NCBI GenBank assembly: GCA_963580285.1
Contig: OY757021.1
Location: forward strand, 99,376,149-99,440,148
Length of the DNA stretch: 64,000 nt
From: Lucinisca nassula
Taxonomy: Eukaryota; Mollusca; Bivalvia; Lucinida; Lucinidae
Reading direction: 5' to 3'
In this document: in pieces, positions 1 through 64,000 of the stretch
How the letters are laid out: every line of letters begins with the position of its first letter
Position numbering within the stretch: the stretch's first letter is position 1
Program-made: the position numbers and the translations under genes
The notes under the pieces: model-generated
Databases searched by the model: none
What the model saw: the letters and a program-made list of their open reading frames with translations, nothing else
What the model was told of the DNA's origin: nothing

Positions 1-59
1 TTTAGAGCATCTTACCATATTTGGGATAGAGTCCAGATATATAAGATGTGCCCACGGCA

Positions 60-314
60 TCTCTGGGCTTTTAGGCCGTCAGTTTCCGAAGGGGCTTTTG
101 GCCGTTAGTTTCTGAAGGGACTTTTGGCCGTTAGATGCTGAAGGAGCTTTTAGGCCGTCAGATTCCAAAGGGGCTTTTGGCCGTTAGATTATGAAGGGGC
201 TTTTTTGCCGTCAGATTCTGAAGGGGCTTTTATGCCATTAGATTCCAAAGGGGCTTTTGTGCCATTATATTCCGAAGGGGCTTTTTGCTGTTAGATTCTC
301 AGGGACTTTTCTGG
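60..314. repeat. Minisatellite, about 27-bp unit
   Basis: About nine imperfect copies of a 26-29 bp unit with the core GGGGCTTTTGGCCGTTAGAT. Units differ by point changes and by T-run length. The array ends shortly before the Naiad fragment at about 403. Confidence 0.85.
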
Positions 315-401
315 TTTTGCCTATGGGTGTGTGATGAATGAGTATGGCTTTGCTTCTTTGCTAGCAAAATAAATAAATAGTAGAAGCTTTCAGGATTGTT
401 C

Positions 402-1331
402 TCACTTTGGTCATGTCAGAAAGTGTGTGATGCCCTCACCTTTCTACTTGACAATATTTATATTAGATTCGGTACTAAGTTATTTAGACAAATTGTGGGT
501 ATTCCGATGGGTACTAATTGCGCACCTCTTGTGGCTGATCTGTTCTTGTATTGTTATGAAAGAGACTTCATTTTGTCGCTTTCCATTGATAACCAATCTG
601 AAATTATTGAAGCTTTTAGCTCTACTTCTAGATATTTAGATGATTTATTAAATATTGATAGTACCTATTTTGATGGTTTGATCAGTCAGATTTACCCCCC
701 AGAACTTCAGTTAAATAAAGCAAATTCTTCTGATACCGAGGCCCCGTTTTTGGATTTACATCTATCTATTGTAGATGGATTTGTTTCGTGCAAAATTTAT
801 GATAAACGCGATGACTTTGATTTTGAGATTGTAAATTTTCCTTTTTTGGATGGTGATGTTCCTCGTGCGCCATCCTATGGCGTTTATATTTCGCAATTAA
901 TTCGATTTGCTAGAGTGTGTAGTCATGTAACTGACTTCAACACTCGTAATAAATTATTAACGGCTAAACTCCTTAATCAGGGTTATCGGTACCATAAACT
1001 ACGCAAAGCCTTTTCAAAATTTTATAGACGCCATTCTGATTTAATTTCAAAATTCAATATTGGACTTAAATCTCTTCTGCAACAAGGTCTATCGGAACCC
1101 GAATTTTATGGTGACTTAGCATATAAATTCAGAAAAATATATAACCGCAATGACTTCAGCACCCAATTTCGTAAAATCATTCTTCGATATAAAAATATTG
1201 GGTACAACATGGATATTATACGACAGACTGCATGCATGGTAGTTAACCCAATCACGGTTGGCAACTTTGCTTCCCTCTTTAATTGCACGCCGGTGGGTCA
1301 GGCCTCAGATTCTATGACGGCTCCAACGTAA
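402..1331 (+). pseudogene. Penelope-like reverse transcriptase, C-terminal half (copy A)
   Basis: About 309 codons open to a TAA stop at 1329-1331. The fragment keeps RT motif B (GIPMGTNCAPLVADLF) and the catalytic motif C (RYLDDLLNID). These are followed by the DTEAPFLDLHL segment and a basic thumb/C-terminal region (KLRKAFSKFYRRHSDL). Motif A, the N-terminal RT and the endonuclease are absent. The apparent start near 396 is flanking sequence, not a real initiation site. Family membership follows from copy C, where the same RT continues from a GIY-YIG domain through a CxC linker. It differs from copies B and F at only a handful of residues. As a 5'-truncated piece it is probably not functional, although the frame is unbroken. 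Confidence 0.85.
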
Positions 1332-1903
1332 AGGCTTATTGAAAATTAGAGAGATAATGTCGGTTGGTGCCCGATGCTCTGTCTCTGGTCGGGCTCATCG
1401 GAGTCTAACTGTTGGTTTCTTTTGCTCCAGCATTTCAGTGGTTTCTTGCTGTCGAGTCCTCACCGTTGTCTCACCTCTGTGGTCCTTTGATTTTTGTGTT
1501 CACGTAGATGTTGCACTGATGAGTTAGGGGGCCTTCATGCGGACTGAACAAATTGTTTGTCTGGATCGTGACGGAGGTGGGGGCGGGGATTGTGGCCACG
1601 TGGGATCGATTTAAGCCCTCCAGTGGGGATCTTCCACTGACCGTTCCAAGGCGGCTCTTCTGTGGCGATTTATTTATGTTGTTGTTTGTTACTTACTGTG
1701 TGTATCACTTGTGTCTTTTGGTTTTGGATGACCATATGGCCATTTTGTGGGAAAGTAACTGTCCTTATGGCCTTCCTGTGTTTAGGTTTCCATTATGGTC
1801 TGGTCGCTCAATGTTTGTATTTCTTTCCCTTTGGTGTCTTTTATGGGTGGAGTAAGTTAATTGTATCAATTCCTGATCTTTGTTTTACTTCTACTTTGTT
1901 TTT
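403..1903 (+). mobile_element. Naiad-type Penelope-like element, copy A, 5'-truncated
   Basis: The sequence matches copies B, F and C from the CACTTTGGTCATGTCAG point onward and runs through the RT C-terminal half and about 570 bp of 3' UTR. It stops at the terminus shared by most copies (TTTTACTTCTACTTT). The 5' breakpoint lies inside the RT, so this is a truncated insertion. The open frame and close similarity to B and F suggest recent arrival. Confidence 0.85.
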
Positions 1904-2690
1904 CAGTTTCTATAATTTTGAGTGTCTCATGTGGAGCAGTGCATCGGCGAAGCAAGGACAGCTCAGTACGGTTGTTAGAACTTTACACTTCAAATGTTTC
2001 CAAAATATGACAAAAAGCAGTTTGCCAATGTCGTCACAGGTGATGAAACCTAGGTTTATTATTTTGAGCTCGTCAGAAAGGTTAGCAATAAGATCTGGGC
2101 CACTAAACACAGCAAGCGCCCAATAATTTGCCAAACGTTCTTTGAGTGAAAAAAAGGTTTTGTATGCAATTTCTTCTCTGGTCAAGGCGTCGCAATAAAA
2201 GTGCGGGTGAAAAGGGGCAAAAACCTCACCGGAAAGTACCACAAAGACGTAGTACTGAAGAAACTGAAAAAGTATTATCAGAAACATAGCCCTGCCACTG
2301 GTTTTAAACATGTCCGTCTTCTATGTGACAATGCAACCGCTCATACCTCCGCAATTGTTACGGCGTTTTTGAAGAAAGAAAAGTAACTGCTTTGCCTCAC
2401 CCCCGTATTCCCCAGACCTTGCCCCATGTGGTTTCGTTTTGTTTCCGAAATTGAAATCATTCCTTGCTGGGCAGAAATACCAGTCCCGACAGCCACTTGG
2501 AGCTGCCATTCATTAGTACCTTATTACCGTGCCCAAACCAGCGTACCGTGACGCCTTCAAGAAGTTGATACATCGGCTGAAACTTTGCACTTCTAGCCAC
2601 GGGGAGTACTTCGAGGGCACTTTTGGGCTAACTTTAAATTTGAAGTCTCCAGATATAAATAAGCAATTCTTTTCGAACATCCCTCGTAGA
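1904..2690 (+). pseudogene. mariner-family transposase relic 1
   Basis: Translated in shifting frames, this stretch gives mariner DDE-domain motifs in order: VVTGDET near 2030, NKIWATKHSKRPIIC near 2090, CDNATAHTS near 2325, a YSPDLAPCGF-like block near 2405, and FPKLKSFLAGQKYQ near 2445. Several frameshifts and stops break it, so it cannot be active. The N-terminal DNA-binding part is missing, probably cut by or lost next to Naiad A. I found no terminal inverted repeats. Confidence 0.75.
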
Positions 2691-3745
2691 TAGACCAATC
2701 TCACCAGTTTTCGAACCTATACAAGCTTTTATCCCTGACTTACTTACATGTAAGTTTCACTGAAGGCCCCATGGGGTTGACAAGGTCAAAAATAGGCATT
2801 TTCTGTAATCAAGGGGGACATAACGCTCTGAAACTCACCCATGTTTGAACTCAGCCTGGGTTTTATCCCTTACCTACTTACATATGTACATATATGTTTC
2901 AAAAAGATCCGATGATACGGTGACGTCAATGTCAAAAATAGGCATTTTTAGTAATCAAGGGGGTCGCAACTTTGTTTGTTTATATTGGAGTACATTGGCC
3001 CAGTCAACACTATTTAGCTCATTTTTGAGCCGGTCAGTTTACAGATCCACACTTTTCCTAGGCAAGCTTATACGTAAGCGGTTAACCAGTACAGTGCTTT
3101 CGCAAGAAACTGACAACTGCCCTTCTTGAATAAGCTGAAGGGAGAGAATGGCCGTAGATAAGATTTCATGATCAAACTCCACGAAAGAACGTTGCCGTTC
3201 CCGGCAAGTATCGAACCCGCGTCCTCCTGATCACCAGTCAGACGCGCATCAGACTGAGGTACCGAGGCCGGCAGGGGGACGCAACTCTACGATAGATATG
3301 CCGACCTTGCCAGTTTCCGAACTCATCCGAGCTGTTATAACTGACTTACTTATATGTAAGTTTCAAGTTGATCAGATAAAAACTGAAGCCGCTACGGTGA
3401 TGACAAGATCGAAAGTTGGCATTTTTGGTAAAGAAGGGGGCATAACTCTATGGCATACAGGCCGACATCACCAGTTTTCGAACTCCTCCGAGCTTTTAGA
3501 CCTGACTTACGTGTATGTAAGTTTTATGAAGGTACGATCGAAACTGAAAGGGGCTACGGTGATGACAGGGTCAAAATAAGCATTTTCAGCAATCAAGGGG
3601 ACGTTACAATTAATGAAACGACCTCCCCAGTTTTCGAATTCATCCGAGCTTTTATCCTCAGTTCTGACCAAAGTAGGAATAGGTACAATTTCGGAATTGT
3701 CCCTGCGCAAAATGAGAATCGGGAAAAAGTAGGAATAATTAAATT
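2690..3745. repeat. Tandem repeat of about 140-170 bp, split by a SINE
   Basis: Five diverged units share phrases such as CAGTTTTCGAACTCATCCGAGC, CTGACTTACTTACATGTAAG and a GGCATTTTnnGTAATCAAGGGG tail. Units begin near 2703, 2845, 3305, 3470 and 3630. The SINE at 2972-3273 lies between the second and third units. No coding potential beyond chance ORFs. Confidence 0.75.
2972..3273 (-). mobile_element. tRNA-derived SINE with target-site duplication
   Basis: On the minus strand the element opens with GGCCTCGGTACCTCAGTC, which carries an A-box-like sequence, and then has a B box GGGTTCGATAC about 50 bp downstream. It ends in an A-rich AAACAAA tail. It is flanked by GGGGGTCGCAACT (2959-2971) and GGGGGACGCAACT (3274-3286), a 13-bp duplication with one mismatch. 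A relative lies at 43815-44115. Confidence 0.85.
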
Positions 3746-4420
3746 ATTCTGTATTTAGTTTAGAAATTATTTGTTTTTATGAATCCTATTATCAAACTAT
3801 AGATATTATATTTTTTCAGGAATTTAGATAATATTCAAAATACTTGGTGTAAAGATATTTTGAAGTAATTGCACTTCCTAAAGTAGGATGATGTATAAGT
3901 CAACATGTAAACTGTGTTGTATGTATGGAAAAGGAATGCAAATAATTATAAATAAATGTTGTTAATAATAATAATAATAATAGTTAAACGTTCACTGCAA
4001 CGTTTTACTCGATAGTATGTACAGACAAAATAACGGATCCAAATCAATGTGCGCGCGCGATTCCTTACTGACACTTATTATCCCTGTCAGAGGCATTTTC
4101 AAAAATATCAGAACTGAACAGAAATAGACTTTATTCATCAAAAATATCAGAACTCCATTTCTGTAAATGTTCATTCTAGAGCCAAGAAAGTCTACACAGG
4201 AAAAGAATTTAGCCATGAATGACACACACACACGCACGCACGAACGCGCGCGCGCGCGCGCGCGCGCGCGAATTTAGCATCAATTTTGGGAGATGGATGT
4301 TAAATAAGTGATGTGAGAGAGAGAGAGAGAGAGAGAGGGGGAGATCATCAATTCGATCTGATCGGTGTGCACCCCCCCCCCCTCTATTGCCCGATAAAAT
4401 TTTAATAGGAATGTAATTGA
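3746..4420. other. Non-coding, AT-rich, with microsatellites
   Basis: I see no gene. The stretch holds a short AAT run near 3966, a CA run turning into (CG)n at about 4219-4271, a (GA)n run at about 4315-4338 and a C run at about 4371-4382. Confidence 0.7.
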
Positions 4421-5440
4421 CTCATAAGATATTGAACGTCAAACACGGCATGCGATGCAAAAGCAAACGTTTCGTCAACAGTTGAGTACCGTGCTGTAAT
4501 TCGGTACTTGTATTTGAAAGGAAAAACAGGTCAATAAAATCATGTACATTGTGAGTTGACCAATGTTTATGGGTCTTCTGCACCGTCTGGACGCCCAGTA
4601 GATGCCACCGATGAAGAAATGTGTAACAAAGTACGGGATCTGATGTATACAAATAAGCGAATTAAGGTGGAAGAAATAGCGAATGCGTTATACATTTCAA
4701 ATGGTAGCGTTACAACAATTTTACACGATGCTTGGGTATGCGCAAGCTTACAGCCCGTAGGGTCCAAAAATCCCTTAGCGACGAGCATATGGCAACCAGA
4801 ACATCAATATGCGGCGATTGTTGAAGCGGTTTAGGTCAAAGAAGATGGATTTCTTACACGTCTGGTGTATGTAGATGAGACCTGGATCCATTATTATGAG
4901 CCATGGAGTAAAGTTCAAAAGTCGCCAGTGGGTAGGGCTCGGGTCTCCGAGGCCAAAGAAGTTGAAAACATAACCCTCTGCTGGCAAGATGGTGGCAACT
5001 GTAATTTTGGGACGCACTGTGCGTTATTATGTTGGACTTAACAATAACAGGTGCGAATTATGCAAATGTGCTCGAGCAACTGAGAACTGCGACCCGTGAA
5101 AAACACCAGAACTCTCCAAAGGGATTCTGCTCCAATAGGACAATGCGAGAGGCAACGCTTTAATGGATGCAATGGATGCTGTTGAGCGGAATGGGTACGA
5201 GCTAATACCGCACCACGCCCAGCTCCTAGTGACTATGTCCAATTCCTAAACTTGAAAACGTCTTTTCCGGTCTAATGAAAAAGTCGTGTTGGCAGTTGAG
5301 GAGTGGGTCGGAGACAAGGACCCTGGCTTCTTCAGTTCTGGGCCGATGGCTAAGGAACAGCGTTGGTTCAAGTGCATCATTCTATTGAGCAATTACATCG
5401 AAAAAGATGAGATCGATCTCACCCAGAAAAAGTAGTCTTT
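4420..5440 (+). pseudogene. mariner-family transposase relic 2
   Basis: Across several frames this gives most of a mariner transposase. It starts with a paired-type DNA-binding region (VRDLMYTNKRIKVEEIANAL, then ISNGSVTTILHD) near 4630-4730. It continues with VYVDETWIHYYEPWSKVQ near 4867-4920 (first catalytic Asp), QDNARG-like near 5135, AMDAVERNGYELIPH near 5165-5215 and EEWVGDKDPGFFSSG near 5300. Multiple frameshifts and stops are present. It is a different subfamily from relic 1, judged by the sequence around the catalytic blocks. No intact protein remains. Confidence 0.8.
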
Positions 5441-5731
5441 TTTTATTATTAGTATAAACATATTTTATTGCGTATTTCAAGCAAAGGGGTTGGGCCACAA
5501 GTTCTACCAACATTAGTTACGGCCCTCCCCCTACAGATGTTTACAACAATATGCATACATGTGGTAATGGCAAACGATTGAGCATTTAAGTACATGAAAA
5601 ACAAAACAAAACAAAACAGAAACAAAAAAAAAAAAAAAAACATGATGGCAAAATTATGTAAATTAGCAAAATAAGAAGTATATAAAATAAAAGTATGAAG
5701 TGATGTCAGGCTGGCTGTGTGCGAGCAAAGC

Positions 5732-7893
5732 TTAATTACTAATGAATCTCTTTGTACCTTTAATAAATGCCTGTACAGCAGTAAAGAGAGTGATATTATC
5801 TTCTAATGATAAATTATCGTCACCCACCAAAAGAACATGGAGATTTAATGGATGGAGATGTCTAGTAGATCGGAAGAGTGTAACTCTTTCATTAGTATAT
5901 TTTGAACATATGAAAAAGTAGTGTTCAGCATCCTCAATGTCATTGGAGCAACTACAACAAGGATTGGGCAACAGGTGATTTGCGTAAAGATCAGAATTTA
6001 AGTTGCTGCAAAAGTTTCTAATTCTTGCATGTAAAACTGAAAGATAACGGTTGCCTACATTATAGTAAGATGGAACTTTTGGGGCGTTTTGCTGTTTTTT
6101 CAACTGGTATTTGAAACTTGCAAGAGACGAAGAGTTACGTAGATCGATACTTTGAGAATTCCACGATGCTATGGAAGACGGAATACATGATTTTCGTGAG
6201 ATCTCAGTTCTACAGAAAGGGACTGTTATATCGTTTGGGTTTCTTAAAGCATAGGTATTAAGTTCTCTAACTGACGGTGGAATTAAATCTGATATATAAG
6301 TAGGAACTAGGCCATTTACAGACTTGTACATAAAGGTAAGTTTTTGCTGCCTGCGCCTTTCTGCCAATGTCACCCAGCCACATTCCCTATAGAGGTTTAC
6401 AAGAGAAACAGATCTGGTCAAGCCAGTAACAATACGTGCGGCCTCATTTTGTATTTTTTGCAGAGAATTACAATCTTGAGCTGAACAACCATCCCATACA
6501 ACACATGAGTATTCCATTACCGGCAATAAATAAGATAGATAAATTTGGTTCAATGCAAGACGGGTGAAAGAAAACTTGAGTTTTCTCATTATGCCGATAA
6601 TTTTCGATGCGCTGCTGATAATATTATCAATGTGATTATGCCATTGCCCATTGTTACTGAAAGTTAAACCGAGGTGTTTGTGTTCCGATACAAATTTTAT
6701 GGTAGTCCCATTAAGAAAAAGTTCAGGATGAGATCCAATTTGTCTTAAAGTGAAAAGAATAGCTTCAGTTTTAAGAGCGTTAAAATTGATAAGCCACTGT
6801 GAAGCCCAGCTTGCTAGAATCCGCAAATCGTGATTAATAATGCCTTCTATGTCATTAATAGAAGATGCAGAATAGTACAAAGAACTATCATCCGCAAATA
6901 ATCTAGTCAGACTTAATAGGGAGTCAGATATGTCGTTCACATAAACTAAAAAGAGTAATGGACCAAGAACAGAACCTTGCGGTACTCCGGCATTTATCCT
7001 CCTTAAGCTTGATGAACAGTTTTTTATAGTTACTTTTTGTTTTCTATTATTCAAATAATCACTAATCCATTCCAGTAAATCTCCTTCTATGCCTAACTGT
7101 TTTAATTTAAATATAAGCCCTTTATGCCAAACTCTGTCAAATGCCTTGGATACATCTAAGAAAACCATGCATGAATACTGATTATTGTCAAAAGTTTGAC
7201 AGACATGTTGATATATATCTATTAGTTGAAACGTTGTGGAGTGATTAGGTAAAAAACCAGACTGATATTTATAAAGTAAATCATTCTCGTGTAAGAAATT
7301 GTAAATATGTTTAAAAGCTATTCTTTCTTGAAGTTTTCCTATATTGCTTAAAAGAGATACAGGCCTAAAGTTAGAAGGATCAGAGTTATCTCCTTTTTTG
7401 GGTAACGGTATAACATTGGAGTATTTATAAATCTCAGCAAATTTGCCTTCTCTGAAAGATCTATTGAAAAGAATATTTAAGGGTATAGATATTTATCTGC
7501 TACCGCTTTAAGCATTTTATTGCTTATACCGTCTGGTCCCGTTGCCTTATTTGGATTCAGAATTCCGATAAGAGATGTAATTTCTTCAGGAGTGCATAAT
7601 ATAGTAGACAATCTATTTTGGCATTTATATTCAAGGGGTGGCAAAGCCGTATTTTCATCATTAATAGTAGATATAGAGGTAAAATACTTGTTCAGAAGCT
7701 CTGCTTTTTCTTCAGATGAAAAGCAAAAGTCATTTTGGCCAGTAACAGAGAAAGAATTTAGAGGCGGAATTGTAGAAGAACTAGAATTACTCTTAACAAA
7801 GTGTCGTATAACCTTCCAAATTTTTTTTTTTGTCATTTGTATGAAAGTCAGATAGAGAAAATTCCAAATTATTGTAGAATTGTTCTTATGCAT
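5732..7893 (-). pseudogene. LINE reverse transcriptase and C-terminal region
   Basis: Connecting sequence at 7477-7893 carries the pre-RT block NPNKATGPDGISNKMLK. After the frameshift near 7490, the frame continues with PLPKKGDNSDPSNFRPVSLL and SGFLPNHSTTFQLID, although the listed ORF starts only at a Met at 7168. The RT core follows: FLDVSKAFDRVWHKGL (motif A), AGVPQGSVLGPLLFL (motif B) and RLFADDSSLY (motif C, FADD). The C-terminus has CSCSNDIEDAEHYFFIC, a Cys/His cluster common in these LINEs. The ORF from 7168 to 5732 is 478 codons without a stop. Only the upstream TAA and two single-base frameshifts disable the polyprotein, so the copy is fairly young. Confidence 0.85.
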
Positions 7894-9142
7894 GCCGTTT
7901 CAGGTTATTGACTTTGTTTCGAAGTGCTTTATACTTTCTTAAGAGATTTGGACTGCCTGTTCGGTTAAATTTGCTTTTTAATCTATTTCTTTTTTTAGAC
8001 ATTCTTCTTATTTCTGAATCATACCATGGTTTGTCATCAGGTCTAATAAGGACATTTTTTGAAGGAATGCAAGAATTGACATATTCTAGAAAGATATTAT
8101 TGAATTTAGCACAGGCTTCATCTAGTGTTCCCTCCCTTAGGCAGTCCCAGTCAAAGTTGGATAATTTTTGCCTTAATAATACAAAGTTTGCTTTTTTGTA
8201 TAAGAAGATTAATCTATTAAAAGCACCCTCTGTATCATACTGAAAAGGTATAGAGATATAAGTTGCTCTGTGATCGCTTATATTATCTGGAACCTCTAAA
8301 ACCCCAGAATCTAGAAAAGGCAAGTCTTCAGAAATTATAATTGGATCTAAAATTGCTTGTTGACGTGTTGGTTCATTTATTACATTAGTCATAGAATTAA
8401 TTAATAATACATCTTTTAAATTGTGATAGTTGGGGTTGAGAAGGTCTTCATTAAAATCTCCAACAATAACCAGGTTTTTGGAGTGCTCAAGTGCTTTCTC
8501 AATATTTAAATTTAGATAATTGAAAAATTGTGTATCCGCTGTAGAAGGACTATAAAACAAACCAATTAAATAATCTTCAGTTTTTACCTTAACTTCGATC
8601 CAGATAGATTCATTGCAAAATATTTCAAGATCTGGTCTTCTGGTGTGTAATAAACTTGATTTGACATAAGCCAACACACCCCCTCCATGATTAGTTCTAT
8701 CTTTCCTATAGGGTGTGCTGAAGGAATCTGAAAAAAGAAGCATGTCAGTAGCCACATTGGCATCTAGGTGTGTCTCAGTGAAGCATAGGATGTTAAAATC
8801 AAGGAAATTATCAACAATATAGTCTATTTTATTCCTGATGCTTCTTATATTCAAGTGTAATATTGAAAGATCATAATTATTCTCAGGACCTGGATTGATT
8901 TCAATATCTCCAGCTTGAATCAAAAGAAGCATTATTACAATAATGCTTTGGAAATTGCAAAAATTAGTTACTAGGAGTGAGTTAATATGGTAACAAGCAC
9001 AAGAAAACATCTTCTGAAATACTCTGAGAAATACTGTTGCTAAAAATATATTAAGTGAGATTGTAAATGACAGCTTGCTACTGGTGATACAGTTCTGGAA
9101 CTGGCCAATTGAGACCCTCCACTGGGTCAAAGATATACCCAT
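7886..9142 (-). CDS. LINE leader, 2A peptide and APE-type endonuclease
   Basis: The ORF has 418 codons. Residues 1-70 form a hydrophobic leader without a recognisable domain. Residues 71-86 are a 2A-like peptide ending GDIEINPGP, so translation should skip between Gly85 and Pro86. From about residue 90 it is an exonuclease-endonuclease-phosphatase domain with the expected blocks LHLNIRSIRNK, CFTETHLD (catalytic Glu), VIVGDFNED (Asp/Asn) and NISDHRAT (Asp-His). In the intact element this would continue into the RT; here a TAA follows the KRHA residues at 7886. The endonuclease would nick target DNA to prime reverse transcription. All visible catalytic residues are kept. Confidence 0.85.
   Translation of the reverse strand: MGISLTQWRVSIGQFQNCITSSKLSFTISLNIFLATVFLRVFQKMFSCACYHINSLLVTNFCNFQSIIVIMLLLIQAGDIEINPGPENNYDLSILHLNIRSIRNKIDYIVDNFLDFNILCFTETHLDANVATDMLLFSDSFSTPYRKDRTNHGGGVLAYVKSSLLHTRRPDLEIFCNESIWIEVKVKTEDYLIGLFYSPSTADTQFFNYLNLNIEKALEHSKNLVIVGDFNEDLLNPNYHNLKDVLLINSMTNVINEPTRQQAILDPIIISEDLPFLDSGVLEVPDNISDHRATYISIPFQYDTEGAFNRLIFLYKKANFVLLRQKLSNFDWDCLREGTLDEACAKFNNIFLEYVNSCIPSKNVLIRPDDKPWYDSEIRRMSKKRNRLKSKFNRTGSPNLLRKYKALRNKVNNLKRHA
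8885..8932 (-). other. 2A ribosome-skipping peptide coding sequence
   Basis: The minus strand encodes MLLLIQAGDIEINPGP, which fits the 2A consensus D-x-E-x-N-P-G-P with a hydrophobic lead-in. 2A-like sequences are known from APE-type non-LTR retrotransposons, including some in molluscs. The split would release an 85-residue leader from the endonuclease-RT polyprotein. Confidence 0.9.
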
Positions 9143-9864
9143 TTACATTGAGCAGTTTAATACCTCAGTGTGTGGGTCCCAATTGTCCATCCCAGAACTG
9201 CAAAATTCACAAAGCCAACCTGACAATTGATAAACTGAAATGATATAAATAAGATGGTAATAAATAAGAATGTAACAAAATAACACAAAAACCATCATGA
9301 ATAAGGCTATAAACTTTGGAAGCTACTGTAGAAAGTATGGATGATATTCAGATATACTAGTAAGACACAATCCTATCAAGGATCCAAACCGGTTTTTTAG
9401 GACAACAATACAGGAGAATATTTGGGATTTGCAATTTACATCCCAGTGTTGTGACTAAGTGCAGTTGGGGGTACTGGCTCAGAAATGGCAAACAGTGAAG
9501 ACCCCGATGAGATGCAGCAGCTCATCCCGATCTACACCGCTTGCTCAGGCTGAATACACAGAAAAAAACATGACAAAGAATGGTCAACTCCTGCACATCT
9601 AAGGATTATTATGAGTAGTGCTTTTGGCAAAAACAGACAGACAGACGAACAGATAGATAGAAGAAGAAGAAGAAGAAATGTGGAGTTGGCTAATCAGTGC
9701 TGAAATGATAATCGACCATCAGTCTTGCCATTGCGATCAATAATCGATTAGTAATCTCTGGAGATATGGTCATAATTTTAACCTGTTCGGCTTTCTATCT
9801 TAAACATGACTCTTACCATATATTGAATTTCACTGTAAGGTTTTGCACAGACAGGCCGGAGCAA

Positions 9865-9935
9865 ACAGTGTAGACCCAGACGAGACGCCGCAGACTGCAG
9901 CGTCTCACCAGAGTCTGCACTGTTTGCCACTCATC
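9865..9935. repeat. CAAACAGTG-bounded palindromic repeat
   Basis: GCAAACAGTGTAGACCCAGA on the left is mirrored by CAGAGTCTGCACTGTTTGCC on the right, with CGAGACGC...GCGTCTCACC arms inside. Relatives occur at about 9487-9550, 11370-11440 and 63855-63910. Confidence 0.7.
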
Positions 9936-11369
9936 CAGCTATTTAAGGAACATCTTTGGCTGGTAAATTCTACTAAAAAAATAAATAAAATAAATAAATA
10001 AATAAAACAAAAAAAAAAAAAAAATTGTATTGCGAAAAATCAGTATCAATAATCGTATTTCTTGAATGTATCGATCAATTAATCACTTATCCGATTAATC
10101 GTGGCAACCGTAAAGAAATGCAGTAACTTTACTGAAGGGGCAATTTATAAACCACATTTGGTCAGACATTGAACCCACTCCGTAGATGTCCTCAGATGCC
10201 AAGTTCAAGTACCTTACCGAAACGAAAATATAAGGTATCTGAAACTAAGGCGAGGACCCAATCTGCATCCGTGTCCCATCTCCAACACTTGATTATCAAA
10301 TTAACAAATACTTTATGATTCCTAAAGCATCACAGCCGAGCTTGGAAGAGTAATGAAGGTAATTCTTAAGTATCTCCGTAAAAGCCATGACACAGGCACC
10401 TATCAGAATTGCCTCGTTGAGGCAATTCCAAAGAGTACCCGCAACATGCTATAGCCAAAACAAACGTACAAAATTACATTAATAAAATAAAAAAAAAAAA
10501 AAAGTAGTACATTGGCTTTCATCTCTCCCATCTGGGATCAAGAAGCTCAAATGATAACCCAAGATATAGATATAATCCAACTGCTTTTCAAGTGTCAATA
10601 GAGACCCGGGTGCAGAGGGTGGGCACCATGCCTGACTCATGAAAAATGGTCGGTAGGGACAGAAAATGTTAGCAAATAGCTGGAACTATAAAGTATGCAT
10701 AAAACATTCGGGTACATACCTTCAAAAAGTAAAAAAAAAAAACATAAACAAAGCAACTCGCATAGAGAACAACAAAAAAAAAAAAAAAAAAACACGCCAT
10801 AAATATAACAGTTCAATACAGTAAGCAGTAACATCGAGCGTTAATAAAGCGAGCAGTAATAGTATAGGCGAAGCATAGTATTGATTATACAAGTGTATAA
10901 AGAGGATTAGGATATATATCTAGGCTTTATGTATAAATCTATCTAGTTTCATAAAGAAAGTGCCATTCAAATATGTATCCCCATAATAATTATAGCGGCC
11001 AACTGCGATAAAATTTAACGCTCGATGCTAATGCTCGCTGACTTGAATGAGCTCTTTTCAATGTCAGATACATGCCATGTTTGATATTTCATGAATGAGA
11101 TGAAAGCGTCCAGCTACCATGAGATTTTCAACTGTCAATAACAAGATCTGAGGATATTCGCCGAAGCAGTCCGAATCAAATGACCTCGTCAGACTAAAAA
11201 TAGCTAATTTGACAGCACAATTGTAAACAATAACACGTGTTCATAGTAAGAAAAACACTACGGGCAAAATTAGTTTTTATCTTGCTGAATATTCAAGTCA
11301 GCCGCACCCATTTGTAATTTTCAACCAATCAGGTTACTTTATGTTTAATTTATATTAACAAACTAAATG

Positions 11370-11441
11370 TCAAACAGTGAGGCTCCTGATCAGATGGCTT
11401 CTTAAAAAGCCATCTGATCTGGATCTACACTGTTTGCAAAA
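11370..11441. repeat. CAAACAGTG-bounded palindromic repeat
   Basis: CAAACAGTGAGGCTCCTGATCAGATGGCTT is mirrored by AAGCCATCTGATCTGGATCTACACTGTTTG, giving a hairpin with about 30-bp arms and a tiny loop. Same family as the copy at 9865-9935. Confidence 0.75.
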
Positions 11442-11494
11442 GGAGGGTTTATCTTGAATAACAAGATAAGGGTAGTTAGCAAAAGTTGTATTGT

Positions 11495-11866
11495 CTAGAC
11501 AACCATAGGTTCTGCAGACTCTAAATTAACTGATCTCACATCGGCTATTTCAACACCCAGTTTCACGGGAATACTGTCTCTGGGCGAAATATAAATGGGG
11601 TCGCCGGTAGCATCTTTCTTGACGAGTACCCGACCATTACTTGTCCAAAAGCTGTCTATCTTGTTTCCCTTTTTTAAGGACAGAAGCTGCTTCACCATGG
11701 AATGGTTATGACTAGTCAAGTCCTCGGTGATGAATATCTTAGACTGATTGCCTTTTAGATTAGCTTTAGCTGCAAATACACGCTTTTTATCTTGATAATT
11801 GACAAATTTTACAATAATTTGTTTTGGTCGACCACCTATCGACTTGCCCACTTTTTTATTATTCAC
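11495..11866 (-). pseudogene. LINE ORF1-like (Transposase_22-type) fragment
   Basis: A 123-codon ORF encodes RPKQIIVKFVNYQDKKRVFA, then AKANLKG...IFITEDLTSHNH and DSFWTSNGRVLVKK. This is the RRM-to-C-terminal-domain pattern of L1-type ORF1 proteins, which bind the element RNA as trimers. The N-terminal coiled coil and any ORF2 are not visible next to it, so it is an isolated fragment. The upstream edge is a C run (about 11868-11878). Origin from L1, Tx1 or a CR1-like ORF1 cannot be decided by eye. Confidence 0.65.
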
Positions 11867-11879
11867 CCCCCCCCCCCCT

Positions 11880-12240
11880 CGTATCTGACAACACGCTATA
11901 GGTTAAAGCAAACTGTGGATAAAATATTCCAAACCTATAGTTAAAAGACAATAACATGCAAACAGATAATTTTTGAGCAATTATTTTACATCGACTAAAG
12001 GTCAATAATACAGCTGGTCGTCTTTTGCTATTGCCCGTGTGATTATAACAGCGCGAAAATTAGAGGTCGTATACTGTGTAATAACAAGAGGTCCAAGGGC
12101 CACTATGCTCACCAGAGCTCAGGTGCGCACTGCCAAATGGCAGCCATGTATTTTAGCATGATATCATTTTAATCTACCAATTATAAAGTCTCCCAAATGA
12201 ACCCCCATATCCAAATGAGCACCCATCTGGACTCAGTACC
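11880..12240. other. Non-coding stretch
   Basis: I see no gene, RNA or clear repeat here; it is AT-rich and borders the tandem repeats that follow. Confidence 0.5.
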
Positions 12241-12660
12241 TGAAACATTAGGCATTTTATAAAGTAGAGGCTGTAGGGCATGGACCTAATGGAACCCTGG
12301 TTGGTATCACTAAATGCGGCTTATCATAAGGAACAAGAATATATATCGTGTAGCGGTGGGTATCTGTATGCCGGAGATATAAGGCTTCTTAAGCGGTGGA
12401 GGGGTTTGGGCATGCCCTGTTGATCCCAGGAAAGCCCAAGATTGTAGTCCCTAAAGGTGTCTTATCATAAGGACCAAGAATCTATATATGGTTTATGGGT
12501 GGGAATCTGAACGGTTTCTTATATATGAGGTCCTTCTATGAAGTGGAGAAGAGAGGAATGGCCCCTGCGGACCCCCCAAGTTGGTGTGCTATTTAAAAGA
12601 AACATAATATATGATTGTGGGGTGGGGATTTGAATTGTTTTTGAAATATAACTAGAAATG
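12240..12660. repeat. Diverged tandem units containing CTTATCATAAGGA
   Basis: Repeated phrases CTTATCATAAGGAACAAGAA and TTTATGGGTGGGAATCTGAA recur at intervals of about 130-150 bp. A related unit lies at 26030-26160, on the other side of the satellite block. Confidence 0.6.
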
Positions 12661-12779
12661 GTGTTTGTAAAACACAATGCCCCCAACCTTTGCTAGTCCC
12701 TAGATGGCAAATTATTCAACAAATATTGTTAAAGACTCAAAAACATACAACAAGAATTCCCCCGAAGGCTATGTCGCAC

Positions 12780-13425
12780 CTGTGGGGGCGCAGTCACCAA
12801 ACCATGAAATCTAGGTCAAGGTCAAACATGGATGCCTGCATAAAAATTTCACTCCTAGTTGCAAGCATGTACCAAGTATCATCAATGAAACTCTTAAAAA
12901 CAGAATCTTACATCAGGGTGAAAGTTAGGGTTGTCACACTATTTTACAAAGTCAGTGAACCATAAAATGTAGGTCAAGGTCAGAAATGGATACTTGCATT
13001 GAAGTTTCAATTCCTAAATGCAAGCTTGTACCAAATACAATTAATGAAGATCTAATAGATCTTGAGAAATGGACTCTTACATTAGATAGAAAGTCAGGGT
13101 GGTCGCAATAATTCACAAAGTCAGTGAACCATGAAATATGGGTCAAAGTCAAATATGGATGCTTGCGTTGCAGTTGCAATTCCTAGATGCAAGTTTGTAC
13201 CAATTATACTTTAAAAAGCTTTAATAGTTTTTGAGAAATGGACTCTTACATTAGGGTGAAAGTCAGGGTGGTCGCAATAATTCACGAAGTCAGTGAACCA
13301 TGAAATATAGGTCAAGGTCAGATATGGATGCTTGCGTTGAAGTTGCAATGCCTGGATGCAAGTTTGTACCAAGAATGATTAATGAAGCTCTAATAGTTCT
13401 CAAGATATGGACTTGCTGACAAGAT
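12780..13425. repeat. Tandem repeat, about 160-170-bp unit, four copies
   Basis: The anchor AACCATGAAATnTAGGTCAAGG begins units near 12800, 12958, 13127 and 13297. Each unit continues with ATGGATGCTTGC, a CAATTCCTAGATGCAAG block and GAGAAATGGACTCTTACATTAGGGTGAAAG. ORFs here are chance readings of the repeat. Confidence 0.85.
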
Positions 13426-13439
13426 TGTATTAAAAAAAA

Positions 13440-13590
13440 AACAAGGCAACACATGCGATACAAATCCCCTCGCACAAGACCACTTCGTGTGTGGAAAACA
13501 CTGAAATGGCAAAAGTCCAACTTGCTTGAGATATTATCATATGCAACATTTGTGTAAAGTTTGTTTAAAAATCCATCCATAAATGTAGGT
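13440..13590. repeat. CCCCTCGCACAA hairpin boundary and junction
   Basis: TCCCCTCGCACAAGACCACTTCGTGTGTGG near 13467-13497 is a small hairpin. Its key sequence recurs in inverse orientation near 24985-25000 (TTGTGCGAGGGGATA). The two may mark the limits of one ancient composite repeat containing the 144-bp array. Confidence 0.55.
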
Positions 13591-14024
13591 TCTAGAGTGA
13601 TGACAATATTTCTCTAAAAATAGTCATAGGGACCTTGACTTGAGGCAGTCGGCCGCGAAGTAGATCTTGCTCAAGATATTATCATAAGCATCTTTTGTGT
13701 GAAGTTAGATTAAAATCATAAATGTAGGCGGTAGAGCAATGACAAAGTATTTTTGAAAATAGCCATAGTGACCTTGACCTTGAGGTCATGACCTAGAAAG
13801 TCAAAGCAACTCGAGATATTACCATAAGAAACATTTGTGTGAAGTTCTATTAACATCCATCAATAAATGTAGGCACTAGAGCGATGACAAAGTTTTTCTA
13901 AAAATAGCCACAGTGACCTTGACCTTGAAAGTAAAAATAGCTCGAGATATTGTCATAAGGAACATTTGTGTGAAGTTATACTGAAATCGGTGAAGAAATG
14001 TAAGCGCTAGAGCCATGTCAAAGT
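13590..14024. repeat. TGACCTTGA satellite, segment 1
   Basis: About three units of a 130-144 bp repeat with the order CTAAAAATAGCCACAGTGACC, CTCGAGATATTGTCATAAGG, AACATTTGTGTGAAGTTATA, GAAATGTAGGCGCTAGAGCG. Segments 2 and 3 are the same array, separated by the Naiad B and BEL insertions. Confidence 0.9.
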
Positions 14025-15607
14025 AGAAGTAAAACAAAGATCAGGAATTGATACAGTTAACTTACTCCATCCATAAAAGACACCAAAGGGAAAGAAATAC
14101 AAACATTAAGCGACCAGACCATAATGGAAACCTAAACAAAGGTAGGCCATATGGACAGTCACTTTCCCACAAAATGGCCATATGGCCATCCAAAATTAAA
14201 AGACACAAGTGATACACACAGTAAGTAACAAACAACAACATAAATAAATCGCCACAGAAGAGCCGCCTTGGAACGGTCAGTGGAAGATTTCCACTGGGGG
14301 GCTTAAATCGATTTTACGTGGCCACAATCCTCGCCCTTACTTCCGTCGCGATTTAGACAAAACATTTGTTCAGTCCGCATGAAGGCCTCCTAACTCATCA
14401 GTGCAACATCTCCGTGAACACAGAAATCAAAGAACCACAGAGGTGAGACAACGGTGAGGACTCGACAGCAAGAAACCACTGAAATGCTGGAGCAAAAGAA
14501 AACCAACAGTTAGACTCCGATGAGCCCGACCAGAGACAGAGCATCAGGCACCAACCAACATTATCTCTTTAATTTTCAATAAGCCTTTACGTTGGAGCCG
14601 TCATACAATCTGAGGCCTGACCCACCGGCGTGCAATTAAAGAGGGAAGCAAAGTTGCCAACCGTGATTGGGTTAACTACCATGCATGCAGTCTGTCGTAT
14701 AATATCCATGTTGTACCCAATCTTTTTATATCGAAGAATGATTTTACGAAATTGGGTGCTGAAGTCATTGCGGTTATATATTTTTCTGAATTTATATACT
14801 AAGTCACCATAAAATTCGGGTTCCGATAGACCTTGTTGCAGAAGAGATTTAAGTCCAATATTGAATTTTGAAATTAAATCAGAATGGCGTCTATAAAATT
14901 TTGAAAAGGCTTTGCGTAGTTTATGGTACCGATGACCCTGATTAAGGAGTTTAGCCGTTAATAATTTATTACGAGTGTTGAAGTCAGTTACATGACTACA
15001 CACTCTAGCAAATCGAATTAATTGCGAAATATAAACGCCATAGGATGGCGCACGAGGAACATCACCATCCAAAAAAGGAAAATTTACAATCTCAAAATCA
15101 AAGTCATCGCGTTTATCATAAATTTTGCACGAAACAAATCCATCTACAATAGATAGATGTAAATCCAAAAACGGGGCCTCGGTATCAGAAGAATTTGCTT
15201 TATTTAACTGAAGTTCTAGGGGGTAAATCTGACTGATCAAACCATCAAAATAGGTATTATCAATATTTAATAAATCATCTAAATATCTAGAAGTAGAGCT
15301 AAAAGCTTCAATAATTTCAGATTGGTTATCAATGGAAAGCGACAAAATGAAGTCTCTTTCATAACAATACAAGAACAGATCAGCCACAAGAGGTGCGCAA
15401 TTAGTACCCATCGGAATACCCACAATTTGTCTAAATAACTTAGTACCGAATCTAATATAAATATTGTCAAGTAGAAAGGTGAGGGCATCACACACTTTCT
15501 GACATGACCAAAGTGTATAATTCTTATGCTCTTTAGAAGTGAAAAATGCATTTCTGACATTACATGCAAGATAGAGAGAATCTTCTCTGTGAAAAGCCCA
15601 TTCAATT
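14025..15607 (-). mobile_element. Naiad-type element, copy B, 5'-truncated, inserted in satellite
   Basis: The minus-strand element runs from a breakpoint in the RT (IEWAFHREDS) to the common 3' terminus, including about 560 bp of 3' UTR. AAAGT occurs on both sides (14020-14024 and 15608-15612), but AAAGT also abuts other copies, so the duplication is uncertain. The satellite continues in register on both sides. Confidence 0.9.
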
Positions 15608-15684
15608 AAAGTTTTTTTAAAAATAGCCACAGTGACCTTGACCTTGAAAGTCAAACTCACTCGAGGTATTGTCATAAGGAACAT
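14587..15684 (-). pseudogene. Penelope-like reverse transcriptase fragment fused to satellite (copy B)
   Basis: The ORF is 365 codons. The first 25 or so come from satellite DNA read in frame; the element begins at about LIEWAFHREDSLYLACNVRN. Motif B (GIPMGTNCAP) and motif C (RYLDDLLNID) are intact, and it ends at the same stop as copy A. RT motif A, the linker and the endonuclease are missing. B and F differ at only about three residues over the shared part. It cannot encode a complete enzyme. Confidence 0.85.
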
Positions 15685-16406
15685 TTGTGTGAAGTTATAT
15701 TGAAATCAGTGAAGAAATGTAGTCGCTAGGGCGATGACAAAGTTTTTTCTAAAAAAAGCCGCAGTGACCTTGTCCTTGAAAGTCGAAATCGCTCGAGATA
15801 TTGTCTTAAGGAACATTTGTGTGAAGTTATATTGAAATTGGTGAAGAAATGTAAGCGCTAGAACCATGAATTTTTTTTTCTAAAAATAGCCACAGTGACC
15901 TTGACCATGAAAGTGGAACTCGCTACAGATATTGTCATAAGGAACATTTGTGTGAATCGATTTTGAAATTGGTGAAAAAATGTTAGCGCTAGAGCAATGA
16001 AAAAGTTTTTCTAAAAATAGCCGCAGTGAGCTTGACCTTGAAAGTTGAACTCTTTCGAGGTATTGTCATAAGGATCATTTGTGTGAAGTTATATTAAAAT
16101 CGGTGAAGAAATGTAGGCGCTGGAGGGATGGCAAAGTTTTCATAAAAATAGCCATTGGGACCTTGACCTTGAAAGTGGAACTCGCTAGAGATATTGTCAT
16201 AAAGAACATTTGTGTGAAGTTATACTGAAATCGGTGAAGAAATATAGGCGCTATAACGATGACAATTTTTTTCTAAAAATAGCTACAGTGACCTTGACCT
16301 TGAGGTCATGACCTTGAAAGTCGAAATCGCTCAAGATATTGTCATAAGGAACATGTGTGAAGTTATATTGAAATCATTGAAGAAATGTAGGCGCTAGAGC
16401 AATGAC
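15608..16406. repeat. TGACCTTGA satellite, segment 2
   Basis: About six units; GAAGTT marks starts near 15691, 15823, 15954, 16085, 16215 and 16359. Most units here are about 130 bp and lack the GGTCATGACCTT block present in the 144-bp form. Confidence 0.9.
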
Positions 16407-16720
16407 TGTCGCGAATGGCGCGAAGTTACGACGGAGCCATTTCATTGACTGTACGGTGCACGTGATGTAATAACTGCACGTGCTTCTGACGGAGCCTGGT
16501 GTCGTCGGAGCCCTTCGATTTCTCGTGCAGCTAGGGTTTTAAATGCTGCACGTTCGTTTGTGGTGAGATGCCTCTGCTATATAAAGACAGAATTTTGTTA
16601 TTATTATCAATGTAAATAGGGGAATAAAAAGTTAAAAGGTGTATGTTCTTATCTTTCAATTAAAAATCTAAATTGTGTGGTAGATGAATTAAAAATTGGA
16701 TTAAAAGGATCTCTGCCACA
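16407..16720 (+). repeat. BEL/Pao 5' LTR
   Basis: 314 bp, TGTCGCG...GCCACA. It carries a TATA box TATATAAA at 16578-16585 and AATAAA at 16623-16628, so it has the parts for promoter and polyadenylation. Confidence 0.95.
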
Positions 16721-16723
16721 TAT

Positions 16724-16741
16724 ACGGTGCCGGAACCCGGG
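16724..16741 (+). other. Putative primer-binding site
   Basis: ACGGTGCCGGAACCCGGG follows the LTR by a few bases, the usual place for tRNA priming. The sequence is like a tRNA 3'-end complement with the expected leading TGG changed to CGG. I cannot name the tRNA. Confidence 0.6.
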
Positions 16742-16752
16742 AAATTGAACAA

Positions 16753-16758
16753 GTAAGT
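16753..16758 (+). promoter_or_regulatory. Candidate splice donor in the BEL leader
   Basis: GTAAGT, a consensus 5' splice site, lies between the primer-binding site and the gag ATG at 16787. That is where retroviruses keep their major donor. It could join to the acceptor-like site at 22683. Confidence 0.5.
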
Positions 16759-16786
16759 GAAATGTATTTGTATTCATTGTGAAAAA

Positions 16787-18409
16787 ATGTCTACACAAAT
16801 TTCATACCTAAAGGGTATAAGGAGAAGGTACAGGAATTTCCTTGAAAAAGAAATAGCAATTGCTTCGGACATTCTACACTATGATCCTGATCAGATCGAC
16901 GTAGATAGGGTCCTAATTGAAATAACAAAATGCATTGAAAAAATGAAAATGTACAGTGAAAAGGTTGAAATTCAAACAGAAAAATTGTCATGTGCTCTTG
17001 ACGAGACGGAAAGTGATTATTTGGACACTATCTTAGGACAAGATAGCAAAATTTGTGCTGATGCAATGGAGTGTTGCATCGATTTAAAGCAAATGAAATA
17101 AACTTTGATTGAATCAAAAGAAAAGGAAACTGTTACGAGTAAATTAGCGACAAAATCGGATGCAGAAAAACTTGCTGACATGCAAAACGTCATATTTACT
17201 CAAATGAAGCAGCAACAGGAACTTCTTGACCATCAGCAAAATAAAATGAAGGAACAGGAAAAAATAAGTGCGTTAGAAAAAAGTAGTTCTGTGAAGCTTC
17301 CGAAGATTGATATAGTTTCATATAGTGGTGATCGTTTGAAATGGAGTGAATTTTGGGATTCCTTTGAGTGCACAATACACAACAACAGTAGGCTTTCAAA
17401 CATAGAAAAATTCAGCTATGTTATGAGCAAGCTATCAGGTGAAGCATCCCGTGTAGTGTCTGGTTTGGCTTTGTCACATGAAAATTACAATATTGCCATC
17501 GCGAGTTTGAAGGAACGTTTTGGCAACAAACAAGAAGTCGTAGATTTGCATTACAGCCAGATTATCAATCTGCAGGTTGCAAGTAACAATACGTGTAGTT
17601 TGAGGTTGCTCCTTGATAGGATTCAAAGGCACCTACGTAGTCTCGAAGTGTTAAAACAAAATATCAACCAGGATGTGTTTATTTCTATGGTGAAGGCAAA
17701 ATTGCCACAGGAAGTTTTACTTCAGCTTGAAATCATGAAGGGCGCAGATGATGAGTGGGATACACAGAGATTGATTGAAACGCTGCGTAGCTATGTAAAA
17801 GCGCGTGAAAAATCTGAGGTAAAACAAAAGCCGACGGAGCACAGTTCTAAGGGATTCGAGGGAAAAAGCAAATCATTCGTAGGCCAAAAACCAAGCCAAA
17901 GTCAGTCAAAACCTTCACAGCATTTTGATTTTAGACAAAGGGTTGATAAGCGTGCATCGACGTCCATAGGCTCGGCGGAGGCACTTGTAGCTGATGCCAA
18001 ACAGATGTCAGGTGTAAATTACTTAGAAATGTGCCGATATTGTTCTAAACACCACTGGAGTGACGAATGTCCTACGTTTCGAACTTTAAAGGACCGGAAA
18101 CAACAGTTAAAGGACAGCTGCTTTAAATGTTTAAGAATTGGCCATCTTGCCAAGGAGTGTAAACGGAGCAAAGTGTGCGTGCATTGTGGGAAAGCTAATG
18201 ACCATCATAGGAGTTTATGTCCAAAGAAGTTCAAACAGTCAAATGACGTTCGATCACCACAGGAAGTGAATGCTTTGACGGAGCAAAGTGGAGTACAAGG
18301 TGAAAATGCTCTGATCTCATCTGGAGAATTCGTCCTGATGCAGACTGCAAAGACAGAAATCAGAAATCCCGACAGTACTAGAAGCCAGACTGTGCGGACT
18401 TCTCTTTGA
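16787..18409 (+). pseudogene. BEL/Pao Gag
   Basis: I start it at the ATG at 16787 (MSTQISYLKG), since upstream starts would need GTG. A TAA at 17099-17101 interrupts the frame, which then continues unshifted. The middle contains the BEL Gag core (DUF1759-like), KLPKIDIVSYSGDRLKWSEF through ASLKERFGNKQEV. The C-terminus has three zinc knuckles: CRYCSKHHWSDEC, CFKCLRIGHLAKEC and CVHCGKANDHHRSLC. The product would form the retrotransposon particle and bind RNA. The frame ends at 18407-18409, where the protease frame takes over, either as a frameshift mutation or as a programmed shift. The TAA argues for decay. Confidence 0.9.
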
Positions 18410-18792
18410 TTCTGGTTCCCAAAGGACGTACATAACCGAACATCTGGCGGAGCAACTTGACCTGAAGAGAAACGGCCAAGAACAGATAAAACTCGCCACG
18501 TTAGGAACTTATACACCAAAGACAATAACAACAACGTCTACAGAACTGAACCTTACACTTAACAATGGAGAGTATTTCACTATTCGTGCAAACATCGTGC
18601 CTACTATCAGTGGAACCATCCAACGGAATTCAGTGAAGCTGGTTTCCAGTCGAATAGAACATCTGGTGAGAAGTGTTGAGTTAGCTGACAGTATTCCTAC
18701 AGAAAGTGAGTCATCTACCATTGAGTAACTGATTGGTAACGACTACTACCTGGATCTAGTTCTTTCTAAAAAAAATTGAAATACAACCAGGC
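18370..18792 (+). pseudogene. BEL/Pao aspartic protease region
   Basis: In a different frame from Gag, the segment gives LLFDSGSQRTYITEHLAEQL, the retropepsin active-site pattern D-S-G (DUF1758-like). It continues through IPTESESSTIE to a TAA at 18726-18728. Then LIGNDYYLDLVLSKK leads to an 8-A run (18768-18775) where the frame shifts again into the RT ORF. Protease would cleave the polyprotein. Two lesions in about 50 bp make it inactive as it stands. Confidence 0.8.
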
Positions 18793-21700
18793 TTGTACTT
18801 TCTTTCGTCTAAACTAGGTTGGATCCTCACTGGTCGAACAACAGACACTCATAGTGGTGACACAACGCAGTCAAGTTTGTTCGTCCTTACATATGGGAAC
18901 GGTATTACAGGTACAGAAGGATTAACTTCCCTTGATTCCACTCTGCCAACAAAGCCTGACTTGGAAGACTTCTGGAATGTGGAAGGCATAGGGATCGTAG
19001 ACCACCCACAATGCTCTGATAATGAAAGTGTATTACGTCAGTTCAATGAGACGTTAAAGTTTGAAAACGGTCGTTATCAAGTGACCTGGCCGTGGAAGGA
19101 GGAGTTTCCTGAGTTACCTGTAAACAGAGAACTTGTTGTTGGTCGGCTGAAATCGGTTGTGTCAAAACTGAGGAATCAACCAGAATTCTTACATAAATAT
19201 GATTCCATATTAAAGGACCAGTTAGGAAAGGGAGTTATAGAGACAGTGAATGGTGTTGACAGTGGAGCAATGATACACTATCTCCCACATCATGCAGTAG
19301 TTACTCCAACAAAGTCAACAACAAAGCTGCGCATTGTATACGATGCATCTGCAAAGACAAAAATGAGCAACAAAAGTCTAAACGAATGCCTCTATAGGGG
19401 ACCTGTTCTTCTAAAGGACCTGTATGGAATTCTCCTCCGATTTAGGCTGAATAGAGTAGGGATCGTTGCTGACATAGAGAAAGCATTCTTGCAGATCGGT
19501 CTACAGTCAAACCAGCGGGATGTGACTAGATTTCTTTGGTTGAAGGATCTGGAAAATGCTAGTATAACTCGTGACAATATACAGGAGTATCGTTTTTGCA
19601 GAGTACCTTTTTGTGTGATTTCTAGCCCGTTTCTGCTGGGAGCCACCGTTGAACATCACCTTGATTCGTACAATTGTGAGATAGCAAAAAGGCTTAAGGA
19701 AGACATTTATGTTGATAATGTGATTTCTGGAACAGAATCAGCAGGTGATGCAATTCAGTTTTACAACGGAGCAAAGGCTATATTCTCTGATGCATCACTT
19801 AACCTTCGTGAATGGCTATCAAACAGCAGTGATGTTAACAATATTCTGCCAGCAGTAGATAAATCCTCATGTCGGACTACTAAAGTTCTAGGACACATAT
19901 GGAACACTGAAAACGACAGTATATCTTTGAAAAACACAGTAATGCCTACAGAAGCACAAGAGCCAACCAAACGCATTGTTCTGAAAACAATAGCATCCGT
20001 GTTTGACCCTCAAGGTCTGTTTTCTCCAGTATTACTCCGTGGGAAGGTTATGCTTCAAACATTGTGGTGTAAGGGTCTTGACTGGGATGACACGATTCCT
20101 CGTGAGGATTTACATGCATGGTCGGACATAAAAGTAGACATTCAAAATATCTCAGATTATCAGCTACCTAGATGTGTTAAGATGGAAACAAATTGTGACA
20201 CTCAGAACCGGCTAGTTTGTTTTTGTGATGCTTCTTCAAACGCATATGCTACTCTGATATACCTACACCAGACAGATGGATATGATTCAAAGGTGGATTT
20301 ACTGTTCGCTAAAACAAGGCTCACACCTGTGAAGGGAATGACCATACCTAGAGCAGAGTTAATGGCTGTACTGATTGGTGTTAGTTGCTTAAACTTTGTG
20401 CAACAACAATTGAAACTGTCTATAGTTGACAATTTCTTGTGGACAGATTCTCAATGTGTTCTCAAATGGATTTGTAGTGACAAAGATTTGATAGTGTTTG
20501 TAGCAAACAGAGTTCGTGAAATAAAATCTCATAGTGTTGTTTCATTCGGATATGTTTCTACAAAGGAAAATCCAGCAGATATTGCTACACGCGGTTGTAC
20601 ACTACAGAAGATTTTTGAAAATGAACTTTGGTGGCAGGGTCCACAGTGGTTGAAAAAGCATCCAACAGAATGGCCAGGGTCAGAGGTCAGTATGAATCAG
20701 CAAGCAAGATATGACTATGAATCAGAATTGAAGAAACACGGGGAATCTAAAGAAGCAAGTTGTCTTTCTTCTACCAGAAGTGCCTGCGAAAGTGTTAATC
20801 AGTTGCATTCCCCATTCGAATTAGACGATAGAAAATATTCTTCAGTGACAAAACTGATTAGAGTTACCGCATATGCACTGCGGTTTATCAATAAGGTAAG
20901 AAAGTGTGCCAATCAATGTGCATATTTGACTAGTGAGGAGCTTAAAGACGCTGAAAGGATGTGGATGTGGATAAGATTCATTCAAAGGAAACACCATGCT
21001 GACGTATTTCACGCTATCTCTGGCAAAACGCAAAATAATTTACAGAAACAGCTAGGGTTGTATGTAGATGAACTAAGTCTGTTACGGTGCAAAGGTAGAC
21101 TCGATAATTCTGACCTTACAGAAGGTGCAAGGCGACCAGCGCTACTACCCACCAAGGAAAACTTCACACGCCTTATGATCGAAAGAATTCACAAACAAAA
21201 CTTTCACGCAGGTGCATCTCAAACCCTCAGTCAAATAAGGAACTCATTCTGGATTCCTAAGGGTCGCGCATGTGTTCGACAAGTGATTCAAAGTTGTATG
21301 GTTTGTAGAAGGCACGAGGGAGGCCCTTACAAACTTCCTCCAGTGGCACCATTGCCACCACTTCGAGTTACAGAAGCACCACCTTTCTCTCGAACAGGAT
21401 TGGATTACTTAGGACCACTGTTCATAAAGAGTGCTGAAGGAGCAAAGAAAATTTGGGTGTGTTTGTTCACTTGTCTTGTGATTCGTGCCGTGCATTTGGA
21501 AATTATACAGGATATGACAGCCCAGGAGTTCCTTTTGTGTTTCAGGCGATTTATTGCGCATAGAGGCTTACCAAGTGTGGTAATTATTGATAACGCAAAG
21601 CAATTTAAATCAGCAAGTGAATCGCTCGATTCTGTGTGGAAATATGTGACACAGTGTGAAGACGTGCAAAGTTATTCCTCTAATGTTGGAACCAAATGGA

Positions 21701-22359
21701 TATTCATTGTTGAGATGGCCCCCTGGATGGGTGGGTTTTACGAAAGGCTTGTAGGACTCGTAAAAAGAGCGCTGCGTAAAACACTAGGAAAAAAGTTATT
21801 GACACTCATTCACATGCAAACGTTGATCAAAGAGGTAGAAGCAGTGTTGAATTCCCGACCATTAGTTTATGTCGGTGAGGATATCAATTCTAGGGTAACG
21901 CTCACTCCTGGACATTTTCTTACACTGAATCCGCGAATCGGTATCCCAGAAAGTGATGTTGGAGAAAATGAGTACATACCTTGTGAAAGCACTGGAACAA
22001 AATTGCTAGAAATGTGGAAACAAGGTCAAAAACTACTCGATAAGTTCTGGAACACATGGAGAGAAGAATACTTACTTAGTCTTAGAGAAAGAACACAATC
22101 CCAAATACAGAGTAAAAGAATTCAGTCCTCCCATTTTCCAACCGCTGGAGACATTGTGCTTGTAAAGGACGACATTCCTAGGGGGTGTTGGAAATTAGCA
22201 AAAGTCGTTTCCCTTGTATCAAGTCGTGACGGAGAAACACGTTCTGCGAAGGTACAATTGCCTTCAGGGCGGGTCATAGGACGCCCCTTAAATCTGTTGT
22301 ACCCGTTAGAAATAACTGAAAATGTAGACACAATTACCCCGCAGAGTATTTCAAGTTAA
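18793..22359 (+). CDS. BEL/Pao Pol: RT, RNase H, integrase
   Basis: The ORF is 1188 codons without a stop. The N-terminal part ends the protease (FLSSKLGWILTGR). RT shows KLRIVYDASAK, VADIEKAFLQIGL (motif A) and DIYVDNVISG (motif C as YVDN, a form seen in Pao-type RTs). RNase H shows CFCDASSNAYATLIYL, IPRAELMAVLIG, LWTDSQCVLKW and STKENPADIATRG. The integrase has an HHCC finger (HKQNFHAGASQ...CMVCRRH), then TGLDYLGPLF (Asp), VIIDNAKQF (Asp) and MGGFYERLVGLVKRALRK (Glu). The C-terminus is DUF5641-like (PTAGDIVLVKDD...GRVIGRPLNLLYPLE). All catalytic residues are visible. It is normally made as part of Gag-Pol; the upstream lesions probably silence this copy. Confidence 0.95.
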   Translation: MYFLSSKLGWILTGRTTDTHSGDTTQSSLFVLTYGNGITGTEGLTSLDSTLPTKPDLEDFWNVEGIGIVDHPQCSDNESVLRQFNETLKFENGRYQVTWPWKEEFPELPVNRELVVGRLKSVVSKLRNQPEFLHKYDSILKDQLGKGVIETVNGVDSGAMIHYLPHHAVVTPTKSTTKLRIVYDASAKTKMSNKSLNECLYRGPVLLKDLYGILLRFRLNRVGIVADIEKAFLQIGLQSNQRDVTRFLWLKDLENASITRDNIQEYRFCRVPFCVISSPFLLGATVEHHLDSYNCEIAKRLKEDIYVDNVISGTESAGDAIQFYNGAKAIFSDASLNLREWLSNSSDVNNILPAVDKSSCRTTKVLGHIWNTENDSISLKNTVMPTEAQEPTKRIVLKTIASVFDPQGLFSPVLLRGKVMLQTLWCKGLDWDDTIPREDLHAWSDIKVDIQNISDYQLPRCVKMETNCDTQNRLVCFCDASSNAYATLIYLHQTDGYDSKVDLLFAKTRLTPVKGMTIPRAELMAVLIGVSCLNFVQQQLKLSIVDNFLWTDSQCVLKWICSDKDLIVFVANRVREIKSHSVVSFGYVSTKENPADIATRGCTLQKIFENELWWQGPQWLKKHPTEWPGSEVSMNQQARYDYESELKKHGESKEASCLSSTRSACESVNQLHSPFELDDRKYSSVTKLIRVTAYALRFINKVRKCANQCAYLTSEELKDAERMWMWIRFIQRKHHADVFHAISGKTQNNLQKQLGLYVDELSLLRCKGRLDNSDLTEGARRPALLPTKENFTRLMIERIHKQNFHAGASQTLSQIRNSFWIPKGRACVRQVIQSCMVCRRHEGGPYKLPPVAPLPPLRVTEAPPFSRTGLDYLGPLFIKSAEGAKKIWVCLFTCLVIRAVHLEIIQDMTAQEFLLCFRRFIAHRGLPSVVIIDNAKQFKSASESLDSVWKYVTQCEDVQSYSSNVGTKWIFIVEMAPWMGGFYERLVGLVKRALRKTLGKKLLTLIHMQTLIKEVEAVLNSRPLVYVGEDINSRVTLTPGHFLTLNPRIGIPESDVGENEYIPCESTGTKLLEMWKQGQKLLDKFWNTWREEYLLSLRERTQSQIQSKRIQSSHFPTAGDIVLVKDDIPRGCWKLAKVVSLVSSRDGETRSAKVQLPSGRVIGRPLNLLYPLEITENVDTITPQSISS

Positions 22360-22684
22360 ACAAATACAACTCCATTAAGTGTACGACCCAAACGGAGCAC
22401 CGTAGGTGAAACTCTACGGCGCATAAAAGAATGTTTGTCGTAAAATAAACATGTCATTACCTGTGCAGCTCGTGTGCCTGACAAATATACACAGGTAAAG
22501 ATATTTTTAGCCAGAGGAGCAAAGACAGTATCGTATACCTATAACAATGTCGTTTTTAACGATACATAGTCTGCACGTGAATTGTATGGGTGTATATGTA
22601 TGTAAAGTTCATAGTATATAGTATTATCAGTGCAGACAGTCATTGAGTTAACGTCCTTATTAAATACAGTAACTGTGTTTCAGA
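22360..22684 (+). other. Pol-ORF3 spacer with splice-acceptor-like end
   Basis: 325 bp without an ORF. The last bases, AACTGTGTTTCAG at about 22671-22683, form a pyrimidine-rich AG acceptor directly before the ORF3 ATG at 22685. Confidence 0.6.
22671..22684 (+). promoter_or_regulatory. Candidate splice acceptor for ORF3
   Basis: CTGTGTTTCAG followed at once by A-ATG. Joined to the GTAAGT at 16753 it would remove gag-pol and give a short mRNA whose first ATG is that of ORF3. Confidence 0.5.
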
Positions 22685-23449
22685 ATGCCAAGATATCTTT
22701 GTGACAGGTGTGGGAAATCATATAAACATAAGAGAAATCTTAAAAGACACACCAAGGAGCATCATTCGGGCACAGAGCATTGGAATTGTGTGGAATCGTC
22801 GTGTGCGTCCAAGTTTATCCGCAGGAGCTATTTGTCACGTCACCTGGTCTGGGTACATGGTTACAACAAGAGCGACGCCATTGAAGCAACATTAAACGCA
22901 CGTCGTGGAGATGTTCCCCAGCAGATAAGTGAATATGAAATGGTGAGCGATGATGATACAATTCTGGACTTGTTAGAAGAACGCAAAAATATGGTGACAG
23001 TGCTGGGATATTGTGATACTGTCGGTGACTTCGAGTTAAACATGTTGGATGAGGGTACTAGTGATGTTGTGGAGGACTGTCCTGAAGGTGACATTGATGT
23101 TGAAGTGTTGGAGCCTGTAAGTGATAACCAGTTGCCGGACAGTGAAGCTGCTAATGCTAATGATATCAGTGTGGTAGGAGAGGTGGTTGCTGATAATGGT
23201 GAAGATGACGTTGGTGAAAACGGTGCTGATGTGGATGGTGACAGAGTTTCGGGGGATGAAGTGGCTGCTGCTAGTGACGCTGGCAGTGTAATTGTGATTA
23301 TTAGTGATGAGGACGAGACTGTGGCCATGGATAATTCATATGTTGTTGATGATATGTTCGTGGGAGCGGTGTTGCGGAGACGGTGGTATGTTGATAACAG
23401 ACTTGTATATTCAAACGTTACATGTTTCCAGCAGTATCATCAGTGGTAG
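22685..23449 (+). CDS. BEL ORF3: two C2H2 zinc fingers with acidic tail
   Basis: An intact 254-codon ORF in the env position. Finger 1 uses C6, C9, H22 and H26 (or H27) in YLCDRCGKSYKHKRNLKRH; finger 2 uses C35, C40, H53 and H58 in CASKFIRRSYLSRHLVWVH. Residues 75-215 are strongly acidic (D/E/G/S/V-rich). SVIVIISDEDE at about 201-211 looks like a SUMO-interacting motif. The last 40 residues include a basic VLRRRWYV patch. There is no signal peptide, transmembrane segment or other Env feature. It could be a transcription factor, silencing suppressor or targeting protein, possibly captured from the host; its function is unknown. It is unbroken although gag and protease are not. It is probably expressed by splicing. 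Confidence 0.85.
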   Translation: MPRYLCDRCGKSYKHKRNLKRHTKEHHSGTEHWNCVESSCASKFIRRSYLSRHLVWVHGYNKSDAIEATLNARRGDVPQQISEYEMVSDDDTILDLLEERKNMVTVLGYCDTVGDFELNMLDEGTSDVVEDCPEGDIDVEVLEPVSDNQLPDSEAANANDISVVGEVVADNGEDDVGENGADVDGDRVSGDEVAAASDAGSVIVIISDEDETVAMDNSYVVDDMFVGAVLRRRWYVDNRLVYSNVTCFQQYHQW

Positions 23450-23466
23450 ACACTTCCTGCTGGGAG

Positions 23467-23780
23467 TGTCGCGAATGGCGCGAAGTTACGACGGAACCAT
23501 TTCATTGACTGTACGGTGCACGTGATGTAATAACTGCACGTGCTTCTGACGGAGCCTGGTGTCGTCGGAGCCCTTCGATTTCTCGTGCAGCACGGGTTTT
23601 AAATGCTGCACGTGCGTTTGTGGTGAGATGCCTCTGCTATATAAAGACAGAATTTTGTTATTACTGTTAATGTAAATAGGGGAATAAAAAGTTAAAAGGT
23701 GTATGTTCTTGTCTTTCAATTAAAAATCTAAATTGTGTGGTAGATGAATTAAAAATTGGATTAAAAGGATCTCTGCCACA
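23467..23780 (+). repeat. BEL/Pao 3' LTR
   Basis: 314 bp, aligned without gaps to the 5' LTR at an offset of 7060, with about eight substitutions. TATATAAA is at 23638-23645 and AATAAA at 23683-23688. No obvious polypurine tract precedes it (CACTTCCTGCTGGGAG). Confidence 0.95.
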
Positions 23781-24947
23781 ATGACAGTTTTTCTATAAAT
23801 AGCCACAGTGACCTTGACCTTGAGGTCTTGACCTTCAAAGTCAAACTCTCTCAAGATATTGTCATAAGGCACATTTGTGTGAAGTTATATTGAAATCAGT
23901 GAAGAAATGTAGGCGCTAGAGCGATGACAAAGTTTTTCTTAAAATAGCCACAGTGACCTTGACCTTGAGGTCATGACTTTGAAAGTCGAACTCGCTGAGA
24001 TATTGTCATTAGAAACATTTGTGTGAAGTTATATTGAAATCAGTGAAGAAATGTAGGCGCTAGAGCGATGACAAAGTTGTTCTAAAAATAGCCACAGTGA
24101 CCTTGACCTTGAGGTCATGACCTTGAAAGTCGAACTGGCTCGAGATATTGTCATCAGAAACATTTGTATGAAGTTATATTGAAATCAGTGTAGAAATGTA
24201 GGCGCTAGAGCGATGACAATTTTTTCTAAAAATAGCCACAGTGACCTTGACCTAGAGGCAATCACCTTGAAAGTCGAACTCGCTCGAGATATTTTTATAA
24301 GGAACATTTGTGTGAAGTTATACTGAAATTGGTGAAGAAATGGAGGCGCTAGAGCGATGACTAAGTTTTTCTAAAAATAGCCACAGTGACCTTGACCTTG
24401 AGGTCATGACCTTGAAAGTCAAACTCGCTCGAGATTTTTTATAAGGAACATTCGTGTGAAGTTATATTGAAATTGGTGAAGAAATGTAGGCGCTAGAGTG
24501 ATGACAAAGTTTTTTCTAAAAATAGCCACGGTGACCTTGACCTTGACGTCATGACCTTTAAAGTCGAACTCGCTCGAGATTTTTTTATAAGGAACATTTG
24601 TGTGAAGTTATATTGAAATTGGTGAAGAAATGTAGGCGCTAGAGCGATGACAAAATTTTTCTAAAAATAGCCACAGTGACCTTGACCTTGAGGTCATGAC
24701 CTTGAAAGTCGAACTCGCTCGAGATTTTTTTATAAGGAACATTTGTGTGAAGTTACATTGAAATTGGTGAAGAAATGTAGGCGCTAGAGCGATGACAAAG
24801 TTTTTTTCTAAAAATAGCCACAGTGACCTTGACCTTGAGGTCATGACCTTGAAAGTCAAACTCGCTCGAGATTTTTTTATAGGGAACATTTGTGTGAAGT
24901 TATATTAAAATCGGTCAAGAAATGTAGGCGCTAGAGCGATGACAAAA
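23781..24947. repeat. TGACCTTGA satellite, segment 3
   Basis: About eight units of mainly 144 bp; GAAGTT marks unit starts near 23881, 24025, 24170 and 24314. Most units contain TGACCTTGACCTTGAGGTCA followed by TGACCTTGAAAGTCGAACTC. Confidence 0.95.
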
Positions 24948-25905
24948 GTACGTACGGGACAAAAGCTATAACCCCCCACACAACTATGTTGTGCGAGGGG
25001 ATAATTAACAAAATTCAAAGGGCAATAACTCATAAAAGGGGCATAATCCAGACAAGAAAAAAATGCGCATCAGCTAATTTTCCATGAGGAATCCATATAT
25101 GAAATTTCAAAACCCTAGCATACTCTTGAAAGGAGCATAATCCGGACGAGAAAAAAAATACGCGTCAGCTTATTTTCCATCAGAAATGCATATATGAAAT
25201 TTTAAAACTATAGCATACACGGTTCTAAAGTTATGCTATGCATCACTTTTAACATACATTACAATGGGGACAAATTACCAAAATGACAAAGGGCCATAAC
25301 TCACAAAGTATTTTTCGGAATTTTGTCAAACGTTAATCAGTTCATCTACTCATCACCACCAATATATTCACCAACTGTCAAGGCTCTAGCTCCAATAGTT
25401 TTTGAGATATCTTGCTGACAAGATTTTATTAAAAAAATTCAAAGGGCAATAACTCTTAAAAGGGGCATAATCCAGACAAGAAAAAAATACGCATCAGCTA
25501 ATTTTCCATGAGGAATCCATATATGAAATTTCAAAACCCTAGCATACACGGTTCTAAAGTTATGCTATGCATCACTTTTAGCATACATTACAATGGGCAC
25601 AAATTACCAAAATGACAAAGGGCCATAACTCACAAAGTATTTTTCGGAATTTTGTCAAAAGTTAATCAGTTCATCTACTCATCACCACCAATATATTCAC
25701 CAACTGTCAAGGCTCTAGCTCCAATAGTTTTTTAGATATCTTGCTGACAATATTTTATTAAAAAAAATTTCAAAGGGCAATAACTCTTGAAGGGGGCATA
25801 ATCCGGACGAGAAAAACAATACGCGTCAGCTAATTTTCCATGAGGAACCCATATATGAAATTTCAAAACCCTAGCATACACTGTTCTTTACTTATGCTAT
25901 GCATC
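24948..25905. repeat. Hairpin boundary followed by tandem repeats of about 330 bp
   Basis: After ACAACTATGTTGTGCGAGGGG (about 24981-25001) come units beginning CAAAGGGCAATAACTC near 25016, 25440 and 25772. Each carries GCATCAGCTAATTTTCCATG and TATGAAATTTCAAAACCCTA, and the first two carry GGCTCTAGCTCCAATAGTTT. Confidence 0.85.
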
Positions 25906-25975
25906 AAACGCGTAACGGACGGACGAACGGACGCACGTTCGGACGAACAGACGAACGGACGAACGAACCAGAAGT
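25905..25975. repeat. GACGAACG short tandem repeat
   Basis: GGACGGACGAACGGACGCAC and similar 4-8 bp units in a row, ending at ACGAACCAGAAGTAATATGG. Confidence 0.8.
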
Positions 25976-26029
25976 AATATGGCCCTCCAACTTTTTCAAA
26001 GTTGGGGGCATAATTATGGTCTTTTAAAG

Positions 26030-26160
26030 TGGAGGGGCGGGGCACATTCCCCAGCACAAAGTGTCCCCTAGGTTGGTGTGATTGAGTCTTATCATAAGGA
26101 ACAGAAATATTATAGTTTATGGGCGGGACAAGAACCACAATTCTGAGTGCCCTGGTTTTT
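26030..26160. repeat. Copy of the CTTATCATAAGGA unit
   Basis: GTCTTATCATAAGGAACAGA and TTATGGGCGGGACAAG match the repeats at 12240-12660. The 26160-26513 stretch after it holds no gene that I can see. Confidence 0.6.
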
Positions 26161-26513
26161 TAGTTATGTCCCCTGACAGTATAATTGTGTGATGGCCAGA
26201 GCTGCAATACTTTTGTGATATATTGCTGGTTTAATTTTGGAGTATGTTCTATTGGTGAACAATGTTCTGAAAGCCATATTGGCTTTTGGTCGGGGGATTT
26301 GCCATCTCTTCTGATGGCTATTTTTAATGAAATTCGTAAATTCACCTATTTCTGTGGTTAGAAGGTAGCCTAGATTCACGTAGTTGTTCATATTTTAATC
26401 GCAACTTTCGGTTTACTGCTAGCGTTTTAAATTTGCACAACGGGTTAATAGTTTTATTGATAAACTGTGTGCGTGTGTATTGATTTCAGACGAACATTAC
26501 ACATACTGACATC

Positions 26514-27130
26514 ATGGCTACCGCCATGACACAGCGAAGTGTACTATTAGTGGGTGACTCTTTTCTCACAACTTTGAAGAAGAGGACCGGCGAGAAGGGT
26601 TTATTTAGCATGAACATCGACAAAGAGCGATTGGCCATTCATTGGGCGGCAGTTGGTGGTGCTTAAGTGTTATATACAGCCAGAAAAAGTGTGTGGCATC
26701 AAACCAATAGCATAAAATCAATCAAACCAGAAATTTTAATTTTGTCTATTGGGTCAAACGATCTCGGCCATGTGGGGATTCAGCCGAAGACGGAGACATC
26801 ACAGAATTTTGAATTGGTACAATTAAGCATTCCTGAAGGAGTTAAATTTATTATCCTCTTAGAACTGCTGCCCAGGTTAGGGAAATATGAAGACTTCAAT
26901 GCCAAAGTAAATGAAGTGAATAACCTTATCCGTATGGAAACAAAAGATAAACAATATAAAATGTGTACTTGTGGGAACATTCTCGGCAGAATTTTAATTC
27001 ACGATTTTTGAATGAATTTGTAGCAGCAGATGGCACCCATGTCAATGATGCTGGTTTAGCAAAATTTTATATGTCCATTAGGGGTGCTATTTTGTGGACA
27101 GAGAAGCAGACTTCCCAACTGTGCATTTAA
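26514..27130 (+). pseudogene. SGNH/GDSL hydrolase-like domain
   Basis: From ATG 26514 the frame gives VLLVGDSFLTTLKK (block I, nucleophile Ser) and ILILSIGSNDLGHVG (block III Asn). A TAA at 26664-26666 interrupts it, and a frameshift lies near 26970. The second frame then gives AADGTHVNDAGLAKFY, which holds the Asp-x-x-His of block V, and stops at 27128-27130. SGNH domains occur in some Ngaro-type retrotransposons, and esterase domains of this fold occur in some CR1-type ORF1 proteins. The Gag-like and RT pieces downstream favour the first. Confidence 0.7.
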
Positions 27131-27617
27131 TGTCAGTTAGATTCTTGTTAGTTACAAGTTTGCAATCAGGTATTTATAGTTTGTGTAAATTTGTTTGGTG
27201 ACTCATACTCTTTTACAAAATGAGTCTGTTTTTGTCTCTCTACATAGGTCAAGCTGCGACCTTTCGTGAGTTATCGGCATTTAGGCTTCCACATGGGTCA
27301 AGCTTGTATAGGCTTTTGTGACCTTTTGTGTGTTACGGGCCAGTAATGCTGCCACATAGGTCAAGTAAGCGGAGTCTTTTTTTCTGCAATTTTTGCCTTT
27401 TGTGAGTTTAAGTCCACATGGGCATTGCAAGTTTTATTATTATGAGTCTAGCTGTTGTGACCAACTTTGTTGGTAATGTAAGTAATTTAATAACAATTGT
27501 AATGAAAAAGTGTCCAGTTATCAGTCCGACTATACCAACACCATTATAGCTACAATTCTGCCTTGCATTAATATATATTATTGAATACTTGCATCATTAT
27601 TCGCATATACATTCATA

Positions 27618-27756
27618 TCTTTTCATTGGGCGGCAGGGTTTCAGGTGCCATTTCATCTCAGTATTGGGTAAAAAACCCACAAAGTTGGAAGCAACATCCC
27701 CAAAATGACCTGTACAGTGTTGACGGGGATGGTAAACTTCAAATCAAACAAACAAA
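27618..27756 (+). mobile_element. SINE-like copy, 3' part
   Basis: TTGGGCGGCAGGGTTTCAGG through GTGTTGACGGGGATGGTAAA and CAAATCAAACAAACAAA matches the 3' half of the family seen at 40003-40285 and 47078-47386. Confidence 0.8.
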
Positions 27757-27787
27757 ACATTCATGTACCTGGATATATATTCAAACA

Positions 27788-27788
27788 C

Positions 27789-27842
<54 letters not shown>
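27788..27842. repeat. (TA)n microsatellite
   Basis: About 25 TA dinucleotides in a row. Confidence 0.95.
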
Positions 27843-27854
<12 letters not shown>

Positions 27855-27939
27855 ATATATGCAATAAAAAAATGAGCAATTGGCATTTCTAATCATTTTC
27901 TTCCATTCGAGAGAAAATTTGCTATAGACTCATTACACG

Positions 27940-28850
27940 TTGCTTTGTCATTCCAGATACTTTGCAAATTCCTTTTTGTTTCAGCATGGTACGCAGATTC
28001 CGTCTTCATCTACACAGCTTCACGACCAAATAACGTCGGTACGACAGTCTAGGGCCGCTTTTCGGGGTTCGAGTTCGTGGTTACGCATCTCCAGACTGCG
28101 ATCTGTTAGCAGACGCAGGGGACCAATAATCAGAGAATCACGTAGCAACATGGCATCTGATTTACACCAACCTGATACTAAGAAACTCAAACAGAAAAAG
28201 CAGAAAATCTCTACCTCGCCTACATCTACTTCAAAATCTACCGGTATTAAAAGAAAGAAAAACAAGGTGTCTGGTACTTCTGATAAACATGATAAGATTA
28301 AGCGTAGGAAGTTGCAAGAATCAGAGGAGCGCCATCAACGTCTGAGTCCAGTGTTAGTGAGGATTTGGATTCCTCACCAGTGAAACATATCTCTCGTAAG
28401 TCCAACAAGAAATCTCTTGTATCTAGAAAGCAAATCTTAGATCTATTCAGCATATCCTCATCAGACCAATTTTCAACTGGCAGCAACTCAGATGATGACA
28501 ATTTGGGAATTTTTAAAGATACTCAGTCCTCTTCAGTCTCAAAACACATGAAGAAAAAAATTTTTAGTCGTGATTATATAAATTTATCATAGCTTTATTA
28601 TGGTAAAGAATCATTTACCTCAGTATGTATTTGAAAAAGTCTAAGGAAAATACGTCACTTCTATGAAGAGGGTCCCACAGCGGCAAATAGGGAACATCTT
28701 GAGCTGGTGTAGAGCATTTCAATTCTATTCTAGTATTTATTGCAAGAAATACTCAAAAGAAGGGTCATTTAATGCTCTTATTTTTCCAATCCTCAGGGAT
28801 TGCTTATGCAATTGCTTTTCACTGTTCCATCAATTGACATCCTTTAGATA
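27940..28850 (+). pseudogene. DIRS/Ngaro Gag-like protein
   Basis: A basic, Ser-rich and Lys-rich stretch (KKLKQKKQKISTSPTSTSKS) is followed, after a frameshift near 28330, by RKQILDLFSISSSDQFSTGS and KKKIFSRDYINLS. A further shift leads to ILSWCRAFQFYSSIYCKKYS. The last two resemble the conserved KKIxxxxYIDL and WxxAFxxYxSIY patterns I associate with Gag-like ORFs of these elements. There is no zinc knuckle. Several stops make it non-functional. Assignment is by pattern memory and is moderate. Confidence 0.5.
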
Positions 28851-28929
28851 CCTGATGAAGGTCATTATTAAACCGATGTTCGTTCCTCGTTGTATAACAA
28901 CTGCTTGTTTGACATCCCTGAACTTTAAG

Positions 28930-29650
28930 TAGACCTAGATGTTTTGTGGGCTTTTGTTGTACCTTCCTTCTCTTCGAAGGAATTATCTTCAGTAATTTTA
29001 TATGCTGTTTTACATAATGACCGGTATGAAGATCGCTTTAGTTTTGACGGTATCAAAACCTTCTAAACCCACATGAGTATCACAAATACATTTTAAATAT
29101 CAATATCACCCCTTAGATTACACTCTGCTTCTTCTGTACGGATTCCCCATTCTATTAAGAACTTTAATACTATGTTGCCTTCGGTATTGGTTAGACCCTT
29201 AAATTTGTCGTCTGTAACTTCAGTTAATCTCAATGGAGCAGGCAATACCAATGTTTTTGGGAGTAGTCTTCAACCATAGTGCAGTTTTTATTTTACTTTT
29301 GGTCCTTTGAGATCAGCGTGAATATTTTGAGAAATCAGAAATAAATTATTGGTTAAGACTCATATTCTAGACAGGTTTTTAATTATTTGGACCCCATTTC
29401 GATTTATATCAGTCTTTGAATCGACTGCCTATCCGAAATTCGCAAAATTGCAGTATGTTTCCCCTGGCTTTGTTTGCCGGATCATTACAGGGTCACTGAT
29501 GAGGCTTTATTAACCGAAACTACGTAGTATGACCCATCTTCTTTCTTGTAAATGTTTTCATTGCTCTTAAAGGAACTCATTTTCGATTTTTATTTGCCTT
29601 CACTGCAGCTGGTGTTGTGCCGTGTGGCGGCCGTAAAACGTCTCCCCGTA
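28930..29650. other. Unassigned stretch with internal direct repeats before Naiad C
   Basis: No protein recognised. Block X (CAACCATAGTGCAGTTTTTA...) occurs at about 29268-29310 and again at 29652-29694. Block Y (ATGTTTTCATTGCTCTTAAA...) occurs at about 29552-29584 and at 29694-29727. In the second place X and Y are adjacent. This could be a tandem or pseudo-LTR arrangement of the Naiad 5' end. Confidence 0.55.
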
Positions 29651-29969
29651 CATCAACCATAGTGCAGTTTTTATTTTACTTTTGGTCCTTTGAATGTTTT
29701 CATTGCTCTTAAAGGAACTCATTTTCGCGATTTTTATTCTTATAAGACTATCTCCTCTCAAATCGCCCATCCTTCGAAAATATACTAATCCGTGGAAAAG
29801 AAGTGGAATGTATCCTAGAATTTCTAAGTGCAATGCCAAGAGGTGCAGATGTTGTTCGCATTTAAGCACTGCGTCTACCGTTACTTCATCTGTAAACGGT
29901 AGACGCTTCTCTGTAGTTAACATGTCTGATTTGACAGGACAGTCTACAGATTTAATTTATCTAATTACA

Positions 29970-29972
29970 TGA
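29970..29972 (+). other. In-frame TGA 1, candidate selenocysteine codon (endonuclease)
   Basis: Frame-consistent (29694 plus 276). It lies directly after DLIYLIT, where I recall Cys in related endonucleases, and is followed by C (TGAC). Confidence 0.65.
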
Positions 29973-30407
29973 CGTGCTGCAAACTGTAATATGCAGTACG
30001 TCGGTCAAACTAACCGCATGCTTAAAACTAGATTGAATGAGCATTATCGTAGAATGAGTAAGCCTAAGAAAATTGACACTTTCTTGTACCGTCACTTTCG
30101 ACGTACAGTTAACATTGTTATACAACCAGTGGAAAAACTTTATTACGATGCTAATTCTACATCTAGATTCAAAATAATCAAAAGACATGAAGCTGAACTG
30201 AAATGGATTAAATTTTTACAGACCCCTTTTCCACTTGGATTTAATGACAACATTTATCATGAGGGTGATATTTCCAGAATGCCGGACTTTGATATTTTCT
30301 CGCTCCTGGAATGTCGAAAACGCAGAACCAGATCTCACGGCACCAGGAAAAATGGTAACTTTAAACGTAAATCACGTGCGTTTAAACGAAACAATACTAG
30401 ACTGAAG

Positions 30408-30410
30408 TGA
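30408..30410 (+). other. In-frame TGA 2, linker, conserved in copy D
   Basis: Lies 438 bases (146 codons) after TGA 1 in the same frame, between NNTRLK and the next segment. Copy D has the same TGA at 55406-55408. Context TGAC. I cannot tell which residue is expected here, so Sec, readthrough or an ORF boundary are all possible. Confidence 0.5.
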
Positions 30411-32737
30411 CTGTCAATTATATTATTAAATCATGGACGCCACTCTATGTTTTCATTTTTAAGTTCATTACCCGTTTCTGTTTTACGTCTTCTGGACACC
30501 GAGGCGAATAAATTCTACGATAGTTCTCATCAGTTATATGATGCGGCTCTCTTAACTAGAGGCTATACTCAGCATACTCTCCGTCCTTACATTGATTCTG
30601 AAATTAATCATAAACGCCATTTCTTCAAAATATCTTTCATTAATAAGGGTATGGATTTTATAGATTTGTCCAGTATCTTCCGTGAGAGATCGGTGGTTTC
30701 TTCCATTCCTGCTTATTTTCAAAATACTGAAACACCTATAATTTGCTATCAGTATAACAAACCTGTTAGATCTATCATTTTTAATTTCAATAAACTTGTT
30801 TCAGATCTTGATATAGATACTAATACTCCTGATTCATGTGATTGTAAAAACTCAAAGTATTGCTATCCTGCTGCTGGTCATGTAATTACTGGCAATTTGA
30901 AAATTATTCCTGATTCTAGGATAAGGAATATAATTTCTAAAGGACCGAAATATCGGTTTCCTTCTAAAATTGATTTCAGTAAATGTAGAGATGAAATCGC
31001 TGCTTCCTTGAATGAATTCGGTAACCGATGGTGTAAGCGAGAGTATGTTGAGCATAAGGCCCTTAAGGACTGGAAACTTAGCATTTTAAAACTAGTGAAT
31101 AAACGCATTTCTTTCTATTCTCAAAATACTAACTTATTACCTCCTAAGCCCAAGACGTCTTTACGTCATCTTAAACTAGGTATTCAAGAATTTCATAAGA
31201 AGTGTGTTTTGGCCCCTGCAGACAAGGCCGCTAACAACGTCGTCGTTGTGTGACGGTTCCACTATGTTAACACACTTAAGCAGGAGCTTGGTGGTACTAA
31301 GGCCTATGAACTTCAGCCTTTACCTGAAGAGAGAGCTAAAGTAGATAAACATGTTTGTCATTCAGCCACCAAGTTTGCTGTGTGTGTTAACGAAGGCCAA
31401 GACAAGCTTCCTACGCTATACTGGTAACCTAAACTTCATAAAAGACCTTACAAAGCACGGTTTATTGCAAATTCTAGCTCTTGCACAACCACTGAACTTT
31501 CTAAATTATTAACTTCCTGTCTTGCTGCTATTAAAACGCATGTGATTAAATATTGTGATAAAGTCTTTGAAAGATCAGGAAGAAATCTGTTTTGGTCTAT
31601 AAAAAATTCGAATGAGGTTTTAAATAAATTGAAATCCAGACATTTTCGTGCTTCAAGTCTGTCTACTTACGATTTTTCCACTCTTTACACTACCCTTCCT
31701 CATAATCTTATAACAGAAAAGCTTAATGATTTAATTGAATGGGCTTTTCACAGAGAAGATTCTCTCTATCTTGCATATAATGTCAGAAATGAATTTTTCA
31801 CTTCTAAAGAGCATAAGAATTATACACTTTGGTCATGTCAGAAAGTGTGTGATGCCCTCACCTTTCTACTTGACAATATTTATATTAGATTCGGTACTAA
31901 GTTATTTAGATAAATTGTGGGTATTCCGATGGGTACGAATTGTGCAACTCTTGTGGCTGATCTGTTCTTGTATTGTTATGAAAGAAACTTCATGTTGTCG
32001 CTTTCCATTGATACCCAATCTGAAATTATTGAAGCTTTTAGCTCCACTTCTAGATATTTAGATGAGTTATTAAATATTGATAATACCTATTTCAATGGTT
32101 TGATCAGTCAGATTTACCCCCCAGAACTTCAGTTAAATAAAGCAAATTCTTCTGATACCGAGGCCCCGTTTTTGGATTTACATCTATCAACTGTAGATGG
32201 ATTTGTTTCGTGCAAAATTTATGATAAACGAGGTGACTTTGATTTTGAGATTGTAAATTTTCCTTTTTTGGATGGTGATGTTCCTCGTGCGCCATCCTAT
32301 GGCATTTATATTTCGCAATTAATTCGATTTGCTAGAGTGTGTAGTCATGTAACTGACTTCAACACTCGTAATAAATTATTAACGGCTAAACTCCTTAATC
32401 AGGGTTATCGGTACCATAAACTACGCAAAGCCTTTTAAAAATTTTATAGACGCCATTCTGATTTAATTTCAAAATTCAATATTGGACTTAAATCTCTTCT
32501 GCAACAAGGTCTATCGGAACCCGAATTTTATGGTGACTTAGTATATAAATTCAGAAAAATATATAACCGCAAAGACTTCCGCACCCAATTTCGTAAAATC
32601 ATTATTCGATATAAAAAGATTGGGTACAACATGGATGTTATACGACAGACTGCATGCATGGTAGTTAACCCAATCACGGTTGGCAACTTTGCTTCCCGGT
32701 GGGTCAGGCCTCAGATTCTATGACGGCTCCAACGTAA
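30411..32737 (+). pseudogene. Naiad linker and reverse transcriptase (copy C)
   Basis: The frame continues unshifted after TGA 2. The linker holds the CxC motif (TGT GAT TGT at 30837-30845) in DSCDCKNSKYCYPAAGHV. Then come KGPKYRFPSKIDFSKCRDE, LAPADKAANNVVVV(TGA) and the RT core: LSTYDFSTLYTTLPH (motif A, about 31671), GIPMGTNCA (motif B) and YLDE at 32055-32066. The last is YLDD in copies A, B, D-remnant, E and F, so the second catalytic Asp is lost. TAAs at 31425, 31911 and 32436 are private; other copies have sense codons there. About 17 bp are missing near 32697, before the final stop. Confidence 0.85.
31251..31253 (+). other. In-frame TGA 3, candidate selenocysteine codon (RT)
   Basis: It follows the ADKAANNVVVV segment. 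The same TGA occurs in copy D at 56248-56250 and in copy E at 61214-61216 (minus strand), although neighbouring codons differ. From memory of related RTs, a Cys is usual after this hydrophobic stretch. Context is TGAC in all three. Confidence 0.75.
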
Positions 32738-33317
32738 AGGCTTATTGAGAATTAGAGAGATCTAATTCAAGGTAATGATGGTTGGTGCCTGATGCTCTGT
32801 CTCTGGTCGGGCCCATCGGAGTCTAACTGTTGGTTTTCTTTTGCTCCAGCATTTCAGTGGTTTCTTGCTGTCGAGTCCTCACCGTTGTCTCACCTCTGTG
32901 GTTCCTTTTTTTGTGTTCACGGAGATGTTGCACTGATGATTTAGGAGGCCTCCATGCGGACTGAACAAATTATTTGTCTAAATCGCGACGGAAGTAAGGG
33001 CGAGGATTGTGGCCACGTAAAATCGATTTAAGCCCCCCAGTGGAAATCTTTCCACTGACCGTTCCAAGGCGGTTCTTCTGTGGCGGTTTATTTATGGTGT
33101 TGTTTGTTACTTACTGTGTGTATCACTTGTGTCTTTTTATTTTGGATGACCATATGGCCATTTTGTGGGAAAGTAACTGTCCTTATGGCCTTCTTTTGTT
33201 TTGGTTTCCATTATGGTCTGGTCGCTTAATGTTTGTGATTCTCTCCCTTTGGTGTCTTTGATGGGTGGAGTAAGTTAATTGTATCGATTCCAGATCTTTG
33301 TTTTACTTCTGCTCTGA

Positions 33318-34024
33318 AATGTTTCAGTACATGTCCATAGTTAAGAACTTGGCTCATAAAAATCAGAATGGCTTTTATATGATCAGAAATTTCGACAGCT
33401 GCGGGCAAAGCGTAAACTTTCGTGGTCTCGTCTGCATGTCCAGATACATCTTTATCAGTCATTAAGCAGGGCCCCATCGACATCTTACCTTGCCCAGTCC
33501 AAGAACGCGGGAAACCAGCCCACTAATGTAAGCGGCACGGGCAGTCAATCTCAGACTGCAGGGGTGAATAGGGATTTTTTGTCGCTGATATTGCTGGCAT
33601 TTCCAAAGATTCGGCAAATGTTCGCGCTCATCCTGCTCAAGAACATACAAATGCTCAATCTGTAATGGCCAGCATGCAGGATCAGCTTGTACAGCCTCGG
33701 GCCAGATCAGTTATCGACAATCCCAGGGTACATCAGGCAGTACCCCCTCTGCAATTGCCAACACCAGTCAAAGCTAAGATTTTAGACCATTATTTGGAGG
33801 GCTATAATCAGGATTTACGACGGTTTATTATTGACGGGTTCCTTATAGGATGCCCATTGGGCATTGTAGGTTCAGTACCTCCTCCTCTATCAGGTAACCA
33901 CCCTTCAGCTTTGGTACATGGTCGATTCATTGGTGATAAATTAAAGAAAGAATTGGGTCTTGGAACGATTAAGGGCCCGTACCAATCACCGCCTTTCAAA
34001 AACTTCAAAACGAGTCCGTTAGGA
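33318..34024 (+). pseudogene. DIRS/Ngaro-like polyprotein, region before and at the start of RT
   Basis: 33318-33660 is broken reading frame (SEISTAAGKA and SVIKQGPIDILPCP on one strand or frame) without a firm assignment. From 33665 the ORF gives AKILDHYLEGYNQDLRRFII, DGFLIGCPLGIVGSV, HGRFIGDKLKKELGLGTIKG and PYQSPPFKNFKTSPLG. The last is the pattern that precedes the RT in DIRS-type elements (GPF-PPF--F--SPLG-VPKK). The frame stops where Naiad fragment G intervenes and resumes with VPKKEPNTFCLIQDLSFG at 34327. Confidence 0.75.
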
Positions 34025-34326
34025 AAAGTAGAAGTAAAACAAAGATCAGGAATTGATACAATTAACTTACTCCATCCATAAAAGACACCAAAGGGAAAGA
34101 AATACAAACATTAAGCGACCAGACCATAATGGAAACCTAAACAAAGGAAGGCCATATGGACAGTTACTTTCCCACAAAATGGCCATATGGCCATCCAAAA
34201 TTAAAAGACACAAGTGATACACACAGTAAGTAACAAACAACAACATAAATAAATCGCCACAGAAGAGCCGCCTTGGAACGGTCAGTGGAAGATTTCCACT
34301 GGGGGGCTTAAATCGATTTTACGTGG
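34025..34326 (-). mobile_element. Naiad 3'-end fragment G, inside the DIRS RT
   Basis: The 302 bp match the last part of the Naiad 3' UTR on the minus strand, from AAAGTAGAAGTAAAAC to TTACGTGG. They split SPLG from VPKKEP in the DIRS frame. Only the 3' end was inserted. Confidence 0.9.
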
Positions 34327-34970
34327 AGTCGTTCCCAAGAAGGAGCCAAACACATTTTGTTTGATTCAGGATCTATCTTTTGGGGCTCCTGGAACTGCAG
34401 TGAATCATTGCATTCACTGTAACCCTTGAAACTTTTAACGATGTAGCAAAACTGGTAATAGCCTGTGGTCAGGATTGCTTACTCTCGAAAGCCGATGTAC
34501 AATAGGCCTTCCGGATTATTACCCTTTCACCTTTAGAATATCCTAACTTGGGTTTTATATGGAAAGATGTATTTTATTTTGATAGGGTTTTGGTCATGGG
34601 CGCGTCAAGCTCGCTCAGAATTTTTGAGACGATCTCCAAGAGTATACAGTGGGTTCTTCAATCAAAGCTAGGAGTAGCACATCTATCTCACATTATTGAC
34701 GATTTCATCTTCGTTGGTTGAGCAGGAACATCTGAATGTTCAGATTCTTTGGAAAAGTTTTTCTCTTTTTGTAACGTAATTGGCATTCCAATAAAACAGT
34801 CAAAAAATGTAAAACCTACAACCTGTGCCCCTATTCATGGTATAGATCTTGATACTTATACAATGGAAGCCCGCTTACCGCAGGATAAATTAGTTGAACT
34901 AAAATCTCTTCTTCGCGTAAACCTGCTAAGGAAAAAGATCAAGTTTCAAGACTAAGTCGTTACTAGATCT
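34327..34970 (+). pseudogene. DIRS-type reverse transcriptase
   Basis: Motif trail across frames: VPKKEPNTFCLIQDLSFG, a stop-bearing ADVQ-AFRI (motif A), VLVMGASSSLRIFETIS, SHIIDDFIFVG (motif C, Asp-Asp) and ARLPQDKLVELKSLL. Stops and frameshifts are present, and a run of about 26 T lies at 35005-35030 in the connecting part. Plainly decayed. Confidence 0.75.
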
Positions 34971-35089
34971 CTTGAACTTTGCGTGCAAGGCTTTTAAACC
35001 TGGCCGTTTTTTTTTTTTTTTTTTTTTTTTTGGCGGAGACTATATGATCTCACTTGCGGTTCTCATAAACCGAACCACTTTGTTCGTCT

Positions 35090-35710
35090 AAACTGTGCTG
35101 CTCGTGCTGATATCAAGGGGTGGTCCACATTTATTGACCAGTATAATGGTCGAACTTTTCTCACAGATGATCAGTTTGTTTCATCCAATTCTTTGCAGTT
35201 ATACACAGACGCTGCCGGGTCTAAGGGATTTGCCTGCATGTATCAGCAGTTTTGGACTGGGGGGGGGGGGGGGGCTTTTTCAGATAGAGTCAAACAATTT
35301 CACATCAATATTCTCGAATTGTACCCTATAACATTGGCTGTTTATCTTTTTGGAAGCAATTGGCAGAATAAGACTATCTTATTCTTATGTGACAATATGA
35401 GCATAGTACATTGCCTCAATAAGCAGACTAGCAATGGCAAATTAATTATGCGACTGCTCAAAATAATAGTGCTACGGAGTTTAAAGTTCAATTTTTGCTT
35501 TCAGGCTAAGCACATTCCGTCGAAATCTAATGCTATTTGCGATAATCTTTCTCGTTTTAAGATCAAAATGGCAAAAGCTCTGGTAAGCCATCTACAAGAC
35601 GATCCAGTAGGGTTTTTTTTGTTTTTGGTTTTACGGCCCTTTCAAGATTATTTCTCTCATATCGAGCCGATCGATAATCAGAGGTGGGCGAAAACCGGAG
35701 TACCATAAAT
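35090..35710 (+). pseudogene. DIRS-type RNase H
   Basis: LQLYTDAAGSKGFACMYQQF (first Asp), then a run of about 14 G near 35258-35273 that reads as poly-Gly, LELYPITLAVYLFGSNW (Glu), FLCDNMSIVHCLNKQTSNGK (second Asp) and HIPSKSNAICDNLSRF (last Asp). All four catalytic acids are visible. The G run probably arose by slippage. The ORF then runs off without a tyrosine recombinase domain. Confidence 0.8.
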
Positions 35711-38700
35711 AGGTTCACCAATTATTATGCTACAATATAAGAGAACGTCATTGCTCAAACATATTCCACAGTAGAGTATACAGCAAATTTGTGCCCATAC
35801 CGTGTATCAAAATACTACAATTTCCAGATATATTTGTTGCTGAAAAGTAGTCTAGAAAAAAGGTATGTTGGACAATAACTGCTACCACAACTGAATCATT
35901 GGACAGTTTTAGTTGTCTCCCTTGTTTTCATGTTACTGAAAAATTCTTTAAATTATTGTAATTTAATGTATAGCTTTTGCATTTATGTGTGTAATTAAAA
36001 CTTATTGGATCACAACTTAGTAAATTTCAACTTAAAAGAGGAAATTCTCTGAAAAGAGGAAAACTCTCATCCCTTCATATTAGTGATATATCTTTTGGGC
36101 GTGGCACATAAATCCTGTAGAACATAGGCATGACAGATAAAAACAATTTCACAGACAGTCCGATAAAACTACTTTTGATGTTTGTTTTCGTTGAGATTTA
36201 GCGACCCTGTCAACACTGAAAGTAGTTGGTTGGAGTTCAGGGTGTACCTGGTCAGCAGACAGATATGGAAACCATCCATAGTGGACAATGAGGTCTCACT
36301 GAACATTGAATAATTGATACCATTCCCAGATTCCTGGTGAATGCAAGTTACCTGAATTGTTACCAGTAATCCATATAATTCTTATGGTAGTGCCACTAGA
36401 AGTAAATTTCATGTTGAGCAAGTATACAACACAGCCTTTTTTCTGGGTCTTACGTATTGATTCCTTTGATCGAGAGTCTGCGACAACAGGCATCATGCAT
36501 TGTAGCCTTGAGCAAGACATTTTATCTACATTGCTAAGTACTGGTTTCTACACAAAAATTTCTACACAAGAATGAGCCAGGGCAATGTAGGCTTTTATCC
36601 GGCAAACCTGGTGTGTATGTAATGTACACCTGCGAGTAATGTTCAGATGTGACCGCTCGTAGTATAAGTAGAAAGAAAGAAAGGATACACATTCAAAGGA
36701 GCCAAATTATGTCTGTCTCCCTTATCAATAAGTGTTTAAATTGAAAAGGAACAATTTTGCTCCTGTGGAGCAGATTCTTTCCTTTAAGAACTATGTATCT
36801 TTTACAGGGCCATATATTTTAATTATAACAACATTGACAGTATCTCGCAAAATAATTGCAGAGAGCAGATAACTGCCATCTTCTATTCACCACCATACAT
36901 GTTTACATTTGGTCACGAGGTTTTGGTTTACTATCATTAACGTAAATTAGACGAGATGTTGAAACACAAATATGTGATGTTTTTTGGACAATCGAACTCT
37001 TGAACCTATTTATTCTTACAGCAAAACCTATAATCTAAGTCTCTATATAAATACTTACCTTTATACACATGTCTACATTGCAAAATTTGTGAAATTTGTT
37101 AACACTTTTTTTTTTCCAAAGGCCTGTCAATGAAACCGGAAACACCGAAGGTTTTCCATATCTGGTGACTAGAACGCAAAAATATAGTCCCAAAATATTC
37201 ATATTAATTTTTTGAAGAATTATCATTTATTAAAGAACGATTTGAAGCAATTTAAGCACGATAGTCATTTGGAGTTATGAAACAATAAACACTTTGAGGA
37301 TATATCGGAACTTTTCCTATGTTTTTTTCTAGCTCCGCTTGAGGCGTAGTAATATTTATGTGATAAAGTCATGACTTCTTCATGCTCATCAACAAATGTT
37401 TCCAATCAGCTGTTATGATTAAAAAATGGCAATAAAATGGACCTGATCGATGATTAATCGTAGGTTTGTAAAATACTTCAACTTGCACAAAAATATGCAG
37501 GAAGGGTTCCTCTTTCACGGCGCTTAGTTGTTACATCGGTAAGCCGATTTGGCGATATTCGTTTCCAAATAAGTGTTGATAATTTGTTTACATATAACAT
37601 GAATGAAAAATGGCGACCAAAGAATTTATGAAAAATATCTCGTGGTGGCACTAATGGTTCTTAGACAGGAGACAATTTTGGTTAGTAATACTCTAAGACA
37701 TTGTAGTTCACCCTTCCAAGAATAGTACACTGTACAATTTTGGTCTTGAAAAATTAGCTAAATATGACTTTGAGCGCAAATGCTGTCACCCTCATTTTTT
37801 GCATAGGATTTATAAACGTAGAAGCTGTTTGATGATTGCTTATTAGATAATGTTATGTTTGAAGACGTGTTACTTTCCAGTATATTTAAACTTTTTCTCC
37901 GACTCAGTGTTTTGGCTGAAAAGAAAAGTCATGTTGAGGGGTACCCCACCCACTTTTTGTACTTTCGGTAAACCCTTAAATATTGCACAAAAAAAAATGT
38001 TTCATATTGAACAATGTTAGTAAGAGGTTTAGGTGGTCATGTGTATATAGATTGGGCTCATTATTTGGGTGTGCCTTCAGAATTATTTTCAGTATTGAAT
38101 AGCAAATAATTTTATCATACAGTTCATTTGTCCTTTTTGGGGAGAGCTGCTTTGATGTGTGCTGCTTTCCCCCCATGCGATTTCACGAAACATGTTTTGT
38201 GAGGGACGGCATCATTGGGGTATGATGTTGTTCTTTCTCAGGACATGTTATGGGCATAACGTAGAATCACAGTTATAAGTGAAGCTCTGGGGTCCTTCAG
38301 TTTCAATAGCAGTTGAACTTGAAGTTGTGCATATATATGCATGTATAAAACAAATTACAGAACTCAATTTCAATTTCTTTATCTCACCATTATTCTACAG
38401 TGTTAATGCATTGATTTTGAGAGTTTTATTTATGTACAAGTTGTCTTTCCCATAAACTTCTTGCTTGCCTGTATTTGAGATCGTGAGGGAGAAGTAATTT
38501 TATAGGGCAGTTCACTCAGTCTGGGGACGGAGAGCTTCATTGGGGTGTGTTGTTTTCCTTCCCCTGGTTGCGGTATTGCATGTAGCTCGTCGTATAGAGG
38601 GACAGCAACATTTGGGTGTGGTGTTTTTCCTTCAAAGGACGTGTCATTGCATCAAATTCTTGATTGTGAGGGCTTGCTGGACTCGATGTCTTTAGATTTT

Positions 38701-38940
38701 CCATACTTTTTTTAATGTTTTGTATTCCTGTGGCTTGGCTTTATCCAAGTTATCCTTGTGTAGAAGGTTTCATTCAGATAAGTTAATTGATCAGCATGTT
38801 CATCACGGTGTGTCTGCCTTATGTAATGGGCTACTAAAATTTCAGGGTGCTTGCTGGAACATTGTCGGCCAAGCTAGAGATATATGCCTAGTTGGGCAAT
38901 TTTTCACCACCTCATATGTTTTATCTGCATCGGATTACAA
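35711..38940. other. Long non-coding stretch
   Basis: I see no gene. 36192-36260 resembles a decayed 3' end of the SINE-like family on the minus strand. Three loosely similar phrases around GGGACnG...CATTGGGGTnTGnTGTT occur at about 38200, 38525 and 38600. Small ORFs here look random. Confidence 0.55.
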
Positions 38941-38942
38941 TT

Positions 38943-39158
38943 CGTGATGTTTCCACACAGATCTGAAATTGACCTGGTAAACCGCTTAGAAGGACTAAGT
39001 CGTTGATGGAGTCAGATCGTCCAATGCATATAAGCGTTTTTTTGGTTTCATTGGGTGGTAATGTCGGGTCGAATACCGCAAATTTGGAAGCTACGTCTCC
39101 AAAATGACATAAATAGTGTTGACAGGGACGTTAAACGTCAATTCAAATAAACAAAACC
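38943..39158 (+). mobile_element. SINE-like family copy, diverged
   Basis: From GTGATGTTTCCACACAGATC through AGTGTTGACAGGGACGTTAA to a CAAATAAACAAAA tail; the first 50 bp of the family are lacking. Confidence 0.8.
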
Positions 39159-39159
39159 A

Positions 39160-39770
39160 GACAAATATTCTACCGTCGAGAGGGGCTTGTATAAATCGAT
39201 TGGCAACATAATGCTTCAAAACAGAACTGAAAACGACATGACAAATGGTAAACCGCTGCCCAGGCAAAATGGGGGAATAGGACGTTCCCTTCATATAAAG
39301 TCTATTATTGGGCTTTAAATATTATTTACTCTACGTCCCATACTGTTGATAGCAAATCATAACGAGAACACGTCCGTGAAATGAATATCCCTAAACCCCT
39401 CTTTATATATAGAAAAAAAAAACTGCGGTTACCGGGGTATACATTACTAACATATATTTCTGCCCAAAAACATAGGTTGTAGGTACTCGTTAAAACCGCG
39501 GTTCTAAATTTAGGCACTTCTAAACGAGCATCCACAACGTATGTTTGCATTACAAATAAGAAAAAAATATAGCGGGTTTTCGTCAGGTTTGAGATGTTAG
39601 AAAAATGCACTATGTCGCACGGTGTGTTATCGTAATGTAACCCAAAATGACCAAACAATTTGACCGTTAACCCTCAATTAAATCAAAACTTGTATTGTAA
39701 TTATGGCTATCACCAATTTGAGTCCACTGGCGGACAGACGGATACCAGGATGATTGCTGTATGCATCGAA
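39160..39770. other. Non-coding stretch
   Basis: No gene or clear repeat seen; the 110-codon minus-strand ORF at 39326-39658 has no recognisable motif and is AT-driven. Confidence 0.5.
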
Positions 39771-39774
39771 TCCA

Positions 39775-39965
39775 TTCCATCATGTTTGATAAATATAGAA
39801 TACCAGATATCAAATTTATTATTTAAGTCTCGAGAACGTTTGTAGAAACGCGAGGCTTGTCGAGCGATTCTACATGCGTTTTCTAAGCCGAGCCTGATGA
39901 ACTTGATATCAAATGACACTTATTTGATATTCTATTTATCAGGTCATACCCCTATACACTATTAA
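39775..39965. repeat. Foldback repeat, family 1
   Basis: Arms of TCTCGAGAACG and TGCGTTTTCTAAGCCGAGCC plus ATATCAAAT surround a short centre. A better preserved relative lies at 45510-45690. Confidence 0.65.
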
Positions 39966-40002
39966 TGTCAGTCCTCATTGTGACCCATAATTCCGGCGGT
40001 CG

Positions 40003-40285
40003 CGGTCCCGCTTGAAGAAATAAATGGGCTGCATTATGTTTCCACGCAGATCTGAATCCGACCGCACACGAGTACCGGTAAACCGCTTAGAGGATCTAAG
40101 CGTGCCCAGGCAAAGCGGTGCGAGTCGGACCGTCCATGCTTATAAACCCTATTGTTTTCATCGGGCGACAGGGCTTGAGGTGTCATTACATCTCAATGTC
40201 GGGTAAAAGTCCCACAAAATTGGAAGCAACGTCTCCAAGAATGACCTATATAGTGTTGACGGGGACGTTGAATTTCAACAAACGA
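40003..40285 (+). mobile_element. SINE-like family copy, near full length
   Basis: Starts near CGCTTGAAGAAATAAATGGG and contains AAACCGCTTAGAGGATCTAA, GTCGGACCGTCCATGCTTAT, CAGGGCTTGAGGTGTCATTA and GTGTTGACGGGGACGTTGAA. I found no clear A or B box. Confidence 0.85.
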
Positions 40286-40447
40286 ATTCCGGCGGTCGAT
40301 ATATTTAGTATCATCTTATCATGTTTTTCCTATGATATTTGTTTTCAAGTAAATTTTCGATTTTTCTAGTAAAATTACATTTTTGTCAATTTTTTCAACC
40401 AATTTTCTGGTTAATTCATTAAGGTGCATTGTTACGTCGACCTTATA

Positions 40448-41720
40448 AAAAGTAGAAGTAAAACAAAGACTAGGAATCGATTCAATTAACTTACTCCACC
40501 CATCAAAGACACCAAAGGGAAATAAACACAAACATGAAGCGACCTGATCATAATGGAAACCTAAACAAAGACAGGCCATAAGGACAGTTACATTCCCACA
40601 AAATGGCCAAATGGTCATCCAAAATAAAAAGACACAAGTGATACACACAGTGAGTAACAAACAACAACATAAATAAACCGCCACAGAAGAACCGCCTTGG
40701 AACGGTCAGTGGAAAGAATTCCACTTGGGGGCTTAAATCGATGTTACATGGCCACTATCCTCGCCCTTACCTCTGTCGCGGTATACACTAATTTTGTTTA
40801 GTCGGCATGAAGGCTTCCTAACTCATCAGTGTAACATCTCCGAGAACATATCAATAAAAAAAAATACAGAGATGAAACAAGGTTGAGGACTCGACAGCAT
40901 ACAACAACAGAATTGCTGGAGCAAAAGAAAACCAACAGTTAGACTCCGAGGAGCCCGACCAAAGACGGAGCATTAGGCGCCAACCAACATAAAGAATACT
41001 AAAAAAAAATTTCATTTATGTTTTTACGCTGGAACCGTCATGTAATCTTAGGCCCGACCCACAGATGTGCAATCAAAGAGGGAAGCAAAGTTGCCAACCG
41101 TGATTGGGTTAACGACCATGCATGCAGTCTGTTTTATAAGATTTATGTTGTACCCAATCTTGATGTCTTTCCACTGACCGTTCCAAGGCGGCTCTTCTGT
41201 GGCGATTTATTTATGTTGTTGTTTGTTACTTACTGTGTGTATCACTTGTGTCTTTTGGTTTTGGATGGCCATATGGCCATTTTGTGGGAAAGTAACTGTC
41301 CTTATGGCCTTCCTTTGTTTAGGTTTCCATTATAGTCTGGTCGCTTAATGTTTGTATTTCTTTCCCTTTGGTGTCTTTTATGGGTGGAGTAAGTTAATTG
41401 TATCAATTCCTGATCTTTGTTTTACTTCTACTTTGATGAGTGGAGTATGTTAATTGTATCGATTCCTGATCTTTGTTTTACTTCTACTTTATATATCGAC
41501 GAACGATTTTACGAAATTGGGCACTAAAGTCATTACAGGCATGTATTTTTCTTAATTTATATACTAAGTCACCATAGAATTCGGGTTCCGATAGGCCTTG
41601 TTGCAGACGTGTTTTAAGTCCAACATTGAATTTTGAAACCAAATCAGAATGACGTCAAAAAACTTAGAAACGGCTTTACGTAGTTTATGATACCGATACC
41701 CATGATTAAGAAGTTTAAGT
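40448..41720 (-). mobile_element. Naiad mosaic H: minus-strand copy containing plus-strand 3'-end insertions
   Basis: A minus-strand 3' UTR and RT C-terminus run from 40448 to about 41160 (ending GTTGTACCCAATCTT). They resume at 41491 (ATATATCGACGAACGATTTT) and run to about 41720. The 330 bp in between are plus-strand Naiad 3' ends. RT code in this copy is broken and more diverged than A, B and F. Confidence 0.85.
41163..41490 (+). mobile_element. Naiad 3'-end insertion nested in copy H, with a tandem second 3' tip
   Basis: A 3'-UTR segment (TCTTTCCACTGACCGTTCCA...) ends at CTTCTACTTT near 41434. It is followed by a second, 56-bp 3' tip (GATGAGTGGAGTATGTTAAT...CTTCTACTTT) ending at 41490. 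Two ends in tandem match the complex insertion habit of Penelope-like elements. Confidence 0.85.
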
Positions 41721-41960
41721 GTAAAAGTAAAACCCACTTGTCATGATATAGGTCGATCTACAATGCCATTAACGTAGGGGATAACTGATAATGTGCTAAT
41801 GAAGTAAATAATAACACTTAGCAATTGTCGTGTGTCAATGTCATGACGCCGCATGTGGTATCCCTCTCTTTAGTTTATTCGACATAACAGAAAATCAACG
41901 AGTTTAAATCTTTGAATGACAAACAGTATCTTACATCCGTGTTCATTTCCTACTAATTTT
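41721..41960. other. Non-coding stretch
   Basis: No gene seen; 41740-41800 resembles the flank of the foldback repeat at 45770-45830 (GGGGATAACTGATAATG against GGGGGTTACTGATAAAA). Confidence 0.45.
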
Positions 41961-41964
41961 TGAA

Positions 41965-42105
41965 ACTCCGTTGAGTGAGTGAGTGTTTTGATGTCCCAAC
42001 GGTCATACGGAGACGGGACCTTGGTTGAAAGACTCATCCGAAAGTCTGGTGAAGCCCGGAATCGATCCTGCGAACCCTGGTTTACAAGGCGAGTAAAATA
42101 CCGTT
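41965..42105 (-). mobile_element. Second tRNA-derived SINE family, fragment
   Basis: On the minus strand, GGTTCGCAGGATCGATTCCG is a B-box-like sequence, and the 3' end is ACACTCACTCACTCAA. Confidence 0.5.
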
Positions 42106-42790
42106 CAGGCACGATTACTAACTTACATGCAAAATAACAACAAGTGTTAGATTTTGTACTAAGAGCATTATGGCAATCTTGGTTATGGTGCTCTTTACGT
42201 ATTGAAACAAATAGATAAGATAACAGTAAGGTTGGCACGATCAATCGGAAAATCGATTAAGCGATCGATTATTTCCACAAAATGATTCTCAATACTGATT
42301 TGCTTGAAATCTATTATTTGATGCCGAAAAACGGAATTTGGTACCCTTAAACCCGATTTTTACCTCCTCAAATGACAAATTTCAATACTTTTAACGCCAT
42401 TCTCATGCACTTTTTCCTTGGTGCTCTCTTTGTCAAAACTGGAAATCGCCAAGAACTGCGTGAAAGCCCCATACCAAACAATACAAAGTGATGTTATATG
42501 ACCAATTGTCCAATTACAATATTTTTTCGCCCAATTGTCCCATTTCAATATTTTTTAAACCAAACGTTATATTCGACCAAAAGCTGCATTCGACCAAGTG
42601 GTTTTCGACGAAATGACGTGCACCGTGTTATATGATGACGTCTGGTTTCCGAAATCATATCGCTGATTACTGATACCCAGAAAATGTCCCGTTAACTTTG
42701 TACAGAAGTTACCGGTCAATATTTTTCCATATTGCCCGTATTCAAGTTCATATTGCCCGTAGATAAGCGGTCTCGTTTACAATAGATATG
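42106..42790. other. Non-coding stretch
   Basis: No gene seen. 42238-42300 has ATCGATTAAGCGATCGATTA-type sequence like that near 10070, perhaps an old DNA transposon end. Confidence 0.45.
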
Positions 42791-43157
42791 TTCTATAAAA
42801 GGGTTATCCTTTGGAAGCAAGTAATACGCCATAAAACTGGAAAATATGGAGTGTATATGTTTTCTGGGCCAGACTAGCTAGTTTCGGCCAATTAGGCCTC
42901 ATCAGTGACCCGCAAAATTTTCAGAATCCACAATGGAATCAATGATCCCAAAGGACAAGAAAATAAAAACTACACTATGATGTAGGGCAGGGAGACTTTT
43001 TACAGCCGCCACACATTCCCACACATCAGCTGTAGTGACGTTAAATACATTCTATAAAAGGGTTATCCTTTGGAAGCAAGGAATACACCATAAAACTGGA
43101 AAATATGGAGTATACATGTTTTCTGGGCCAGACTAGCTAGTTTCCGTCAATTAAGCC
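42791..43157. repeat. 105-bp direct repeat pair, 261-bp spacing
   Basis: TTCTATAAAAGGGTTATCCT through GGGCCAGACTAGCTAGTTTC occurs at 42791-42895 and 43052-43157 with a few differences. The intervening 156 bp are unrelated. Confidence 0.9.
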
Positions 43158-43624
43158 AATTAGAACTACTTTCAAATCTATGTATTTCAAGACGAAACAT
43201 CGTTCGCCATCTTGCCGTGCGTATCGACTGAAAAGACTTGAAACAAAACAAATAAAGGTTCTGACAAAGTGCATAAAGCGCATTTTATGCTGTCATATAT
43301 GTCCTACCTGCAATCTGTTTAGATTTTCAATACTTTCTTCTAAGAAATCAGGAGTGTTTTGAAAGAAGTATAATCGACGCTTCGGAAAAAAATGGCGTCC
43401 GGCTTTTGGACATGTCAATGTTTTAATGACGTCACATTCGCCAACGTTAACGTAGTCTTCACTTTGGCGCCGATGGGTGTGGTTTTTCAACGTGTAGGGA
43501 GACACTTAACGACCTTCATTGTCACATTTCTATTTCAAACAACTTAAAAATATAATCTGATTTTACGTTCAGATTTCTATACCAGGCAATCCTGAATTTT
43601 GGTAAACAGTTCAAGTTTTGAGTA

Positions 43625-43765
43625 TCTAATAAAAAGATTATTGACTTTATTTTGTGAAATATTCGGCACTCGTTCATATGGCGAAAACGCACTCGCAAGC
43701 TCGTGCATCCTTCGCCATATGAACACGTGCCGAATATTTCACAATATAAAGTCAATAAATAACCT
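43625..43765. repeat. Foldback (MITE-like) element with 48-bp arms
   Basis: TTATTGACTTTATTTTGTGA...TTCATATGGCGAA is mirrored by TTCGCCATATGAA...TCACAATATAAAGTCAATAA around a short centre (AACGCACTCGCAAGCTCGTG). Confidence 0.9.
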
Positions 43766-43814
43766 ATAAATATATTGTCGCCAGTTTTAGATCTCGCGTT
43801 ACATATTACATGTA

Positions 43815-44115
43815 ATAGCCGGCCTCGGCAGCTCAGTCGGATGCGCGTCAGACTGGTGGTCAGAAGGACGCGTGTTTGATACTTCGGCAACATTCTTTTG
43901 TGGAAATTGATCATGAAATCTTTTCTACGGTCATTCTCCTTTCTCCGCTTTTTCATGAAGGGCAGTTGTCAGTGTCTGGCGAAATAATGTGCACTGTACT
44001 GGTTAACCGCTGCCAGTCAAGGAAAAGTGTAGATATGTAAAAATGACCGGCTCAAAAATGATCTAAAATGTGGTTAACTGTGCCGTTAACTTCATATACA
44101 AACAAACAAACAAAC
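43815..44115 (+). mobile_element. tRNA-derived SINE
   Basis: GCCGGCCTCGGCAGCTCAGT with an A-box-like sequence, a decayed B box (GTGTTTGATAC), and a tail of CAAACAAACAAACAAAC. Same family as 2972-3273; the ORF overlapping it on the minus strand is a chance reading. Confidence 0.8.
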
Positions 44116-45480
44116 TACATGCAAGAGCCGAAGTCATCCCAATCAGAGCATAATTCTATAAACTGTGAACTTTCAAAGTTTGTCACTGGCACTTAAGAGT
44201 AGTTCACACTTTGGCTCAACTGAGCGTAGCAATGCTTTTTTTCACTTATTCTAGTGGGAATGTTAAGTCGTAACAATAAAAATACCCCAAAACTATTCTT
44301 CCTACCGCAGAGCTCAGTATCCGTTAGAACGGTAAAAAGAACCATCTAATAAAGGGGAAAAAAGAAATATATATATATATATATATATAATTGATGTTAT
44401 TTTTAATCATATTATCCATTGGCGCAATAATGAATTTCATATAGTACTTATATAGCCTCTCTTGTGTTCGTAACCTGAAAAATAAGAAAAAAAATACTGG
44501 TTAATGAAAACTTTTGGCGAATATATAACGAATCTTGCATAAGTGATAGTAGTGGCCATTTCACATGAAAATTATGAAAAGGCCTACGACTATTTACATA
44601 AACTTCATATCATATGAAATGACAAATGTACTAATATGTGACCAGTACACTTAATGAAGTGCTCTGTCATAAGGCTTATGTCTGCAATATAAATTCCACA
44701 ACTCGGCATATATGTCCAAATGGCGCCTATGTAAGAGTCTTATTTGTCGATCACTCCCTCTGGCCCCTGAAACTTCAATATAGAACTGCCTTTCTATTTA
44801 ATGCAGTACTAATAAGAACCAACTGCGGCCATGGGGAAAATATTGACCAAACGCAATGAAATCTTTGAATTATTATTGAATGAGCAGAGATTTCTTTTAC
44901 TTAATCCAGAATAAAATGTGCCAGATTGATTACCTACGTTGAGTGAGCATGTTGTTTTACGTTATATTGTATACCCGGGCGAACATGTTAGCTGGCACAA
45001 AAAAAAACAAAAAAAAACAATCTCGCGCTGTTTAGAAAAAAGGTCGATTATAATGATATACATGCTTTATGCTCAGTGTATTCTTAATTAAACAATTTGT
45101 TACAAACATGTACGCCTCTTCGCAAAATACTGTTAGGTAATGCAAAAGAACCAGTACATATAAACCATGTACTAGTCATTTGGGTGGGGGATAGCGGGGC
45201 AAATGTGCGGGGTGGTTACCCTCTGGGTTCCCCCGCATTGCCGGGTTAATGCAGGGGTTTAGATATTATGCAAACATACCCCAGTGGAATTAACTATTAT
45301 TAACAGCGGGGCAATGACATTTAAAATGTCCCCGCAATGCAGGGCTTCTAGCATAGCTGTGAATAGGTCATTGTCCCCGCTATTCCCCCTTTTCTTTTTT
45401 TTCTTTTTTTTTTTTTTGGGGGGGGGGGGGTCAGTGGTTACAAATGACTGGTGCATGTTTTAAAAAAATACTGGTTTTAT
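44116..45480. other. Non-coding, with microsatellite and homopolymers
   Basis: No gene seen. It holds a TA run at about 44368-44390 and a T tract running into a G tract at about 45389-45431. Confidence 0.6.
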
Positions 45481-45509
45481 TTGGCTTCAGTTGCTGTCAT
45501 TCCATATCA

Positions 45510-45690
45510 ATGTCGTGTATTAGACATGATATCATGTTTATCAGCTCAGCTTCGAGAACGCTTATAGAATCAAGATGCTTGCCGAGCGATTCTACATGCG
45601 TTCTCGAAGCTGAGCCTGATAAACGTGATATCAAATGACACGACTCTGGTATTCTATTTATCAGTTAATACCCTTGTACACTCTTACAAT
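45510..45690. repeat. Foldback repeat, family 1, well preserved
   Basis: ATGATATCATGTTTATCAGC and TCAGCTTCGAGAACGC on the left are mirrored by GCGTTCTCGAAGCTGAGCCT and GATAAACGTGATATCA on the right, with a centre of about 40 bp. Confidence 0.85.
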
Positions 45691-45845
45691 TTAGCAATTT
45701 ATTTCCAGCATTTCAGTTAACAGAAGTGCAATGTCACGTTAGCTTCATAAATCTAACTTGTCTTGAGATAGCACATCTTTATCAGGCAAAGATGTTACAA
45801 TGCAGTTAATATAGGGGGTTACTGATAAAATTCCCACTCAGGATG

Positions 45846-45905
45846 AAGTAACGTCTCCAATATGACTAAAATATTGTTGACGGGTACGTTAAACCTCAAA
45901 GAAAG
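45846..45905 (+). mobile_element. SINE-like family copy, 3' tip
   Basis: GTAACGTCTCCAATATGACT through TTGACGGGTACGTTAAACCT. Confidence 0.7.
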
Positions 45906-45956
45906 GCATACAGCAGCATAGTGTTCAATGAAACAATAGATGGAACAATAACAGTT

Positions 45957-46529
45957 GGGCCCCGTCAAGCGATTTTGGTACTTATCGCCTATGCGAGCAG
46001 CGAAGGTTCAGGCGAGCCTGCGCATCCGCGCAGTCTCGCCAGAACCTTTGCTGCTCGCTCATACAAGCAGTGAATCAAGAGGAACCTTCAGGCAGAAAGC
46101 CATAGCCCTGGCCCCTCTGAATGGCTGGGCATGCGCAGTTTAAATTTGTCATGACGGAATGCTCGAAGACACAAATTCGCTTGGCGGGGCTCAGTTAACA
46201 TGAGACTGCTTATCTCACCTGTGTTAATGCGAACATGAGTTCAAGGCAACATTGCCCACAACTGAATACGACTAACATCATCACTTCTTATATGAGCCCC
46301 GCCAACCGAATTTGTGTCTTCGAGCATTCCGTCATGACAAATTTTAACTGCACATGCCCAGACATTCAGAGGGGTCGGGGATATGGCTTTCTGTCAGAAG
46401 GTTCCTCTTAATTCACTGCTTGTATGAGCGAGCGGCGAAGGTTCTGGCGAGACTGCGCGGATGCGCAGGCTCGCCTGAACCTTCGCTGCTCGCATAGGCG
46501 ATAAGTACCAAAATCGCTTGACGGGGCCC
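45957..46529. mobile_element. 573-bp foldback element with about 245-bp inverted arms
   Basis: It starts GGGCCCCGTCAAGCGATTTT and ends AAAATCGCTTGACGGGGCCC. The two arms match almost throughout, including CGAGCAGCGAAGGTTCAGGC and CATGACGGAATGCTCGAAGA with their complements. A centre of about 75 bp is unpaired. I found no ORF and no clear target duplication. Most likely a MITE or foldback transposon. Confidence 0.9.
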
Positions 46530-46990
46530 ATATTGTTCTGAATAATATTGCAGTCAGTAAATCACGAGAAATAAAAACTTGCCATGATCAAAAATGAAAC
46601 ATGTGAAGATACTGTTTTTCTTACAATTCATAAAGTGAATTTTCAATAATAACTCGAATATGGATATTTCGTTTACCATGTCTAATTCGAACTCACTCTT
46701 TGATCCCTAGAGAATTTATTGTTCCTGTAACTCCAGAAACCCGTGTGTTTAGGTCCAGTTATTGAGGTATGTTAAGTGTTTTGTTTGTACTCATTAGATT
46801 CGCCTCAATGAGACGATTACAATGATTACGCACAGCATACTTTTATTTTATAAAAAGTGGAAAATATATCCTTAGGTGATCATCATTGTGTCTCAGCTAG
46901 CAGTATCAATAGCCCTCAGTAAGTCGAACTATCCCTGTTTCGAGCAAAATATCATGGTCTCGATCGTAGTTACGCATTTATTGTAGATAC
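46530..46990. other. Non-coding stretch
   Basis: No gene or clear repeat seen. Confidence 0.5.
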
Positions 46991-47077
46991 AGCTGCCAAA
47001 CCATCGGGTCTGGGAGAAATAGGCTGGGCCGAGTAGTGCTTCTACGCACATATGAGACTGATCGCACACGATTACTT

Positions 47078-47386
47078 GACTCGGCCCCGCCCATCTGGGC
47101 TTGAAGAAATAAATAGGCTGCATGATGCTTCCACGCAGAGCGGAAATCGACCGCACACGAATACTGGTAAACCGCTTGGAGGATCTACGCCTGGCCAGGC
47201 AATGCCGTGTGAGCCGGCCCGGCTCGTCCATGCTAATAAAGCCTATTAATTTCATTTGGCGACAGGGTTTGAGATGTAATTTCATCTCAATGTCGTGAAG
47301 GTCCCACAAAATTGGAAGCAACGTCTCCAAAATGACCTTTACAGTGCTGACCGGGACGTTAAACCTCCAATCAAACAAACATGATC
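47078..47386 (+). mobile_element. SINE-like family copy, near full length
   Basis: GGGCTTGAAGAAATAAATAG through CGGGACGTTAAACCTCCAAT and CAAACAAACA. A 5' partial copy precedes it (about 46995-47070) and a 3' partial one follows (about 47430-47510). Confidence 0.85.
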
Positions 47387-47509
47387 ACTTGCAAACTGCT
47401 TCGTCTTGAGAGCCTTATTTGTACTTCCATCTTGACATCGGGTAAAAGTCCAACAGTCTCCAAAATGATCCACATAGTGTAGACGGGGACGTTAAACATC
47501 AGTTCAAGC

Positions 47510-48940
47510 AAAATTGAGGATACAACTTGTTTGCTTGTTTTTTTTTTATTTTATTTTATTTTTTTTTAATCAAGAAAAACATGTTTTCTATTATCATTCA
47601 CATCTATTGAATGTGCAATACATTTACTAGTTTGGAAGATGTGGTTGCGTATGGTCTGGGTTCAGGGCTAGCTAAGGGATGGGATTGAATTTCATCTAAA
47701 AAAACAGTTTCAGATCTTTGAGACTAGAACATAAATTTGCTTACATATAAAAATAGACAGATGATTAGCCGGTTACCGATAGTTATATCAGTGAATTCCG
47801 CTCCGAACTGATCACCAACAACTAATCAATTTGTCTACATCTACATAAAATCGTAAATTAATCAACGTAAAAAATGAAGTAAGAATATAGAAAGACAGAA
47901 TGAACAAATTAAATAATAGGGGCTTGCTTAACTGGAAATAAACGAAAATAACTCATGTTATTTAAAATACTGGCATCACTCTAGTGTAGATTTTCTTGGA
48001 CTATTTTGCTTAAAGAACTCAAAGTGTTGTGCTTTGAGCAGACAGTAAAGACCGTGTTCATACGCCGCGGTTTTAGGCTTATGATCAGTGTATGCCAAAC
48101 CCAAAATATCATTTTAAATCCATTCATGTTGATTCTAGATGAAACCTAGTTACATGGCTTAATCAGAAAAGTGAGGCTACAATAAGCCGTTACATGGATT
48201 TTGTGTAAGTCGGGAAAGTAAATCAGACATCGGTAAGGTAAGGCCACTACTCTCAGTAACTTGTCAATTGTCAAACAATCAACCAACTTAATAGGTAAGT
48301 TCTATGTCAAGCTACCCCAAAAAATAACAGTGAACTTCCGCTATTAAGACCAACTTAAATTCAGGCGAATTATGTTTTAATAGGATATTTGGAAGGTTTG
48401 GGCTACATTGTTTTGTGTGTTTTCTACATCCAGTGTGCTCAAGTGTGCTATCACTAATGGGACTTTGCAAAATTGGTCTTAGAGACCACTGTTGAACAGT
48501 CCCAAAGGTGGTCTTAATATAGAAATTTTACTGTATAAACTAAGATCAAATTAATGTTTTGGTGTGTTCATACACTGAACAAATGGTATCAGACTTGCCA
48601 GTCACGTAGAAATACGGACTCGATAGATACAGATTGCAATCTGCGTTATACTTAAAACTCTTGGGTTTTCGCCCCCGCCCGTCGGGGCTTGGAGAAACAG
48701 ATTGAGCTGCATGATGCTTCCGCGCACCACACTTGAGGACTAGTTTAGTACTTGTGAAACTGTCTTATCCCTCGGCGACCAGTTTAGAAACAATCCGACC
48801 GGCTCAGCTATCTTTTTTTTTTGTCTGGCTAAAATCACAGATAATTAAGGTCTCGTTATTATGCACTAAGCCACTGATGCTCGTTATATACATACATGTA
48901 CTTCATTGCGAGAACACACTCGTGCGACATAGTGCTTTTT
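47510..48940. other. Non-coding stretch
   Basis: No gene seen. A T run lies near 47535-47568, and a SINE-like 5' fragment (CGTCGGGGCTTGGAGAAACA) near 48680-48725. Confidence 0.55.
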
Positions 48941-49126
48941 CTTTAAATCTCAAAATTGGCTACATTTCTATATTTTATCATAATTATACCACAAACACTG
49001 GTTGTGTGTGTTTCCGTTAGCTTCTCTTCAAGAGGCGATTCTAACAAGTACCCACAGCCTATGCCTTTGGGCAGACATGATGAAACAAATTTGTTTCCGA
49101 GAAAACCTACGAGCCTTTGTCTATGT

Positions 49127-49420
49127 GGTTGTTTGTTTGATTTGAGGTTTAGCGTTCCCGTCAACACTGTAAAGGTAATTTGGGAGACTTTTACTTCCAA
49201 TTTTTCGGGACTTTTACCCGACATGGGAATGAAATGACATCTCAAGTCCTGTCGCCCAATGAAACCAATAGGGTTTATAAGCATGGACGGTCCGACTCGT
49301 GCACACCGTTTTGCCTGGGCAGCTTAGATCCTCTAAGCGGTTTACCAGTACTCGTGTGCGGGTCGGATTCAGCTCTGCGTGGAAGCATCATGCAGCCTAT
49401 ATATTTCTTCAAGCCCCGAT
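49127..49420 (-). mobile_element. SINE-like family copy, near full length
   Basis: Plus-strand GTTTGTTTGATTTGAGGTTT through CATGCAGCCTATATATTTCT; a second decayed partial copy lies at about 49595-49700. Confidence 0.85.
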
Positions 49421-49889
49421 GAACTTGTCTATGAGTCAAGTGAGGTCTACGGGGATGTCTTCTTCGCGGACTTGTTCACGAGATTATGGAGCGAACTTGT
49501 GCTGATCAGCGGGCACGCATGCTCAGATTCATCATTAAATCGCTCTGGAATGGTACCCAAGGTACTTTTCTCGCAATGAGGCTTACATTGTTTTCGTTAT
49601 TGATGTTCAACGTCCATGAGAACGCAGTAAAGGTTATTTTGGATACGCCGTATCCAATTCTATGTGACTTTTAAGCTAGACCGAGATGAAATGGCATCTC
49701 AAACAAACCAGTTTGGCTTATCCGACTCGCAAGCAGTGAGTTAGTATGAGATAAATTGGACAATTTTCTTGACAAGTTTCTTTACACATCTATGATTAGG
49801 TAAAACCGGATATGATTTTGTCACACCTGACTTTATACACGAACTTAATATTGTCTTAAAGAAATTCCATAAAAAATTGGGTACGAGAT

Positions 49890-50265
49890 AAACCAATGTA
49901 CAGGGAGTCAAACAACTTTCTGCAGTATCAACCTAACGTTGGCAACATAGGATTGCCGCTTGACTATGTGCCCAGATACAATGTTTCAACCCTTAAAACG
50001 TACAGTAATTGCAGAACATATTTGTTTTTCATTATTATTTATCAGTCTGAAGTTATTCCCTAAGCACTGATCATTTTCAAATACAGACCTTCATTATTCG
50101 TATGCTGTGTGTGAGTGTGTGTATGTGGGCGTACTTTGCGTTTTTATGGGTGGCAGTTGATCCAATGTACAGGGAGTCAAACTGCTTTCCGCAGTGTCAA
50201 CCTAATGTTGGCAACATTGGATTGCCGCTTGACTGAGGCCCTTATATATTGTCTCAACCCTCAAA
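49890..50265. repeat. 105-bp direct repeat pair, 266-bp spacing
   Basis: CCAATGTACAGGGAGTCAAA through GGATTGCCGCTTGACT occurs at about 49893-49965 and 50160-50235, with similar flanks beyond. Confidence 0.85.
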
Positions 50266-50561
50266 GTAATCAGTTCTTACATAATAATGGTGTTTTTGCA
50301 GTTTTTTTTTTAAGTTATAATAATTATTTATTATTTTATATTCTAATTTTTTTTGATCGGGATTAAGATATTCAGTGAGCATTAACCGTTTTCCCTTCCA
50401 GACCGTTACTATTTTCTTTTTTATTTTCGTTCCTGAATCAACCGAATGGATGTTTATTGTGAAGGCTTTTTATTATTATTATTATTTTTTTTTTTTTTTT
50501 GCATTTTTATACAATTGATATTTGAACTGCAAAGTTTTCTTTCCCACACATTTGTTTTTTG

Positions 50562-50855
50562 TTTATTTGATTTGAGGTTAAACGACCCCGTCAACACGGT
50601 AAAGGTCATTTTGGAGACGTTGCTTTCCATTTTGTAGGTCTTTTACCCGACATTAAGATGAAATGACATCTCAAGCCCTGCCGCTCAATGAAACAAATAG
50701 GGTTTATATACATGAACGGTCCAACTCGCACCACTTTTCTTGGTCAAGCTTTGAACCTCTAAGCGGTTTATCAGTACTCAGTTGCGGTTGGCTTCAGCTC
50801 TGCGTGGAAGCATTATGCAGCCCATATATTTTTTCAAGCCCCATTGGGCCCCACA
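50562..50855 (-). mobile_element. SINE-like family copy
   Basis: TTTATTTGATTTGAGGTTAA through GCAGCCCATATATTTTTTCA. Confidence 0.85.
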
Positions 50856-50859
50856 AATT

Positions 50860-51398
50860 TGTGCATGGTTGTATCATATACAAATTTGTGATTGGTTGTG
50901 CCAGATGTAGGAGATATACCTACTTCAACCCTTGATAGAGAATCAAGTTTGTTTCATTTATCAAGTGCATATTGCATTGACAAGTACAAAATCAAATAAC
51001 ATATACTATTTTTCTTTTTTTTTTTTTTTTAATTTCCTTATTGGTTTGCCTAGACTTCACACTACAAGAACAATTAATCCAGGGTGAAACACAGGTCTAC
51101 TTTCGTTTGGACATGGATTTAGTTAACTCAATGCTGCTTCTGATCTAGTAACATTTTGCATGTTCTTCTATAATTCCTGTTCTTCTGTTCTGTTATTGGT
51201 CTTTGTGATTGTCAAAAAATTGATGGCTTCTGTCATAGAAAAGTGAACATATTTTTATTATTTTATGCATTTCTTCTTTGTCTCCAAATGGGCATGTTAG
51301 CTTGAAGCGTAACTGCTGCTATATAGCTAAGAAATTACACATATTAGACAAGAGTGAATTTGTCAAATAAATTGTCCAAACAAATAATGTATCTGGGT
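50860..51398. other. Non-coding stretch
   Basis: AT-rich; no gene or clear repeat seen. Confidence 0.5.
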
Positions 51399-51690
51399 TT
51401 TTGTTTGATTGATTTGAGGTTTAACGTCCCCGTCAACACGGTATAGGTCATTTTGGAGACGTTGCTTCCAATTTTGTGGGACTTTTACCCGACATTGAGA
51501 TGAAATGACATCTCATTCCCTGTCGCCCAATGAAACCAATAGGGTTTATAAGCATGGACGGTTCGACTTGCACCGCTTTGCCTGGGCAGGCTTAGATCCT
51601 CTAGGCGGTTTACCAGTGCTCGTGTGCGGTCGGTTTCAGCTCTGCGTGGAAGCATCATGTAGCCCATCTATTTGTTCAAGCCCCAATGGG
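51399..51690 (-). mobile_element. SINE-like family copy, near full length
   Basis: TTTTGTTTGATTGATTTGAG through GTAGCCCATCTATTTGTTCA; a well preserved member. Confidence 0.9.
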
Positions 51691-53118
51691 CGAGGGCTGT
51701 GGTATCTGGGTTTAAAACAGTATTTTGTTGGATATAAACAACATTTTTGCAAAATATAAGATGGTTCATGATCTGACAGTACGTGTATGTATATTTTTGA
51801 CATTTATATATATGAATGCCTTCCTGCAGGACACATCATAATGATCAGTGAAAGTCAAGTTAAAGTGCACAAGACTGTACTATATTGTATATTGTTAGAG
51901 CCCTATATTAAGTAGTATAGTGTTACTGGTGGCATATAATGAAATTTGAGGGTTTTGTGTAAAAATGTGTATTTTCCTACCTGGAAAATTGACTTTTCAA
52001 ATGTCTAAAAATTTATTTTATTCCTGTAGTTAACTGATATCTTACTCTTTACATTAAAAATTTTTCATGAATCCTCACCACTAACTTTAAAAAAAACGTA
52101 TTCCTATTTTCAATGTTTTTATCAAAATTTTACATTTTCTGCCTTTAAAAAGTCAAATTGCTGTGCAGGCACGAAGCTGAAGGGTTTTTTGAGAGCTACT
52201 TGATATAGTCAGTGTACATCTAGCTATATAAATTAGCTCGACATCATACAATTTATTTTTATAATGTAATTTCTACTTGACCGGAAAATACTAGTTTTTT
52301 ATGTAAACATGTGCATTTTCGTACCCCGAAAAATGGAACTTTTTAAAAATATATTTTTTTTATTTTTTTCCTGTAGTTAACTTATACACATATATAACTT
52401 TTAACATCAAAACATTTTCAAGAATCCACACCAGTAACTTTTTAAAAATGTATTCCCATTTTCTGCGTTTTTTGTCAATATTTCCAAGTTTTTACCCCAA
52501 AAAAGACAGCTTTCTGTACACATATCAAGCTGAAACTTCTTTATCGCTACTTGACAACAGTAAGCTTATTTTTAGTTATTTAAATAAATTTGTTATAATT
52601 TAATGAAATTTTTATAATTAAATTCCTGTTTTTGGCGATTTTTATTTAAATTTCGAACATTTTCCCCCAAAAAATCAATTTCGCCAGGGAATATTTTTGG
52701 GGATTTTTTTCCTGTAAATCAGGACACCTCACTGATTCTGAAAATAGTGAAAACCCTTCTGAAGGAATTTGTTTGAGGTTCAATGCTATTTTGACCGGCC
52801 TAACATGAGAAAAACTTTGTACTGCAAGAATTATGCCACCCAAATACTTTCCATGTACAGATTTTCAAGAGTTTCTCTTTTGTTGTTGCCAAGAATAACC
52901 CAACTGACCTTTATTGATCTAGCCCATGTTTATCTTCAGCTGTATAATAGGAAAAAACAGGGACAAATACAAGAAAATGTGACAGACAGAAGCTGGCTTT
53001 TCCATCAAACAATAATGCAAATGTGTTTTACTTGTATACCAATTTTAAAGATTCAGAATCATACACTTTTCAAGATATACTCAAAAAATATTTTAGTTAC
53101 TGAATAACGGAGAGATGT
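51691..53118. other. Non-coding, AT-rich, with an imperfect duplication
   Basis: Phrases TTCCTGTAGTTAACT and AAGAATCC/TGAATCCnCACCA followed by TAACTTTTTAAAAA recur about 350 bp apart (about 52020 and 52370). The 112-codon ORF at 52769-53107 has no recognisable motif. Confidence 0.55.
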
Positions 53119-54682
53119 AAAGTAGAAGTAAAACAAAGATCAGGAATTGATACAATTAACTTACTCCATCCATAAAAGACACCAAAGGGAAAGAAATACA
53201 AACATTAAGCGACCAGACCATAATGGAAACCTAAACAAAGGAAGGCCATATGGACAGTTACTTTCCCACAAAATGGCCATATGGCCATCCAAAATTAAAA
53301 GACACAAGTGATACACACAGTAAGTAACAAACAACAACATAAATAAATCGCCACGGAAGAGCCGCCTTGGAACGGTCAGTGGAAGATTTCCACTGGGGGG
53401 CTTAAATCGATTTTACGTGGCCACAATCCTCGCCCTTACTTCCGTCGCGATTTAGACAAATAATTTGTTCAGTCCGCATGAAGGTCTCCTAACTCATCAG
53501 TGCAACATCTCCGTGAACACAGAAATCAAAGAACCACAGAGGTGAGACAACGGTGAGGACTCGACAGCAAGAAACCACTGAAATGCTGGAGCAAAAGAAA
53601 ACCAACAGTTAGACTCCGATGAGCCCGACCAGAGACAGAGCATCAGGCACCAACCAACATTATCTCTTTAATTTTCAATAAGCCTTTACGTTGGAGCCGT
53701 CATAGAATCTGAGGCCTGACCCACCGGCGTGCAATTAAAGAGGGAAGCAAAGTTGCCAACCGTGATTGGGTTAACTACCATGCTTGCAGTCTGTCGTATA
53801 ATATCCATGTTGTACCCAATCTTTTTATATCGAAGAATGATTTTACGAAATTGGGTGCTGAAGTCATTGCGGTTATATATTTTTCTGAATTTATATACTA
53901 AGTCACCATAAAATTCGGGTTCCGATAGACCTTGTTGCAGAAGAGATTTAAGTCCAATATTGAATTTTGAAATTAAATCAGAATGGCGTCTATAAAATTT
54001 TGAAAAGGCTTTGCGTAGTTTATGGTACCGATAACCCTGATTAAGGAGTTTAGCCGTTAATAATTTATTACGAGTGTTGAAGTCAGTTACATGACTACAC
54101 ACTCTAGCAAATCGAATTAATTGCGAAATATAAACGCCATAGGATGGCGCACGAGGAACATCACCATCCAAAAAAGGAAAATTTACAATCTCAAAATCAA
54201 AGTCATCGCGTTTATCATAAATTTTGCACGAAACAAATCCATCTACAATAGATAGATGTAAATCCAAAAACGGGGCCTCGGTATCAGAAGAATTTGCTTT
54301 ATTTAACTGAAGTTCTAGGGGGTAAATCTGACTGATCAAACCATCAAAATAGGTATTATCAATATTTAATAAATCATCTAAATATCTAGAAGTAGAGCTA
54401 AAAGCTTCAATAATTTCAGATTGGTTATCAATGGAAAGCGACAAAATGAAGTCTCTTTCATAACAATACAAGAACAGATCAGCCACAAGAGGTGCGCAAT
54501 TAGTACCCATCGGAATACCCACAATTTGTCTAAATAACTTAGTACCGAATCTAATATAAATATTGTCAAGTAGAAAGGTGAGGGCATCACACACTTTCTG
54601 ACATGACCAAAGTGTATAATTCTTATGCTCTTTAGAAGTGAAAAATGCATTTCTGACATTACATGCAAGATAGAGAGAATCT
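53119..54682 (-). mobile_element. Naiad-type element, copy F, 5'-truncated
   Basis: Minus strand from a breakpoint at RDSLYLACNVRN to the shared 3' terminus (AAAGTAGAAG... at 53119). Nearly identical to copy B, including the 3' UTR. Confidence 0.9.
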
Positions 54683-54735
54683 CTTAACCGGTATAACCCT
54701 CCATAAGCGGGGATTTTATTAGAGATATTACCCAA
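53686..54735 (-). pseudogene. Penelope-like reverse transcriptase fragment (copy F)
   Basis: A 349-codon ORF. The first 17 or so residues (MGNISNKIPAYGGLYRL) are host flank; the element starts at RDSLYLACNVRN. Motif B (GIPMGTNCAP) and motif C (RYLDDLLNID) are intact, and it ends at the same stop as A and B. Endonuclease, linker and RT motif A are absent. The unbroken frame in A, B and F suggests that they are recent insertions. None can be autonomous. Confidence 0.85.
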
Positions 54736-55345
54736 TGCCTGTCATAATGATTGCAAAGTTTACAAAGTTTGAAGGGTTCTTGAAAAAATCTTTGACAAAA
54801 ATTTATACCTTATCGAGGGAGGGTTGGAAGGACAGATAGGTGAATTGACAAAAGGAAAGACAGATGTAAAAGAGTATACACCATTTAATCAATATCGGGG
54901 AATAATAATGTCATCCAGATCTGTTCTAAAAATTGAAGCATTGATTTAAGATTGATTACATTTATATAAGGCCTACATTATTATGTCAGGTACAGACAAA
55001 ACATGAACTAATTTTGTTCTATAAAATGATTAATAAGGGTCGAGATATTTATCCCAAGTAAATGCAGGCTAGTCCTCACCAGCAAGATCAAGAAATGAAA
55101 AGACATTGTCTTACCCTGTTGTCGATGTATATACTCATATAAAAGAGGTATTAGAAACATACCAAATAATGCAGCAGCACAAGAATACATGGCGTCAGGT
55201 GTGGTAATTTGTAAATAAATAAATAAATTATACTCTTAAACTTACCATCAGTTAATATGACAACATTAGGTTTTGGCATACTATACACGAATTCATATGA
55301 TTATTATATATAATATGTAATTTTGTGGAGAACACTAGATCTAGA
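54683..55345. other. Non-coding stretch
   Basis: AT-rich, with short AAAT repeats near 55215; no gene seen. Confidence 0.5.
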
Positions 55346-55405
55346 AAAAAGGTAACTTTAAACGTAAATTACGTGCGTTTAAAACGAAACAATACTAGAC
55401 TGAAG

Positions 55406-55408
55406 TGA
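55406..55408 (+). other. Copy D equivalent of TGA 2
   Basis: Same sequence context (CTGAAGTGACTGTCAATTAT) as copy C at 30408-30410. Confidence 0.6.
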
Positions 55409-56247
55409 CTGTCAATTATATTATTAAATCATGGACGCCACTCTATGCTTTCATTTTTAAGTTCACTACCAGTTTCTGTTTAACGTCTTCTGAACACCGA
55501 GGCGAATAAATTCTACGATAGTTCTAATCAGTTATATGACGCGGCTCTCTTAACTAGAGGCTATACTCAGCATACTCTCCGTCCTTACATTGATTCTGAA
55601 ATTAATCATAAACGCCATTTCTTCAAATTATCCTTCATTAATAAGGGTATGGATTTTATAGCTTTGCCCAGTATCTTCCGTGAGAGCTCGATGCTTCTTC
55701 CATTCCTGTTTATTTTCAAAATACTGAAACACCTATAATTTGCTATAAATATAACAAACTTGTTAGATCTATCATTTTTGATATCAATAAACTTGTTTCA
55801 GATCATGATATTGATACTAATACTCCTGATTCATGTGATTGTAAAAACTCGGCGTATTGCTATCCTGCTGCTGGTCATGTAATTACTGACGATTTGAAAA
55901 TTATTCCTGATTCTAGGATAAAGAATATAATTTCTAAAGGACCGAAATATCGGTTTCTTTCTAAAATTGATTTCAGTAAATGTAGAGATGAAATCGCTGC
56001 TTCCTTGAATGAATTCGGTAATCGATGGTGTAAGCGAGAGTATGTTGAGCATAAAGCCCTTAAGGACTGGAAACTTAGCATTTTAAAACTAGTGAATAAA
56101 CACATTTCTTTCTATTCTGAAAATACTAACTTATTACCCCCTAAGCCTAAGACGACTTTACGTCATCTAAAACTAGGTATTCAAGAATTTCATAAGAAGT
56201 TTGTTTTGGTCCCTGCAGACAAGGCCGCTAACAACGTCAACGTTGTG

Positions 56248-56250
56248 TGA
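56248..56250 (+). other. Copy D equivalent of TGA 3
   Basis: TGTGTGACGG context; the codons on both sides differ from copy C but TGA is kept. Confidence 0.75.
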
Positions 56251-57178
56251 CGGCTCCACTATGTTAACACACTTAAGCAGGAGCTTGGTGGTACTAAGGC
56301 CTATGAACTTCAGCCTTTAGCTGAAGAGAGAGCTATAGTAGATAAACATATTTGTCATTCAGCCACCAAGTTTGCTCTGTGTGTAACCGAAGGCCAAGAC
56401 AAGCTTCCTACGCTATACTGGTTACCAAAACTTCATAAAAGACCTTACAAAGCACGGTTTATTGCAAATTCTAGCTCTTGCACTACCACTGAACTTTCTA
56501 AATTATTAAATTCCTGTCTTACTGCTATTAAAACACATGTGATTAAATATTGTGATAATGTCTTTGAAAGATCAGGAAGAAATTTGTTTTGGTCTATAAA
56601 AAAATCGAATGAGGTTTTAAATAAATTGAAATCCAGACATTTTCGTGCTTCAAGTCTGTCTACTTAAGATTTTTCCACTCTTTACACTACACTTTCTCAT
56701 AATCTTATAAAAGAAAAGCTTAATGATTTAATTGAATGGGCTTTTCACAGAGAAGATTCTCTCTAGCTTGCATGTAATGTCAGAAATGCCTTTTTCACTT
56801 CTAAAGAGCATAAGAATTATACACTTTGGTCATGTCAGAAAGTGTTTGATGCCCTCACCTCTCTACTTGACAATATTCATATTAGATTCGGTACTAAGTT
56901 ATTTAGACAAATTGTGGGTATTCCGATGGGTATGAGTTGCGCACCGCTTGTGGCAGATCTGTCCTTGTATTGTTATGAAAGAGACTTCATGTTGTCCCCT
57001 TCCACTGATAACCAATCTGAAATTATTGAAGCTTTTAGCTCCACTTCTAGATATTAAGATGATTTATTAAATATTGATAATACCTATTTCGATGGTTTGA
57101 TCAGTCAGATTTACCCCTCGGAATTTCAGTTAAATAAAGCAAATTCTTCTGATACCGAGGCCCTTTTTGGATTTACAT

Positions 57179-58876
57179 TTACATTGGATTCATGTGGCCA
57201 AGTCCCGAACATATGGAAACAGGCAAATGTTACACCTATACTTAAAAAGGGAGATCAATCAGACTCATCCAACTATAGACCTATCTCACTTCTCAGTATG
57301 ATTGGCAAAGTAATGGAAAAGCTTGTCCACAAATATGTTTTCAATTTTCTTATGGAAAACAGAGTCATAACTACATTGCAATCAGGTTTTATTGCTGGTG
57401 ATTCCACTGTAAACCAACTTACTGATATATACAATACCTTTTGCCAGGCCTTGGACGAAGGCAAAGAAGTGCGTGCTGTATTTTTCGATATTAGTAAAGC
57501 TTTCGACAGGGTCTGGCATAGGGGCCTTCTTTTTAAACTGCAAAGATTGGGCATATCCGGTTCTCTAATTGATTGGTTTACGGACTACCTAAATAATAGA
57601 AGCCAACGTGTAGTGCTCCCGGGTGTATCCTCGGATTGGACCTGTCTCAAAGCTGGTGTGCCCCAGGGTTCTATCCTGGGACCACTGCTTTTTCTTTTTT
57701 ACATAAATGATATAGTCGAAAATATAAACTCTACCATACGGCTATTTGCCGATGATACGAGCCTTTATCTTATTGTCGATAATCCAATGACAGCTGCTCA
57801 AACTCTTAATGACGATGTACCGAGAGTCTACTGTTGGGCGGAAAAATGGCTTGTAAAATTCAACCCTAACAAGTCAGAAGTTCTCTTAATTTCTAGAAAG
57901 CATAATAGACCTTATCACCCTCCCATTTGCATGAATACCCAACATATATTTGAAGTAAATGCGCATAAACACTTAGGCATTACGCTAAATAGTGACTGTG
58001 CTTGGCATGATCATCTTGAATTTTTTAAAACTAAAGCTTGGTCGAGAATTAATATTATGCGGAAATTAAAATTTCAATTAGACAGAAAATCATTGCAAAC
58101 TATTTATTTTTCATTCATACGTCCTCTTCTTGAATATGGCGACGTCATATGGAATAATTGCGCGCAGTACGAGTCCAACGAAGTAGAAAAAATTCAGCAT
58201 GATGCTGCTCGCATCGTATCTGGTGCTACAAAAATTGTTTCGATAAATGCACTTCTTGAAGAGGTCGGGTGGGAAAAACTTTCAGAAAGACGAAAGAAAC
58301 ACAAACTTATCCAATTTTACAAAATGGTGAATGGCCTATGTCCTGATTATTTGAACGCTTTGGTTCCCCCTATCATTGGTAATACTTCCCGATATAACCT
58401 TAGAAACGTTAATAACTTGCAGACTGTTCATGCAAACACGCAACTTTACTATTACTCCTTCCTACCCTCTGTCATACGTGAATGGAACAAGCTTCCTCAA
58501 GTTATACGTGAATTACCTACGTTTTCGTCTTTTAAATATAGACTCAATACTGGATTGAGCAAGCCTCCGTTGTTTTACTATGAAGGTCGACGTCTAGGAC
58601 AGGTTTACCATTCTCGATTAAGAACACATTGCAGCTCCTTGAACCAGCTTCCTTTGTGATTGTGGGTCAGCTGAAGACACCAGGCATTATTTCCTTGACT
58701 GTGCTAAGTGCGTAGGTATCAGACAACAAGTTCTCGATAGTATCTCTGAGTTTTGTGACCCAACGTAGAATACTCTACTATTCGGCGACTCAAACTCGAC
58801 ATACGAACAAAACAAAACCATTATGTTGTCAGTGCAAGAATTTATCATTCAAAGCCGCAGATTCAAAATTCAATAG
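57179..58876 (+). pseudogene. LINE reverse transcriptase, truncated, joined to a Naiad frame
   Basis: The ORF from 57097 begins in Naiad sequence (MISQIYPSEFQLNKANSSD) and runs in frame into the LINE. RT blocks are PILKKGDQSDSSNYRPISLL, FFDISKAFDRVWHRGL (motif A), KAGVPQGSILGPLLFL (motif B) and RLFADDTSLY (motif C). The frame breaks near 58650; the next one gives CDCGSAEDTRHYFLDCAKC, the C-terminal Cys/His cluster, and a stop near 58876. It lacks the endonuclease. It resembles the LINE at 5732-9142 in layout but is a different family member. Confidence 0.85.
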
Positions 58877-59304
58877 ATAATAAGACATTTAATATAGAAA
58901 TTTTCACCTGTAGACAAACTTTGGAATAAGGACGATTACCCTACTTGATGTAAATCGAGATGTCTAGTGAGCGTTATACCAGTGTCATCACCGTTGCTCC
59001 CTGCCCCCCCCCCCCCCATCCCCAGCCAAGCAGCAGCATAGCATATCATTTGTTATACATGTATTGATTTTCACTCTAGTAATATTCTCTAAATCCATGT
59101 TAGTAACAAGTAACAACTGCTAAATCATGTGTGTACACATATATAGTGATGCTTCAGTCAGAGTACCCAATGGGAAACAGATTACACAAGTCTTATGACT
59201 TTCTTCTGAATCCCATTTTGTATATATTGACATGTTTGTGCTTTGTGTATTGTATCACTCATATTACGTGTAATATGTATATACAAAAAAATAAAGTTTA
59301 AACT
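57179..59304 (+). mobile_element. 5'-truncated Jockey-superfamily LINE inserted in Naiad D
   Basis: The same Naiad sequence, AAATTCTTCTGATACCGAGG...GGATTTACAT, lies on both sides (57141-57178, 38 bp; 59305-59344, 40 bp), so the target duplication is unusually long. The element begins within the pre-RT region and ends with an AT-rich 3' UTR containing AATAAA near 59289. A C run lies near 59004-59018. Confidence 0.9.
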
Positions 59305-60092
59305 AAATTCTTCTGATACCGAGGCCCCGTTTTTGGATTTACATCTATTGTAGATGGGTTTGTTTCGTGCAAAATTTATGATAAACGCGATGACTTTGGT
59401 TTTGAGATTGTAAATTTTCCTTTTTTGGATGGTGATGTTCCTCGTGCGCCATCCTATGGCGTTTATATTTCGCAATTAATTCGATTTGCTAGAGTGTGGA
59501 GTCATGTAACTGACTTCAACACTCGTAATAAATTATTAACGGCTTAACTTCTTAATCAGGGTTATCGGTACCATAAACTACGCAAAGCCTTTTCAAAATT
59601 TTATAGACGCCATTCTGATTTAATTTCAAAATTCAATTTTGGACTTAAATCTCTTCTGCAACAAGGTCTATCGGAACCCGAATTTTATGGTGACTTGGTA
59701 TACAAGTTCAGAAAAATATATGACCGCAATGACTTCAGCACCAAATTGTGAAATCATTATTCGATATAAAAAGATTGGGTACAACATATATGTTATACGA
59801 CAGACTTTGCTGCATGGTAGTTAACTCAATCACGGTTGGCAACTTTGCTTCCCTCTTTAGTTGCACGCCGGTGGGTCAGACCTCTGATTCTATGACGGTC
59901 CCAGTGTAAAGGCTTATTGAGATATAGAGAGATCTAATTCAAGGTAATGTTGACTGGTGCCTGATGCTCTATCTCTGGTCGGACCCATCGGAGTCTAACT
60001 GTTGGTTTTCCTTTTCTCCAGCATTTCAGTGGTTTTTTCCTGTCGAGTCCTCACCGTTGTTTCATCTCTGTGGTTGTTTGATTATTAGTGTA
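59305..60092 (+). pseudogene. Naiad D, RT C-terminus and partial 3' UTR
   Basis: Resumes with the target duplication, then IVNFPFLDGDVPRAPSYGVY and SKFYRRHSDLISKFN. It contains a TAA near 59545 and a frameshift near 59750. The 3' UTR matches copy C up to the junction with copy E, where it ends abruptly inside the UTR. Confidence 0.8.
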
Positions 60093-61437
60093 TTACGAGT
60101 GTTGAAGTCAGTTACATGACTACACACTCTGGCAAATCGAATTAATTGCGAAATATAAACGCCAGAGGATGGCGCACGAGGAACATCACCATCCAAAAAA
60201 AAAAGGAAAATTTACAATCTCAAAATCAAAATCTCGCGTTTATCATAAATTTTGCACGAAAACCATTTAAAATAGACAGATTAAAATCCAACAACGGGGC
60301 CTCGGTATCAGAAGAATTTGCTTTATTTAACTCTGGGAGGGGGGGGGGGGTAAATTTGACTGATCAAACCATCGAAATAGGTATTGTCAATATTTAATAA
60401 ATCATCCAAGTATCTGGAAGTGGAGCTAAAAGCTTCAATGATTTCAGACTGGTTTTCAGCAGAAAGGGACATCATGAAGTCTCTCTCATAACAAAACAAA
60501 AACAAATCAGCCACGAGTGGTGCGCAATTAGTACCCATCGGAATACCCACATTTTGTCTAAATAACTTAGTACCAAATCTTATATAAATATTGTCAAGTA
60601 GAAAGGTTAGAGCTTCACACACTTTCTGACATGACCATAAAGTATAATTTTTATGCTCTTCAGAATTGAAAAACGCATTTCTTACATTACATGCAGGATA
60701 GAGGGAGTCTTCCCTATGAAATGTCCATTCAATTAAATCATTAAGTTTTTCTTTTATAAGATTATGAGGAAGTGTTGTGTAAAGAGTGGAAACATCATAA
60801 GTAGACAGACTTGAAGCACGAAAACGCTTGCATTTCAATTTATTAAAAACTTCATTAGAATTTGTTATAGACCAAAACAAATTTCTACCTGATCTTTCGA
60901 AGACTTTGTCGCAATATTTTATCACATGCTTTCAGATGGCAGTCAAACATGAAATTAATAATTTGGAGAGTTCAGTCGTGGTACAAGAGCTTGAATTTGC
61001 AATAAACCGTGCTTTGTATGGTCTTTTATGAAGTTTAGGTAACCAATATAACGTAGGAAGCTTGTCTTGGCCTTCTGTAACACAGACAGCAAACTTGGTG
61101 GCTGAATGACAAATGTGGTCATCAACTAAAGCCCTCTCTTCAGCTGAAGGCTGACGTTCATAGGCCTTAGTACCACCAAGTTCTTGCTTAAGAGTGTTAA
61201 CATAGTGAAGCCGTCAAACAACGGCCACATTGTTAGCGGCTTTATCAGCTGGAGCCAAAACAAACTTCCTTTGAAATTCTTGAATACCTAGTTTAAGGTG
61301 ACGTAAAGACGTCTTGGGTTTAGGAGGTAATAGGTTCGTATTTTGCGAATAAAAAGAAATGCGTTTGTTCACTAATTTCAGAATGCTAAGTTTCCATTCT
61401 GCCAGGGACTCTTTAAATTTGAGCAGTTGAGGGTCCT
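60093..61437 (-). pseudogene. Naiad copy E, internal RT segment in inverse orientation
   Basis: Minus strand from about LLKFKESLAEWKLSILKLV (61437) to the NFNTRNK region (60093). It shows the RT TGA at 61214-61216, motif A as STYDVSTLYTTLPH, motif B GIPMGTNCAP and motif C RYLDDLLNID, then a frame collapse at a G run (60342-60351). A TGA near 60945 (in LTAI*KHVIK) is not shared with other copies and looks like decay. E is more diverged than A, B and F. It lacks both real element ends. Confidence 0.8.
61214..61216 (-). other. Copy E equivalent of TGA 3
   Basis: Minus-strand GTTGTTTGACGGCTTCACTA. Its neighbouring codons differ from copies C and D, but the TGA is identical. Confidence 0.75.
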
Positions 61438-61442
61438 CATAG

Positions 61443-61735
61443 TTTGTTTGATTTGAGGTTTAACGCTCCCGTCAAAACTTTATAGATAATTTTGGAAACG
61501 TTGCTTCAATTTTGTGGGACTTTTACTCAACATTGGGATTACATGACACCTCAAGCCCTGTCGCCCAATGAAACCAATAGGGTTTATAAAAGTATAAGCA
61601 TGGACGGTCTGACTCGCACGGCTTTGCCAGGGCAGGCTTATATCCTATAAACGGTTTTCCAGTGCACGTGTGTGGTCATTTTTAGCTCTGCATGGAAGTA
61701 TCATACAGCCCATCTATATCCCCATACCCGATGGG
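61443..61735 (-). mobile_element. SINE-like family copy, near full length
   Basis: GTTTGTTTGATTTGAGGTTT through CATACAGCCCATCTATATCC, immediately after Naiad E. Confidence 0.85.
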
Positions 61736-61807
61736 CGGGGCCCGGGAGGGGGAGGAGGTCACCAAGGACCTCATACAATACACTATACAGACACTTACAA
61801 CTTCAAT

Positions 61808-62911
61808 TGCACGACCCGCAGAAAAAGCGACCGACTGAAGTCGGTTGATTTTCTAAGAGTGCCCTAAAATCACCGTGTCATTCTGTCATTCGGTCATTCT
61901 GTTAGTCTGTCAGTCTGTCTGTCCGTCCGTAACCCGTTTGTGAAAATTGGTGATAGTGACTTAACCGCTTGGAATATTTAAACAATTTTTGGCATACTGA
62001 GAGATATCAACGAGATCTAACCAATGAACTTGCGAAACATTACATTCCATTTAGTATAGCCTCGCCGAGGCAAAAAATCTGAAAAATTTCGAACTGCTTC
62101 TCCTCGGAAACCGTTGGGCCGATTGAAGTCAAATTTCATATGGAGCCTCTATGGGATGGGGGAAACCCAAATTTGCTCATGGGGTTTAGGTCACATGACC
62201 AAAATGGCCGCCAAGCCAAATATGGTCTGTCTGTCTGTCCGTCCATAACCCGTTTGTGAAAATTGGTGATAGTGACTTAACCGCTTGGAATATTTAAACA
62301 ATATTTGGCATACTGATAGAAATCAATGAGATCTAACCAATGAACTTGCGAAATATTACATTGCATTTAAAAATAGCCTCGCCGAGGCGAAAAATGAGAA
62401 AATTTTCGAACTGCTTCTCCTCGGAAACCGTTGGGCCGATTGAAGTCAAATTTCATATGGAGCCTCTATGGGATGGGGGAAACCCAAATTTGTTCATGGG
62501 GTTCAGGTCACATGACCAAAATGGCCAACAAGCCATATATGGTAAAAAACCTTCAAAAATAGTATTCTCCAGAACCACTGGGCAGATTTCCACGAAACTT
62601 GATAAATAGCATCTGGGACGTAGGCCCATCATAAATTGCTAAAATGGTGACCCTTGGTTGACCTTGACCTTCTTTGTGCCTAGGTCAAACTTTGACACAT
62701 ATGCTTTTGTATTGGAACAGTTAGAATGCATTTTATCCTGCAAACGATTCAGAATACAGTACTTAAGTATAAGATATATTTTTGCTCACTACGATAAGGC
62801 GCATTTATTGGGGGAACCGTTTTAGGTCCAGGTCACGTGACCAAAATGGCCGCCATACCCACCCATATATGGTAACACTCATAAAGCTAAAAGCATCCGG
62901 CGGGTCGTGCA
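61808..62911. mobile_element. Inverted-repeat-bounded repeat element with 315-bp tandem units
   Basis: TGCACGACCCGC (61808-61819) and GCGGGTCGTGCA (62900-62911) bound the element. Inside are two units of about 315 bp (TCTGTCCGTCCGTAACCCGT... at about 61915 and 62230), each containing TAGCCTCGCCGAGGC and CATGACCAAAATGGCC. No ORF of note. It may be a non-autonomous transposon. Confidence 0.7.
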
Positions 62912-63121
62912 CTTCAGCTGAAGCACTGGTTAAGGCATTAATTATTCAAAGATGTTTCGTAAATGTTAGAAAGTGTATAAACCCTATCTGTAACAGTAAC
63001 CCATTTGTACCTGAATCCCAAATATGGGGAACATTGCATTTGTTACAAAAACAAAAGTTAAGGACGCCTGAATTCAGGATAGGACCAGCCTACCTTGAGG
63101 GTGATCAAAAAGGGTCCTAAG
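62912..63121. other. Non-coding stretch
   Basis: No gene seen. Confidence 0.4.
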
Positions 63122-63310
63122 GACTCTTAGACTTTTACCCATTGACACATCAAGCCCTGCCACCCAATTAAACCAAAAGGGTTTATATGCATAGGTGATC
63201 TGACTCGCACCATGTTTTCCTTGACAAGCTTAGAACCTAATTGTGATTTACAGTACTCGCCTGCAGTGAGTGTCGGCTCTGCGTGCCCAATACACTATTT
63301 CATGAAGCCA
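63122..63310 (-). mobile_element. SINE-like family copy, partial
   Basis: GACTTTTACCCATTGACACA through CGGCTCTGCGTGCCCAATAC. Confidence 0.7.
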
Positions 63311-63775
63311 TGCTGTGCCAGGGCCATTTCATGTAGTTTAAGCAGGGGTATTTATGGTATATGCCACCGAGCTATTTTATGAGAAAACTATTTGTTATAG
63401 ACTGAATCTGATTTTACTCTGTATTATTGTTTGGGCCCCATATATAAGCTGTTCAAATGTGATGTTAATTTTGCTCTAAGGTGTGTATTAAGGATTCCTG
63501 GGCCCATCAATTTGTTCAAAAGGCCTATATTTTTTTTCTCACGTAAATGAATGAAAGATGGGCACTTGGCCCTTTTTTAGGGTCCATCAATATTTTGTGC
63601 CATAAATATCCTTGTTTAAGCAAACATTAATCCACAGCTTCCAGTACTTTCCTTTGATGTCGGCAGTACTAATAAATTTTGATCATGTACTGTTATCATT
63701 TACAGTTTTGAATCGACCAATCTGCTGAGCTACAATTAAAAAGGGGAGGGACTTCTAGCTCTGCACGACACAATA
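63311..63775. other. Non-coding stretch
   Basis: No gene or clear repeat seen. Confidence 0.4.
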
Positions 63776-63780
63776 ACATT

Positions 63781-64000
63781 GTGGGTATTCATTTAAATAG
63801 CCTCGCCGAGGTTATTTGAATGAGTACCCACATTTAAAATAGCTTTCACTTAATGGCAAACAGTGCAGACCCTGATCAGACTGCTCCTTCTGATCTGGGT
63901 CTGATCTGAGACTCATAAATTGTGGGTTCTCGCGAGAACCGTCTCATCGAGGCAATTCCAACTAGTACACACATGTTTTTGTGGGATGAGACGGTTCTAC
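63781..64000. repeat. Cluster of hairpins at the window end
   Basis: GTGGGTATTCATTTAAATAG with CTCGCCGAG and its mirror form one hairpin (63781-63831). A CAAACAGTG repeat follows (63855-63910). AGAACCGTCTCATC (about 63936) and GATGAGACGGTTCT (about 63985) form a third. Confidence 0.7.

Follow-up and report, generated by a model that had tools for sequence, protein, structure and literature searches.

A Naiad-type retroelement family of Lucinisca nassula with four in-frame UGA codons likely read as selenocysteine and a predicted SECIS hairpin overlapping its stop codon

The window (the whole stretch of DNA analysed here, 64,000 nucleotides in length) contains several copies of a retroelement whose reading frame carries TGA codons at recurrent places, and the question raised by this locus is whether these codons are stops or are read as selenocysteine (Sec). 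From comparison of the sequences, we consider it highly likely that the family is of the Naiad type and that it contains four UGA codons read as Sec; the stop codon of the open reading frame (ORF) lies within a predicted SECIS hairpin. Naiad Penelope-like elements with selenocysteines are said to occur in clams and spiders, their description being ascribed to Craig et al. in 2021.

In the preliminary description, one frame of copy C was outlined from 29694 to 32438, with TGA codons at 29970, 30408 and 31251 and TAA codons at 31425, 31911 and 32436, and these are indeed its only in-frame stops; the other five frames of 29694-32438 contain 45-132 stops each. The TAA codons are private to copy C, as was claimed: TTA is found in copies D and E at the place of 31425, CAA in A, B, F, D and E at that of 31911, and TCA in A, B, F and D at that of 32436. 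The TGA at 30408 recurs in copy D (55406), and the TGA at 31251 in both D (56248) and E (61214, minus strand). The codons around these recurrent TGAs had been said to differ between copies, which is true of 31251, whereas the codons shown around 30408 are identical in C and D.

The limits first given to the element do not hold. A start at 29694 is ruled out by blastn with the 4,151-bp tandem unit of another locus of the host genome (L039), which extends copy C to 28766-33316 with the ORF part from about 29009; nor is 32436 a natural end, since the ORF of other copies runs as far as the TAA equivalent to 32735-32737. Because most of 29272-29736 does not belong to the family, the frame as originally outlined begins with 43 bases that are not part of the element's ORF, and a 16-base deletion has shifted the frame such that the final TAA is out of frame in copy C. 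The three TGA sites originally named stand (U2, U3 and U4 in Table 1), but a fourth (U1) was missed because copy C carries GGA at 29937. With its private TAAs, its insert, the 16-base deletion and the GGA at U1, copy C is a dead copy.

Table 1. Features of copy C and of the other copies of the family in the window
Feature	Positions	Strand	Basis or remark
Copy C, Naiad-type element, full extent, damaged	28766..33316	+	blastn with the 4,151-bp tandem unit, L039
Unit tail upstream of ORF, pseudo-LTR-like	28766..28995	+	unit positions 3922-4151, 96%
ORF N-terminal part, copy C	29009..29271	+	unit 6-268; holds two TAA
Stretch splitting copy C, mostly foreign, ~465 bp	29272..29736	.	gap between unit matches; 39 bp of unit sequence inside
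U1: GGA in C; TGA in young family; older subfamily mostly TGT/TGC; relatives have Cys	29937..29939	+	
U2: TGA, likely Sec; relatives have a conserved Cys here, in the GIY-YIG region	29970..29972	+	
U3: TGA, possible Sec; no conserved Cys elsewhere	30408..30410	+	
CxC (Cys-Asp-Cys) of linker	30837..30845	+	sequence
U4: TGA, likely Sec; conserved Cys, end of strand in RT model	31251..31253	+	
Private TAA (damage)	31425..31427	+	copy comparison
Private TAA (damage)	31911..31913	+	copy comparison
Private TAA (damage)	32436..32438	+	copy comparison
Own hairpin model match, copy C	32704-32808	+	model built from copy C among others
SECIS-like hairpin, copy C	32710..32801	+	Rfam SECIS_1, 23.8 bits, E 0.14, below gathering (35)
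TAA ending ORF in other copies; AA motif of predicted SECIS	32735..32737	+	out of frame in C
Copy A, 5'-truncated	403..1906	+	SECIS-like hairpin 1298-1390
Copy B, 5'-truncated	14019..15610	-	hairpin 14528-14620
Copy G, 3' part, divergent	40449..41161	-	hairpin 40957-41057; extra piece 41487-41717
Copy F, 5'-truncated	53112..54682	-	hairpin 53627-53719
Copy D, first part	55344..57181	+	TGA at U3 (55406) and U4 (56248)
Copy D, second part, beyond an insertion	59299..60083	+	hairpin 59876-59980, compensatory changes
Copy E, older subfamily	60082..61399	-	TGA at U4 (61214)

The predicted protein comprises an N-terminal GIY-YIG endonuclease (EN), a linker with a CxC motif and a reverse transcriptase (RT) that resembles telomerase, in agreement with the Naiad identity first proposed. 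The best Foldseek matches of the EN model (pLDDT 63.7) are to I-TevI, with TM-scores by target of 0.66-0.72 and E-values of 0.017-0.034 (0 matches at E 0.001). Pfam GIY_YIG_2 matches at E 0.0056, which is below the cut-off, and PF01541 is present in three relatives. The RT model (pLDDT 88.6) is matched best by telomerases (E 1.5e-10, TM 0.38), with TM-scores that are low, 0.24-0.42 among the best 14 matches listed. As in Naiads, the fold models place the GIY-YIG domain at the N-terminus and the RT at the C-terminus, the linker contains a CxC motif, and the 4,151-bp units of L039 are arranged head to tail (4 differences in 3,951 bases); in copy C, a unit tail that precedes the ORF is pseudo-LTR-like. 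Hammerhead ribozymes gave no match, either in the window (gathering threshold) or in seven element loci (E <= 1). A PDB sequence search with copy C yielded 0 matches, and a pattern search of viral contigs gave 27 matches with 0 relatives among them. Judged by these features, the family is a Naiad-type Penelope-like element; it is large, young and numerous.

A survey of the host genome provided 12,107 first-look candidate places for the family, 150 of which were scored. Six whole copies (L042, L043, L047, L053, L057 and one in L058) contain a frame of 1,097 codons with just four TGAs, and internal TAA or TAG codons are absent from these intact frames; for L053, the 4 TGA and the final TAA compare with about 35 TAA, 19 TAG and 19 TGA expected by base composition. 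Among 30 loci, TGA is found at U1 in 29, at U2 in 27, at U3 in 30 and at U4 in 26 of the 27 loci that reach it, and 27 of the 30 show no further stop codon at the covered aligned positions. The young copies hardly differ from one another, so that the TGAs they have in common do not count as independent, and these were rejected as proof. An older subfamily (11 copies) has TGT in 7, TGC in 2, TGA in 1 and TTT in 1 at U1, and TGA in 11/11 at both U2 and U3. The retention of U4 was also rejected as proof: TGA is found in 8/10 old copies, which does not exceed the retention of the other codons there (68% mean codon identity, P 0.33). The suggestion that the sites might alternate only between TGA and TGC/TGT is upheld when lineages are compared, but fails for individual copies, in which GGA, TTA, TTT, TGG, AGA and a one-base loss were encountered; non-Cys changes in single copies would be as expected of dead copies.

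The protein comparison covers 163 relatives, and the residues were counted only over those relatives that cover each site. Cys is the residue in 12 relatives at U1, in 13 at U2 and in 31 at U4. Trp occurs in 1, 1 and 29, respectively, and Phe in 1 at U4; the Trp in these columns is probably TGA called under code 4. At the DNA level, four relatives have TGT or TGC at U1 (3/3), U2 (3/3) and U4 (4/4). The selenoprotein pattern of TGA at a Cys position is thus seen at U1, U2 and U4, and not at U3. The original proposal of Sec for Cys at 29970 and 31251 therefore gains support, both being Cys in distant relatives by protein and by codon, and is further backed by purifying selection past 31251, by the SECIS-like element at the end of the ORF and by tRNA-Sec (see below). 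Its caution regarding 30408 was also well placed, as that site is no conserved Cys.

In 67 relatives aligned at U3, over stretches that are loosely aligned, Asp occurs in 38 and Cys in 4, and the relatives' DNA has CAA, GAT and TTC there. Such variety favors the view that Sec is functional only at U1, U2 and U4, and that U3 is a neutral UGA at a tolerant site, carried because the SECIS permits its reading. On the other hand, TGA occupies U3 in all of the old copies and in 30/30 and 19/19 of the young stretches that cover it (overlapping sets), and U3 is therefore old in the host genome. We regard a neutral U3 as nearly evenly balanced, leaning slightly towards doubt.

If the four UGAs are read as Sec, their decoding would be carried out by the SECIS-binding protein, eEFSec and Sec-tRNA of the host, and the product would be a single protein composed of the GIY-YIG endonuclease, the CxC linker and the telomerase-like RT, which would presumably move by target-primed reverse transcription. 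The Sec residues of U1 and U2 would stand amid the conserved Cys and His residues around the GIY-YIG motif, which are possible metal ligands, and the Sec of U4 would be located in the RT fingers. At U3, Sec may have been gained at a non-Cys site, or the UGA may be tolerated since ribosomes can pass it with the help of the SECIS.

The predicted hairpin contains an AUGA/UGA core, an AA motif and compensatory stem changes, with an Rfam score below the gathering threshold (23.8 vs 35); when SECIS_1 was run on seven element loci together, L047 alone was matched (E 0.95). Covariation in the hairpin is 0.209, compared to 0.140 in shuffled alignments (0/500) and <=0.097 in slid controls, and double-sided changes are found in 12 cells (0/500 shuffles), which belong to 3 pairs (14/500). 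Further pair types are not exceptional (149/500 shuffles), the pairing of stem I is broken in some copies, and the folds of four single hairpin sequences show no clear advantage over shuffles (z -1.51 to +0.72). TAA occurs at the equal place of the hairpin in 19/20 young and 9/9 old stretches; the final TAA of the ORF furnishes the AA in the apical motif of the predicted hairpin.

The hairpin could have another use if the UGAs were partially read through with ordinary amino acids, or if they were regulated stops that split the endonuclease from the RT. Little full-length protein would be made past four serial UGAs, U3 and U4 are situated between the endonuclease, the linker and the RT core, and 57 of the 163 relatives end at U4 or within two residues of it, all of which would suit such an arrangement. 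U1 and U2, however, fall within the endonuclease, so that a stop at either would destroy the domain, and the Cys at U1, U2 and U4 in relatives, the Cys/UGA exchange at U1 and the SECIS match all argue against it, such that we consider this explanation improbable.

Comparison of copy E with L053 gives a dN/dS of 0.07 before U4 and 0.13 after it (dS 0.4-0.7), and nine more old copies give 0.16-0.24 after U4; the copies near L053 (A, B, C, D and F) range from 0.27 to 0.96 after U4, on few changes, and are uninformative. According to these ratios in ten old copies (0.13-0.24), the frame beyond U4 is under purifying selection. A dead family, in which the UGAs are ordinary stops and which is copied in trans by the proteins of another element, would account for the truncated or broken state of the copies in the window and for the three TAAs of copy C within the stretch first outlined. 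Its probability is nevertheless very low, in view of the intact copies that lack internal TAA/TAG across 1,097 codons, the dN/dS of the old copies past U4, the location of three sites on Cys columns with TGT/TGC at U1 in the other subfamily, and the compensatory changes in the SECIS-like hairpin.

The host genome contains tRNA-Sec (matches of 80.0 and 77.4 bits, the first with the anticodon TCA), and of its 138 GIY-YIG family matches TGA lies inside 1 and TAA in 2, which indicates that UGA is no everyday sense codon in those genes; on both counts, a host nuclear code that generally reads UGA as an amino acid is so improbable as to be practically negligible.

The Sec reading can be set beside known systems. 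The N-terminal GIY-YIG, CxC linker, RT and tandem units of the family resemble those reported for the clam and spider Naiads, as do the failure to find a hammerhead, the several in-frame UGAs and the bivalve host. The COX1 of the mitochondrial contig is 92% identical to one unnamed protein, and its best named matches are from Novaculina, Ensis and Laternula (65-67%), with nearly equal scores in other phyla; in a tree of 31 rows it stands next to Laternula, on long branches that may attract one another, so that COX1 makes a bivalve host tentative. Features of the present family are its four sites, one of them off a conserved Cys, a stop codon within the predicted SECIS, and an exchange of Cys and UGA between subfamilies of one genome; the non-Cys site, the position of the stop codon and the Cys/Sec exchange are possibly new. 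Penelope-like elements with a C-terminal endonuclease, which we take to belong to the clade Penelope/Poseidon, are also present in the host genome (L001-L005, L007, L008). By eye, they share Cys at the equivalents of U1 and U2 around the GIY-YIG motif, but these are Cys codons with no UGA, and the endonuclease is at the C-terminus.

A literature search gave no recognisable paper on selenocysteine in Penelope-like elements among the matches listed; the title of Craig et al. 2021 is cited in PMC11167929. According to the review PMC8310308, the fowlpox glutathione peroxidase has a SECIS within the coding sequence. The overlap of SECIS and coding sequence is shared with the present family, but the fowlpox gene is a viral one acquired from a host, whereas here we are dealing with a retroelement whose predicted SECIS has a coding 5' arm and takes its AA motif from the stop codon. 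The selenoprotein P of molluscs, with up to 132 UGAs (from a title cited in PMC8310308), is similar in that several UGAs are decoded in a mollusc, and differs in being a host protein.

Termination and recoding may be combined in one RNA structure in a family that freely adds and drops Sec, as in the Sec/Cys exchange at U1 and the gain at U3 from what is mostly Asp, a proposal that we advance tentatively and with slightly less than even confidence. With the UAA of the ORF as the AA motif of its own predicted SECIS, a finishing ribosome would in that case melt the signal that recodes UGA. The stop codon in the predicted SECIS thus raises the question of whether completing translation switches off the recoding signal. 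If the Sec reading is true, the family would be a selenium-dependent mobile element, whose transposition would be tied to the selenium supply and the Sec machinery of the host. Its thousands of candidate places, with subfamilies that have UGA or Cys at one and the same site, would then offer a natural experiment on the reasons for replacing Cys with Sec.

Translation of copy C, a copy of a Naiad-type Penelope-like element, confirmed the single frame of the preliminary description (29694-32438), its sole stops being TGA at 29970, 30408 and 31251 and TAA at 31425, 31911 and 32436. This repeat occurs elsewhere in the window too (copies A, B, D, E, F and G), and the alignment bears out that the TAAs are private to copy C, and that the TGAs at 30408 and 31251 recur in other copies. 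An RVT_1 reverse transcriptase (RT) ORF lies mostly inside an insertion that splits copy D. Among the remaining elements (see table), the one with Peptidase_A17, which we take to be BEL/Pao-type, is flanked by repeats that are 97% alike and may be its LTRs; it may represent an insertion into a satellite array. The ORFs with an endonuclease domain are probably a single broken LINE-like element.

Features of the window and their positions
Feature	Position	Strand
ORFs with RVT_1 and Exo_endo_phos endonuclease	5732-9142	-
Satellite-like repeat arrays (131-145-bp), both sides of the BEL/Pao-type element	13748-16422 and 23788-24810	
Repeats flanking the BEL/Pao-type element	16404-16703 and 23464-23763	
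LTR element with DUF1759, Peptidase_A17, integrase zinc-binding and DUF5641 (domain matches)	17105-22359	+
Copy C, full extent	28766-33316	
Copy C, N-terminal ORF piece	29009-29271	
Copy C, stretch mostly foreign to the family	29272-29736	
RVT_1 reverse transcriptase ORF	57097-58659	+

When the 2.93-Gb genome was searched with the endonuclease part of copy C, 12,107 first-look candidates emerged. The best 150 of these were scored and are 94-100% identical; none contains TAA or TAG within the match, and all except five have exactly two TGAs there, in a sample biased towards young copies since these score best. Thirty of the scored copies revealed four TGA sites, U1 to U4, of which the first is GGA in copy C and the others are its three TGAs. 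Among 20 longer stretches, six copies preserve the whole 1,097-codon frame and no stops within it but the four TGAs; two units of a tandem array have a complete frame with three, U2 being TGT across that array. About 73 stops are expected in such a frame from base composition, from which the probability that four chance stops would all be TGA is calculated to be near 0.005.

Comparison of copy E, of the older subfamily, with an intact young copy (L053) gave a dN/dS of 0.07 before U4 and 0.13 after it. In nine more old copies the value after U4 is 0.16-0.24, inflated by neutral decay, as seven of the nine have other stops and are therefore dead; U4 is TGA in 7/9. Copies A, B, C, D and F, near L053, show few changes (dN/dS 0.27-0.96). 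The U4 codon itself is retained no better than average (8/10 versus 68% for codons generally, P 0.33), and the argument from selection therefore rests on the downstream frame rather than on the codon.

The residues at the four sites were compared in 163 relatives (all 43 of one set and the best 120 of 1,356 in another). Where the site is covered, U1 is occupied by Cys in 12 and Trp in one, U2 by Cys in 13 and Trp in one, and U4 by Cys in 31, with Trp in 29 and a single Phe in a row that looks misaligned; at U3, Asp (38) is accompanied by Cys (four) and many other residues. The Trp rows, as judged from the proteins, probably stem from gene prediction under code 4, in which TGA is read as Trp; 57 of the 163 relatives end at U4 or at most two residues from it. 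Penelope-like retroelement DNA also occurs in six records for prokaryotes in GTDB (MAGs of archaea and bacteria; mussel symbionts), most likely as eukaryotic contamination. Four of these stray relatives have long open frames with TGA read through, the remaining two stopping short of the sites; TGT or TGC is found at U1 (3/3), U2 (3/3) and U4 (4/4), and CAA, GAT and TTC at U3. The TGAs concerned (two in L071, one in L074) sit close to the frame's 5' end, apart from these sites.

An old copy used as query (L064) gave 44 matches, of which ten places at 91-93% identity were read together with the query. In these 11 copies U1 is TGT in seven, TGC in two, TGA in one and TTT in one, and U2 and U3 are TGA throughout; the majority codon is unlike that of the young family at 65 of 177 positions, 44 of them silent. 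As U1 is mostly TGT/TGC in the old subfamily and TGA in the young, two lineages of one genome differ in whether this conserved Cys site has a Cys codon or UGA. Exclusive alternation of TGA with TGC and TGT holds for U1 between lineages but not for single copies, which at the four sites also show GGA, TTA, TGG, AGA and the loss of a base, as expected of dead copies.

In the search for a selenocysteine-insertion hairpin, Rfam SECIS_1 matches copy C at 32710-32801 with an AUGA and UGA core, an AUGA-to-AA distance of 12 bases and stem II, but at 23.8 bits (E 0.14; 4,227 families, 2.5 kb), below the family's gathering threshold (35). A scan of the window at that threshold gave no SECIS match, and among seven element loci scanned one is listed for L047 only. 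In 18 copies, 91.2% of hairpin cells pair, stem II has both-side changes in three pairs (12 cells), and covariation is 0.209 versus 0.140 shuffled and <=0.097 slid. Nothing unusual was seen in further pair types (149/500 shuffles) or in the minimum-energy folds of individual copies. The structure is copy C's own match plus one stem-I pair, which favours the paired-cell share and not the compensatory changes.

The frame of copies A, B, F, D and G crosses the AUGA and 5' arm and reaches a TAA that constitutes the AA motif (G and D have other stops in the upstream piece). TAA occupies this place in 19/20 young stretches, L055 having TGA, and in 9/9 old ones. When 12 C-termini of relatives were selected by motif, 11 had Met-Met-x-x-Thr as their end at this place, which would imply an AUGA at an unchanged distance from the stop, provided that the latter is UAA. 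A review (PMC8310308) locates cellular SECIS elements in the 3' UTR and that of fowlpox within coding sequence; here, the 5' arm of the predicted SECIS is also in frame, up to the TAA.

The RT model (mean pLDDT 88.6) best matches telomerases, with low TM-scores, and U4 is the final residue of its predicted strand 273-281; the best match of the endonuclease model (pLDDT 63.7) is I-TevI (E 0.017). According to PMC11167929, Penelope-like elements form tandem units with pseudo-LTRs and have a telomerase-like RT along with a GIY-YIG endonuclease. The host is tentatively placed among the bivalves. The genome has two strong tRNA-Sec matches (80.0 and 77.4 bits), the former read by ARAGORN as tRNA-Sec with anticodon TCA. 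Weak matches to this family (41-50 bits) cluster on host contigs C9 (around 84.0-84.4 Mb), C1 (around 147.7 Mb) and C15 (around 129-132 Mb); at a guess, these are perhaps tRNA-Ser arrays.

On sequence grounds, the element of copy C's family likely encodes a selenoprotein. Naiads of this sort have reportedly been published from clams and spiders, which makes the kind a known one; what may be new is the overlap of stop codon and predicted SECIS, the position of U3 at a site that is not Cys, and the exchange of Cys and UGA. Deposited relatives (P0001-P0004, P0019 and others) carry Trp exactly at the UGA sites. Such gene calls, with their look of code 4, are an annotation trap for selenoprotein elements.
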